A stretch of 64,000 nt of DNA from Bolinopsis microptera. Taxonomy: Eukaryota > Ctenophora > Tentaculata > Lobata > Bolinopsidae. The first letter of the stretch is position 1, and each line of letters opens with the position of its first letter. Below are positions 1 through 64,000 of the stretch, piece after piece. Both the position numbers and the translations under genes were made by a program. The notes beneath the pieces are model-generated. The model was given only the letters and a program-made list of their open reading frames with translations, did not search any database and was not told the DNA's origin. Location of the stretch: positions 18,181,669 through 18,245,668 of the forward strand of contig NC_087072.1 in NCBI RefSeq assembly GCF_026151205.1. Reading direction: 5' to 3'.

Positions 1-928
1 TCAAAAAGGGACGGTCGACGAGGATTGGAATTCATATAACCTTACCTATCCACTAACTCAATAAATGTTATCAGTTGAGGTTGGGAAATTAGTTTAAACT
101 GTCATAATATTATGAACCAAGAAACGTCGTTAAAACTTGACAGTTTCACTGCTGAGCTGAGGCGATAGTCGCTCCTGATTTTAAATAGTAGGCCGTCTAG
201 GCTTAACTAAATATAAACATAATGTGTTTACCACACTGATTTGATTTGAAACATTTCAAATAGTACAGAAGGTACATTAAGTCATACATTAAAACAAATC
301 GTGGCGACAAAGTGTGGTCAGATTAACTGGATAGTCGTCAGGAACTAATAAAACAATTATAGTCACAACTTGACTGGGCAAACCTATAACATCCAAATTA
401 AAGCACAAGTGCTCCAGAATCTGGCTCCTAAGAAAAACTTACTATGAAGGTGTTGGTTTTATTATTATGATTATTTAGCATTCATTGCATGTTATGTAAG
501 TGTAATGAAATCATTCCTATGTGGCGTTATGTTATTATTATAAATTTACGACAGCATTTTGTTACCAGAAATAATAAATTCAAATCGATGGCATTGTTTA
601 GGAGATATCTACTTCGAATGAAAAGAAAGCAACCGCCGAATCAAAGCCAAGAAATTAGAAATTACACTAAATTTCAAACAAAAAGATACTGATTTCATAA
701 GACTTTTTCTGGCCACAGCTACGATTCTAATCAATCGGAGACTACGAGAAATTTAATTAATTGAAGGAATGAATTGTTGCCGCTGCTTGGCTGCAGTAAA
801 ATTAAGTATAATTAAACGTTAACGGCGGTAATTAACTGCCCAGTCCTTGATGCTCAGTAGCTCGCTCAAACGGACGAATGTTGAGCAAGCGAGTAAATCA
901 ATCAAGATCTCGTCTAGTAGCATTAGCA

Positions 929-972
929 ACACACACACACACACATACACACGCACACACACACACAACACA
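929..972. repeat. (CA)n microsatellite
   Basis: An interrupted run of CA dinucleotides with occasional T or G substitutions. Confidence 0.9.
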
Positions 973-1619
973 CAGACAAAACATCATGTGTTCTAGTAAG
1001 TAACATTATTTCATCTAGCTGTGATATAAATCGCTTTTGTAATCATAATATCCTGATCACAGCGATATTCAGCTGGCAACTTTACTCTAAATATTTACTC
1101 TAAATAAATTTATTCAAACTAACCAATGTTGTCCACCGTGGGAATTTGGGAGGATGAGTTTAGTTAATTTGTTCATTTTCATTTCTCTATCGTTTACGTG
1201 AGGTCAGAGAAAATGTGACTAGAAAGTTACTCCTCTTACAAACTTTAGCCGAGTAAACATATTGAGAGTAGTTATTTTAGTTAAGCTACTCATAGTTCCA
1301 CTTAATCATATGAAATCTCTAATCTCTTAGAATAAGTGCTGGCCATTACCCAGATTCTCTCTGTTACCGCAGTAGAACTAAAGACGAGATATAAACAAAT
1401 TAGTCCATATATTTTAGGAAACAAGAGATATATATATTAGGAAACAAGAGATACAATTTTGAACGTGAATTCCAAAAGTCAAAATACACATTTCCCCGTG
1501 TGATAAACTAAGCTCACGAGTCCTTGTTTCTCAGAACGCGTATTAAGTGATGATGTAGCTTGGGATGTGTTGCGAAATGTTAACTAAGTACGATCTGGTT
1601 TAGCATTAATTGATCTATT

Positions 1620-1865
1620 TGTATTTAAACTGGTCGAATGTTCGGGAAAACTTACTGAGTCCAAATTCGAACAAACTAACTGAGTACACATATCTATTTG
1701 AACACTAACTGAGTGAAAAATCATCAAAAATAGTCGAGTGCAACTTTATCAAATCTGACAGAGTTTAAATGCTAATAACCCAATTTAGCTGAGTACTTAT
1801 CTATTAAAGCTAACTGGGTGATGTTTCAATGAAACTGCCGGAGTGCAATCTTACTTAACCAAGCT
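1620..1865. repeat. Degenerate ~30-bp tandem repeat
   Basis: A loosely conserved motif close to AACTAACTGAGTNC recurs about eight times at spacings of roughly 25-33 bp (for example ACTTACTGAGTCC, ACTAACTGAGTAC, ACTAACTGAGTGA, GCTAACTGGGTGA). The copies differ from each other by several bases, so this looks like an old, decayed minisatellite. Confidence 0.55.
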
Positions 1866-2713
1866 GAACATGAATTCAATCAATCTGTCCAGAGCATATA
1901 ACGTAGCAAGGCCAGTTGGCCGGTCTTTGGTAAACGAGCATTACTTAGCAATTAAACTTTTAAAGATAAACAGATAGGGATGGTAGTAAGCGCAAGGAAC
2001 AAGTTGCGAGTTAATGCGACAAGGAGGGTTATAGCCACTCACAGGAGTGATGGAAATCATTCTGGAGAAACGTAATGACAACACCGGTTGTGGGAAAACA
2101 TCCGAGTCTCAAAAGTAAGTACATATCATGGCACGAGATGTTACATAACTCCCATAACCCGGGTTAACATCTGCTGGTTTAGGGGCCCATTTGGCAGCTG
2201 GGGGGCCTGATAATTTTAGTCCACATCTGGGCTCTGAACAGTGAACTGTAAGTGTAATTAGCAGCCCCACCCAATCAACTCTTATTTGACCTGTTCAGTG
2301 TTCATGTAACAAAAGAAGCCTTGATATATCAAAACAAAGAAGATTGGTTTTTTATTTCCTTGGAATTTAACCCATTGCCGTTCTAAATGTAAGAATCATC
2401 AAGAAATATTAATAAATACCATAAAATACCAATTATATAAGTCAAACTACAATGAGTAAAGTCTCACTAAAACTTGAAGGAACAGAATTGAAATAGGCAT
2501 TTGGCAATAGCATAAATGAAACAAAATTGCAACTTATTAAGAATTGAACACATAAATCACATAATCCCCGATCAAAATAAAATTCATTATATTAATTTAA
2601 AACGTTTTCAAGAGCAGAAGCAAAGATACACGAAATTACAAACAGCCTCACATAATCGTGTAATTCTGCAGAAAACAGGGGACAGGATTCCTAAGTAAGC
2701 ATGTCTTTATACT

Positions 2714-2767
2714 AACTCTGGAGTAGGCGGGTAAACAAATAACTCTGGAGTAGGCGGGTAAACAAAT
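2714..2767. repeat. 27-bp direct repeat, two copies
   Basis: Two adjacent identical 27-bp units begin AACTCTGGAGTAGGCGGG. A diverged third copy may follow around 2770-2800. Confidence 0.8.
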
Positions 2768-3367
2768 AACACAAATCCTAGCTCTAGAATCTGCGAGTAA
2801 AGCTAGCACAAGGCCAGGCAAGTAAACGATAAACAAGACTACGAACACAACAGTGGCCAGGCATACTAAAAAGAAGAGCAGTTCTAAAAACGGTTAGCTG
2901 TATGTGCCGGTTGAGGAAGAAGAAAGCACATAGTTTATTGGAGCTACATGATCAACTGCTGGGAGGTCGAGGGAGAGAGCGGGAGAAATGTTAATTTACT
3001 TTAGCTGTCTGTGAGGCACACGCCGCGGCTCGGTCATTGTATTAGCTGTACGGGTGAAGTGAGATCGAATTAGCTTCCTCGCTCAGCTTTTCCTTCCTCC
3101 CTTCTCCCTAGGCTCCGGCCACTAGTGGCATCTTGGTATGTACTTGTAAGTCCATCCAGGTATGAGCCAGGTTTAACTTTCCCAGTTCCCTAGGGTGATT
3201 AGTCGGTGTTTGAGCGAGTTTGTTTTGTTCCTGGATGTTTGAATATATTGTCGGGAAGTCCACGTTCCCCGATGGGGTTGTGCCCTTAGGCGTACTTAAT
3301 ATAGGCGATCTCATTACGGTACTGAACATAATTCTATCAATGGAGTGTGCCAGCCCACGTCATTTTC

Positions 3368-3655
3368 TAACATAGAGTTACATATGGTGAGATGCCAATT
3401 TTCGATTCATCTCTAAAAATATGCCCTGAATGATTTCCCGGGTAATTAGCTTGCATACGTTTGATTCTTGGGTATGAATATTTTTCATCTCGTACTTATC
3501 AATCTTATGATATGGTCATTTAATTTCCTAACATAGTGATGTAATTCATATATGGTCGGCTGCCAAGTTCCGAATCATTTCTAATAACAAGCCCATAATG
3601 ATTTTACTGGCGGTTATAACCCTGCGCTCTGCATACATTTGAACATGAATATATC
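3368..3655. repeat. Diverged ~165-bp direct duplication
   Basis: The segment from about 3368 is repeated from about 3532 in the same order of landmarks: TAACATAG, CATATATGGT or CATATGGTGA, TGCCAA, ATTTCTAA or ATCTCTAA, TGATTT, GCATACRTTTGA, and a terminal ATGAATAT. The copies are clearly homologous but well diverged. Confidence 0.6.
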
Positions 3656-4420
3656 ATGGTCAAAAATTTACAAACCCCGTTACACAGTTATACACATATT
3701 GAAAAACGGAGTAAAAAACAACTTTGAATGCGGTAATCCATTGCTAGACCGAGACGTACCATCGTAAACAATTTGTAGCCGGCATGTATAAACCTGTTCA
3801 TGTTTTCAGGAAATGTAATCGACTTAATCTTCAGATATGGGAATTATGAGACAAGCACGGACTTACCCAACAATGACTGGGAACTTACTCTTCAAAATGA
3901 GGAGGACAAGAGTTAGTCAGTCACTTACGGAGATTACGAGGACGTTAGATCGAGGTAAGGGGACGGGGTAGGTCTCTGTTATATCATTATTTACAGTTGG
4001 ACTTGTATCTGCAGCAAATTAAATCTGGTGAATCATCGTTTGGGACAGATAGAGCTGTGTCTCAAATACCTTGTGTCTCACATAACTCACCTTGTTGTAT
4101 GATCTTATGATTTATTTGCATGATTTACCAACTTCCTTGATTGTTCGAGGAGTTCGGCAGAACATGGTAAACGGAATTTCAAGTATTACCCGAAGTAAAA
4201 TTAATAATCAATAAAAGAATGTACCTGTTTTTAAAATATTTGATGTGCGCGTGTTTGTTTTGGAGGGACGTTCTGGAAACACATAATTGAAATATAAGTT
4301 TGTTTGTTAGTATGTTTGTTTATTTGTCTCATATTCGTTAGGGTTTCTATTTGTCACACGAGTAAAACATGTTGTAAGAATTGTAATGCAGGATAAGTTG
4401 GAAGGTACGGATGTGGGTGT

Positions 4421-4460
4421 GGGCTTATGTGGGCTTATGTGGCCTTATGTGGGCTTATGT
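4421..4460. repeat. 10-bp tandem repeat
   Basis: Four copies of GGGCTTATGT, one with a single change, run into a poly-G tract. Confidence 0.85.
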
Positions 4461-4743
4461 GGGGGGAGGGGGGGGGGGAGAGAAGTTCTATTTAAAACGT
4501 ACAAAAGTCATGAAGAAGGAAACTTATTGAATTATATTCAATTCTGATTAAGCAACGGGTTTTTCAAAATTTTCTTGTCATGTCTACCATCCAGAAACAA
4601 AATTAATATAAGTCAAGTCATCCTTGTGAAGTATTGAAATATCATACCTTTGTCCATATGTTTCGACAATGTTAATGAAATTGAGGAAGCAATGCAATGA
4701 GACGATCAAGAATGCAGGAAAAATTCGTAGAACTATTTCACAG

Positions 4744-5084
4744 CAGCCTTTTTATAAGAAAAGACTATTCCATTGGGTCATTTCTACTAATGGGACCCCT
4801 GATTACACACTTAACAGAGGTATAAGATATGATAGTTAGTTCATCTCTCCAAGTCAATCCCAAGAATGTAAAAAGCACCAACGTCCGCATTTTGTTAAAC
4901 CCCTGAACGCTGCAACTACTCAACTGTAAAATAATGGCCACATCAATCGTTTCAAATTAGACTCACGGAAAAGCAGCCTTTTTATAAGAAAAGACTATTC
5001 CATTGGGTAATTTCTACTAATGGGACCCCTGATTACACACTTAACAGAGGTATAAGATATGATAGTTAGTTCATCTCTCCAAGT
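4744..5084. repeat. Tandem duplication of ~230 bp (first copy and start of second)
   Basis: The block starting CAGCCTTTTTATAAGA at about 4746 is repeated from about 4978. The first copy reads straight through ...TCTCCAAGTCAATCCC... near 4850, while the second is interrupted at exactly this point by the transposable element that begins at 5085. The first copy therefore preserves the empty target site. Confidence 0.85.
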
Positions 5085-5885
5085 GGGGGTGATGCAACGT
5101 CAATTAATGTCAGTATTCCATAAAAACCCCAAACTGACATTGACATTAATTGACATTAATTGACATTAATTGACATTAATTGACATTAATTGACATTAAT
5201 TGACATAAATTGACATTAATTGACATTAATTGACATTAATTTGTCTTGAAATTTGAGATTATCATTATTCGATAAATATTCAAGATATTCACGTCTATGT
5301 AAGTTAGACCGGTTCAAAAAAAACAAAATGTCCTTGAATAATTATGAGTATGTTCTTATCTGTTGATCCTTAGGTTCAAAGACCACCAAAAAAAATTTCA
5401 GCTTCCAATTCTTCCATCTTCGGTCCCCACCGGCCACGCCCATATTTTATTGGTTTCTTATACAGGTAAAATATCTAGAATCGGCTTTTTTTGTATGAAG
5501 GAGTAATGTTAGCTGTTTAAGATTCGTTATTCAAGTATAAATGTCATGAAGGCATTTCGTTTAATGTGGGTTTTAAGTTCTGATGATGTTGAGAACCACG
5601 CCCTTGGATGGCCACGACCATTTAAGAAAATTAAATTTCGGAAACCGTATTATTTTAGTTTTATCGTTTAATGATCTGAATTTTTTTCACATTTCACATT
5701 TCCATATGTGATAGTAGTGAATAACTTGATGATATAAACGTTCTAAAGTGCTAAAAATATGGTAGAACTACATAATCTCTGGTCGAAAAATATCGTGTCA
5801 ATTAATGTCAGTATTCCAAAATTTTGCAAAACTGACATTGACATTAATTGACATTAATTGACATTAATTGACGTTGCATCACCCC
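5085..5885. mobile_element. hAT-like non-autonomous DNA element with TIRs and 8-bp TSD
   Basis: The element starts GGGGGTGATGCAACGTCAAT and ends with the inverted form ...GACGTTGCATCACCCC. It is flanked by CTCCAAGT on both sides (5077-5084 and 5886-5893), an 8-bp duplication typical of the hAT superfamily. Next to the ends lie arrays of the 10-bp unit TGACATTAAT, about ten at the left and three or four at the right. No transposase frame is present. The uninterrupted duplicate at 4744-4975 gives the unoccupied site. Superfamily assignment rests only on TSD length and structure. Confidence 0.8.
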
Positions 5886-7126
5886 CTCCAAGTCAATCCC
5901 AAGAATGTAAAAAGCACCAACGTCCGCATTTCGTTAAACCCCTGAACGCCGCAACTACTCAACTGTAAAATAATGGCCACATCAATCGTTTCAAATTAGA
6001 CTCACGGAATTTCGAATGGACATCTTAGTCTGTGTCGTCCACTGACCATTGAGCAGATGAGTTGCACTGATTTCTGTCGAATTGTCGTTCTTCGAGTAAA
6101 TCCATTTAGGACATTATATAAAATATCAGGTAAAATTGGCAACTTTTATGCCAGATATTTTCTGCTTTTAGCACTACGTGCATTGAACCTTTCATACAGC
6201 TAAGCTGGGTAAAGTGGGTAGATTTAAATTTAAATTTGTACTCTAGAGAACGCTAAGCTCGCTAATACTTGCACCTCCATTCTAATCCCTTAATTTACCA
6301 TGCTTAATTTGTGACAGTACACAACTCTTCACCTCTTCCTTCCCCTGCAACTAGTTTATTATACACTGCACGTGCAGCTCCTCTCTTCTCCCTCAATTCA
6401 CATCAACCACCACTTCCTTACTTTATCTATATCTTTCGTGTACTATTCTATCCATTCTCCTTCCTCCTTGGATCAAGAAACTGACATTGACATTAATTGA
6501 CATTAATTGACATTAATTGACGTTGCATCACCCCCCTCCAAGTCAATCCCAAGAATGTAAAAAGCACCAACGTCCGCATTTCGTTAAACCCCTGAACGCC
6601 GCAACTACTCAACTGTAAAATAATGGCCACATCAATCGTTTCAAATTAGACTCACGGAATTTCGAATGGACATCTTAGTCTGTGTCGTCCACTGACCATT
6701 GAGCAGATGAGTTGCACTGATTTCTGTCGAATTGTCGTTCTTCGAGTAAATCCATTTAGGATATTATATAAAATATCAGGTAAAATTGGCAACTTTTATG
6801 CCAGATATTTTCTGCTTTTAGCACTACGTGCATTGAACCTTTCATACAGCTAAGCTGGGTAAAGTGGGTAGATTTAAATTTAAATTTGTACTCTAGAGAA
6901 CGCTAAGCTCGCTAATACTTGCACCTCCATTCTAATCCCTTAATTTACCATGCTTAATTTGTGACAGTACACAACTCTTCACCTCTTCCTTCCCCTGCAC
7001 TAGTTTATTATACACTGCACGTGCAGCTCCTCTCTTCTCCCTCAATTCACATCAACCACCACTTCCTTACTTTATCTATATCTTTCGTGTACTATTCTAT
7101 CCATTCTCCTTCCTCCTTGGATCAAG
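5828..7126. repeat. 650-bp tandem duplication that includes the MITE right end
   Basis: Sequence 5828-6477 is repeated at 6478-7126 with only a handful of differences (one more C in the TIR, one substitution near 6760, one missing A near 7000). The second unit begins inside the right subterminal repeats of the hAT-like element, so the duplication happened after that insertion. Identity is about 99 percent, so it is recent or an assembly artefact. Confidence 0.85.
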
Positions 7127-8241
7127 TTTTGAAGCTGCCCACCGCCTAGTGTATACTGTATTATCACCCTGTCACAGTGGCACAATCCTGTTTCTCAGTT
7201 TACACAGCTATAAGGGTAAAGGGAGTATATTAACGTACCCCTACATACCATATAAGTCTCCTGACCATCTGATAATATCCTAATGATTCTGGGACTTCAA
7301 CAAAATCTGAGAACGTTTCACTGACAGGTTTTATACTGGCCATCGAAAGATTTATATCGACAGGTTGGAGTAAAGTGTTAAGGCAGCTCATCCCAGTCAA
7401 TCTCATTTAATTAGGGTGGGTAAGTAGGTTGTGAGTTGTCACAATTGCTTTATATGACCATGGTTTCTACTTGGAGCCTGATGTGATGAATATTAAAGGG
7501 ATTAAACAAGCATGTAAGAGGTAGTATGATATATAATAGCAAATTGGGGGTATGCAACATTTAATCGTCGGATATTCCATCTAACGACGCTTTACCCCCC
7601 TTAAACGTGATTTTACACTCACAACCCAATACGAACCATATTCCAAACTGTATTTACAACCTTCACCATAGTTCTAACCAACAATTTTCCTATTTGCGCA
7701 ATTCGTCTCCAACATTTCAAGACAATCTGAATTAGCGAATCAGGGTTTTGAAAAACGATGCAACGACAATTTGGCATTTTCATGATAAAATTTGGTCCCC
7801 AATTTTAGCTCCATATCACTAAATCACAAACTAATTTTCAATCATAGTTGCGTTTCACGCGCGTTAAACATTTTTTCTTCTTATAGCCCGACTTTCGACA
7901 TATCCCTAGTTTCTGCTAATTCTCAACCTAGAAAAAAATAAAGAAAGCGATACCAAGTTTTTTTAAAGTTGAAAGAACTTCGCAGACACGAGCTCTGACA
8001 TTTCAGATATCACTTTCCTCTTCGCATCAACTAACTTTAACACATCCTTAAGAGACAGGATAAAGCTCCAGACGTTTTTCAGTTACTGTCTTAAGTGTAA
8101 CAAACGGTCACTAACTGTGGGGCGTCTGTGATCAGTAAACTATCGCAGGTAGGTGAAGTATCGAGTATCCAACATGTACCTATAGTCTAATATGATATAG
8201 CATGTGCTCCTTACCTATATCCGACATACTTATAACACGGC

Positions 8242-8286
8242 CGTAAAAAGCTGGCCGCTCAAAGCCCCAGAGGCCAGCTTTTTACG
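8242..8286. repeat. Perfect 15-bp stem hairpin
   Basis: CGTAAAAAGCTGGCC is followed by 15 bases and then its exact inverse, GGCCAGCTTTTTACG. No gene is close by. It may be a transposon relic or a structured transcript element. Confidence 0.8.
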
Positions 8287-8302
8287 TCTGCAATATGATA
8301 GT

Positions 8303-8376
8303 CTAACACGTGATCCTATACCCAATAACACGTGATCCTATACCCAATAACACGTGATCCTATACCCAATAACACG
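8303..8376. repeat. 22-bp tandem repeat carrying CACGTG
   Basis: Just over three copies of the unit AACACGTGATCCTATACCC (plus AAT) are followed by a diverged fourth. Each copy contains the palindrome CACGTG, an E-box core. Confidence 0.85.
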
Positions 8377-10900
8377 TGATCATACACCATTACACCCAAT
8401 ACCTGGAGATAATACGATGACAGCGACCCTACAATCCATTCCCACGTCAAATTCATTACACGGGTAATTACTTATATTCCAGTTATACCTGACGACTGTG
8501 CTGCTTTGTTTTATATAACCTACTATTACAAGTGTGTGTTTTACCTTCACTGGCCTGGTTGTGTTAAACCTTGTTTGACAGCTGAATAACCTTTCACGGC
8601 CCAGCCCTTGTTTGTTCATTTTGGACCTATTATAGCCGAGCATTGTTCTTTTTGTGGTAATTATTGGGGCGATCTTGACAGTTCAACACTGATTGTTTCT
8701 AGCCTTAATTAAGGTACAGTTTCGTGTCCAAACTATTCGCCAATTTCCAATCACGTATTAAAGTTTGACAGAGTAGAATTTCCGGGATTGACGGACCACA
8801 GTATGTATACCGTTAATTTCATCCCGGTCAACTTATTGCCAGCACGTACTATCACTGTGATAGTTCGTGCTGTGTCACTGTTTAGTACCATCTATCAGTA
8901 TCGGAAATATTGTAGCCAACACCACGACACCGACCACACCTTTCTAAAGAAGTAACCACTCATCACAGCTTCACAAAATGGCGACCACGTGAACAATTAA
9001 GGTCACCACCCTATGATGAAATGAATGAGATGAATAGTTTATTGTGGGTACCTTTTGGAGAAGACCACCAATGTTCTATAACTTTGTTACAATCATACAA
9101 TGTTTATTGTTTCTGTGTTTTTGCTTGATAAATAATTTATTGTAGTAGCGTGGTCAAGCTGTAAGTAGATACAATGGACAGCTCTGTGATGACAACTGCT
9201 AGATAAAATACACATTAAAAGCCGGGAGCAGTAAGAATCTCGGAGGTATTGCAACTTTTAGGTTTTGTCATCAAGTAATTGGTTTTAAAATGTGATTGCT
9301 CGATGGACAGGAGAGGAAGGTATAGCGTTAAGAATAGTTGAGTGCTGAAAGTGCACATCTGCACTCAGCAAATAGCTCACATTGATATTTGGCATGGCCA
9401 TTTGGAACCGACTGGCGACTCTGTCACAACGGTTAGTTGGGTCGTTTACTTTCAAGTACCAACTATTACAGACACTTACATTAGTATAAATACCAAGTCC
9501 TTATTCGACCCAGGGCTAATCTCCTTATCTTATGAAAGTATGAAAGTAGGTCTATGTCGCCAGATTAAAATCAAGCCCATTACTTCTCTGAGTTTCTATA
9601 AATTAATCACCTTCTCTATTGATAGAGTCTTTGTGTCAAAATAACTTCCTCTCAGCAGCTCGGTCTATAAATATGCCAATAAAATCACTTAAATGCGTCA
9701 TGAATATCATAGTATCATACCGTGAATTTAAAACAAGTTTTAAACACATCACCTTTATTGTTTATGCGTGACCTCTTTAAATTAGGTTGTGGTGGGTGGT
9801 TGGTTCTACTGACGTGTGTATTCCGCCTATTTTAATAATTTAAATGCATTGAATTTGACAAAACCACGTTTTTGTTCATTCCTTACAACTTCACCCCACG
9901 TTACTAAGGAGCTGATTGGCTGGCTGATATTCTTGGTTGCTCTGATCGACAGAAGCTGATAGATAAAGGAATTAGCATTATAATGACAGTTTCGACGTTG
10001 TTCCATCAAATTTCCCTAATTTTGATATGCCTCGATTTAATCGAACTGTCAGTCGAGGGCTGACATGATCTGCAGAGTAATTAATTTGAGAATTTTATGT
10101 GGTTCCCATTTTGTTAAAATCCAAGATGTGTAATTTAGTCGACATATGTAATTTAGTTGAAGTAACATCTAGAAATGAGGTCTGACCTAGGTCAAACAGC
10201 TGGTAGTTTGGTGAAAGTAAGCTTTACATCCGGGCTCAGCTTATTTATATAATACCTGTTGTGGTGTCGGCCATCCTCCTAATTTAAAATTTTAATTAAT
10301 CTGTACCATAGGAGAGATTTGTGTTGTTACCAAGTCAGACACAACCCGCTGTTTTAATAAACAACCACACTGCTCCTAGCTGGCCCTCTCTGTCACACAG
10401 CCTTGTAAATTTTATAATTTGCTAACTTCTTTCACTTGAGGTCGGGTGATTTTGGGGCCACCCGGAGTTGTTGTTGCAAACTTTTCAGATCTTTCAATAT
10501 TTTTAGTTTGCCTCTCTTCCTTTCTGTAGAAATTAGGTTCAGTTAGCATTCTGAAGTTGATTGTCATGTAAGTTTTAAAATTCAGTCCACTTAACACCAT
10601 ACTGCCGTTAAATTTTGACAAGCACCACCACCACCGTTTAGTCCCTTGTTGCTGCTCAATAATTCTATCAAAGTCCCGGAACTTAACTTGAATTTGCAGA
10701 GTCTACTGTAATCTTCACTAATTTAAAGTATTGATATGGTTTCATTATATGACCCAATATTTTGTAGTTCTTTTGACACACTATCAATCTGTCCTCTCAA
10801 CTGGTATACCATCTTAAATAATTATTTTATTAGATCCTTAAATTTATTTAGTTGTCGATCTACTTTTGAAAATTGTCCAGCCTTCTTATTAAGAGTAAAA

Positions 10901-11075
10901 TACTCGGCAACTCGGTAATGTAGCTACGCACGGTTAAGGCTCGGTTAAGGCTCGGTTAAGGCACGGTTAAGGCACGGTTAAGGCACGGTTAAAGCACAGT
11001 TAACCGTGCCTTAACTGTGCTTTAACCGTGCCTTAACCGTGCCTTAACCGTGCGTAGCTACATTACCGAATTGCC
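10901..11075. mobile_element. Palindromic foldback element with 8-bp TSD
   Basis: The whole element is an inverted repeat. It begins TACTCGGCAACTCGGTAATG and ends with the inverse, CATTACCGAATTGCC. The arms consist of the 11-bp unit CGGTTAAGGCA in one orientation and then the other. GAGTAAAA flanks both sides (10893-10900 and 11076-11083). It has no coding capacity. Its outer sequence is related to the element at 44671-45145. Confidence 0.85.
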
Positions 11076-11083
11076 GAGTAAAA

Positions 11084-14000
11084 ACTAAAAAGGGTAACGA
11101 TGCATTTTATTTGTGAATTACCTAATATCACACGTATAGTGATAATTATTTGATTTACGTAGTGATCACAGAGTATCGTTGAGTGATTATCTACTTACTC
11201 TATTCTAGGTCTAATCATTTACATATTACATAATTACATAATTAGTGATAATGATGAATATAATAATTAAGAACCGTGCTACTTTCAGTGGGAAGTGAGC
11301 GCTGTGGAGACTTTTCTCAATCAGAACATTTAAAATGTCAGTCGTGTGAAGTAATAGACTTTGCTGTCTGCATTCGATATCAGTTTTAGTTACCTGTTCT
11401 GATCGTCATCAGTTGTCGCTGTCTGTTTTCAGTATATATAATTATCTAGTCTATAATTCATCTGTACTGTCCGAACTGTGCAATGTATATCCAATGTCAG
11501 TTGTCAGTGCGACATATAGTTAGTGACTTGCAGGCCTGTATTTAATTCGTCGTCTACGTTTTCCTCAATTTTGAAATTGTTGAAAAATTTAGAAAGTCTA
11601 CTCTGTTTCCATGTTCTGCTCTAATTTTCGTCAAGATTTCCAAATTTTGATCCAAAAAACAATACACTTTCTAGCTGACATTCCTGGCTTGGAGATATCA
11701 GTTTATAGCAGTTCAGGTCTCAGGTCTCTCCAATTACAGAAATTTGGTAACAATTATCGGCCATGTTATTAAATTTTCGCCTCCGTGAATGGAATTTTAA
11801 GTATGGACCATGTTTATGTTTAATGCCAAGACTGGTTTAACCTTGTTAATTTTTAGCCCTGAAATTCAAAACTTGATTTAAATTACCAGGACGGTATTCA
11901 ACAGAGGAGATTGGAATGTTGAACTTCTCAAATTTGTCATCATGATCTGTGTTCCTACTCGCTGTACTATTGTACCCTTGCAACCGACAATCCGTTGCAC
12001 GCTATTGTATTTTAGTTCTATCTGAATGCCGTCCCGTACTTTCGTCTGCTCTAATATTCACTCCTGCCTACTGCCTAGTGCTCTAAATTATGCATCATAT
12101 GCTCATGTTGAGTATCCGATAATGATTGTGCCCTACATTCTATGTATAGCATGTATTTTGGGCACCGATTATATGTGCTCGCCCAATATGAATAAATACT
12201 TGCTCGACTTTGTACGCTAACCACCTTGTTAAGCGCCGTTATATTGATTCACCAGAACGTTAATTAACATAATTAACGCAAATTAACATAACTAAAACTC
12301 GTTTAAACAGAAAACCAGCTGCAAACAATTTGTCAAAAATCGAGATCAATTGAAACGGAGACAAAACAGCTGCGAAGAGTGACAATTGGAATTAATCAAG
12401 TTTGCTAAATTAACAACGACATTCCTCCGGCCACAACACCACGCACACTGGATCCATTATCATATAATTTAAGAAGTTATTAGTGCAAACATATGATCCA
12501 TTTTGTAAATACAATAGGATAATACGAGCCGTACAGTTCATTAGTCAGACCAGACCTGGCCCACTTGTGTTCACGACTAAGCAAACAAAACAGACGTAAC
12601 GAGGCCCCCTTCTTAGCTGCCAGGTAGTTAGTTCTCCGTGAAAATGAATATCAATTATCGGCTCAACTGTTATATATAGGCAAACTTGTGTTGTTTAACG
12701 AGAAATTAATCACGAGAAATTTGTGCAACAGACGGAATTACGCGGTTGACGTGTACTGTCAAGTATGATTCCTGAGAAATCGGTTTTGTAATTAATTGGT
12801 CTACGTTTTAGCATGTTTAAGATGTTTCTTGCATCTTGATTATTTAAGGTCGGGCTTTAGATTGAAAACAAACATGTAGAACAAGTTGATACTTGATCAC
12901 ATAATAATATGTAAGGAAAAGTTGATCACATGATATGTATTCTTTGAACATATTTCTTTAACATTTTTTAATGCAACAACAAAATGTTTGGTTTACTGCA
13001 GTTCAGAGATTGTATTCATGCAGATTGCAGAATATAAAATGAAGACTTTTTGTAAGTATACCGTTTATATAGTAAGTTTATATAGTAAGTAATACTTATA
13101 TTACTATTTAGTAATATCAATACCTATAATGTCAGTGGAACAGCATTTTAAATGCTAAAAATAGTGAAATAACGGCTCAACAAAGATATTGTTCTTTTAT
13201 CATGATGTTCGATCTTTAGCAACTTCTCAGAGGACCAATAATTTTGGCGAATATTAAACGGTCTAAAACCCCGCCCCCGGTTAACGGAGTGTTGCGATTG
13301 GTTTCCAGATAGAATCGCACGAACGACTGTCTACAATTTGCGACGTACGGTGAACGGTAATATCTGATCAGTTAAGTGGTGGCAAACCATGATACACAGT
13401 TCGGAACAGCTCGGAACAACCAATTCGAACAAAAATGTTGTCGCATATTTCTACCTTTGTAAATTGATGGACGATTCTCAGTGGTAGTCTGATTGTAGGA
13501 CTTCCGTCACCATATTGGCGGCCCTAACCGGTGCTGATAAAAGGTTCAGTAATTAAACATTTCAATTCGCACTACTCTGTGACCTATAAACGATAACCCT
13601 ATCATGTAAATGGGGACCCTTCGGTGTCCAGGAATACTACATCAGCTAACGAGCACCAGGAATGAGCTGGAATGGATTACGGAGGTGACGAGATCATGAA
13701 AGGTTTGCACTATTAGCGGAAGTTTTGTGGAATTCAGGTCTAGTGTAACGATGAACCTATCTCTCTTTGGTTACTTTATTATCACATACTTACGGCAAAT
13801 TATATTTCAAGGTGCCAGACCGAGTTATAAAGATTTAGCGGAAACAAAATTATCGTCCGTTTCTTTGAGTTCTGTCCTATCGGCTATGGATGTTCGGGCC
13901 CTTATAATTCGCTCGGATTAACTTTTTGTAACCAAACAGGAAACTATATCCGATCGTTTAGTTATACTTATTGACGATATCAGTTACATTGTAAAAGATG

Positions 14001-14495
14001 CAATTGTTGATACGATATGTTTAATGTTTTTACTTTTTAGATGATTGTCCATTTTTGTCTTGTTACTTTGAGAGGTGGTAGGGGTGGTCAAACATATAAT
14101 TGGTATGATATTTTGTGGGCGATGAGGCTGGATACCACGGTCATTTATCATGGAATGATTATTATCAGAATTCAGAATACGCTGTTATTGTTCCTCTGAT
14201 TCTGTAGAACTTTTACAGTTCACACCTTGACATGTGTGCCTTACTTTTCATTCGATTAAAACTCTGCAAACTTAATGCTTTTTTGGATGTTGTGCAGCAA
14301 ATTTCGAAAATTTGTTTATTTAACGAATTCGGTTGAGTCGAATATCATGCACCACTATTATATTGTACAAAATATCACTCATTCAAACTGCTAATGATAT
14401 ATTAAAAATTAAAATTAGATTATCATTACCCAAGTACGTAGTAACTATATTCAAAGTTTGAGATTCATTGCCGCATTAAAATCGTTGTGATGACA
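11084..14495. other. Upstream region of the pseudokinase gene; no exon identified
   Basis: The sequence is AT-rich. A GC-richer patch near 13270-13520 has a CCGCCCC box and an inverted CCAAT (ATTGG), so it could be an alternative promoter. A 64-codon frame at 13727-13921 shows no recognised domain. I could not find an exon encoding a signal peptide or ectodomain for the downstream gene. Confidence 0.45.
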
Positions 14496-14528
14496 TGACG
14501 TCAATTGAGATGTAGTAAGATATAAATA
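14496..14528 (+). promoter_or_regulatory. Putative core promoter: CRE plus TATA box
   Basis: A perfect CRE palindrome TGACGTCA (14496-14503) lies 17 bases upstream of TATAAATA (14521-14528). The first coding exon begins about 250 bases downstream. The arrangement suits a CREB/AP-1-responsive core promoter for the pseudokinase gene. A transcript start near 14550 would give a leader with several upstream ATGs. This is motif evidence only. Confidence 0.4.
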
Positions 14529-14774
14529 ACTCAAACATCCCCTCGCCCAGGTCAGGATGATGTTAGAAAGGTGTACAATGACTCACAAGTGATCCACACA
14601 CCCAAGTCCCCTATGATCGTCATTACCCTCTAGTCAGACAACCTAATCCTTGAACTTCAAACTCGTGCTGCACTTCCAGCCTCCTTCTACTTGTCGCTAC
14701 TCAATAAAAGAGACAAGGGTTCTGGGATTGAACACTACTGGATCAGTTTCATTGTCTCGTTGTCACTGTGAGAT

Positions 14775-14878
14775 ATGGCGGATACCACACTGGTAGTGAT
14801 TATATCCGTGTCTGTGGCGGTGATCCTCTTAGCCATTGGCCTGGGACTCTGTCTTTGTAGAGCGTACGGTGTCTTCGG
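14775..14878 (+). CDS. Pseudokinase exon 1: transmembrane segment
   Basis: Encodes MADTTLVVIISVSVAVILLA and a few more hydrophobic residues ending in CLCRAYGVF, a single-pass helix with a basic inner edge. The donor is GG|GTAAGA, phase 2. The start is either the true initiator (preceded by in-frame TGA at 14769) or the interior of an exon beginning at 14773 after an AG. Confidence 0.75.
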
Positions 14879-17800
14879 GTAAGATTTGTCGCTGTAACAA
14901 TTTGCCAATTGTCATTGATTTGTCTTTGTTATTTGTCACATTCTTGTTTTTTCCGACTTTAGTCAACTTATGTGATTTGTAGCTAGTATGGATGAAAAAA
15001 ATAAATTGCGGTTTTCAGTTGATTGTTTATCATTCAGGGCGTTAGTTTACTTTCGATAAATTCGTTACTTTTCAGGTCCAAAACGAAAACACGGGATATG
15101 TATCTAGATAATGTGACTCTGGAGCTGAAGAAGTCGTTCTTCTCCCTCTCACCAGTTATTAAATCTGGTACTCACTTCGAGTTGATGATAGGATCCAAAC
15201 CTAAACAGAGACTTGAGCTATCTCATATTGATTCTGATGCTGTAAGTTTCTATTTGAGCTCTTATTCACCGGTTATGATAATGTAAGGTTACGGTATGAG
15301 GTTGACAAACAAATTCTTGGTAGAGGAAGAAATGTGGTCTTGAAAAAAACTTAGTAACTTTTTCGCAATAATGTCACAACATTCTTGAAACATTCTACTC
15401 CTCCGCTCATTTCATTACTTGTTCCCAATATATATTTTTATGTATATTGTATAATGTATAATGTATAACCCTGATTAGTTCACATACCAAAAACCCAGGT
15501 GATGATTCTACAGATGAAATCAGACATATCGTCAGTCTCTAAAGAGATCTATCTTAACAGCTTGGAAACTCTGAGAAGACTTGATAAACATGATCATGTG
15601 GCTGCGTTTTATGGGACTTACGACACCCCTTCTGGGGCTTGCTCTGTCATCGAGTTCTCCCAATTTGGTGAGGAAAGCTGTGTTGATTTTGACAAATCTA
15701 TTATCGTTTAAGATGAGGATTATTTTGTACATTTTAGAGTACGAAGATTGAATATTGAATAAGTGTCCTTATCTTAAGCAGTCCAGAGATTGTAGAGTCC
15801 GCTGGGGCTTATTCTTATTCCGTCCGTCCTCCTGAAGATGGAGGAATGTTTAAGCTTTATCTAAGGAGCCACCCCTTACAGCTGTGAGCTGTCCAAACGA
15901 GCCATGTACCTTTTACCGGTATAATTTCTCACTCTTTACTCGATAAGATGTTTTCCGCCTTCCTGGCGTCACAAATTCTAGACGTACTGATTCTGTCAAC
16001 AATTAGCAACTGCTTTGACGGACATTCTGTGAAGAATTATTTGCTTATATGAAAGTATGAAGTTGATCAAATACCGCCAATTTCAGTGCATTTTTGTGCA
16101 ACTACATGGGTTTCTTTGTAACTTAGGTAGGCAAATGAATATACAGCAACGGAAATAAGATATAGTCCGGTTATAGAGGAATTTGTTTCCCTTTGAATCA
16201 ATCAAACTAGATGAATTGTTGTAAATACTGAGATCAAACTATCAATCTACAGGCTATCGTCAAACATGTTGCAAGGCGTCATCTTCAGTGACATAAGCCC
16301 TAAAAATTGTAAAAAGTTAGTAAAACCCAAAATTCCTTTAAAAATCTGGACACTCTTAAAACGGTTATAAAGTTAGAATTAAGATGTTAGGAGTAATGGA
16401 AGGCCAAAAGGATTTATAGTATTAATTCCCAAAGGTTTTAAAGTCTTGAGTAGTTGAATATATTTATGTTCACGGACATCCAAAGTTTTAGGACTAGAAT
16501 TATCAATAATTGACACATTAAAAATTTTGTTAAAATCTTCCCTTTGTCTAAAACCATGATCCAACAAATGTAAACCCAAACTATATTCATCACTTGTTTC
16601 ATCTACCTTATCACCATTTAAAAGTTTATAATATTTGACCCTATGTTCTCCAGTCCTAACCCGTAGAGATCGAGTTGTGCGGCCGACGTAAGCCTTTCCA
16701 CAGACACTACATTGGAACAGATAAATGATGTTGTAGCTCTGGCAGTTTCCAGGGGAAGCTTTAACCTTCTTGCCGTTCACTTTGAATTCACGGGTGCCTT
16801 TGACAAGTTCACAACATTTGCATCTTGGCACATTGCATTTGCTGGTTGGGCCATGTTGAGCTCCTAAAGCAAGTTCTTTCAATTTGACGAGGCGAGATTT
16901 TAGGCTTGGCCCTGTTTTCTTTGTGTAACTGAAAATTGTCTTCCTAGGTGTGGCGGATGTTGAGGAGGTCTCTTGGGATGTTTCAGCAGTGTCACTTTCA
17001 CTGAAACTCCTCGTTCTTGAGAGGTGTTCTTCATACTTCTTGGTCACAGACACCAGATCATCATCACTACCATAAGTAGATATGACCCTGATTGGAAGAT
17101 GTAATGATGTCTGGTCATCAGGAGCCTGAACTTTGCGTGACAGTGATCTTGCTGTGTTAAGGACCTTATTACTGATGTTCTCAATCATTTTTCTAGGGTA
17201 ACATGCGGCAAGGAAGGCTTTTTTAAGGTTGTTGAGATGTTCTTTCAGGCGTTCTTGGCAGTTGATGATCCTTCTGAGTCTAAGGCATTGAGAGTACACG
17301 ATACCGGAATAGATATGGTTAGGGTGGGAGCTTTTAAAATGTAGATATGAACGAGAGTCTGTTGGCTTTATGAACAAATCCGTTTGGAGGGATCCTAAGG
17401 AATCGAAGGTGAACATTATGTCAAGGAAAGATACGTATTTACCAGGATCTTCTATTTGGTATTCTTCAATGATTAGGCCATGGGAGAGGAGTGCTTTGTT
17501 AACATCTGCAATCCAAATTTTGAACTCATCTGTAGTTCCCTCAAACAAACCTGCTCCGTCGTCAATGTAACGACTGGCTGATACGATCTTATTCATGAGC
17601 TCTGGGTTACTATAAACACATTTGTTCATTAGGTAGTAGACTGCTATGTTTGCGATTTGGACACATAGTGATCCACCCGTAGGGATACCGACGAGTTGTA
17701 TGAACCAATTTTGATCGAACACCAGGCTCAATTCCACCAATTTGATGAGCCATTTGCAGAAATCTTCAGACCAATCTTCTCTGCATGATGACATAGCGGA

Positions 17801-20800
17801 ATTCAGGGCCTCTATGACGAGGGGTGGTGTTAGAGAATCATAGAGGGCCTTAAAGTCGTAGGTAAATGATCTGAAGCCTTTCTTCTGTACTAGGGAATGT
17901 TCACTATCCACGAAATCCAACCATTGAAGGGCATCAGTGCTATCAGTCAAAAGGTCAGAGCAGAAATCTTTTTCAAGATCCTTCAGGTATTGGCTAGCAA
18001 GGAAAACATCACTGCGTTTTGTGATCCCATCCTGGAGTGCCGTGATGAGCCTGAAGGGGGGTTCGACTCCTGGTTTAAGGTCTTCCTTTTGAAGCTTGTG
18101 GATCTTTAGGGTGGGGTAGAAATAAGCTTTACCAGGTTTGAAGTGGGAAGAAGTACTCTTGTTGTTAGTAACTGTACCATCACTGTTTAGATTGTTGGTA
18201 ATACCCATGATGTCTTTAGCTTCTTTTGGTGTAACAAAGTTTTTCTTTTTTCCCTCGATCCATAAATCAAATAGTTCCTGGTGTAGGTCTTGCGTAGGGT
18301 CTTTAGCGAGCTTTTTATACAATAGGGGGTTGTCGAGCTTTTCCTGTGTTCTTCGCTTTAGCATAGCTGGGTCCACTAGTAACACGGCTCCACCTTTGTC
18401 AGCTGCAACTATTGCAAGTTTTTCATGTTTGATCATTCTTTCTAACCATTTGAGGCCACGGGACTCCATCTTGTTGAGGTTTTTTGGCTGTAGATTAGTT
18501 TTAGGTCCTCTAATGAGTTGCTGATCTAAGTCCGCTGCCATGGTGTTTGTAATCTCATTGATGGATTGGTCCTCACTTGGGGGCTTTCTTCCGTAGTACT
18601 TCCTTGATAGTTGTGGAGGTAGTCCAGTTGGGGCGGTCTGTTCCAAATCAAGCGTTGATATGTCCTCACATGATGTTGTAGGTGAGCTGTTGAGGCTTCT
18701 TGTTGAGGCAGTTACGATTCTGTTTATTGTTAAGCGCATGTCCAGACGAGCCTCCTCCGTGTCAACCTTTGGGGTTGGTACAAAACCTAGCCCTTTGTTC
18801 AAATTGCTATCGCTTCAAGTGGAATTTCTTCTCCCACATCCACTAGTACCACGACACTTCCTTCGTCTAAGGCCTTTCGAGCTTCTTTTTCTATTCTTCG
18901 GTGTCTTTGGTTCTCACGTCTTTTATAGTTTTTGTCTTTTCGGTCACTCAAAACTCTAAGTATATCCGAAGTCTTGCGTGGCCAATGGTCCCACTTCTCT
19001 TTCTCTTGGAGTTTGTAGAAACTGATTTTCTTGTCAAAATGCTTTCTCAAGGTGGTCCGTTCCTTTAGTGGCATGGGGGTTTGGTCCGATTCTTCTGAGT
19101 TTACCTGGCTAAGGGATCTGACCTCATTGAGCTTGTTCTTGATAGCATAACCAAGGAGTCTAGTCTCTAATTGAGAAATCCGGTTATAAACTTACTATTT
19201 GAAACGAATTTTTGACGACAATCTGGGCACTTGCCAGTGACTTAAGGTATCCGAAAGTATCAAAACCATATGGACTGGGTAATGATACCATTTAAAGTAC
19301 ATGAATTGTAATACTATTTTGTATATATTTAACTTTGTTTTAAAAATATCTCCGGTACTCACTACTCATCCTTTATCTATTACCCATTATCCACCCTTAG
19401 AAGACCGAAATGTATCATTTAGTTTGACATTGCTCTTTTCACAGGTACCCTAAAGTACTATCTGTCGTACAGTTCCTACAAGACGTTCTACGACTACAGA
19501 GGGTTTAGTGACGATGACGACACTTTCAGCAACATGCGATCTCCAGGTACGTGCTTCAAAACCGACATGAGGATTGTTTTTAATGCATGTCATTTATATA
19601 AAATTAACATATATACCATCTAAGGAGTTATTAGCGAGATTTTTAATCTAACTCAGAGCAGTCGATAGGAAGCTTAAAAAATGAATTGAAGAACCTTTCG
19701 AATAAAATAAATCTCACTCTATGAATAATGAATTTTATTGTTTAGCTGCTTATTCAGTTATGTAAGTTCAATAAATATTGCCATTAATTTATTCGTCACT
19801 CTATTTTTTCTTAGTGACGATTAGTAACTTGTGTCTCTAATCCAAACTTCATCAGAGAGTATAAACTCCTTACAGCGTAAGAGGAACCTGTTTGCGTACC
19901 CCAAGATAGTGATGGAGAGTCGAAAAACCCCACTCTCAGCTCTCACACTGTACTTCCTTATGTGGCAGATATGTCTTGGTAGGTCATTATCTTCAAATTT
20001 TAGGAACTTACCAATGACTGTCAGATGGTTTGCTAATTAGTAATCTGGAATTGATATTTGCGATTAAGACAGATAACTTACTTGCCCCGCTGAAATATCA
20101 CACTTTGAAAAAGTCCGGGGGAATATCTCATTGTAACGTACTTGGCCGACTACCGTGTGTCCATCTGAGCTGTAACTGTCAGATCGATCAATTAGTTAAC
20201 AAATTTACAAGATCGGAACTTGATTTGTCCCAGTTGAGTAATTTAGAGAGACGTATTATTTCAGGAATGGAGTTTTTACATCTACGGAACTACATCCACG
20301 GCAGCCTCTGTTCGTTTAACGTAGGTACATGTCACTGCACATAATCTTAACAAGAAAATGACAGATTGTCAGATATTTGGCGCGGTCTGGGTGGTTTAAG
20401 CCATTAAGATGGTCGGTGATTGTTGTATCTGCCATCTATCATATTCTCGAGTAGGTTGTAATTGTTACTGTCATCAATAGCAGGTAATCTTTAACACAGG
20501 TATTTGTTACGGGGCACCTCAACCTGAAGATCAACTGTTTCTCGTTAGCGTTTGAGGACAAGTACGCTCTCAACGCCATCCCGAGGTTAGCAGTGTACAA
20601 TGTACAGTGTACAATGTATAGTGTGCATTGTTGTGATATGTAGTGAGTTGTTACTCAATATCTGGAATCTCATGTATTATTATTTTCTATCGTTGATCAA
20701 TTAATTTTGATGGATTTATACTTTTCTAGACAGTTTGTGAAAGAAATTCAGATAAACATAATATTTGGACACGTAATAAATTACTTTATCTATCGTTAGT

Positions 20801-23800
20801 GTCTGTGTTATGGGACAAACATTAGATCTAACTACATCCTTATTCCTTCCACGGTGCTTGTTTATTCCGAAAGCCTTGCTACTGTTTCATTTACAATTAC
20901 AACTTGTTCTGGCAGATAATAATCACGTGATGCCTCTTCAAGTTCCTCCTCTGGAACGTTGGAAGCGCTGTGACTTGCTCTTGATGGTCATGTTTTGAAT
21001 TAGGGTTCTCAATCCCAACTCGTCAACTCGTGCCTTCATTTCAAAATCAACCGTTTCCGTCAATTCTTTAGCGCCACATCTTTCTAAAGTGCTGCCAGTA
21101 GAAGCAGAGTAATCCAGGTCAGAAAGGTGCTCACACTCAAATAGATCATTATTTAAATGGTGCAGATCTGGTCCTTCATGATGTGTACAAGGGACGGTAA
21201 GATCGGTACTTTTGATAATTGTGTCCTTATTTTCTGGTGAAAGCCTTAAAGTGGCAGAAACCCGAACGTTCGGATGGTCTTCTTCTAAAGCAGTATCCGT
21301 ATTATCTCCTTCGCCATCTCCTCGAGAAAATCCATCAATTTGTGAAATATGAAATATCCTGCCCATTAACTTGATGGGAGGGCTCATGAACTATTTTTGA
21401 GACGAGATAACGCCACGATGTCCACAAATGTGTCGTCAGTTTTCCATAGAGGCCACTGTAAAATATAGGATTCAGAACAATGTTTATCGGAATAACAAGC
21501 AACGAAAAAATCTCTAAAATAATGGGCCCAGGTTTTTCAGTGGTAAACTGAAAATAAATCATGGTCACGATGAAAGACATCCAACTGACAGCCTGGGTTC
21601 CGATTATCAGGAAAACTTTGACCCCCAGAGATGCAATACTCTGATCTGGCATGTTCCCACCAGCCTCAGCATCCCTCCTTCTTGAGATGAACTTGCTGTG
21701 CATGATCTTAGCGTATGTTGTTATCAAGATGAAAAATAGGATGAGAAGGGTATAATAGTGCAGTAGGCCACTTTATACAAAAAGTAAGAATCTTGAGTTT
21801 TGAAAACGTTGCACTGTTACCATAGTATCCGATCTCCAAAAGATCAAATATGTTTTTATTGGAGGTAATGTTATTTAGATTTCATTCATTCATTAGGGTA
21901 ATGACTACTTTTGGGGACTTGGGGAATTGCGTCAACGATTTTACCCCGAGTCCCCATGATTTTTAGTCCCCATTAGTCCCCAAAAGTCTCCATTAGTCCC
22001 CATTTAGATGATTTTTAGACCCCATTAGTCCCCAAAAGTCTCTATTAGTCCCCATTTAGATTTATCCTACTCTTATCTTGGACAAAACATCTCGATCGTA
22101 TCGTTATTAAACTAACTTGAAAACCATAAATAACTGTCAAAAATTCTGGGACTTATGGGGACAAATGGTGAATTACGTCAACGAGTTGACCTCTAGTCCC
22201 CATGATTTTTAGTCCCCATTAGTCCCCAAAAGTCTCCATTGGTAGTCATTACCCCCCCCCCCCCCCCCCCCGGTGGAACACGACAATAGTTCCCGAGACA
22301 AAAATAATTGTTGAATGTTTGATTTCAATAACAGTTCTTGTACAGATAAGACATCTGACCAGACTCATAAAAGTGATAGTTAGAAGAGAACCATGGGAAG
22401 CAACCGAAAATATTGAGCCAAGTATCGGGCAGAAGATGCTGGATATCCAATCTTGATCAAATAAGCAGTAATCTCCTTTGATCTCCAGCACTATGGATGC
22501 TAGAGTGATTGAGCAAATGTAGATTCCCATGAGACTGTCAAAAAAGAAGACTTGGAGACAGAGTATTCTGTCATTCTTTCCAGCATGCGACTCGGGGATT
22601 TTCTTAAAACACTGTGTCCCGACAACCAAATTCAGAACGAGCATTTTAACCCCAGAAAAAGCAGTCATAATGTAAATCACTCTTTAATGGATGAAATGGC
22701 CCCATTGGTACAAGTCTGAAACTCATCCAGTCCATTCGAGCAGTCGATGATGTTGTCACAGATCTTGTTGGGAGGAATCCATTTGACAGTTGTTGTATTA
22801 TTGGGGGAACTACTATTACATGATATATTGTAAAACTTTAAAGCAGTCTGAGAGTCTTTAGCGCTTTATTTTGCATCACAATGCAAAATGTTGCAGCGTA
22901 ATTGACATAAGAACAAAGTAACTTACGAACGAGGCATGTCCCTCCCCTATCTTGTCCATTTAATTATGGCAAATCTTGATATGAAAACAATCATATCAAT
23001 ATCGAATAGATATTATAGATGTTAGATGTTATAACGGAATGAATTAATCTTTACGCCTTTTTTTTCTTTTCCGTCCCTGCCCAACTCTCTTTCTGCATCT
23101 GCCTTTCCAGTCCTCTCTCTTAACTACACTGAAATATTCTCTATAATACAAAAAGATTCTTAGATGCTAACGATATGATATCTCATTTGTATGGCGAATA
23201 TACTTATGTGATATTGGTATTACAGCGACAGACTTAACCAGAATTAAATGAAAAAATCTTTAAAAAGAAAACAAACAAGTTTTAAAAAGTGACTTTAAAC
23301 ATATCGTTTTTGTCTGTATTTTCCAAATCTGAAGTCATCTGCCTGGAATATTCATAAACGGTTTTAAGTGGTGCCCAACCATAATAAGCACTCATTTTAG
23401 AAAAATGACCCTAAATGCCTCGCAACCCATTCCCAAGCAACAAAAACCCAAAATATACACCACGCAGGTGGATGGCTCCAGAAGTTTTTGTGACGAAGAC
23501 TCTGACAAAGCAGGCTGATGTTTGGTCCTTTGGGGTGACAATGTGGGAACTCTTCAACTGCGGGGCTATTCCTTATAACCGTAAGTTTAGCATGTGATGG
23601 AATGATTTTTAATATTTAGGCCATATTAGGTTCTAGTTATAATCAAAGTTGTCCAAATTTGATCAAATTTCACATTCATAGATTTTTAAATTTCGCGAAT
23701 TTCGCAGCAGTTTATAATCTTTCGTGTTACCGTCAGGGGTTCAGGAAGCGGGGGGGGGGGGGCGACTGTCCCCCATGAAATCTGGGAAAGGGGAGAAAAG

Positions 23801-26800
23801 GGGCCAAATTTTTTGCCTCATTTGGCCCCTTTGCTAAGAAAATAATACATTTTTGACACATTTAAAGATATTTCTCACATTACTGTGTAGTTTTACCATC
23901 TGCAGTTAAGATTTCTGTGATGTAGTTAGACCATCTGCAGCGAAGGGGCAAAAAGGGGACAACTTTTTTGCCTTATCCGGCCCCTTTGTTAATTGTTTAG
24001 GAAATACAAAAATTTTGACATTTTAAAAGATATTTCTCAGATAACTTTGTAATTTTACCACTGGCAGCTTCGTTACCTGCAGTGAAGTTTGGCCATTTGC
24101 AGCTAATGGGCGAAATGGCCCCTTTTCGAAGAAAATCATTCCTAATCCTACACCCAGCTGGTTACCGTGTGTTAATCCTAATCATATAACAAGAGGTTCC
24201 AGGTAGTTTTAACAGTACGATTATATTGTTACAATTTTTATAACATTTTAGGATTAATACACATTCATACGTCAGCAAACTCAAAGACCCATATGTTATA
24301 CAATCTTAAGCAACAAAAGGATGAGCTGATCACCGAGCATTTCTGAAAGCGCGCCCTTAATATAAGAGGGACACCATTTACTCGAAAATTTATCTAAACA
24401 CGAATCTTCCGTCTTTTTTTGTAACGATAAAACCATTCTAGTGCATTAAAGCTATGGACATTCATAAATGCACCATCCTTTTTGCGGTAATATCGATAAT
24501 TTTGAGGACTTTGGTGCATTACCCAGACAGCAAGGCTGTATTAATTGCCGGTAAACTTTGCACTACTTTGAGTGCCGGTTGAGATAACAGTTCTGCCCTA
24601 CTTTCAATTTGGCGCATTCTAATGAGAGAATGAGGGAAATATCACCTTTGCTCATTGGATACAATATACATGTTGCCTTACTTGCATATTATATTATCAT
24701 GGTTAAGGGTGTAGTCCGTGTAGCCCGTTATTATAATACTGATATCTGGATATTATCCGGTTGGAAGAGACAAGGACAATTGTGAAACAAGGAAGTTAGG
24801 AGTAAGGGCAAATTTTCGGCGTCAACGCCATCTTCAGGCTAAAATTGTTATAAATGTTAGTATATAATAAATGCTTCTATACTAGTTAAAATGCTAAATT
24901 AAAATTACACACACTGAATACAGGTTACATCAAATGGTATTGTACATTACATTGAAAATAGTGATGTACACACGTTTTACACTCTGTCCAAGTACATAAT
25001 ATCTACTGAACAGCAGGGTCGTGTGCTATTTGTTTAAATTTGTCTTTGAATATGTTGTAAAAGAAATCCCTTAAGCTTCTCGCACTCTTCTTTGTTATTG
25101 ATACTAGGTTTAAATAAATTAATGTAGTAAGCTTCTGTCACTTTACGTTTAATGGTGCTATATAAGTTAATTTCTAAAATATCGAAGGAAATATCTGGTT
25201 CTATGTTATCGTGAAACTCTGAATAATGAGCAGCCAACGCATTTTCAGGATAGGTTAAAGGCCTGTTGACTGCTCTTCGATGCTCTGAAAATCTATCGTG
25301 TGCTGTTCTACTCTACTGTGATATCCAGATATCAGTATTTCAATCATGAGACTAATAAACAGCGAACTACTCCGTTATTTGTTATTATAATAGTCCATCA
25401 GTTCAACAGTTCTGTGATCTGGTGTATAATATGATTGATAATTCAGCGTTTTTCAAACCTACATTCATGTCGTAGATATTACTTGAATATTATCTTACTT
25501 GATCTAAAGTTATAACAGGTTGAACCACCTGGCTGCTCAAACGGCTCCATCCTGACCTGTTCTCACAGTTACACCATTCTGCTAAATTCATGTTTCATCC
25601 CCTCGTTTCCCTCAAATATTATATCTCATATTTCTGAGACAAAAGCTTTCACATTTTAGCGGCTTCACTCCCGTGTGTTTCTAAGACTTACTGCTATTGT
25701 TTTTGTGAAAGCTTTGTCGTCACAACACATCTTTACTCTTTGCTCAAATCTCAATATGCACATCCAAGTCTCGTTGATGAAATTAGGCTTATTAATTGTT
25801 CGAACTGTTTCACTTGTTGTTCAGTACCTGTCAAGCGTTGGAAGCTTGTTAGATTGTCTCTTGACAACTTATCAGAGCTAACAGGACAGCTAATACACTG
25901 CACAGCGTCCTTGTAATGTCTGTAAGCTCTGCAATTAGTTGTGCTCTATGGGTTGTTGCGGCCTGTAATCCTTTATTCTCCTCCTCCACCTTTGAGAGCT
26001 GTTTCTTTTTATGAGATGGTAGGTATAAGCTGGTTGATAAGTTTTACTTGTTGGTATAAAGTTTGTACGCGGGCCTCATTACCTTTGTACTTTGCGCTCA
26101 GTTTTCTTTGATTTTTAAAGGACCGTGAAATCTATCATCACTCAGCTCCTCAAATCACGCTCCGTCTGAACTCTGATAGTGATTTGCTGATAAAATTGTC
26201 AGCGTTCTGAGAATATTTACTACCTGGCTGCAGAGTATAAGCTAGAGTCGTTTCAAGAAGTTTATAGTCACAGAATTCTGCAGATTTTAATGAACTTTTC
26301 TGTTAAACTGTCTAACTAATATGTATTACTTATTATGTATTACTTATTATGTATTACTTAATATGTATTACTTATTATGTATTACTTACTATGTAATATG
26401 TATCAATTACTAATATTTATTACTTTTACGGAAGTCAGTTCGGTCATTACTGCCGACGGCTCAGTCCGCACCGAACTCGTCGTTCAAAGCTGTTTGTGAA
26501 TTCTATTACATTTTATTTTATATAGTTCGTTTTCTTTCCACCTGCTAGTGCTACTATTGGTTGATAATTTGTAGACTTCGGCTTGACTGTTGTGATTTGA
26601 GTTATTCAGTATTTAATTTTGTGAACAAGTTACTTCAGGTTGATGCAAAAAATTGTGCTGTTTTAAATTCTCTTCCATACACAGATAAGGATTCTGATTT
26701 CCAATAATGCACGATTTCTTATAAGCTTCAATCCTTGTACAACCTAGCAGCTGAACCGGGTGTATAAAACAGAACTAGGTTGCCAACTGCCAAGTATTAA

Positions 26801-29800
26801 ACCGCTCTCAACTAAATACTGAGACATAGTTGCATATATCGCCCAAGTCAATTAGCGATCGCATAATTAAAAAGGGAGCATGTGCAGCATATATTCAATC
26901 TGACTTTTTAAAGTGTGGAAAAGCCTTTATATACATACTCATTGGATACTAAGGATACAAATAAGTAAACTTACCAGATTTTCGATATCTAAAATCCTAG
27001 ATTATGTAGAGGATCAACGATCCATCGCAAAGCAGTCCAATTCTTTATAACATCACCCCTTATTATAATAATATGCTACTTAACTCTTATAAGTACTCAA
27101 AGAGCGACTGGTGGCTTATTTTCCTGCCGTTAAACTGGAAGATCGAATCTCACAATCCTCATTTGGTATAATAAGAGGGGGTTTATAACAAATGTTTCTT
27201 GAGATATTGAGCTGATATATTTGACGTTTTACATTTAACTCATTCCCACTGCTCTTGTGAACGCCCACCCAGCCATCTTGGTAAGGGACCACATATTACA
27301 TAAGCCCGATTTGTACCTTTTCAAACCCCCCTCCCCTTCCCTTCCGTAATCCACTTAATTACACCTCACATCTATTGTGTTGAAATTACGATATTTTCCA
27401 AATCCCCTCCCCCTAGACTAGCTAGGGGGACCCCTATTCCCTAACCTAGTCTTGGAGCGCTGTATATTATTTCTACATATTACGAGTAAACACTAAACAT
27501 CCATATATTATATTACCCCGATACTATACAATATACACTATATATTATATAGTATCCTCTGTTATAGAGGGGGGGGGAGGGGTCTGTTATACATTACCAT
27601 CCATTTACCATAACTCTCGAATAATAAAATGCCACCTTTCTTTACATTTTCCCGGACAACAGTTTTGGTGAAACTGGTTGAAAAGCATTATCTACTTTGC
27701 ACTATACTATGTAGTACTATACTAGGTAGGTACTACCTGATAACACCGGCTAGCTTTCACGTAGTAGGAACTGTCAGGGCTGTTCCGTACACGTGCTCCG
27801 ATAACTGGAGTTTAGTGTGGACACCTCTAACAATATCGATAGCCGTCATACCATGCTGGATAATAATATAAAGTATATTGACATCTGTTATCTTGTACTG
27901 TGTTATACTACTGTGTTTAACAACACAAACTCTTATTAGCTTCTCATAGCTGCATCGTCCCCCTGCAGCTCCTTTATAATAATTCTCATTTCCTTGCATT
28001 TCTGGAGGTGCTGAAATGATAAACTGTTGATTGGTCGTTGTCGACTATCTAGTAATCTAGTAATTGTGCACTGTAACATATTATAGTTATACCGACCAAC
28101 TGAAATCTTGGAATTCTTTTCCGTAACTTTAATTAGCATCTCTCGACACGATGAAAGTGTCAGACGTCAGTGTTAGTAACCTGTTAGTAACCTGTTAGTA
28201 ACCTGTCCCCTCATCTCTAGATCTGACAGTAGATGAGGTGGTGAACCAGACCAGAACAGGGCAGTACAAGTTAACACCACCACCCGGTGATACGAGTGTA
28301 GCTCGGCTCTTCAGCGAGTGCTTCAACCTTTATCCCCACCACAGACCTTCTTTCAGTCAGGTAAGAGTGCTTTTATAACTCCGCCTCCAATGTATCCTCC
28401 CACGTACCCCACGCCCACTGAAGGTTACTGAGATAAAAGGAACATTGATATAACAGGTTGCCTTTGGTAATTGTTAGAACACTCGGTCCCCTGTATAAGA
28501 TTACAAGGGTCCAATTCGTGGCCCCTCCGTTTAGTGTTAAAATGTTATCGTTCGTCAAAATGACTGTCGCTGATAACTGATTTTATAATTACCCCTCTTC
28601 TCTGGTAATTGAGAGCACGATTTCGGAGGGTGTAATATCTTCATGGAATTGGCCGCGTTCGTGTCCAAAGTTCATTATCAAGTCATTTCCTTAGTTGTTG
28701 TCTTTCCTGAAAACAACGTTAACTTTACGTTAACTTTACGTTCACTTTAGATCCGGTTAGTGCTCGAACGTCTTCTTGAAGGATCCGAGGTCGCGCTGAC
28801 TAACAAGTTTATTGATAGCAGACGTCTTCAATACGCAAACACAGAGCTTTTAGACAAGATATTCTTCGACCAACAAGGTAAAGTGAACAGAGTTGGTGCA
28901 AAACTTCGGAGACTTGCCACCCCTCAATAATTGAATAATTCATCTCACGACTTTAGATCCAAGATCTTTAATTCAAGATACGGAGTTACGCCTGAGCCCA
29001 ATCCTAAGCGTAATTCTAATTTCTATCATCAACCCTAAGAGAATTCGGTCCAAGTGTCGTAAGATGAAATTCCTTTAACTAACAGAATTGTCTGATTTTA
29101 CTGTAAAGCGGAAATTATTTTCATACGAAGAGAATTAGCTTACAGCTTTACGTTACGGTTTTAAACAGCAAGAAGTCTTGTTAATTCTAGTAAGCTCATT
29201 AAAATCGTTCGCTTGACAACAAAATATAATTACCTCAGTTCGCTTAATCTCATTTGCTGTACAATCTTGATTTCAGTACATTTGTCATTCAATACCCGTG
29301 TAATTGCATTATTTTAAGTAAATCAGGTATAATTGAGCTCCCAAATACTGAAGCAAACTCTAATTACTGCTTTAATGGTTCTCTATTTTGTTTTCTCTTC
29401 AATCTCCATAGAGTTAAAGTAATCCAACTCCCAACTGTTGCTGCAAACCCTTATTCTAGTAGTTGTTATTTAATTGTGTGCCCCCTCATTTAGAAGTGGA
29501 CGTGGCAAGAGAAGAGCACGCACAGAGACCCCTCTATTTTACCTTGCCAGGAGGAGGAGGTGAACTGTCAGGTACCCCCGTTAGAACTGGCTCAATATCC
29601 CGTATCCCCATCACCTTGACACGAGATACATCTCCACAACAAGGTGACAGCTCCTTGCCTCGTGGGGATGTCACCTACGCTGATCCTCTCGACTTCCAGA
29701 ATGGTTAGTTGCGGATGTTGAAATGATGAGGACATACATTGTTCTTTCAAATCGATCTGTCCTGTATTACCTGATTTGTCGCGTGAAGGGGTTCAAATCA

Positions 29801-30992
29801 TGGTTAACATTAATAAAACTCCAGGCACAGGAACTGGACGAAACACCGGAGCTACAATGGACCTGTTGAGTACCAGCTCAGCTGAATTTGATGATCTGAG
29901 TACGACAGAGAGTGACTATGACAGAGAGTATAATAACTTAGAATCAGGACTACTCCCTCCCCAACCTACCCGTCCCAAGTAAGTCCACCGTTCTCTCATT
30001 TTGTTGAGTCGACCACTGTTGGGGCGGCGCCCTACTGAACCACATTTGGTTTAGATCTTGATAGGTGACAGCAAACAGTTGCTTACATCAGCAGACAAAT
30101 TATACCAGCTGTCAAAACGAGTACTTTGTGAGACTGAGAACTAGGTTTTATTGGTGCCTTATCGAACTGTTAATACCGACTGCAGTCAAGTCAACTATTC
30201 GTTCTTTTCGTTGTATCGACTTGAGATGCTCATACTAGGTTTGCTAGGATTAACTAAATGTCAGAGTCACTCTGAGTAAATTATTAAGCAACTAATCTAT
30301 GTCTAACTGTGACCCAATATTGAGCTAATTCGGGTCAACCCGTCAGCTTAGGTAATTTCTACCCTTTTTACCCAGGATATATTTAATTTGTTCTGTGTTT
30401 TAGGAAAGGAAAGCGAGGGAAGGCTCGTGAAGAGGCGACTTACACTAACACTGAACAAATGCCTGACAAGACAGACAAGATTGACAGACTGGACCCCAAC
30501 AACAAACTCTACTCACTCCCACACAAACAGAACCACTCTTCTGACAAACAAATTAGCAAGGACATCGACAAAATCAAGACTTTATCCCTGAACCGACCTC
30601 CACCTCAGGGCCCCAAATTATTCCAGTCCGGTGTTTTTCTGGGAGAGGATTCCATTCATCGGTTGAGTAGTATCAATCGTAATAACAGTCTCAACCCATT
30701 TTTAACTGAGGGTATCTTTCTCGAGGAAATGTATGAAAACGCTCCTAATCTGCCCAGTCGACAAAATGAACAAATTGTAATACAAACAGACAAACGGCCA
30801 GACGGACAAACTGACAAACCGGATGTTAGAAACCAGATATCAGAGGGAACTTCAGATTCTGACTCTTCTACCTTTAGTAGCTCATTTACATACACTTCCA
30901 GTTCAAATAACATCAACTCTAGTGAGCGATCCTTCTCCAGATCAAATTTTGATTCTAAAGACACCAACGATTCGAAACTGAACCAATTTTAG
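14775..30992 (+). CDS. Membrane-anchored tyrosine-kinase-like pseudokinase, 13 exons, 710 aa
   Basis: The thirteen exons below join with matching phases to exactly 2133 nt. A transmembrane helix (residues about 6-28) follows only a few N-terminal residues. A receptor-tyrosine-kinase-type kinase fold (about 45-370) and a long low-complexity tail come next. The C-lobe landmarks RWMAPE (269-274), DVWSFG (286-291) and RPSF (348-351) are clear. Catalytic residues are lost: VAIK reads VMILQM (91-96), HRD reads HGS (233-235) and DFG reads CFS (253-255), and the glycine loop and activation loop are degenerate. ATP-dependent phosphotransfer is therefore unlikely and a scaffold or allosteric role is inferred. 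The first ATG follows an in-frame TGA, but an acceptor-like AG just before it leaves open an unseen upstream ectodomain exon. The lack of an ectodomain recalls STYK1/NOK in layout only. Confidence 0.85.
15076..15241 (+). CDS. Pseudokinase exon 2: juxtamembrane and N-lobe start
   Basis: The acceptor TTTTCAG and the donor GTAAGTTT bound an exon of phase 2 in, phase 0 out. It holds the juxtamembrane SKTKTRDMYLDNVTLE and the degenerate nucleotide loop KSGTHFELMIG, which lacks the GxGxxG pattern. Confidence 0.85.
15499..15667 (+). CDS. Pseudokinase exon 3: VAIK-equivalent, helix C, hinge
   Basis: Starts with VMILQMKSD in place of the VAIK lysine strand, continues through helix C (KEIYLNSLETLRRLDKHDHV) to strand 4-5 (AAFYGTY) and the hinge CSVIEFSQF. 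Phase 0 in, phase 1 out. Confidence 0.85.
16245..19260 (-). mobile_element. Penelope-like element 1 in pseudokinase intron 3
   Basis: Almost the whole 3.8-kb intron is one Penelope-like element lying antisense to the host gene. The downstream end contains GCGTCATCTTCAG (16276), a motif also present in the remnant at 24.8 kb. Exact ends and target duplication were not resolved, and no hammerhead core was seen. Confidence 0.75.
16379..19190 (-). CDS. PLE-1 polyprotein: reverse transcriptase plus C-terminal GIY-YIG nuclease
   Basis: An 807-codon frame (16379-18802) is preceded by a second frame (18799 to about 19190) that supplies the N-terminus. They are offset by one base at the AATTTGAAC junction, so the ancestral protein was about 930 residues. 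RT motifs are seen: A FTYDFKALYDSL, B GIPTGGSLCVQ, C SRYIDDGAGL. The C-terminus has a Cys cluster (CNVPRCKCCEL) and then GIY-YIG (IIYLFQC...AYVGRTTRSLRVRTGEHR). This is the canonical RT-then-nuclease order of Penelope/Poseidon-type elements. Apart from the one frame break it looks recent. Confidence 0.88.
19445..19546 (+). CDS. Pseudokinase exon 4: hinge and insert
   Basis: Continues the hinge as GTLKYYLSYSS, equivalent to the 'GdLktfLr' region of receptor tyrosine kinases, followed by an acidic kinase-insert segment (SDDDDTFSN). The intron before it is 3.8 kb because it contains an antisense Penelope-like element. Phase 1 in and out. Confidence 0.85.
19856..19978 (+). CDS. Pseudokinase exon 5: insert and helix E
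   Basis: Encodes the rest of the kinase insert and the helix leading to the catalytic loop (LTLYFLMWQICLG). Phase 1 in and out. Using the next AG acceptor would bring in a stop, so 19856 is preferred. Confidence 0.82.
20265..20320 (+). CDS. Pseudokinase exon 6: catalytic loop without HRD
   Basis: Encodes MEFLHLRNYIHGSLCSFN. The aligned HRDLAARN signature is IHGSLCSFN: the catalytic Asp and Arg are absent, while the loop Asn is kept. Phase 1 in, phase 0 out, donor GTAGGT. Confidence 0.85.
20500..20585 (+). CDS. Pseudokinase exon 7: DFG-equivalent CFS and short activation loop
   Basis: Encodes VFVTGHLNLKINCFSLAFED and then KYALNAIP. The magnesium-binding DFG is replaced by CFS. The loop up to APE is shorter than usual and lacks the paired activation-loop tyrosines. 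Phase 0 in, phase 2 out. Confidence 0.85.
20938..21387 (-). pseudogene. Receptor relic: cytoplasmic tail
   Basis: An acidic Ser/Thr-rich frame of about 149 codons starts within the last 50 bases of the TM7 frame but in another register. It ends in a basic KSKSQRFQRSRGGT. Its composition suits a GPCR tail; a single-base shift would join it to helix 8. Confidence 0.5.
21335..21772 (-). pseudogene. Receptor relic: TM5 to TM7
   Basis: TM5 (LLHYYTLLILFFILITTYAK), a basic third loop (KFISRRRDAEAGG), TM6 (VFLIIGTQAVSWMSFIV) and TM7 with the NPxxY motif as NPIFY, then SWRYLVSKIV of helix 8. Confidence 0.78.
21771..21869 (-). pseudogene. Receptor relic: extracellular loop 2
   Basis: Encodes NIFDLLEIGYYGNSATFSKL, which resembles the loop-2 'YYG' region of LGR/relaxin receptors. 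It is out of frame by one base with the TM5 segment that follows. Confidence 0.6.
21896..22271. mobile_element. MITE inserted in TM4 of the receptor relic
   Basis: The ends GGGTAATGACTAC (21896) and GTAGTCATTACCC (22242) are inverted copies, each followed inward by CTTTTGGGGA-type sequence. Internally the 10-bp block AGTCCCCATT and its variants repeat, in two larger copies (about 21910-22060 and 22150-22240). A 20-bp poly-C tract lies at the right edge. The target duplication is not clear. Confidence 0.65.
22268..22680 (-). pseudogene. Receptor relic: TM1 to partial TM4
   Basis: TM1 (IYIMTAFSGVKMLVLNLVVG), TM2 with LMGIYICSITLASIV, the LGR-like loop KGDYCLFDQDW, TM3 ending in LVRCL at the DRY position, and the start of TM4 (IIFVSGTIVVFH), which runs into a poly-G tract and the inserted MITE. 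Confidence 0.78.
22677..22865 (-). pseudogene. Receptor relic: LDLa segment
   Basis: Encodes ISCNSSSPNN followed by WIPPNKICDNIIDCSNGLDE and FQTC. The calcium-binding LDLa signature CD..DC..G.DE..C is complete. The first one or two cysteines would lie in an upstream exon. The frame ends at TGA (22677-22679) just before TM1. Confidence 0.75.
23468..23580 (+). CDS. Pseudokinase exon 8: APE to helix F-G
   Basis: Encodes RWMAPEVFVTKTLTKQ, then ADVWSFGVTMWELFNCG and IPYN, the best-conserved part of the domain. The acceptor is CACGCAG|G and the donor GTAAGT. Phase 2 in, phase 1 out. The 2.9-kb intron before it contains the antisense receptor relic. Confidence 0.92.
23745..24125. repeat. Two diverged ~170-bp tandem units
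   Basis: Two successive blocks share GGGGCAAAAAGGGG-like sequence, GGCCCCTTTG, a TTTAAAGATATTTCTCA or TTTTAAAAGATATTTCTC core and an ACCATCTGCAG motif. A poly-G run lies at the left edge. It is intronic (intron 8) and probably a decayed repeat element. Confidence 0.6.
24738..25340 (-). mobile_element. Penelope-like remnant flanked by 19-bp inverted repeats
   Basis: A minus-strand frame (25034-25237) encodes LYSTIKRKVTEAYYINLFKP and SINNKEE, which resembles the C-terminus of GIY-YIG domains in Penelope-like elements. The downstream GCGTCAACGCCATCTTCAGG parallels PLE-1. AATACTGATATCTGGATAT (near 24736) and its inverse (near 25320) bracket the piece. It lies in intron 8 of the pseudokinase gene. 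Confidence 0.6.
26318..26404. repeat. 14-bp tandem repeat (ATGTATTACTTATT)n
   Basis: About five to six copies of a 14-bp AT-rich unit with small variations, inside intron 8. Confidence 0.85.
28167..28206 (+). repeat. Triplicated branch-point-like 13-mer upstream of exon 9
   Basis: Three copies of TGTTAGTAACC lie 15-55 bases upstream of the exon 9 acceptor. TAGTAAC resembles a branch-point sequence, so the array may affect splice choice. Any functional effect is inference. Confidence 0.6.
28221..28360 (+). CDS. Pseudokinase exon 9: C-lobe end
   Basis: Encodes HLTVDEVVNQTRTGQYKL, then FSECFNLYPHHRPSFSQ, matching helices G-I of tyrosine kinases including the conserved RPSF. The acceptor follows three tandem TAGTAAC-containing repeats. 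Phase 1 in, phase 0 out. Confidence 0.9.
28751..28877 (+). CDS. Pseudokinase exon 10: end of kinase fold, start of tail
   Basis: Encodes IRLVLERLLEGSEVALTNKF, which closes the last kinase helix, and then a tail segment. Phase 0 in, phase 1 out. Confidence 0.82.
29494..29703 (+). CDS. Pseudokinase exon 11: tail
   Basis: Low-complexity tail with a Gly-rich patch (LPGGGGELSG) and TYADPLDF. Phase 1 in and out. Confidence 0.78.
29831..29978 (+). CDS. Pseudokinase exon 12: acidic Ser/Thr/Tyr tail
   Basis: Contains DDLSTTESDYDREYNNLESG; Tyr499 lies in Y-N-N, a Y-x-N motif of the kind bound by Grb2-type SH2 domains. An alternative acceptor six bases upstream (29825) keeps the frame. Phase 1 in, phase 2 out. 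Confidence 0.78.
30404..30992 (+). CDS. Pseudokinase exon 13: long Ser-rich C-terminus and stop
   Basis: Basic KKGKRGKAR, then polar low-complexity sequence ending ...DSKLNQF and TAG. Tyr528 (YTNT) and Tyr625 (YENA) are two more Y-x-N motifs. The final third is Ser/Asn-rich and probably disordered. Confidence 0.8.
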
Positions 30993-31396
30993 TCCCGTGT
31001 TCCCCAAACTTCGAGCATCATAATATTGTAAAATTATCACTGTGTGTGACGTGTCTGCCCTTACTTTATTACCTGGCTTTGTGCCACCAAGAAAAGTAAG
31101 GACCACTCATCTGTATATCCTGGAGTATTGGAATTAGATTGAATATCGTCTGTGTTTATCATTCTAATCTAGACAGCAGCGTTTGCAATTTTGTCATGTA
31201 TAGTTTTTCTGCTTGTAACTTTTTAATTCCATTTGAAGTCTTACTACATAAAACATGGTCATGAAGTACTGGCGCGGCAAAGCTAGATTACTCACAATTC
31301 TTTAAAAAATGGATCAAACAATCAGCAAATCTACAACTAACCAATCCCTAATGACCGACCTAGTAGGCGCACACGAACTTTTCAAAAGAATCTCCC

Positions 31397-31402
31397 AATA
31401 AA
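31397..31402 (+). terminator. Candidate polyadenylation signal of the pseudokinase gene
   Basis: AATAAA about 400 bases after the stop at 30990-30992 and before the next gene. No other strong signal was seen in this gap. Confidence 0.4.
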
Positions 31403-31730
31403 CGCCCTAGGCTGTAGGGCAGGCCAGGAGGAGACGCTCAAAGACACCCCGACTAACTGCACGTCGAGACCCAGCTTCCTAAAACAGTGCCAGACTGCCA
31501 TTTAAATGTTCATTAGATGTGCTCCAATGGAGACGCAGTGTGCATGTGAGGTGTGGTTGTGTGTGTGTGTCCAGAAGTAAAACTACACAGTTATACTTGT
31601 TGATATGTTGTGCTGTGCTGCTATCGGTGGTAGTACAACGGTTTCTTCTAGAAATGATATCTCGTATTGTGAGAAGAAAACTGAAGGGTCTCTCTGTCTC
31701 ATCATTTTGTTTCGCCGCAGAGTTATTAAG

Positions 31731-31835
31731 ATGAGACGTGTGTCCAGTCTGAACGACCTGATGAACTTCAGGCAAGCCCTTCAAATCAGACCTCCTGGCA
31801 GTTTGGATCGCCCTAACTCTGTTCTCTTTAATGAG
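31731..31835 (+). CDS. Adaptor-like gene exon 1
   Basis: Encodes MRRVSSLNDLMNFRQALQIR and 15 more residues. The acceptor CGCCGCAG at 31720 precedes ATG by 10 bases; the donor is GAG|GTATAT, phase 0. Confidence 0.65.
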
Positions 31836-34273
31836 GTATATAATTATCACTTTTAATCTGTGATTAACTGTTAAACCCCAAAGTACTGCGGAGTATGGTG
31901 GCAGGAAGCAGCAGTGGTAAATTTGGGTTTTGTTTTTTCACATTATGTTAGTTTAGACCTATTAGCTTATTAATGGGAAGAAAACGGCCGCAGTAAATCG
32001 GGTTTTGCGGTAAATCGGGGTCTAACTGTACATTGTAAAGTTCTCGAATTTCTTATACGTTGTGATCAGATATTAGAGCCGTGAAGATTGAGGTATTGTC
32101 TAATTGCATGGATTGTCTGACAATCGTAACTTTCCAACCTAATCAGAATCAGATCACCTCTAGGGGATCATGTCACTTCGTAATGAACTTTTGATAGGGC
32201 ACTGGTTAAAAGCCTCATGAGTCATGCGAGGATTGCTTGCCATTGTCTAGAACCAATTTGCTTCTTCGAAGTCTACTCCTAAATCCATTTTCTTACATTT
32301 CCGATGATATTTTTAGTTTGGTGCTCTTCGCTTAAGCGGTCTCCTCTAAAGAGGGCATTCCCCCATCAGGAAGAGTTTGATACCAGAAGTTGTAGTAGTG
32401 ATGAGTACGAGGATGCTGATCAGCTCTTCCAGGACAAGAAAGAAGCACACTCCTCTCTTAAGAGGATCGGCTCAGCTCTTCATGCTTCATTTAGGTTTGC
32501 TTCAAGTCTGTGAAAAATGTATTTGTGTTGTCTAGGTTTAGTTATTTCTTATATGACTGATATGGAGAATTTTCGGAGCTCCTTTTATTCCCAAATTTTG
32601 AAGTAAATTGTAGTTTACCTTATCGGATGTTACTTGACCGGACATTTTGTGAACGGACATAATTTTGAACGGACATTAAAATGAACGCTCAAAGGCATTC
32701 ATTTGATATATTAAATTTAACTATCTTGTCGGACTTAATTTGAACGGACATTAAAATGAACACTAGTATAGGGCCTGCAGCGTCCAATTAATGTCCGTTC
32801 AAATAAAGTCCGATAAGCTAGTCAAAAGTATTGCAGTTCAGTGAAAAGTATATCTACTGATAGGATTGGATTTTGTGTTATTATTCCTGGCTTCATCAGG
32901 AAGATTCGTCAGAAGGGACCGGTAAAAGACGAGTGTGGTTACGAAACTTTACCAAACAAAAATGACAGCTGGGAGAAACGGTCCTTCAGAAACCTCCTCA
33001 TCAGCTCCAAAAAATGTAAGCTTCGTTCTAATTTTCCCTCAAACAATTTTCTTTTGAAGAATATTTTTGGATAACCTGATTTGATTCTAAAATGAAAGTT
33101 ATTCACCTTGAGGCACCAGCTATAGCTCTATGAATTTGATTTCAGGGATGGGGTCAAACTCAAAGTCTCCAGTTCCCCACAAGTTGACAAGACGATCGTA
33201 TGAGAGAGAGACGTCTCAAAGTGAGACTTGTCTCCTAGTTCCTCCTACCTTTAACGGACCTGTCCTCAACTCTGAACCTCCTGTCCTCAACTCCGAGCCT
33301 CCTCCTTGTAATGGAGCTAGTGAGGGCAGCCCACACATGGTTCCAACTAGGTTTGTATTTTTATGTAGATTACATACATATACATTTTTGTGGTTATTGG
33401 ACTTAACTAGTCGTTTTAAAGTGGGCTTGTGTCTTTGTCCCCCAAAAATATAACAATACTCCAGTAATTGTACGGTATGGCCACTAACTCGGTCTCCCTT
33501 GTAGGACCGTGTCAGTTTCCTCAGGAATCAGTGTTCCCCTCTCAGTGTACAGCGACTACGAAATACCTGATGAAGTTCTAGAAGCTTCAGTTCATCTTCG
33601 TGATACTTCACTCCAGAACTCTCCTACCCCCCTTATCTCTGAACCCTCCCAAAGCACCCTCTCAGTCAACCATCTCCCAATATCCAAGTCCAGATCAGCT
33701 CATGAAATATGGAACCTAGACTCCGACAGGGTGATCGTCAGGTCACGTGCTAACTCACAGACCCACACTGATCGCTCTAAACATGCAAGCTGTCTGATCG
33801 ACTACTCTCCCACCTCCTCCAGATCTAACAAAGTAAAACTCAAGCGGAAGGGAGTCCTGTCACGTAGTTTTAACCGTAGTTTTAACCGGAAGAAATATGG
33901 CAAATCAATATCGGATATCCTCGGCACCCCTCCCGCTGTGCCGACTGACCGGCGTCCTTCCATTTTGTGCACGTGCTGTAACAGTGTACATGTTTGTCAG
34001 ACTCTTCCAGGCATGTCATTGACTCGTAAAGCAACCCTCTCCTCCTCCCCCTCGAAAATATACGAGAATACCAGACTAAACGTGCCTGGAAATGAACTGG
34101 AGCCTGTAAGTAACGAGGCTGAATCAGACTACGAGACACTCCCGGGTGTATCTTCTCAGAAAACCGACCGCCCTATAGACTATGAGACCTTCTCAGTCAA
34201 ACATAATGCCAATGAGGAGAAGAAACTGATTACGAAGATGTCGACAACGAGGAAACTTCTCTCACACAAATAA
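31731..34273 (+). CDS. Tyrosine-motif-rich protein of unknown family, 5 exons, 450 aa as read
   Basis: Five exons with matched phases join to 1353 nt. No folded domain was recognised and composition suggests disorder: Ser/Arg/Pro-rich with basic stretches (VKLKRKGVLSRSFNR). Acidic tyrosine motifs recur: DEYEDAD, GYETLP, SDYEIPD, IYENTRL, SDYETLP and IDYETF. Such motifs are typical SH2 targets, and YENT fits the Grb2 Y-x-N rule. The N-terminus RRVSS fits a basophilic kinase site. It lies 0.7 kb downstream of the pseudokinase on the same strand. The first exon begins 10 bases before the ATG, so a 5' non-coding exon is likely. The stop at 34271 is probably caused by a one-base break. A disordered signalling adaptor is my inference. 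Confidence 0.72.
32337..32494 (+). CDS. Adaptor-like gene exon 2
   Basis: Acceptor CTTAAG, phase 0 in, phase 2 out. Encodes RSPLKRAFPHQEEFD and the acidic tyrosine stretch SSDEYEDADQLF. The upstream TTTTAG acceptor at 32316 would run into a stop. Confidence 0.65.
32640..32818. mobile_element. Small TIR element in intron 2 of the adaptor-like gene
   Basis: CTTGTCGGACTTAATTTGAA (about 32725) and TTCAAATAAAGTCCGATAAG (about 32798) are inverted copies. GAACGGACATTAAAATGAAC also occurs twice. The left end is not clear. No coding capacity. Confidence 0.5.
32900..33015 (+). CDS. Adaptor-like gene exon 3
   Basis: Phase 2 in, phase 1 out. Encodes KIRQKGPVKDECGYETLPNK followed by a basic/aromatic stretch ending ISSKK. 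Confidence 0.72.
33146..33350 (+). CDS. Adaptor-like gene exon 4
   Basis: Phase 1 in, phase 2 out. Ser/Pro-rich, with a small internal duplication (PVLNSEPPVLNSEPP). Confidence 0.72.
33505..34273 (+). CDS. Adaptor-like gene exon 5, ending at a probable frame break
   Basis: A 255-codon exon opens after CCCTTGTAG. It carries SDYEIPD, IYENTRL, SDYETLP and IDYETF, a duplicated SRSFNRSFNR and a Cys pair region (CTCCNSVHVC). The stop at 34271 directly follows a shift near 34217, where the other frame continues with the same kind of sequence. Confidence 0.78.
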
Positions 34274-34473
34274 CATCGACTTTAAGTTTAACTGAGGTAA
34301 CGTTACCTGACTACGTGGCGTCACCAGATAGTATAACTATGAAGTCATCAAATAGTATGACGTCACCAGATAGTATGATATCACCAAATAGTATGACGTC
34401 ATCAGTAACAGACTCGGTTTTTGTTACATCACCTGATTTTCCTTGTCATTGGGACTGTGCTCCCAGAACGTGA
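34217..34473 (+). CDS. Shifted continuation of exon 5
   Basis: From about 34219 the next frame reads EETDYEDVDNEETSLTQ and continues to TGA at 34471 through a repeated six-residue pattern around SPDSM/SPNSM/SSNSM and a DYVASP motif. One missing base in GAGGAGAAGAA would account for it. The same DNA looks like an 18-bp minisatellite with repeated TGACGTCA-type cores. Confidence 0.6.
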
Positions 34474-35470
34474 TTTATTGGCGTATTCTGACATGTGTTC
34501 GACTCCTGTTTTGATATCGCCGGGAGAAATTTCCATTTCTTTGGAGTTGTGACAAAGGAACTCTGAACTTATTGTTCGGCGGCAAATTTATCTTTAAGTC
34601 AAATTTTTTAAATGTTTACGATTAATTTTATTTTAAAGTTTTAACATAGTCGAATTGTCAAGTAATACTAAATGCAGCTTCTTACGTAAAAATGAAACCC
34701 CTCATTGGTGGTAAGGCGACTTGAAATGTATCTAAGAATGTAGGAACAAAGTTGGCTTGAACTTGAATGGAAAGCTTGAAATTAGAATTGTATTTGAATG
34801 TGCAAAGAAATGGAAAAATTGGCTTTTTTTTTAAAAACAAAAAAAAAAAAAAAATGGTGGGGGGTTTGTCAGAGGTCAGGGGGGGGGGGGGGTGGGGGGG
34901 GGGGCGCGCGCGAACTGTCCCCCGCCTGTATTCTCTGTATACCGATGAGAATATCGCTAATCATCGAGTGCCAGTGTGTATGTGTACCTGCTCCACATCC
35001 TACACTTTCGTTTTTTATTCCAAAATAAGTATCATCATGAAAATGTATGTATAGTTATACGTATACTGTTGAATCCATCTTCAATTGTTGTGTGATACGA
35101 TGATTGATTTGTGAAACCTCAAAAAACACTTGATCCAATAATTAAGGTTTGCCAGAATTGAATCCTATATACACTTTCTATGTACTATAACTTATTAGTA
35201 TTACCTGATACCTATGTGGAAAGGTTTTAATTTTATTACTGTTTTAATTTTATTACAGTATTTCAATTCCCCCTGTGCAACGCAGTTTTGTGGGAGCAAT
35301 TTTTCATGACGTCTTTTGGCAATCGGATATCGAAATTTTTGATTTTAAAACTGAAACAGCTACAGATATCACAGTGCTGGCAAGCACGACCGCCGCCATT
35401 ATACTCTAACTCACTACTTATATAATTAACCCCCTTTACTATAGTTAGTAGTATACCCCTTTTACTGTTT
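34474..35470. other. Non-coding; 3' flank of the adaptor-like gene
   Basis: Holds poly-A (near 34838) and poly-G (near 34880-34905) tracts followed by CTGTCCCCCGCCTG, similar in layout to the poly-G repeat near 23750. No exon and no clear AATAAA were seen. The stretch from about 35390 resembles the 5' region of PLE-2. Confidence 0.5.
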
Positions 35471-35473
35471 CTC

Positions 35474-36783
35474 TTGATTCACGATATCAATCCTTCACAG
35501 CTCGGCGAGGCCCAGTGCATGGTGCATCTGATCTCGCCGATCTAGCGAAGAAGCTCAAGCATTACTGGACGCGCGGCCCAGTAAGTAGTGCATCGCGCGG
35601 CGCGGCGCTACAGCTGGTTTTCCAGGCATTAAGATCAAAGGAAGTAGTTAGCAGGCATATTACTTAGTAAGTTCAAAAATTATCATTCAGTGTCAAAAGG
35701 ATGACGAGGATAAGAAATACTACTAGTTATATGGAGGTTTTTAAGAAATTTGCGCAAAATACGCAAAAAACACGAAAATCGCCTTACTGGGAGACCTTAA
35801 ACCATTGATAATGGTTGACCCGGCGCGCGCTACTTTCGTAGCACTTGCATCGGGCCATTTCGAGAAGAAGGCGGCGCGCGCTACATTCGAAGAATTTTTG
35901 CGAGTAACATCGTCAACAGGGGACCTAGCAGGTGTTGTAGCGATGCACTACTGGGTCGCGCGCGCATCAAATAATGCTTCTGCAACCAGTATGCAGATCG
36001 GCGAGATGCGAAGGATTGACATCGTGAATCAAAGCAGGCTGTTATATTTATGTTCATAATCATAGAGATTAGGTTGTAGGTTTATAACCTACCAGGACGC
36101 GCGCCGAGTTGGACTCGTCGACGGTAATATTTGTCTTACGTTGTATGACCCGCCCGCGCTCGAATACGTGCGCGGGCTCCCCACCTTATTATATATATTG
36201 TGAAACAGACCGTTGGGGTCGCAAAAACGTGATACAAGGTAATATATGGAACAAATATTTTGCGAGTATCACCCGTTTATTAAGATTAGGCGGGCATGAC
36301 AGGCTGCTGGCTGAGCGCCGCGCCAGTAAGGAAATCGCCATATTCTGATTCAGGTGCTTTAAAACCATTTAAAAATAAAATTGTGTTGAGATCTGAAATT
36401 TTGCAGTGTGTGTCAGACGTTAAACAAATCGACTGCGAAAAAAGTTTTAGGTGTATCGGAAAGTGGATTTTCTGGAACCCTTGTTTTGTGACAGATTGTC
36501 TTAAAGCATATTTCATATTTATTTGTAGTATAGCGCGATGCGCTACTATTGTACTATGTACTAGTACTAGGCTGCACATCAAATAATTCTTCTCGCAACC
36601 ACAAATTCGGTAGATCGGCGAAATGCATTGTAGGTTTACAACCTACCAAGACGCGCGCCGAGTTGGACTCGTCGACGGTCCAATATATGTAATATGGAAC
36701 AGATATTTTACGAGTATCACCCGTTAACGAAATGCACCACTGGGCCTCGCCGAGCTGTGAGTTATTGACATCGTTAATCAAAT
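35474..36783. mobile_element. Mosaic of GC-rich TIR DNA elements
   Basis: About 50-bp imperfect inverted arms lie at 35474-35525 and 36732-36783, sharing CACAGCTCGGCGAGGCCCAG. A third copy of the outer sequence lies inverted near 36000-36035. Two direct copies of GCGCGCCGAGTTGGACTCGT lie near 36101 and 36652. A piece at about 35629-35770 matches the PLE-2 5' region at 41622-41750, so insertions are layered. No transposase was found. Confidence 0.6.
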
Positions 36784-36789
36784 TTATAG

Positions 36790-38040
36790 ATAGACGATTT
36801 GCATGGCAATCAATTATAGATTATATTCAAATGTCCGTAGATTCAAAGGTTAAGCTTTAAAAAGGTACACTGTACAGCCATTTCGGAGCACAGGTCTTGA
36901 AGATAATTGATTAGACGTACTTCAGTTTACATTGCATTGTATGAAAAATAATTTAACGTCATCATTACCACTTGAGTTAACGGTTTTTAAATGTTAAAGC
37001 TTGATTTTTGAGAAAGTAAAATTAAAACTCTTCAATAATCTATTTTACATAATACATAAAAAGGGGTACGGTAATTTTATTGAAAGTTTGAGCATTGAGG
37101 CAACAATGAAGTTAGATAATTGCACTCAAGCATTCTGAAAATCTACCGAAAAGTTTTCTTAGCTTGCTCCTTCATACCGTGCGTCCTACACATATTTTTA
37201 TGTGTCATGGCGCGGCGTATTTGAAATGAAGATATTTGCTATTAAAGTTTGACGGATGTTACTCGTCTAAATTTCTTCGAAGTAGCGCGCGCCACTTTTT
37301 TCTCGAAATATTATCTATATTATATTTTAAACTTGACGAAATTTCCCCGGCAACGGGGACATAGAAGAAAAAACACCGAGATTCGACCTCAAAATGACCC
37401 TCTGGTGATGCCAAACCCAGCTCGCAAATGGAGTTGAAACCTCGCTATTTTTAGCAGGGTTGTAGAAAAAGGATAGGAATAGGCTATAGCATTCTTAGAA
37501 TTTTGATTTAGGCTTTAGATTTTTTATAATTAACGTCGGAAGTGAGGTAAAATAACCGTTAGAATAATGTCGTTATTTTAGCAAAGGTTTACTGCGCTGT
37601 TGCGTAGCAACGTTAAAATGCACGTGCGCGAGCAAAAACATTTTAACTACGCGCGTTGTTATGCTGTATGCTACGTCATAATTTCAAAACTAGCTCACAT
37701 TTACCATTTACGCTCACGCTATGACTTATATTCATAACTTTGGTTGTGATTGGTATTTTTTGATGCGGTAAAAAGTATCGTTTTGGGAATCCGAATACTA
37801 ACAACGCTGTCGCCATTGTTAGATAAATTCCATTATGTCTACAGTATAACAGAGCTATATGATGAAGAGAAATTAAAACATAACTGATTTTTAAAATTTC
37901 CTCGAACAAAGCTTTCGACTAGCGGGTTTCTAGTATAATATATTTTGAAACTTCGCTTGCTTATCAAACTATATATAAAATACCAATATGCACAAATTTA
38001 AGGTGATTCAATGTTGGATGCGCACGCAACGTTTGCTCAA
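36790..38040. other. No gene seen
   Basis: AT-rich sequence with isolated CpG-rich patches (GCGCGC near 37285). No coding exon or clear repeat structure was resolved. Confidence 0.45.
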
Positions 38041-38047
38041 AGTTTAC

Positions 38048-38541
38048 TTACCTGGGGACCTCAGGCTATCATGTTCATAAACATAGAGACATTAGGCGGA
38101 ATGACAGGCTGAGCGCGGCCCAGTAAAAAGTTTGCACGTGCGAAAGGTGAGAATTTTGCTCTTTCGCAATTCGTGTTTTCCCACGACAGTTAAATGGCAT
38201 TATATATGAATTTAATGCCAACTTGAATGAGTGGCATATTCATTACTGGGCCGCGCTCAGCCTGTCATTCCGCCAAATCTATATGTTAATGAACATAATA
38301 GCCTGGGGTCCTCAGGTAACATATTCAGTCAGTGATGGACAGATATGCTTACCTGAACACAAGGAAATGTTTTCAAAGATAAAATTTCGAAATCGTTGAA
38401 ATTACCTCCTTATTAATGAAGTTATCAGTTTATATTTCGACTTTGTAAAGTACCCTGACATTACCTGGGGACCTCAAGCTATCATGTTCATAAACACGAA
38501 TAGAGATTCGGCGGAATGACAGGCTGAGCGCGGCCCGGTAA
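38048..38541. mobile_element. Inverted-repeat element plus a third arm copy
   Basis: A roughly 78-bp arm at 38048-38126 (containing GGCGGAATGACAGGCTGAGC) is present inverted at 38243-38320 across a 116-bp spacer. A third copy lies in direct orientation at 38461-38541. Related fragments lie near 36290-36330 and 54005-54055, so this is a dispersed TIR family. Confidence 0.75.
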
Positions 38542-38858
38542 ACCCTGACATTAATCAAAAAGAGATGATATTGATATTTGACCAAAGCCCATAATCATGG
38601 GTAGAGTGGACCGCTGCCAGTGTCTCTTTGCTCTTGTAAGGACGGAAAAGGTGTTCTTTAGTCCGTGCCATCACAGGGTGTCGAGTCTCCGTGCTCAGTT
38701 GAGGCTCCAGCCTAGCTAGACTAACGGCTAGGCATCCACAGGGCTTGATTTCTGCAAACCGGTTACGACACGAGGGTTCACGAGTTGCTCTAACCAGAGC
38801 CCTCTCGCTTGCAGTAGCGCGCGACCGCCGGAGTGCGGAGGCGGCAAAGATCCTACTT

Positions 38859-38973
38859 GTGCCTACGCGTACTGCGTGACGCGCTTGTTTCACAAGTAGG
38901 ATCCTACTTGCTCTAACCAGAGCCCTCTCGCTTGCACTTGCAGTAGCGCGTCACGCAGTACGCGTAGGCACAT
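38859..38973. repeat. Inverted repeat of 27-bp arms
   Basis: GTGCCTACGCGTACTGCGTG (about 38860) and its inverse (about 38950) flank about 60 bp. CTCTAACCAGAGCCCTCTCG occurs on both sides (38789 and 38909). It follows the repeat CCCATAATCATGGGTAGAG, which recurs near 52165 and, inverted, near 53945. Confidence 0.7.
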
Positions 38974-39440
38974 GGCTATGTGAAGTTCACGAGGCCTTGC
39001 GTTCTGGGCCAATGGCCTGACGACAAACCGATGGGTTTTAGGAAGAGGCAATGGATGTAGGAGCTTTGGTTAATGACCTTTAATTTTAATGATAGTTCAA
39101 TTCGCAAGTTCATTCACAATTTCATTCATAATTTAGTTCATAGTTGTAATGACCGGATTCGGTCTTATTTGGAATACACTGTACTTTTGAGTCATTGTGT
39201 CAAGCACAGATTTACTTGAGTTACTTCATGCTGGACTGATAGTTTCAGTTCCAGCTAATTGGACGATTGAGAGACGGTAATTTGGAGGATGTTGGGATAA
39301 ACCTACCAACATAATGGCAAATATATTAGGAAATGGTTACTATAAAACAAATGTGAAAATATCAATATTAGGCATTAACGTTAAGAATAAGATGGGGCTG
39401 CCTAGCTGGCAAGCCAAAATGGAGGAGCTACTCCGTGCCC

Positions 39441-40074
39441 ACTTGTGAACCTCCATCACATACATTGCTTAACTAGCGTCGATACATTGCTCACCGTCCG
39501 AGCACTTCAAATATCCTTCTGGACATTCTCTTTCTCAGGACAATGTCCTAATACTGGAAAAAGCTGTCAGACTTCTCGGTTTGCAATTCTTCCCATTCAA
39601 TCAGCGAGTTGTTGCTCTAATCGCATTTGTACGATCGATATTCAGCAACTTTAGCTTTGTAGTTGTAGTTGTAGACTTTGTTCTAACTAAGCATTATATT
39701 TGTCCTATTACTCATGCCCTCGGCAATTTGTAAGCTATTTTACGCAAAAGTGAACTTCATAAAGACGTTGAAAACAATCAAACACCAGCAAATTGTGACA
39801 TATAAGAGATTAAAAACCCACAAATTCTCCATTGAAAGGTACAAGAACCAACTTGTGAACCTCCATCACATACATTGCGTCGATACATTGCTCACCGTCC
39901 TAGCACTTCTGGACATTCTCTTTCTCAGGACAATGTCCTATAATACTGGAAATATTCAGACTTCTCGGTTCCCAATTCTTCCCATTTAATCAGCGAGTTG
40001 TTGCTCTAATCGCACTTGTAGTTAGTAGTACAATCGATATTCAGCAACTTTAGCTTTGTACTTGTAGCTGTAGA
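39441..40074. repeat. Direct repeat of ~230 bp
   Basis: Sequence 39441-39675 recurs at 39851-40074, both starting ACTTGTGAACCTCCATCACA and ending in AACTTTAGCTTTGTA plus a TTGTAG run. Short indels separate the copies. No coding function recognised. Confidence 0.8.
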
Positions 40075-40310
40075 GCACGACCGTCACAACCTGATAATAC
40101 AGGTAATTTATGATGACTATGAGCAATACTCTCAGTCTCACTATTACATTAAGTGTAACGATGTTATTATTTTTAATCGATATAATAGAAATATTAGTTA
40201 GTGTTTAAATGCTCCAAAGCCCTTTATACTTATAGTGTTGAGTTTACGGGTCAGGCGAACATTATAGCATCAAACGTAAAGAAAAGTGTTTCCAGGGAAA
40301 AAAGTCAAAA

Positions 40311-40620
40311 GGGGGGGGGGGGGGGGGGGGAGGGGGGGGGGCGGCCATAATTACATAATATTGCTGTCAGGAGGGGGGGGGGGGGGGGGTTGGGTCTTGA
40401 TTACGGTTGATTACGGAGGGGGGAGGGGGTAAAAATCTTGATTACGTAATTGTGAAGTGTGAACGACTCCTAATCAACTAGCATTCAGCAAACGACCGGA
40501 ATAAGAATTTTGAAATGGACGGGACCGGGACCGGGATTGGTAAATTTTGACCGGGACCGGGATTTTTTATCCAATTTGAAATTGGCCGGGATTAGTCAAA
40601 TTTGACCGGGACCGGGATTT
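40311..40620. repeat. Poly-G tracts and GACCGG minisatellite
   Basis: Long G runs near 40311-40340 and 40373-40390 are followed by several GACCGGGACCGGGATT units. Low complexity; assembly length is unreliable here. Confidence 0.75.
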
Positions 40621-40813
40621 TAGCTTTATTTGGACACAAAATTAAGCGGAATCAACTATTAGTATTAGTGCGGAAGTGATCCATGTTTAAGATGACAATT
40701 TGTTTAAGATTAAATATTTGTTGAGTTTCATACTATAAATGATATGATTTCTATTTTCTACTAAGAGTGCTGAAGTAGAGAAGAGCTCTAGGAATTGTTG
40801 CAAATTGTTTGCA

Positions 40814-40997
<184 letters not shown>

Positions 40998-41559
40998 CAA
41001 TCCCCCCCACCTCCACCAATTAAAAAACTGCTTGATCAGATACGACAGTTGCGCCCAATCGATATAGAAATCCCCCAATTATAATAAAAAGGAAATTTTA
41101 TTCAATAAAAATCGTACGATCATAACGATAGACGCAAAGCTGCGAAGAATGGTCCAGGAAACAAAAGGGAAAATCCATTAAGATTTTTGAGCAAGTTTTA
41201 GGAGGGTCTGTACGTGGCTTTATACTTTTATACCAGAGCTGAGTAGTAGCATCCTGTATAATTACATATATATATATTTCCTGTAGATCCTTGGTATATA
41301 AGCTACATTTGACAGAGCATTGTGTGGAGTGAGCTATGTGCCCATCCTTGGAGAACCCGGCGAATGTCCTTGCTGTACGGCAGTGTTAAACAAGGAACTG
41401 AAACCGAGGGGTTCCGTTCAGGCCCTTCACACTTTGTTTCTGTCTAGTTCTAATGTACCGTCACAATAGTGACTTTAATATATGACGGGATCATAGTATT
41501 ATTATTATATATATTATATTATTATATATTAGTCGTTCATTATTATCTTTATCCTATAG

Positions 41560-44240
41560 CACAGGCTAGCAATAAGCACATTATACTCACTATACTATTA
41601 TACCCCCTTTGCTGTTTTCAGGCATTAACTCTCACCGAAAGTAGTTCAGCAGGCATATTCTAAGTTCAAAACATTCTAATTCAATGTCAAAGATGACAGG
41701 AATAAGAAATAGTTATGTGGAGGTTTTTAAGAAATTTGCGAAAAATACGCGTCAGCAGTGAACAATTACCGCGAGCAGCAAGCAAATGAACAAATTGCGT
41801 CGGCAAAATAACGAGCATATAAAACACGCACAAAATCGTATGCGGAACTATTGAAACGTAGTTACGCAAGAACCAGAATCTTCTAAAATCGTCCAGATTA
41901 TACTAATATCGATCCAGCGCTTTCCTATATATAGAATGATAGATCTGTATATAGTATTGTAAATAATGTAGATGATTTAGTTTCAGAATTAATTGATAAA
42001 ATTTCATGTTGGACAGTCAAGTATAAAGAAGAATTAGGTATGTCTAAGAAGGTCAGGGAGTGGGTTATTCCGTGTACGGAGCTCAACCAGCCTGGTAATA
42101 TGTACCTGAATCCCAAGGCCCACAAGCCACCTTTGTACCCTGGGAGGATGATTACTACTGGATGTGGTTCGTACATTGAGAACCTATCTGCCCTGACTGC
42201 ATACGAATTGAAGAAGGCTATTTTAGATTATAGAATTATTGACACCCCTCATTTTTTGAGGAAGATTGATAGCTTGAATGAGTCCACCATATTGTTGGGT
42301 AAGGAGGTGATACATGTTGCCATAGATATATCCAACATGTTCACCAATATCCCCAGGGATATGGGGATCCAACAATGCACCAAGCACCTGAATGAAAGAA
42401 GTAGTTATGATCAATTGTTCAGTACAGAATGCATTATTAGTGCTCTAGAAATCACTCTTGATTACAACATAGCTTCGTTCAACGGTATAACATACCGTCA
42501 GGAGCGTGGAGCGGCGATGGGTCCTAAGAACTCATGTGAGTATGCAGATTGTGCAATGGATAAGATCGATATTTTAGTTAATGAAAGAGATTTAGAACAT
42601 GGCCCGCCACACAGACCAGCATTCTGGGGTAGGTTGCGTGACGATATATACATAGCCTGGCCTGGTACTGTTGAGGAGCTTCTACAATTTATGGAATGGC
42701 TCAATAGTATCCATCCGGACCTTGTGTTTACTTACGACTACTCTAAGGATGGTGTTGAGTTTTTAGACACCTATGTCTATGCTGTTGGCGATGTTATTCA
42801 TACCAAACTTTACTCTAAGCCCAGTGACACCCACTGCTATCTCATCCCCACCTCATGTCATAGGAGCCATGTTCTCAAAAACATACCCTATGGTGTGGCG
42901 AGGCGAGTGAGGCAGAACAATAGTGAAGACACTAATTTCTTAGAGCAAAGGGAGGTATATACTGGTTACCTTGTAGCCCGTGGTTACCATTCTAGTATTG
43001 TAGACGATGCTTTCAACAAATTTAGTGATATAACCAATAGGAAAAACTTGTATGCCCCTAAAAATAAGGATGAGACGACTACTTGTCTAATACCCATGGT
43101 GATGGATCAGAATCCAGCACTTCCCAACATGGGGAGCATTATTCACAAGTATAAGCACCTTCTTAATCTCGATCCAGCCTTGAAGAAGCTAGTACGTGCA
43201 GACAGTGTATTTGTAAGTCACCGAAAGAATCAAACTATCGGTGGCATGCTTGTACACAATAAGTATCGTGCTAGTGGAACTGTAAGCAGTGATAGAGATG
43301 GAGAAGCCACTGCTAGTCAATTTCTTGAACCAGACGCTGCAATATTGCCGGCTGTTCGGGAGGCTGACAACGCAGGGTGCCATGCCTGTGGAAAATGCTA
43401 TGTTTGTAAGCAAAGTTTCCTGTCCCCTTGTTCCAAATTTAGTAGTCACCATTCTAAACAAGTTTTCCCTATTACTAAATATATAACTTGTCAGAGTAAT
43501 AACCTTATTTATTTAATGGAGTGTAGAACTTGTAAACAGTCGTATGTAGGATATACTACTTCTAATCTCCCTAAGAGATTTTCTAATCATAAGAGCCACA
43601 TTAAGAAAGGTATCAGAAGTTGTAAGTTAGTAAATCACTTTTTAGATATTGATCATGATTTAGATTTTAGTTCAGTAGCTTTATATAACTCTTCACTTAG
43701 TACGCACCTTTCTGTTATTATAGTGGACGCTCTTGAATTTAAACCTGAAATAAGTCAAGCAGATAGGGAAAAGGCCATGGAAGCTAGAGAGGGGTTCTAC
43801 CAGACCCAATTGAAAACCCTTGAGCGTTATGGGGGTATGAACACCCTCGATAGTAACCACATCCTTTTTAAATCCGCTGGAGCTTAGTGTTTAGTTTATT
43901 TATTTTATTTGACATGATCTCAGCCTATTAACCCGTGTTTAGTTTACAATATTGCTATCAGAGACGTGTTATATCCATTACTATTTATATATTTTTACTG
44001 CTTGATTCAGAGAAATCTAGCTTTTTCCGAGAAACTAATCTTTAATAGATTAGATAAAATGTACGCAGCCATTCTTTTCGTTTGATTATTACCCAGTATA
44101 TTTTAGTTTTGTACCGTTTTAAGTCACATAGTTTTGTACGTCTTCCTAAGACTTGTTTTCCTTTCCTAGTTTGTAAGTTATTTTAAAGATTTGTGAATAT
44201 TCCAGTTGCTTTTAGAACAATTTTATCTCAGATAACGATG
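41560..44240 (+). mobile_element. Penelope-like element 2
   Basis: A second Penelope lineage on the plus strand. Its 5' region (about 41620-41760) is duplicated near 35629-35770. Limits are approximate: the 3' side is taken to the AATAAA near 44238. Confidence 0.65.
41965..43887 (+). CDS. PLE-2 reverse transcriptase plus C-terminal GIY-YIG nuclease
   Basis: An open frame of about 640 codons; the segment before the ATG at 42040 is in frame from about 41965 (VDDLVSELIDKIS). RT motif A is VAIDISNMFTNIP, B is GAAMGPKNSCEYAD and C is RLRDDIYIAW, with RDD in place of YIDD. The C-terminus has CHACGKCYVCKQSF and then GIY-YIG (NLIYLMECRTC...YVGYTTSNLPKRFSNHK). Stops interrupt the region upstream of 41960, so the N-terminus is degenerate. 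The protein is clearly different from PLE-1. Confidence 0.85.
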   Translation, partial: NVDDLVSELIDKISCWTVKYKEELGMSKKVREWVIPCTELNQPGNMYLNPKAHKPPLYPGRMITTGCGSYIENLSALTAYELKKAILDYRIIDTPHFLRKIDSLNESTILLGKEVIHVAIDISNMFTNIPRDMGIQQCTKHLNERSSYDQLFSTECIISALEITLDYNIASFNGITYRQERGAAMGPKNSCEYADCAMDKIDILVNERDLEHGPPHRPAFWGRLRDDIYIAWPGTVEELLQFMEWLNSIHPDLVFTYDYSKDGVEFLDTYVYAVGDVIHTKLYSKPSDTHCYLIPTSCHRSHVLKNIPYGVARRVRQNNSEDTNFLEQREVYTGYLVARGYHSSIVDDAFNKFSDITNRKNLYAPKNKDETTTCLIPMVMDQNPALPNMGSIIHKYKHLLNLDPALKKLVRADSVFVSHRKNQTIGGMLVHNKYRASGTVSSDRDGEATASQFLEPDAAILPAVREADNAGCHACGKCYVCKQSFLSPCSKFSSHHSKQVFPITKYITCQSNNLIYLMECRTCKQSYVGYTTSNLPKRFSNHKSHIKKGIRSCKLVNHFLDIDHDLDFSSVALYNSSLSTHLSVIIVDALEFKPEISQADREKAMEAREGFYQTQLKTLERYGGMNTLDSNHILFKSAGA

Positions 44241-44661
44241 TTTAATAAAATGATGCAAAGACTTATTTCGAAGATCTAATCAACACCGACTTTTAATGTG
44301 TAGGAGTACAGCTACAAAATATATATATATACCATGTGAGTGTGACATGACAAAAGCGTCATCTTTGTTTTAGACAAAGTGTTTTACCTTATGATCAGAT
44401 TATAATCTCCTCGGATCCGTCCCAATCTTATTCCGGAGAAATCAGCACGTGTCAGGTATAGTTATATACGGTAAAGGTGATTGAAGAAAATCACCAAACC
44501 AATATCGCGATAAGAGGTCACGTCAGGATGCCTCAGGACTCAGGAGGTAACACTAACTATGAGTTCAAGTAGAAAATTAACAGTTCATGGTTGAACCTAG
44601 CAGGGCCGGTGCACTAATCAGCACTATCAGTTAGATTTTTCGTTCCACTTGTTCCGCGGAA
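43888..44661. other. PLE-2 3' flank, no gene
   Basis: AT-rich, with an AATAAA near 44238 that could end PLE-2 transcripts and a short TA run near 44320. No coding exon seen. Confidence 0.45.
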
Positions 44662-44670
44662 GGAGTATTG

Positions 44671-45145
44671 CATTGGGCAATTTGGTAATCTAGCTAGGCA
44701 CACTTGGGGCACACTTGGGGCAGATACAGTTGGGGCACAGCTGGGGCACACTTGGGGCACACTCGGGGCACAGTTGAGGCAAAAATTACCTGAAGCACAG
44801 TTTAAGTAAACTAAACACACTTGGGACACAAAGTTACTTGGGTCACACTTGGGTCACACTTGGAGCACATTTGGGGCACACTTGGGGCACAAAGTTACTT
44901 GGGGCACACTTGGGGCACACTTGGGTCACACTTGGGGCACACTTGGGGCACACTTGGGGCAAAAAGTTACTAGGGGCAGTAACAAGTGTGCCCCAAGTGT
45001 GCCTCAGGAAATTCAATTTTGTGCCCCAAGTGTGCCTCAGGAAATTCAATCTTGTGCCCCAAGTGTGCCCCAAGTTTGTCTCAGGAAATTCAATTTTGTG
45101 CCCCAAGTGTGCCCCAAGTGTGCCTAGCTAGATTACCAAATTGCT
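44671..45145. mobile_element. Second palindromic foldback element with 8-9-bp TSD
   Basis: Outer sequence GGGCAATTTGGTAATCTAGC at the left is inverted at the right (GCTAGATTACCAAATTGC). The arms are arrays of the 11-bp unit CACTTGGGGCA, reversing near 44990. The right arm also has three units with AGGAAATTCAATTTTGTGCC. GGAGTATTG flanks both ends (44662-44670 and 45146-45154). Its outer sequence aligns with the element at 10901 (GGCAA-TCGGTAAT-TAGCTA-GCAC). It has no coding capacity. Confidence 0.85.
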
Positions 45146-45154
45146 GGAGTATTG

Positions 45155-45737
45155 AGAAGCAGGAGTGTTCCGCAGAAGCAATATTAAGAGGTGCAAGGAT
45201 CTCAAAGGAACTTTTAATCGAATTCCACAATCAAAAGGTCGCTTTGTAAATGTGATTTTCCTTGAGTCACAGCAACGGTATGTGTTTATTACATGTACAA
45301 TTAGGTTACCTGCAGTCTGCAGGACTATATCAGTATATATGAATATCTGTATATATTAGGACGCAATGAAACTACCGGACCACGATGTATGGGGACTTGC
45401 CACCCCATGGCAACATTAAAATATATCGACTCTGTTACATCGTTTCCTGTTAATATAAAACTCCGTTACAAAATGAACTGGGATCTGGCAATACTACACC
45501 TTAGTTCGATAAAATATGATAAAGTAATGTATTATAACTAGACTTAAGTAAAAGTCTGAAAGAATGTAGAAAACAAAATATATACTGCTAGAAAGCTAAA
45601 TAATAAACTGCCAAAGAATAGTTAACGTGATATAAAACTGTTCCGAAACGATCAAAAGATCAAAGGGGGAAGTGAATGGATCACGGACGAGGTAACATGC
45701 ATAAGGAATTACAGGTATGGCCTCACACACAATATAA
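45155..45737. other. No gene seen; 3' flank of PLE-3
   Basis: AT-rich, no recognised exon. It includes CTGCAGGACTATATCAG, weakly like the end of the long-TIR element at 51914-52580. The 3' end of PLE-3 probably lies within it. Confidence 0.4.
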
Positions 45738-47684
45738 TTACATGAAGTCATTAACAGTGAAATTGTGCCAGTGTTTAAGAATACACGCTGGTTGACTGTT
45801 AATAAATAATTTAAGATGTCTATGTAAGATTTTCCGTTCAAAATTCTGGGTGATCAGTTTATCGATTAATAATTTAACATCATTAATAAATTCATTCACT
45901 ACTGAGGAGGATTTGCATATCCTATATAGTTCACCTACAAATATTCCATATGAAGGTTTCACAGGTACGTTGGAGTTGAGGTTAGGGAAAATGACGACTT
46001 TAAAACTGAAATCACGTCGTTTGTCATATAATTTAGTGTAGAAACGACTGTTCGTAATATAAATGTCTAAATCAAGAAAAGTCGTAGATAAAATGCTAGA
46101 GTTTGTGACTACAATCTTCAACTCTACTGGGTAAATATCCTTGCAAATTATATCGACAGTTTTATGACTGATATTAGGGGTAGTTAAATCATCAATATAT
46201 CGACTAGCATGTTTCAAAGTGTGAACCACAGGGTTCTTGTTTTTAACTTGCAATGTAATGTAATCATGCTCGTACCAGTATAGAAATAGGTCAGCGACCT
46301 GAGAGGCACAATCACATCCCATCGGGATACCAATTACCTGTCTGTAGATCACACCTCGAAACTTAACATAAATATTATCCATTAGGAATTTAAACATATC
46401 TATCAGGTCACTACATGTAAAAGACCACTTAGTCTTATTAACTCCCGACCATCTTGCCCGAAACTGGTCGTTGATTTTGATAAAATCAAGTTTCTTTTCC
46501 TCAAAACATAATTTAATCAAAGATGATAACTTCTCAATAAGTTTATCATGGGGAAGGTTGGTGTAAAGTTTCTTAAAATCAAACAAATATACTGACTTAG
46601 CTGAGCAAGTATTATTAAGATAATTTAAGTTTGATGTCACTTTGTCTTTATTGTTGACAATCCAATAACCAGAAGCGTCTAAGAACTTAAAATTAAAATT
46701 ATCTTGGTATTTTAAAGTAGTACCAAGCAGTTTAAATACCCCACTCAGGATCTTAGAAAGAACTTTTGTGGAAGATTTAATCCCAGCTGCAATGTACCTG
46801 AAATCCAAGGTCGGTTTATGGAATTTCGGCAACATGTGCATAAATGGTACCGAAAGATCATTTACCGGAATCCTAAACCTCAGGCAAAATTGCACATGCC
46901 TTCTTACAATATCTACTTCAGAATCTGTGGAAACTTGATAAGTACTAGTGGAAGAAAGTTCATGCAGTAAATTATCTAAATAATATTTCTTACAGACAAA
47001 GGAAACATTATTACTCGCTTTGTCTACGCTAGTCATAATAAAATGTTCTTTTAGGACATTAAGGTCCTCAGACTCCGTGGAAATAACCGTCTTATTCCGT
47101 TTACAAAATAATTTGGAAGAAAAAATCTTAGATTTTAGTCTATCTAGAACTATGGCTTGCCAACCATCAAATAATTTAGTGCTGACATTATGCTTAGTTG
47201 CCAGACTTTTAATATATCTATTTAAGTCGGATTGAACATTCCTAAAAATAGCAAACTTATTTATGTAAACTGGTTCAATATACGTGTAACCTTTCTTGAA
47301 TAATTTTCTAAGTTTTTTATTCTTAACAATATCAACGTCCCCAATGATAACATGCCCGACACCCGGGTTGATGAAATCACTGTAAAGATTACATGAACAA
47401 TTAACATTAGAGATACGCTCATTACTTAAAACATGTTCCTTATAATTCGTGACATCAGCACGGATTAACTTCTCATATTTGAAACAAGTGGAAAATCTAA
47501 ACTGAGGACTACTGAATTTCTTACTGAGATCCCTAAACGGAAATACTTTCATAGCGTCAGAATCATTTAATATACAATTTAATCCAAAATGTTCTACCTC
47601 TTTAGAGACAAATTTAATAGGCACAAACTCAGAATATTTATTAACTGGTTTCTTATTAACTTTAAAATTATTTTTCTTAAAATC
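45738..47684 (-). CDS. PLE-3 reverse transcriptase
   Basis: About 648 codons open from directly after the TAA. It includes a conserved N-terminal block (NVNCSCNLYSDFINPGVGHV) and RT motifs A YLFDFKKLYTNLPHD, B GIPMGCDCASQVADL and C ASRYIDDLTTPN. There is no C-terminal GIY-YIG; the frame ends HNFTVNDFM. This supports the permuted domain order. Confidence 0.85.
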   Translation of the reverse strand, partial: DFKKNNFKVNKKPVNKYSEFVPIKFVSKEVEHFGLNCILNDSDAMKVFPFRDLSKKFSSPQFRFSTCFKYEKLIRADVTNYKEHVLSNERISNVNCSCNLYSDFINPGVGHVIIGDVDIVKNKKLRKLFKKGYTYIEPVYINKFAIFRNVQSDLNRYIKSLATKHNVSTKLFDGWQAIVLDRLKSKIFSSKLFCKRNKTVISTESEDLNVLKEHFIMTSVDKASNNVSFVCKKYYLDNLLHELSSTSTYQVSTDSEVDIVRRHVQFCLRFRIPVNDLSVPFMHMLPKFHKPTLDFRYIAAGIKSSTKVLSKILSGVFKLLGTTLKYQDNFNFKFLDASGYWIVNNKDKVTSNLNYLNNTCSAKSVYLFDFKKLYTNLPHDKLIEKLSSLIKLCFEEKKLDFIKINDQFRARWSGVNKTKWSFTCSDLIDMFKFLMDNIYVKFRGVIYRQVIGIPMGCDCASQVADLFLYWYEHDYITLQVKNKNPVVHTLKHASRYIDDLTTPNISHKTVDIICKDIYPVELKIVVTNSSILSTTFLDLDIYITNSRFYTKLYDKRRDFSFKVVIFPNLNSNVPVKPSYGIFVGELYRICKSSSVVNEFINDVKLLIDKLITQNFERKILHRHLKLFINSQPACILKHWHNFTVNDFM

Positions 47685-47687
47685 TTA

Positions 47688-48245
47688 AAACGAGATGGAG
47701 CGAGTCTTATAATGGTTACATAAATCAATCACAATTAAATAACAAACTTTAATATCAGTTGTAGCATTGCCAATATTATTATAAGTAAAGCTACCAAGGC
47801 CTATAACTTGATGCTTTTTAAAATTACAAATCAAAGCACGACATGCTTGAAGGTTACCCTCTTCAAAAAGCCTGACAATAGAGGAAAGTGTAGTGTTAGG
47901 GTTAAAGTTGCTAGGGTTAGGTAGAGGTGAGGTAGTGGAATTTCTCGAGCCTCGAGATGATCGAGAAGAAGAGCGAGGAGGGAAGAGTTTGTAGATACAG
48001 GCTCCATCCAGGTATTCGCTCTCTGCATCCAGGTAGTGAGGCTTCTCCAAGCGATCGTTTAGGCCATAGGGGTATAAAGTGTTTAAGGACAGCATAAGGC
48101 TATCTTCAGCAGACTTAAGTGCAGCAGTCAGAGACTTTTTCTTGGTATTAGGATTAGAATCTGATGTTAGGACTGTTCGTAGGGGTGTGATGCGAAGGTC
48201 TGAAGGCTGGTGGACTTTAGTGAAATGGTGAAGGACATGAGTCAC
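47688..48245 (-). CDS. PLE-3 GIY-YIG second half and linker
   Basis: Resumes as VTHVLHHFTKVHQPSDLRI, a linker, then SAEDSLMLSLNTLYPYGLND, the terminal GIY-YIG helix with the conserved Glu region and the 'YPYGLN' ending. A Ser/Arg-rich linker follows. The frame ends at TAA (47685-47687), yet the downstream RT continues in the same register. Confidence 0.75.
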
Positions 48246-51115
48246 CTACCTATGTCACCTATGTTGAGATTCGTTAAGCTTTAACAGGGCCATCACATTG
48301 TGTGACCACCCCACAGAGAGGAGATCTCTCTGTCATTCCTCCAGCAAAGCAGCGAGTTTGAGTTCTGAGGAGTGTAGCCCCTGATGGGCGGTGTATCCGG
48401 AAGAGATAGCATGAACTGGGTGAGCTGCGATTTGAAATGCTCTCGGTCGCCGATGGAATTCAAATGGTAAGGCATTGCATTCCACAATTTTGGGCCTATG
48501 ACTGCAAATGAATTATCATACAGTGACTGATTTGCTGCTGAGCTGTGTCTGCATGCAGATGGAATGACTGCAAGGTTTCCAAAACGTGGCCTGGAGACAA
48601 ACTGCACGTTAATGTCGTTGCTGGTATGGTGATGGAGAATCTTCCACATATGAAGTAAAATGAACCGCTCCCTGCGACGCTGTAGAGTCATCAGAGATAG
48701 CCGTTGAAGACGGTCCCAATAATGGAGATCACGCATTCCAGTAATCCTTGCGGTGAAAGCTTTCTGTACGCTTTCAAGCTCCTGGATGTCACATATCTTG
48801 GAGGGGTGCCATAGCGGGCAACAGTATTCCAGTAAACTACGAACCATCGACTTGTAAAGCGTAAGCATTATGACTGGAGATCTTGTCTGAAAGACACTGA
48901 AAACCCAGGCAGCTTTTTGTCGAGCCTTGTTTGCTGCGGTCTTGATGTGGGGTTGCCAAGATAGATCGTTGGAGACGAGAACCCCGAGGTCTCTTAGTTG
49001 ACCTACAGGTGCGAGTGACTTGTCTTTGGATACTGAGTACTGGTATAGTTCACTAACAAAAGGAAGTTCGACGAGAGCACTACGTCGATTGTGTCTGTGA
49101 CACATGTACTCAAACTTGTCTTTATGTAGTGCCATATTGTTTCGTTCAGACCATTTTATGACACTGTTCAAGTCGTTTTGTAACACAGATACGTCTTGTT
49201 CACAGGTTACCGATATTGAAACACGAGTGTCGTCTGCAAAGCATCTGATGATGGATTCAGTTATGCAATGCTCAATATCATTAATGAAAATAAGGAACAA
49301 GATCGGCCCGAGGACTGTTCCCTGGGAGACACCACTGATGATCAGAGCGAGAAATGACAAGTGGCCGTCGACCACTACAGCTTGCTTCCGGTCTGACAGA
49401 AAAGATTCAATCCATTTGATGATTTTTGGATTTAAGCCATAGAGGTGAAGTTTCCTGATCAACAGTTTGTGATCAACTTTATCGAACGCCTTAGCGTAAT
49501 CAAGATATATAGAATCAAAGTCAGCTTTGTTGGTTAATGACTCAAAAACGTCGTCGAAATGGTGGAGAAGCTGTGTAAGGCAGCTGCGGCCTGATCTAAA
49601 GCCATGCTGTTTGCTACAGAGCAAGTTGTTCATTTCTAGATGTAAGACTAGCTTTTTCCTTATGATTCTCTCAAACACCTTGATTATATGGGAGGTGAGT
49701 GAAATGGGCCTGTAGTTGGAAGGAAACGCCTTGCTATCTTTCTTGTGGAGCGGAGAAACGTTGGAGTACTTATAAAATGAAGGTACTTCTCCAGATGCAA
49801 GGGATTTTGACCAGATCAGATGGATAGGAATCGCCATAGCATCTTTGCAATTCTTAAGTAGAGCAACTGGGATCTCATCAGGACCAGATGAAGCATTTGG
49901 CTTAATATCATCAATAGCCTCGATAACATCACTGATAGAGAATTCCAGAATCTGATCCGTGAACGGATATGTTAAATCCGGAGGAGGGAATGATGCAGCG
50001 TCTAACTCAGTTTTGGAGGGGTCGCTAAATACGGATAGAAACTGGTTTTGTAAAAGGTCTGCCATTTCCTTAGGATGAGAACGGATGTTACTGTTCTCAT
50101 CGAATAGCATGCTGATATTCCTTTTCTTTTTCGAAAACTTCTTGGCATAACTATAAAAGTACTTCGGGTTTGCTTTTACTTTTGCTGCAGCCTGCTCTTC
50201 GCGATACTGAAGGGTCTTGTTAATAGCATCACGAATTCCTATGTGGGCCAAAGCAAGCTTGTTTTGAAGAGATTTCAAACGAGTACTAGGGCAGTGAACG
50301 TCGTTCTCAGCATCACGAAGTTCTTTTTGAAGCTTGCGCTTCTTTCTAGAAGGAATCCGGACAAGTGATGCTTGCTTGTTTTTGGGAGGAATTTTCTTTG
50401 GGCAATATATTACACAGATTTGATGGACAGTCTGAGTAAAGAGCTCCGGAAAAACCTCTGGCTCGCTAGCTTCCCAGAGAGCGTCCCAATCCACTGACTT
50501 GATTTTATTACTGATTGAATCATAGTCAGCTTTGAAGAAATCAAGACTTCTGAAGGATAGTTCTTTAAAGTCAGGCGGATCAGGAGTAGTGAAGGAGCAA
50601 GGATTGTAAGACCAGAAAATCTCAACAAGTCTGTGGTCTGAGAGGATGGTGTCTGATGTAGAAGTGTGGGTAACAAGCTCTTCAGAATTCGAGATGCAGA
50701 GGTCGAGAATATTTTCTAGTCTAGTCGGTTGAGATATGTACTGTGTACACAAGTTTTCAGCCATAAAATCAAGAAGGAGCGCAGTAGCATCCATGGACGA
50801 GACAGTTCCCCCTGGTAAAACAGTATGAGTGGACCAGTTTATACGGGGAAGGTTGAAATCACCAAAAATTGATAGCTCAAAACCATCAGGTTCGCGTGCA
50901 ATGTAGTTATCAAGAAAATCAAGACAAGATCTGAAGCTGAATACTGAACAGTTAGGTGGACGGTAGAGCACGCAGATAATAGATTTTGTCAGTTCACATT
51001 TGCAGATAAGAGCTTGGCATATTTGGTCATCATATGTCTCAACATGAGTAATGGGGAGTTGGTCATGTGAATAGAGTAGAACTCCACCGCGTGGAGCCTT
51101 TGCCATGGTTGAGGC
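48246..51115 (-). mobile_element. 5'-truncated non-LTR retrotransposon inside PLE-3
   Basis: The insertion separates two halves of one GIY-YIG domain. The 3' end carries short tandem ATAGGTGAC-type units (48245-48272) instead of poly-A, as in CR1/L2-like LINEs. The 5' junction lies near 51110, within codons for the endonuclease N-terminal part, so the copy is 5'-truncated. Confidence 0.8.
48293..51115 (-). CDS. LINE pol: APE endonuclease (partial) plus reverse transcriptase
   Basis: About 940 codons open without interruption. The endonuclease part shows RGGVLLY, VLYRPPNCS, FGDFNLPRINW and ILSDHRLVEI but lacks the first strands. RT motifs are YLDYAKAFDKVDH (A), SGVSQGTVLGP (B) and RCFADDTRVS (C), followed by the usual thumb and a C-terminal region ending GGHTM. 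The class is Jockey/CR1-like by motif style; the exact clade is not assigned. The intact frame indicates a young insertion. Confidence 0.88.
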   Translation of the reverse strand, partial: ASTMAKAPRGGVLLYSHDQLPITHVETYDDQICQALICKCELTKSIICVLYRPPNCSVFSFRSCLDFLDNYIAREPDGFELSIFGDFNLPRINWSTHTVLPGGTVSSMDATALLLDFMAENLCTQYISQPTRLENILDLCISNSEELVTHTSTSDTILSDHRLVEIFWSYNPCSFTTPDPPDFKELSFRSLDFFKADYDSISNKIKSVDWDALWEASEPEVFPELFTQTVHQICVIYCPKKIPPKNKQASLVRIPSRKKRKLQKELRDAENDVHCPSTRLKSLQNKLALAHIGIRDAINKTLQYREEQAAAKVKANPKYFYSYAKKFSKKKRNISMLFDENSNIRSHPKEMADLLQNQFLSVFSDPSKTELDAASFPPPDLTYPFTDQILEFSISDVIEAIDDIKPNASSGPDEIPVALLKNCKDAMAIPIHLIWSKSLASGEVPSFYKYSNVSPLHKKDSKAFPSNYRPISLTSHIIKVFERIIRKKLVLHLEMNNLLCSKQHGFRSGRSCLTQLLHHFDDVFESLTNKADFDSIYLDYAKAFDKVDHKLLIRKLHLYGLNPKIIKWIESFLSDRKQAVVVDGHLSFLALIISGVSQGTVLGPILFLIFINDIEHCITESIIRCFADDTRVSISVTCEQDVSVLQNDLNSVIKWSERNNMALHKDKFEYMCHRHNRRSALVELPFVSELYQYSVSKDKSLAPVGQLRDLGVLVSNDLSWQPHIKTAANKARQKAAWVFSVFQTRSPVIMLTLYKSMVRSLLEYCCPLWHPSKICDIQELESVQKAFTARITGMRDLHYWDRLQRLSLMTLQRRRERFILLHMWKILHHHTSNDINVQFVSRPRFGNLAVIPSACRHSSAANQSLYDNSFAVIGPKLWNAMPYHLNSIGDREHFKSQLTQFMLSLPDTPPIRGYTPQNSNSLLCWRNDREISSLWGGHTM

Positions 51116-51544
51116 CTGACCTATGATTTGTGAAGCGAGTTCTAAGTGATTGGATGGAGATGCCAACATACTGGAGAGGGCAGTCAGGATGTGCACAAGT
51201 AATTAGGTATACTATACCGGAAGTAGTACACGTCATGGGCTCAGAGATTGTGTACTCCTCTCCTGTTATCCGATTGGAGTAGCAGGGGTCAGTTTTAAGA
51301 AAGCCTTTATTGCACATAAGACAATTTCCACAGTCTGTAATAGGACTAGGGATAGTAATTTTATGGGGGTGCTAGGGTAGTTACCAGGAGCAGCGGTCGG
51401 CGGTATGGGTGGTATGGGTGCGGGAGTGTGTGGTGCTGGACATGGAGGAAGCTGTAAAGAGGGATGTGTAGCTGAAGGAGTAGGAGGTATAGGCGTTGGA
51501 AGGTCGGGAGCATAAGATAAAACCCTTCCACTGCGGAGCTTCAT
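51109..51544 (-). CDS. PLE-3 N-terminal part: Pro-rich leader, Cys cluster, GIY-YIG first half
   Basis: Starts MKLRSGRVLSYAPDLPTP and continues Pro-rich. Then, after a one-base shift in an AAAA run near 51360, it reads DCGNCLMCNKGFLKTDPCYS, a Cys cluster. The nuclease core follows as GIVYLITC...LQYVGISIQSLRTRFTNHR and breaks off at GLNHGKG, where LINE sequence begins. Cysteines are encoded normally, with no UGA at these positions. Confidence 0.78.
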
Positions 51545-51597
51545 AAAAGCAGGAAGGTTCCGGAGTACAATAAATCACCAAATGATCTATATAGGGT

Positions 51598-51903
51598 GGC
51601 CCAAAAGTGACTACCCACACGCAACCTCTTAATAACTCGCGTAATTCGTCTTCAAATTGTACCAAAATTTCAGAGATTATAGATATGGGTCAAACTTAGA
51701 ATTCCTGAAAGTTTCGTAAGCCACACCCAATTACAGTGGGCGTAGCGTGACACTCCCTTTTTTCACTATTGTCTTCGTAAAATGAGAACGCTTTAAGCTA
51801 AGAACTCAAAAATTTTTGCACACATTTGGCTTGATAATTTAAAACCTTGGAGACGAATTACGTGAATTATTAAGAGGTTGCGTGTGGGTAGTCACTTTTG
51901 GGC
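51598..51903. mobile_element. 306-bp MITE with ~57-bp TIRs
   Basis: GGCCCAAAAGTGACTACCCA (51598) is inverted at 51884-51903; the arms stay nearly identical through GTAATTCGTCT. Flanking CTATATAG occurs on both sides, so a TA target is possible. The ends resemble Tc1/mariner-type TIRs. It overlaps the 5' edge of PLE-3. Confidence 0.85.
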
Positions 51904-51913
51904 CAGGACTACT

Positions 51914-52580
51914 ATATAGTCCTAGTCCTACAGACTGGTAATCTAATTGTCCACTGTCCAGGTAACACAAATGCCAACTGCTCTGATCTACTTGATAAAA
52001 AAACGTACTACAATTCCAACTGCTGATGATTCTTTCAAAGAAATTTCTAATAAAACAGTAAACTCAGTGCCAACAGTTTAAAATGAAATTAAATAAATCA
52101 CGTTACGACATTTGATTGTTAATTGTCCCGAGAAATCGATTAAGTATGTGATTGTGACCAAAACCCATACTCATGGGTAGAGTAGGAATAGCCATTCCTC
52201 CTAGGACTTTTGGCTATATGCTATACTCTCAGATTTTTTATCAGTATCTGCCCGGATTGTTTGTTGGAAAGACAGAACGTTTAGTGACCCTGGTCATTAG
52301 GAAAGTACGCACGAGATGGACCACGTTTTTCCCAATTTAACTTTAGAAAGTTAAAAGAAGTTAGTTTCGATTAATACAATTTTTGAAGCATTTAATCGAG
52401 GGCAAATTGAGGCTAACGAGTCAGTTTACATTTTGTTTTTTAATGACAGCTTCTTTCTTTGAAAGAATCAACAGCAGTTGGAATCCGAATTGTAGTACGT
52501 TTTTTATCAAGTAGATCAGAGCAGTTGGAACTTGTGTTTCCTGGACAATTAGATTACCAGTCTGTAGGACTAGGACTATA
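51914..52580. mobile_element. 667-bp element with ~130-bp TIRs
   Basis: The left arm from TATAGTCCTAGTCCTACAGA (51914) to about 52043 is repeated inverted at about 52454-52580, with minor indels. The interior holds CCCATACTCATGGGTAGAG, which is related to copies near 38590 and 53945. No coding frame. Confidence 0.85.
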
Positions 52581-52610
52581 TCTTAAACAATAATCTCAGA
52601 ATGTGTGTTT

Positions 52611-52940
<330 letters not shown>

Positions 52941-54300
52941 ATTTCCGAGCGGCTTAATCAAGAAAACGGGGCTGGTTTTTTCGGTATAGTGCCGACAAAA
53001 CTACGAGGAAGTCAAATGGTAAAGGGTTTTTAAATCGGTCGGTGGTAAGTGGTTTAATTTATGGTTTTGTACCACAAATTTTAAATAAAATGGCTTGAGC
53101 AGCTTAATCAAGAAAACGGTAAGATTTACGGGGCTCGCTCTCTCTCCCATTAATGCATAATATGTAGGTAGCGTTGGTGCATATATCATAATTACATTGT
53201 CATGAATACTATAAACGTATTAGGGGAGGGATCGCTCATATATAGCGGACTGTTTGGACTGTAGAGAGAGTTCATACTTTCATACGAAAATGTAATGCAT
53301 GTTTTCAAATATGCGGGTGTAACTAGTGCGGAGTTAATAAGGGTTAATTTCTATTGATTATTGTTTAAGATACTATTGTTTAAGATACTATTAATTACGT
53401 GAGGGCACTCCGAATAGAATTGCTCACCTAATGCGGGTTTTGACTCAGCGGGTTTTGACTCCTACCCTTTTTAACTGCGGCAGTGAAATGCCGGCCGAAG
53501 GCCAGGTTACACTAGTATACAGATATTCATATACTAGAAGGCTAACTTTCGATTTCAATAGCTGAATAAATTTATCGACTGAGTCAGTCGGACTGACTCA
53601 GGTTGAGCAAAACAGCAGTTATTAACTAAATATTGGTTTTATGACGACAATGAACTGCCACAGTTATTTGCAAAAACTGTTTATCCAAACGAGTGGTATA
53701 GTAAGTCACGAGATTAATCATCATGTTATGTTTCTAACCCTGTACGATGTATCAAGGGTCGCAAATTGGTGCCTCAGGTGCCTCAAGGGCCTCAAAGTGG
53801 TGCTTCAAGGGCCTCAGTGTCTCAATGCGTCACAAGGTTATCTGTTTCATTCTCGATATCATTTTGCATTTGCGGACGGTTATTCAAATTAATATCATTT
53901 CCTTTTGTTTGGGAAAGAGAGACACTGGCAGCGGCCCACTCTGTCTCTACCCATGATTATGGGTTTTGGTCAAATAATTGATTTATTATCATATTTTTTA
54001 TTAAAGTTGCGGCGAAATGACAGGCTAAGCTGTAACTGTAAGCGCCGGCCAGTATAACTTTTTACCTATTTGACGGCCACTTAACTTTTTTAATCGCGGT
54101 TCTTCCTTCTCCAGGCTAAATGAAACTTGTGACAGGGAGTGTGATTACTAATCGCACTGATTTTCTGAAATTGTAAATGTATACTGTAACATCGTGTTCC
54201 GAAATTTTCTGCCCTTACACTAACAGTTTCCATTATTTTCATTTAATTGATCTGGATCTGACAGTGACACATAATGTAAATTTGTAATGATCTTTCTAAT
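52941..54300. other. No gene seen
   Basis: A short GCCTCAAGGGCCTCA repeat near 53770-53825, the inverted dispersed motif GTCTCTACCCATGATTATGG near 53940, and a solo TIR-like copy of ATGACAGGCTAAGC near 54018. No exon recognised. Confidence 0.45.
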
Positions 54301-54309
54301 TGAGATTAT

Positions 54310-54723
54310 CACGCCCATATCGATGATATGATGCCGGATGATATGTGCATAAGCCTTTTCATGACCTACTCGATCATTGTGGATGGCACACCCACTGAGG
54401 GCTATACTAACCTTTTTGGTTGTGGTATTAAGGCATTAATGAGCGAAGAGGACATTTGTAAGGGTAATGAAGAGTTGGTTAAAGATACTGAAGGATTGAC
54501 CGGTTTTACCTGTCGGATGGACGTGTGCGAGGATGACGGGTGCAGGACGAGAAGAAGAACGAGGAAAGTGACGTCGAGACTTCGAGAGCTATGTGTCAAT
54601 GTCATCGGAAACTCGAGCGGAGACATCGATCTTTCTCGTCGGAATCTTCTCATTCCTTATTTAGAAACAATTACTTTTTGCAATTTTTCAAGACATTCTT
54701 CCTTATGTCGAATTTATAACTAA
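54310..54723 (+). CDS. Cys-containing open frame, possibly an exon of a secreted or Ly6-like protein
   Basis: A 130-codon frame with non-repetitive, coding-like composition. It includes LFGCGIKALMSEEDICKG, LTGFTCRMDVCEDDGCR, a basic patch, a possible N-glycosylation site (NSS) and a few more cysteines, ending SLCRIYN. The C...C....C spacing ending in CEDDGC loosely recalls three-finger (Ly6) folds. No signal peptide is present in this frame, so an upstream exon would be needed. It may also be spurious. Confidence 0.3.
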   Translation, partial: HAHIDDMMPDDMCISLFMTYSIIVDGTPTEGYTNLFGCGIKALMSEEDICKGNEELVKDTEGLTGFTCRMDVCEDDGCRTRRRTRKVTSRLRELCVNVIGNSSGDIDLSRRNLLIPYLETITFCNFSRHSSLCRIYN

Positions 54724-57700
54724 ATAGTAAAAAAATTTATAAATGTAATTAAACATTAAAAGGAAATGCAAAATTGAACAGGGATTGAACGGGGATTGAA
54801 CGGCCGTTTATTCGTTAGTTAGAAACACCTTAAAACGCAAATTCGTTGACACTCAATTCCGTCTGGACATTTGCTTGAAAGGCTAGGTGATTGCACCGTA
54901 CCATTTAATAAGACTTTTCAACGCAAACGAAGACCTTTAAAGATTTAAATTTTTAGTAAAAGATTCTCTCGCGTGTTAAAATCAGTGTAGTGTAAAATGT
55001 TTATAATCCCATCGTTTAGTGATCATGTTTTATAAAACGTTTTTGGTCATCGCATGTTTAATAATTATAATTATCGACTTATATTTTTGTTCTATATACT
55101 AGTTATATTAATTTGTATCAACCCATCAAAATTGAAAGTCATAGCTAAATTCGCAAGACGAATTTAGCTAAGACATACAAGCTTCAAGCTTGCATGTTAA
55201 TTACTTGATGACGTATATGGTGGTTATATCACTCCTGACCCAAGGTCTGGCAGCCCTATCAACCACCATTTCATCATTTTCCAGTACTGCAGTGTTTTCA
55301 ACACTGCATCATTTCTCAGTGTTTTTTAACACTAAAAACCAACACTAAGATCATTTCTCAGTGTTTCTCAACACTGAACCAAACAGATCAAGACTGCTAC
55401 CAATCAGCAACCACAATATTCAGTATAACTCTATCGATGTTCTAATCTGCACACATATACATGAAGCCAACCAACAACTCCTCATTCATTCAACACAGTC
55501 ATCATTCTTATATCAACAATATTAACCTGCGACAAGAAACGTTGCCTAAACTTCGACTCAACTTAGGTACTCTTACAAGATTGGCTAATCTCCACTGAAA
55601 CAGTTCCTCATATTAAAGACTAAACTAAAACAAAAGTACAAACTGCTAAGACAACTCCGTATTAGGTAATTGTTCACCGCCCAGTTCTAAGTATCTAACC
55701 AGATGTGAGGATATTTATAGTAACACTAACATACATTCAACGGAATGTTCGCGTAAAATTAAATTAAGTACGGATTTGGCATATTTTACCCCATTGAGGC
55801 TCACATGACCAACCTTAATATAATATTGTTTAATGTAAAATTATTCACTAATAGAGTTCTCCTCGTTGCACTAACTTTAATATGATACATACAAAAAGTG
55901 TCTCATTGTTTATCACAATACACCACAAATTCAAATTACCGACCGGCTGTTTCTAATGGATTCTCTAACGCCAAACGGCAACAACACGCGAACAAGACTG
56001 TAAAATTGTATAACTAAATGATCATCAAATAGTACATTCAATATCCTATCCAGCTTTATCACGCTACATTTAGATTGTTCCAACATCATTGGCTAAGATT
56101 TTCAGTATTATCATCACGTCACTATTGCGTAGTCCAATCACAAGCATAACAGGTATCACGAGTCCATTTTTATCCAACGCGAAACAATCTTCAGCAATAT
56201 TATTGACTATTAAATTACTAGAGCGCGCGGCTTTTCAACCTTAAATGTAAAATTATCTGCGCGCGGCTTTCCACTTTCGAAATTTAAAATTTTATTGGCA
56301 AACGTTCATGTTCCGTTTTACACGTCAGCTACCATAATTTGAAAGTTTAAAGCATTCATAGCATGATAACAAATTATTATTTGAATAACGCACTTTTCGC
56401 TATCACAGTTAGTGTTACTCAGCAGACTAATAGTAATGTTTAATTAACCATTTAACCCTTGACTCACCACGACTTAATCACTTACAATAATTAATGTTGA
56501 ATGTACTGCGTAGTGCAACCCAGTAGTTCAACATGTTACAAACAATTGTCGACAAATCTATCGCGTCGCAGACAATTTAAATTTATCAATATATTTAATA
56601 AATATTGTTTATAGTTTTACCATTTATACCCAGGAAAGCTTATATACCGGCTGGCCGTGTTACTAGAGGTGGTCGTTTTTCATAGCACGTGAGTCAGCGC
56701 GCGTGACGTCATGTTCACTGCATGTTCACTCGCGTGAATTAGTAGGTAGTAAACCCGCGATGGGGTGGCATGTGCCTCAATAAAAATATTGCAATAATTT
56801 ATTATTATATCAATTTATCATTAAATATTTCAAGAATATCAATAACGTATGGTTGATCCTTCACACTTGGTAAAATATATAAAAATAAAGTTAATCTACA
56901 CTAAAGAATAAATAATCTATATCATATAAATCAACAATATTAACTCCCCATCTTCTTGTAGTCATTTATCAAAGCGGTAGAAATCCAAGCAATTTTAGTA
57001 CGCGGTGCGTGCGCAAGGAATTTCGTTTTAAAAAATATGTGTAGGCAAGATAAGCCTAAGTGTGGCAGTGAAAATTTAAAAATAAGTTGCAGAATAAATT
57101 GCAGTGACTGACTGTCAAATGCATTATCGCAGTTCATTTATTTGACTGCACTAACGTTTAGGATTCTTACAGCTGTTATATTTTAATAATAATAATAATA
57201 ATAAGTAGGAATTTATACATCGCTTTATAGCCATAATGCATAAAGAACTCAAAACCCAAAGATTCAGTTCAAACCATCTAAAGCGACTCATGAGTAACAT
57301 GTACATAAGAACTTATTTTTATGAAGTATGGATTTTATGAGCAATGAGAGAGGTAATACATGATACTTATACAAATACGTTTTCAAAGAGATGAGTTTTT
57401 AGTTTCTTTTTAAATAAGACGATATCAGTTAGTGTTCTCAATTGATAATTTTGCTAATATTTTGTTTAAAAGTTGTAAAGGACAAAGTTCTTGTCCGTCC
57501 ACGAAAGGTTTTCAAGGTCAAGTTTTTGTTATTACAATCTGGAGTCATGACAACGACATTACTTTGCAAAGTTTAAAAGCTGTGATCTTTTATTTAGCCC
57601 AAAATCAAACTTTTCGGTTTAATTCAAAATCTAAGTTGTCCCAAATTTGGCTCCTTCCTGGGGAGCTAACTTTAGTTTTACGAGACGGACATTTTGTTGA

Positions 57701-57775
57701 AAACCTGAACTTTCTATCTCTTTTACTTCCGAAGTTAGGCCCCTAACGGTAAGTTTTCCTGGGTCGGACAGAGGA
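54724..57775. other. AT-rich gene-free stretch
   Basis: No convincing exon. It contains the hairpin cluster at 55142-55380, a short TAA repeat near 57183 and CpG-containing patches near 56220-56270 and 56690-56740. It may be an old DNA-transposon field. Confidence 0.45.
55142..55380. repeat. Cluster of short hairpins
   Basis: TAGCTAAATTCG-CAAGA-CGAATTTAGCTA (perfect 12-bp stem, 55142-55170) is followed by an ACATACAAGCTT inverted pair (55173-55197). Three hairpins follow with stems of the type CAGTGTT...AACACTG (near 55290, 55318 and 55359), partly with direct repeats of ATCATTTCTCAGTGTT. No gene overlaps. Confidence 0.75.
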
Positions 57776-57779
57776 GATG

Positions 57780-59030
57780 GATATTTGACCGTAAGTGAAG
57801 TTTTTGCTTTCTTTTAGTATCCTCCCTGCACGGTTGAAAACCATGATAGCAGATCATAGCTGTTTTAGATATGTTAACTGAGAAGCCCCACTCAAGGCAG
57901 TAGGATTCGAGTGTTGAGCATTTTCTGGAGACTCATCGAATTTAGGGCAAGCAGTATTAGATCATCAGCCCAGAGTAAGTGAGTTACTCGTGTCGAATTG
58001 ATGATAGGCACTTCAACTTCTTCCAGCTCGTTAAGGTCTTCAGAGAGCTGATGGATAAATATCTTAAAAAGTTTAGGAGAAATTGGGTGACCCTGTTCTG
58101 TGCCACAAAGAACATCAATCCTTTCTGACAGTTTGTTCAAGAGTTTAATTTTCGCTGATGAGTTAGTATACATGTGTTTCAAACAGCTGAGGAATCGGCC
58201 TTGTATTCCTAGGTGCCAAATTTTGTATAAGAGAGCTTCTCTGCAAACTGTGTCGAAAGCTTTGGCATAGTCGACGAAGCACGCGTAGACTCGCTCTTTC
58301 TTCTTTGATATATACTTCTCTACACATGTTGAAAGGGTTAGCATATGGTCAGCAGTTTGTGCTCCTTTGCAGAACCCTAGTTGATTCGAGGTGTCAGGAC
58401 AAGCAAGATTTCTGAAACTGATCAGGCGCTGTAGAAGAATATCAGAAAATAGCTTCCCGATATTACTAGCAACAGCAATTGCTCTGTAGTTGTTTGGGTC
58501 GTATATACTACCTTTTTTGTGCAGCGGGGTTACGACTGACGGACTTAGGTGCTCCAGGGGTAGACACCAAAAGAGAGGCACTGATTGAACAAGTGTAAGA
58601 TAGCGGTCTGCATGTTCATGTTCGAAGATTTAAGAAATTCGTTCAGGACACAATCCTCGGAAACCGCTTTGCCTCTTTTAAGGGAGTTGATGCATCTAAG
58701 GAGTTCTTCATGTGTTATGTTTTGATCGAGAGATTCAGAGAGTTCCAACTGCAAATAACTCCTAGTCATCCCGTTCTGCAGTTGCTCGATTCTAGTTTCA
58801 TCGATTGACGGTTTGCCATATAGATCTTTAAAGAATTTGCAGAACTTTAGCATGTCAAAGACGTCAAGTTTGCTACCTTCTGTCTTCAGTTCTTTAAGTT
58901 TCTTGAATCTTGCCCAATTAATATTGTCACCTGATTCAATATCACTACACAGTTCTTTAAAGAAGGATGACTTCTTAAGTTTGATGAGTTTTCTGTGAAG
59001 ACGACGTTTCTCATAGTAGCTAGGCTTCTA
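57780..59030 (-). pseudogene. Non-LTR retrotransposon fragment (RT), frame-broken
   Basis: Two overlapping minus-strand frames (about 59030-58545 and 58581-57892) together give a LINE RT. The first holds the region before the fingers (HEELLRCINSLKRGKAVSED); the second has VVTPLHKKGS, NYRAIAV, motif A CFVDYAKAFDTV, motif B GTEQGHPISPKLF and motif C HLLWADDLILLA. Beyond 57892 another frame reads CLEWGFSVNISKTAMI. Both ends are truncated, with at least two frame breaks. It is a different family from the LINE at 48-51 kb. Confidence 0.8.
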
Positions 59031-59418
59031 AGGTATTGGCTTGCCGGGTTTTTTCCGTATGACTAGAGGTGTATGATGAATGCACATGATCTGCACATGA
59101 TATCACGTCCCTCCACAATAACCACATAGTCATGTCACGTAGTGTCACGTGATCATGGCCAGGATCATCCTGCTGAGTGCTGTTGTTTTGAGAATTTGAC
59201 ATGACGAATCAAATCACGTCACTGATGCAGGGGAACATGTCGATGTAGCATTAAGTAGATATGCCCAATCGTTGATCTGTATAACATTTAACCAAGTTTA
59301 ATGTCTTTCGTTGTTCATCATGAAGCATACTTAAGTCTGATCAAGCTGAATTTCTGATCTCCGGTTGCCAGTCGTTGCCTGCGCCCTGTAGTCGACCTGC
59401 AACAAAATCGGAATATTA

Positions 59419-59781
59419 TTGATAGCACTAATAAGATTGAAGAGACAATTTCGAATCCCTCTGTATGATAATTGTGAAAATATGCTTGACAAGAAAATGT
59501 ACACCAGTATCATGTTGATACCCGGTGACGATTTGTGGGTCGCTACATACCTCTCTCTAAAAACGTTGCACTGTTTTGAAAAATTCAGAATATACCATAT
59601 GGAGGATCCTGAAGTCTTCAAAGAATTCCGCTGCACAAATCTTGGTTGTGCATGCGTGGATACAACAACCGATAAACCTTGTGATACTGACATAACGGTG
59701 GTAGTATCTGATTTGCTAGACAGTAATGCAGATAATTACCAAGAGTGCAAGGGGATGCTAGGGACCTATGCGGAGATCTAA
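59419..59781 (+). CDS. Unrecognised open frame with Cys motif
   Basis: A 120-codon frame ending GMLGTYAEI, with a coding-like central part (MEDPEVFKEFRCTNLGCACV) and an acidic stretch after it. An acceptor-like TTCAG at 59588-59592 precedes the best part. No family recognised. It lies among LINE debris and may be a relic exon. Confidence 0.25.
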   Translation: MIALIRLKRQFRIPLYDNCENMLDKKMYTSIMLIPGDDLWVATYLSLKTLHCFEKFRIYHMEDPEVFKEFRCTNLGCACVDTTTDKPCDTDITVVVSDLLDSNADNYQECKGMLGTYAEI

Positions 59782-60300
59782 GTTCCAGATGTAATTTATA
59801 AGGGTGTGTTCAGTCCACATTTGGGGCTTACTTAATAATTGGCAAACATGTGCATGGTATTTTGAAGTCGGGCGAAAAAATTCTATTGCTTGACAGTATA
59901 ATACTAAATGTCATATTAAAAAAAAATTGGTATTCTCTCTCTCTCTCTGTTCTGGTCAACGGTTTCTGGCCTCTTACTAAAAGATGGAGGCCTTCTCACC
60001 GTGCCCACAGAATGCAACTCCTGCTAGCTGCACGCCAGGACTCCCAAAGTATATACGAAATCATAAAATAATAAATATCAATGCAACAGACCCCTGGAGT
60101 TTTGAAGCTGTCACTACCTGTCTCAGAGCAAACCCACTTCCGTTGTAGTACTTCTGCGGGCAGACAAGGGACTTCCGAGCAAGGTCAAAGCCTGGGAGAT
60201 ATGTCTCTATGCGGAGATGGGCCTAGGTTGAGTTCCTAGTATGGGATTTAGCGAAAGTTCCTGGTGAAGAATCCTAGGAGGTTACCCAAAAGGGTTTTCC

Positions 60301-60960
60301 CTATCCAGTCTTGTCGACTGTTCCACAAATTTGAAGATATGATTGTAGTTTACTGTTTTTAAGGTAGAGTTTACCAATTATCCTCATTCTGAACGTCATG
60401 ATCTGGATGCACTTGCAGAGGAGGTGCGGGGATGTTTCTGCTTCTCCTGAAAAGTGTTCACAATCTTGCGTCTCGAAGTTGACGTTGTTTGCCACGTTCT
60501 GAAAATAAACTAGTGGGCTGTGACCTATCCTGAAAGCGACCATGTAAGCCATCTGATGTGAGTTCCAGAAAAATTAAAGTTCCTGTATTTATACTTGTGG
60601 AGGAACATCTCAAGTGGAATGTTCCTTTGTCACTGAGTGTGGCCTAATTGGGAGGAAGGGTTCTGGTCCTATGGGGATGTTGTTGGATTGATCGTCCCTT
60701 GCAAATTCGTCCGCTAGTTCTTAACCGTATACTCCTTCATGTCCTGGAACGAAGTTCTACTCGATGAGAATACCTAGTGAGTTGAGTTGGTCTGAGATGT
60801 TCAGAACGAACCTGGAGTTAAAACTGGTGCTGTTAAGTGCTTTGAATGCAGCCTGGGAATCTGAGATCCTAAGTTATCATTAGTCCAGATACTTGCCATT
60901 GTATAACGCAAATAGCGGGTACGATTTCCTCAATGAACCTGAAGAAGGAATATCTGTCCT
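60301..60960 (-). pseudogene. Non-LTR retrotransposon C-terminus with RNase H, decayed
   Basis: The minus strand reads LRISDSQAAFKALN, then NFVPGHEGVYG*ELADEFAR, which matches the RNase H of I/Jockey-type LINEs (SDSQAAlkAl, WvPGHxG, ExADxlAr). A C-terminal frame with CEHFSGEAETSPHLLCKC (60301-60552) follows. Stops replace residues in several places, so it is dead. Confidence 0.7.
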
Positions 60961-61069
60961 GAAATGATACCATGTATCGTCGAGATAAAAAAAAAATCAA
61001 AAGTTAGAGTTAATCGTTAAACGTTGTATGTCCTATTTGCATCCCCTAAGCATTGCATTGATGTTTATT

Positions 61070-62260
61070 CCTGGTCCGGTTAGCTTTGCGTCTCAGAACT
61101 AAAGAGGTCCACTATGCTTTAGTGAGCTATGCTGTCCACCAGGATACTGTAGATCTAAGGGTTCCCCGTGTAATGGGGCAGGCTGTGAAAAAGCATCTCT
61201 GCAGGATGTCCGAGATGAACTGTTTTCGAGTGTTGAGAACTTCCGCTGTAGAACTGAATAGAACCAGTTGCAGTAGTGGTGTCAGTCAAACACTGCTGGC
61301 TACTAGATGATTGTAGAACGTCCAGTCACATTTCAATGAATAGTGTGGCAAAGCTAACCCGGTCCCCTGAAAAGTGGTTACTGGAGGAAGAAGTGCCAGG
61401 AATTCTCGCTATCAGTGTGTCCTCGTAGTCAGAGTTGACATCCCTAACACTGTCTTATCACGAGCCTGTGTCTAGCGTGTGTCAGCCCTAACGCATTAGC
61501 TGTCTTAACTGAAAAGACCTGAAAAGTGGTTACTGGAGGGAGAAGTGCCAAGACTACTCATTATCAGTGTGTCCTTGTAGTCAGGATGAGCGAATTGGAA
61601 TCCCTAGCTCTGTGGTGGGTGACTTCGATGGGACCTGAAAGCTGAAAGAGAATTTCCTGGTGATTTAATAGCTCTTATAGCTCTTATGTAATATGTATCT
61701 GTGTCTAACGTATCGTCGTTTGTGTGTGTACTATCTTGTAACCTGATATCTGAAAGAGAAATTTCCTGGTGCTTGGTAGCTGTTAGTGTTGACTTCCTGG
61801 TTCCTATGGGAACTTTGAGTTGGCAAATTCCAACCTTTGTAATCAACAAGAGAGCACACCACCCGTTAGTGCCAACCAGGCCACACCACGTGGAGGTTCG
61901 GAGAGGATTTCGTGACCCGAATTTCGTATTCATGTATACCAACTTTAAGTTACAGTTACAGTCCTATATCCTGACAGCGGCCATGTTAGCCATCTGATGT
62001 GAGTTCCAGAAAAATTAAAGTTCCTGTATTTAAATTTGTGGAGGATCATCTCAAGTGAGATTTTCCTTTGTCACTGAGTATGGCCTAATTGGGAGGAAGG
62101 GTTCTGCAGTCCTATGGCCGGGATGTTGTTGGATTCGTCCCTTGCGAGGTCGTCCGTTAGTTCGTTACCGTATACTCCTTTATGTCCTGGAACATCTAAG
62201 TTCTACTCGATGTGAATACCTAGTGAGTTGAGTTGGTCTGATATGTTCAGAAAAGTGGTA
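61070..62260 (-). pseudogene. Duplicated and rearranged RNase H-LINE fragments
   Basis: A segment of about 275 bp at 61975-62250 repeats 60533-60805 (VPGH/ELAD region). Segments at 61080-61200 and 62265-62375 also match each other, as do 61373-61450 and 61505-61600. The pattern indicates tandem or nested copies of one decayed LINE. Confidence 0.6.
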
Positions 62261-62359
62261 GCTTTGCGTCTCAGAACTAAAGAGGTCCGCTATGCTTTAG
62301 TGAGCTATACTGTCCACCAGGGCACTGCTGATCTAAGTGTTCCCCTTGTAATGGGACAG

Positions 62360-62620
62360 GCTGTGATACCTTACCATTTGATATGCTACTTAAGAAACTT
62401 AGTAATTACGGAGTTAGAGGAAACGCACTAAAGCTGCTCTCCAGCTATCTAAATAATAGATACCAGTATGTTAGTGTACTTGGTGAAGAATCAGAGCCTC
62501 TCCCAGTTAAACTAGGCCTACCACAAGGATCCGTTTTGGCCCCTTGCTCTTTCTTATCTATATAAATGACATCTATACTTCTATAGCTGCTGACAGTCCC
62601 TATAAAGTCTCTATTATTGG
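62360..62620 (+). pseudogene. Non-LTR RT fragment (motif B)
   Basis: Plus-strand frame PFDMLLKKLSNYGVRGNALK, then LGLPQGSVLAP, continuing after a one-base shift as LFLIYINDI. This is RT motif B with its flanks, with no catalytic FADD in reach. Opposite orientation to the neighbouring RNase H pieces. Confidence 0.7.
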
Positions 62621-63229
62621 TGAAATTATACTCATAGTACGTTACCTTCAAGCCTTCTGGGTTTCTCTTATAAACATGCAGGTTATCGCTTATACCTTGC
62701 AGCACATAATACTCATAACCTTTTACAGCCTTCATGGGTCCAACATTCAATTATATAATCGCCCTCTAACAACAAAACAAGTATAGTTGCGAGATGCCAT
62801 TATACACTCTGTTAAGTTCCTGTTCGCACACACATAGATTAGCTCTGCTTCCCCCTTTTAATCACATAATCCTTCATAAAACAATGGGTAAACGACAAGC
62901 GCTACAAGGAAAGGAATACAAATAGAACAGCAGCAATTCGGTAAATCTCGTGAGCATGGCTCTCCCAGTCCCATTCCATACTTCTTTTATTGTCACTATC
63001 TCACTTAATTTACCAGTTCGTGTGCTTTTAGTTTATCAGAGCTTCAGAGAGAAATCAAAATACTACTTGTGGTTGTAGGTCAAAATTTCTTCCAGCACCC
63101 ATTGAGGACGGTTTCAGCTGTCATTAAATGTTTTATATTATATAATTAATGAAAGGCTCATGGTCATAGTGAGTGTCATACTCATTGGTCACAGGGAGGA
63201 AGATATAAATAATAATTTTTTGAGTTTTT

Positions 63230-64000
63230 GATGGTCAGTTTTTATGATCGCATCAAAAAATATCTATCAACAAAATCGATCAAAATGACGTTCCAACTTT
63301 CCAAGTCCATCAAATTACGAAAGAATACTATTAGCCTCCTCCCTGTGACCAGATTGATGATCAATCTTTGCAAGTGCGCGTCTCCACCCCCGTAACTTGT
63401 GCGTAACTATGCAACTCCCTATTTCTCATCTGATATGCACGCGGGTGGACAGACAAACAAACATACACTTTCGAATTGTAATAGAGACTAGAAAGCCCGT
63501 GGTCACAGGGAGGAGGCTAATAGTATTCTTTCGTAATAAGTTTTTATTGCATCAAAAAATATTCATCACAACCGAAGATACAGCCGAACTGAACACAACG
63601 TAATTACCAAAAACCGATCAAAATGTCGCTCGCAAATCTTTGCACGTGCGCTTTTGAACACTGTTACCATGGTTACTATACAGCTTCCAATTTCTCCTCT
63701 GAATTGCATGTGGGCGGTCGTACAGACATAATTCTTTATTCTATATGGTAGACTAGCTCCCGTAGAACCAGAAATGAAGCTAGTAGTGATCTTTGGTAGG
63801 TAGTTAGTTTTTATCGCATCAAAAAATATCCGTCACTTAACCGAAGATACAGCCGATGAAATTGTATTTCGCACTGAACAGAACGTAATAACAACAAAAC
63901 CGATCAAAATGGCGCTCGTACATCTTTGGACGTGCACTTGCACGTTCAAAGCTGCGTCACTATGGTTACTGTGCAACTTCTTATTTCTCATCTGATTTGT
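63230..64000. repeat. Array of ~270-300-bp repeats with an internal inverted repeat, runs off the window
   Basis: Blocks starting GCATCAAAAAATAT recur near 63250, 63550 and 63818, each followed by CGATCAAAATG and a CATCTTTG/GCACGTGCG-like part. Within the first block, TTACGAAAGAATACTATTAG (63316) is inverted at 63520-63538 next to GGTCACAGGGAGGAGG. It is probably a DNA-element-derived satellite. Confidence 0.7.

Follow-up and report, generated by a model that had tools for sequence, protein, structure and literature searches.

The locus considered here, on the plus strand of a 64,000-nucleotide window of the Bolinopsis microptera genome (the whole stretch of DNA that was analysed, contig NC_087072.1), raises the question of what role a membrane-anchored kinase fold might have when its catalytic motifs have been replaced and almost nothing of the protein lies outside the cell. 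Receptor pseudokinases lacking an ectodomain are poorly understood. Such proteins are known in humans, and no description of one in a comb jelly was found in the literature; a ctenophore example would mean that non-catalytic membrane kinases arose, or re-arose, near the base of the animals.

Thirteen exons, spanning 14775-30992 (+), join in phase to give 2139 nt, comprising 712 codons and a stop that ends exactly at 30992, and all 12 introns are GT-AG with consistent phases. The exon count and matching phases given in the first-pass annotation stand, with its total of 711 codons and 710 residues requiring the trivial correction to 712 plus the stop. The joined frame contains a single stop, the terminal one. 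The two alternative frames hold 40 and 61, and 500 per-exon shuffles give 36.4 on average and never fewer than 24, so chance does not account for the open frame. Codon-usage scores are negative for exons 5 and 13 and near zero for exons 7 and 10. Splicing of exon 12 to the downstream gene, bypassing exon 13, appears compatible in frame by reading but was rejected, the acceptor at 31722 scoring -10.8 in a noisy model built from 12 sites. Introns 3 and 7 contain a retroelement frame and GPCR-like pieces. On balance, the locus is best explained as a genuine ctenophore gene encoding a single-pass membrane protein with a receptor-tyrosine-kinase-like pseudokinase domain. A ctenophore origin agrees with a glutamate receptor of the genome, whose best match among solved structures is a receptor from Mnemiopsis; the nuclear receptor domain PF00105, used as a further clue to the species, gave no match, but it gave none in the controls either and so carries no weight.

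When the joined protein was searched against Pfam, a check that had been proposed from the sequence, kinase families were the only ones returned and no ectodomain family was among them; the match to PF07714 (E 8.9e-42, profile positions 29-255 of 258) identifies a tyrosine protein kinase fold. Exon 2 (15076..15241) encodes the juxtamembrane segment and a degenerate glycine-loop region, the loop itself being unrecognised, as the match starts only at profile position 29. Exon 3 (15499..15667) extends from beta3 to the hinge; VAIK is replaced there by VMIL (aa 91-94), and the alphaC Glu by Ser111. In the N-lobe, PDGFRA aligns weakly (8.0 bits), with VMIL under VAVK and Ser111 at the alphaC Glu; when kinases of the same genome were aligned by MAFFT, the Lys column fell on Val91 rather than Leu94 and the Glu column again on Ser111, and in neither alignment is there a Lys at the VAIK position. 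The end of the hinge lies in exon 4 (19445..19546), along with what alignment suggests is the beginning of a long D-E kinase insert, the remainder of which precedes alphaE in exon 5 (19856..19978).

The catalytic loop, in exon 6 (20265..20320), reads HGSLCSFN for HRDLAARN, with HGS (aa 233-235) at 20297-20305, and exon 7 (20500..20585) has CFS (aa 253-255; 20536-20544) for DFG and a short activation segment. In alignments to PDGFRA and EGFR, these triplets fall under HRD and DFG respectively. Exon 8 (23468..23580) retains RWMAPE, with APE at aa 272-274, and DVWSFG (aa 286-291); exon 9 (28221..28360) carries the C-lobe RPSF (aa 348-351, Arg codon 28343-28345); and exon 10 (28751..28877) includes the final C-lobe helix and the beginning of the tail. 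The VAIK Lys, alphaC Glu, HRD Asp and DFG Asp have been replaced, and the APE motif, alphaF Asp, C-lobe Arg and catalytic-loop Asn are retained, in agreement with the earlier claim that three catalytic motifs were substituted and that APE, DVWSFG and RPSF remain. A kinase domain counts as a pseudokinase once the VAIK Lys, the HRD Asp or the DFG Asp is missing, and this one lacks them all. Judged from these residues, residual catalysis looks very unlikely, which would make the choice between scaffold and weak kinase easier to test cleanly than in HER3 or STYK1.

Both Asp residues are retained in all 19 on-target kinases among 30 loci examined in the same genome, although these loci, being the best PF07714 matches, are biased towards active kinases. 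A search of the genome with the protein gave 28 matches, 19 of them outside the gene, and revealed no close paralogue: the best outside match by E-value is 32% identical and belongs to a kinase in which VAVK, HRD and DFG are present along with a membrane-like segment. The idea that the gene is a freshly inactivated duplicate of an active paralogue was rejected on this count. Decay, following the loss of catalytic function and ectodomain, would fit the missing catalytic residues, the elements lodged in the two introns, the lack of coding bias in exons 5 and 13 and the absence of a close paralogue. Nevertheless, decay is improbable, given 712 codons free of stops and frameshifts, 12 intact introns, and losses that have struck catalytic residues with those of the fold retained, which is the opposite of random decay. 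Much less probable still is that the domain represents the kinase-homology domain of a receptor guanylyl cyclase, a class in which HG-x-L catalytic loops, similar to the HGSL found here, are common. This candidate was discarded because no cyclase domain is present in the gene or in the three plus-strand frames of 31001-41000, and because the best 60 of 1670 matches to solved structures are to EGFR, PDGFRA, JAK and FGFR kinases, with no guanylyl cyclase among them.

The membrane anchor is encoded by exon 1 (14775..14878), in which the ATG is followed by five residues, a transmembrane helix (about aa 6-28) and a cytoplasmic flank. The helix reaches a Kyte-Doolittle score of 2.92 in a 19-aa window, against a maximum of 1.37 past aa 45, and R/K residues lie on its C-terminal side; from these hydropathy and charge signals the topology is predicted to be N-out, C-in. 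By the same two signals the protein has the layout of a receptor pseudokinase, with a single helix preceding an intracellular pseudokinase domain. A ligand-binding ectodomain was found neither by Pfam analysis of the protein, nor by splice-site scoring, nor by Pfam analysis of 24.8 kb upstream.

Transmembrane exons of receptor kinases are usually internal to their genes, and the gene might encode a conventional receptor tyrosine pseudokinase, its upstream ectodomain exons having been missed and exon 1 or exon 2 being internal to the main transcript. An in-frame TGA at 14769..14771 (+), one codon ahead of the ATG, speaks against an upstream coding exon running into exon 1. The only AG between the two (exon start 14773, reading GAG) scores -6.2 as an acceptor, below all 12 real ones, which score from -1.8 to 9.8 when each is left out in turn, although the model, drawn from the acceptors of one gene, is noisy and places two real sites below zero. 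Acceptor-like sites do exist further upstream, for example at an exon start of 14551 (score 7.8), and direct splicing into exon 2 is possible. However, trans-spliced leaders are common on ctenophore mRNAs, so acceptor-like sites ahead of a first exon are expected in any case.

Similarly, no ectodomain family was detected by Pfam in the three plus-strand frames of the 24.8 kb upstream, although the method overlooks some exons: in a read-through control, PF07714 recovered at least exons 6 (20201-20323) and 8 (23442-23582, E 1.3e-13) among six kinase exons, and ectodomain exons that are short or divergent might likewise be missed. The best plus-strand coding segment within -9000 to 14768 has a codon-usage score of 18.1, below the minus-strand control maximum of 22.8; the plus-strand segment -9211 to -9119 exceeds that control, at 28.1, but has a minus-strand frame opposite it. 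Codon usage, the upstream Pfam search, splice scoring and the in-frame stop led to the missed ectodomain being set aside as the leading reading, and we regard it as rather unlikely. The in-frame stop, the poor bypass acceptor and the lack of an ectodomain family upstream instead indicate that the absence of an ectodomain is probably real. The first-pass description of a membrane pseudokinase without an ectodomain is supported by the motif alignments, the Pfam results, the TGA just ahead of the ATG and the absence of a recognisable upstream domain.

Among characterised proteins, the anatomy most resembles that of human STYK1/NOK and the motif losses those of EphB6. A review (PMC13259870) counts eight human receptor tyrosine pseudokinases, of which STYK1 alone lacks a real ectodomain, and notes that its structure has not been solved. 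STYK1 shares the single transmembrane helix, the intracellular pseudokinase, the loss of the alphaC Glu and DFG Asp, and a tiny extracellular part, of 22 aa as opposed to the five residues here. By contrast, the 422 aa STYK1 retains a Lys in its VAIK motif (VILK), a catalytic Asp (HKD) and a partial glycine loop, all lost in the ctenophore protein, which also has a 316 aa tail; the STYK1 motif set of CxGxxG, VILK, HKD and GLG is not shared, the ctenophore protein having no glycine loop and VMIL, HGS and CFS at the other three places. In Table 2 of the same review, EphB6 has likewise lost the Lys (VAIQ), alphaC Glu (R), catalytic Asp (HRS) and DFG Asp (RLG), but it retains GxGxxG, is without the catalytic-loop Asn kept here and possesses an ephrin-binding ectodomain. 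FLOR-1, of the KIN-16 family, described as specific to C. elegans (PMC10523662), is also a membrane pseudokinase with several motif losses, needed downstream of an active receptor kinase and likely phosphorylated by OLD-1. It differs in that the genome of C. elegans also encodes active members of the family, and in keeping the VAIK Lys and alphaC Glu and losing the catalytic-loop Asn. In HER3/ErbB3, PI3K is recruited to a tail that an active partner has phosphorylated; this protein is distinguished by a ligand-binding ectodomain, retention of VCIK and DFG, and ATP binding (PMC13259870).

These precedents of HER3, FLOR-1 and STYK1 make the first-pass suggestion of a scaffold or allosteric partner a reasonable one. 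With its catalytic residues lost and almost nothing outside the cell, it is probably a scaffold rather than an enzyme, and, by analogy, membrane scaffold and partner is the function that we somewhat favour. The helix would hold the pseudokinase in the membrane beside a putative active tyrosine kinase, for which the dead kinase fold would supply a contact surface, and this kinase would phosphorylate the tail in trans. The 316-residue tail contains eight tyrosines and comprises the end of exon 10, exon 11 (29494..29703), with no known domain or Pfam family, exon 12 (29825..29978), and exon 13 (30404..30992), which also includes the stop codon. Three of the eight tyrosines lie in YxN, the Grb2-type pattern (EYNNL, Tyr501, in exon 12; TYTNT, Tyr530, and MYENA, Tyr627, in exon 13), a weak enrichment picked post hoc (binomial P 0.016) and the sole hint of such a role in the sequence itself. 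Once phosphorylated, the tail tyrosines, including these three, would recruit SH2 adaptors.

It is also conceivable, though unlikely, that the protein works mostly by way of its fold, partnering an active kinase in an allosteric or trafficking role, with the tail sites playing no part. EGFR is activated allosterically by HER3 when the two form a C-lobe to N-lobe dimer (PMC13259870), and the residues retained here sit in the C-lobe; against this, a tyrosine-bearing tail of such length stays open. A doubtful extension of the scaffold reading would have the pseudokinase and its downstream neighbour expressed together as a single unit, with trans-splicing of a shared transcript, so that a dead membrane platform is paired with a phosphotyrosine docking protein. 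The neighbouring gene lies about 740 bp away on the same strand, and seven of the ten tyrosines in its protein, according to a draft model, precede Glu.

The pseudokinase gene (14775-30992, plus strand), when rebuilt from the window sequence, comprises, as the first-pass annotation had described, 13 exons with consistent phases, and its 12 introns all have GT-AG boundaries; the protein it had counted as 710 residues, however, proves to be 712, encoded by a 2139 nt coding sequence with its stop at 30990-30992. The spliced sequence contains no internal stops in the coding frame, against 40 and 61 in the other two frames and a mean of 36.4 (minimum 24) in 500 per-exon shuffles, so the gene model is not a product of chance. 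Codon usage scores above zero in 11 of the 13 exons, barely so in exons 7 and 10, and negatively in exons 5 and 13, meaning this score is insufficient alone to prove every exon.

Searching the protein against kinase family profiles, as had been suggested, resulted in Pfam matches to kinase families only (PF07714 and PF00069). The match to PF07714 (E 8.9e-42) extends over residues 89-355 and profile positions 29-255 of 258, beginning past the glycine loop, which is unrecognisable. Alignments with the solved structures of PDGFRA and EGFR position HGS (233-235) under HRD and CFS (253-255) under DFG, and a weak N-lobe alignment to PDGFRA (8.0 bits) sets VMIL (91-94) on VAVK, with Ser111 at the alphaC Glu. 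When MAFFT aligns the protein to other kinases encoded in the genome, Ser111, HGS and CFS fall at the same places but the lysine column moves to Val91; in both this and the PDGFRA alignment, lysine is absent from the VAIK Lys column. The catalytic-loop Asn240, APE, DVWSFG and RPSF are retained. Hence the initial reading of VAIK, HRD and DFG as replaced and APE, DVWSFG and RPSF as kept is borne out, and positions involved in nucleotide binding, metal binding and catalysis were lost together while residues of the fold were retained. The usual binding of ATP and Mg cannot be expected of this kinase fold.

A PF07714 search of the 264.65 Mb genome (232 contigs) found at least 155 matches, with 138 of 510 candidates scored. 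Motifs were read by pattern in the 30 loci with the best matches, a sample that leans towards active kinases: six gave no match and 24 did, five of them (L044, L052, L063, L064 and L065) being off target by inspection. Both the catalytic-loop Asp and the DFG Asp were retained in all 19 on-target kinases among these 30 loci, including L043, which we take to resemble RYK. The pseudokinase itself had 28 matches in its own genome, nine to its own exons and 19 elsewhere; among the best candidates scored, no close paralogue was found, the best other match by E-value being 32% identical. Separately, 13 kinase matches, whose open frames span 368-589 aa, lie on one strand of G000:C11:1438033-1805645 in two clusters, at about 1.44-1.46 and 1.76-1.81 Mb, and are read as single-exon kinase genes that have expanded in tandem.

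An in-frame TGA (14769-14771) is found one codon ahead of the start ATG, such that any upstream coding sequence running into exon 1 must splice at the AG at 14771-14772. This acceptor reads GAG and scores -6.2, compared with -1.8 to 9.8 for the 12 real acceptors when each was left out in turn, a small model that makes the score evidence rather than proof; 72.5% of the 3752 plus strand AGs in the window score equally or higher. Pfam searches (E up to 1) of the three plus strand frames found no family in 1-14775, and only one weak match, DUF4806 (E 0.21), in the 10 kb ahead of the window. The same read-through of 19201-29200, which includes six kinase exons, recovered exons 6 and 8, plus another stretch; it therefore works on exon fragments and misses some, so that a divergent ectodomain could escape it. 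A plus strand codon-usage scan from -9000 (negative coordinates lie upstream of the window start) to 14768 peaked at 18.1, against 22.8 in the minus strand control, and is unable to exclude short exons, as the scores of several real exons do not rise above this noise; a segment at -9211 to -9119 (plus strand), opposite a minus strand frame, scores 28.1, above the control maximum. The stop, the poor acceptor and the lack of a Pfam family in the upstream frames searched uphold the first-pass annotation's view that no ectodomain is visible, and one is probably absent; this leaves one gap, in the form of an alternative transcript that would enter at exon 2 with a membrane helix of its own.

Acceptor-like sites ahead of the first coding exon are expected, because a trans-spliced leader often caps ctenophore mRNAs, as described in PMC8527503 (56% of Hormiphora Iso-Seq reads, called a lower bound), and a cluster of matching leader ends is present. 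The Hormiphora-type leader end followed by GT has four exact genome matches, all on one strand (G000:C13:12811471-12894453, about 12.81-12.89 Mb), and with up to two mismatches the leader end occurs at 254 places, versus 124 for the reversed pattern. This cluster, in which two copies have similar flanks, looks like a spliced-leader gene array of Bolinopsis microptera.

Among the eight human receptor tyrosine pseudokinases, as described in PMC13259870, EphB6 has lost the same four residues (VAIK Lys, alphaC Glu, HRD Asp and DFG Asp) but has an ectodomain, unlike the ctenophore protein, in which none is recognisable; this combination is absent from all eight. The motifs speak against membership of the STYK1 family. 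Open-licence full-text literature that pairs pseudokinases with ctenophores contains no paper on such a protein, judged from its listing, and PMC8662651, a paper on the holozoan tyrosine kinome, names neither ctenophores nor Mnemiopsis in its main text by term search.

The N-terminus consists of five residues, a helix (hydropathy 2.92) and an R/K-containing flank, from which an N-out, C-in insertion is predicted. In the 316 aa tail, where no Pfam family was found, three of the eight tyrosines are in a YxN context (binomial P 0.016, post hoc and weak). The tail of HER3 is described as being phosphorylated by a partner and then recruiting PI3K (PMC13259870). Based on this precedent, the topology and the tail tyrosines, we lean slightly towards the pseudokinase being a membrane scaffold phosphorylated in trans: a partner kinase would phosphorylate the tail, with recruitment to the modified tail following. 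About 740 bp past the stop, on the same strand, begins a gene (31731-34473, plus strand) whose draft 434 aa reading, joined by eye, has no Pfam family found and has Glu after seven of its ten tyrosines (binomial P 6e-7, post hoc); its product looks like a phosphotyrosine docking protein.

Intron 3 hosts an 811 aa open frame (16379-18814, minus strand) with a YIDD-type reverse transcriptase motif, seen by eye, and a GIY-YIG match below cut-off (E 0.0047), and is read as a Penelope-like element. Nested in intron 7 are GPCR-like frame pieces (20938-22865, minus strand) with weak matches, both below the curated cut-off, to 7tm_1 at 21.5 bits and to LDLa at 14.4 bits; repeats and a poly-C tract interrupt the frame. 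For Hormiphora, genes nested within introns are described as frequent (PMC8527503). Long reverse-transcriptase-like frames were also seen by eye at 41935-43887 (plus strand) and 45738-47684 (minus strand). Upstream of the gene lies a direct duplication (5882-7126, plus strand; offset about 650 bp) with 100% identical copies, of 300 nt at 5882 and 6532 and 128 nt at 6350 and 6999, plus an additional 124 nt copy at 4847; it is adjoined by a tandem array of the 10 bp ATTGACATTA at about 5139-5237. An inverted repeat (10901-11080), in which GGCACGGTTAA-type units are abundant, has two 81 nt arms, 94% complementary, separated by an 18 nt gap. Elsewhere in the genome, the best solved-structure match of an intronless glutamate receptor (L037) is the Mnemiopsis leidyi receptor ML032222a, followed by PDB 4zdm and then vertebrate-type AMPA receptors, which are the best among the matches listed for a further glutamate receptor (L034); a fragment of ML032222a matches the Bolinopsis microptera genome with 76% identity at best.
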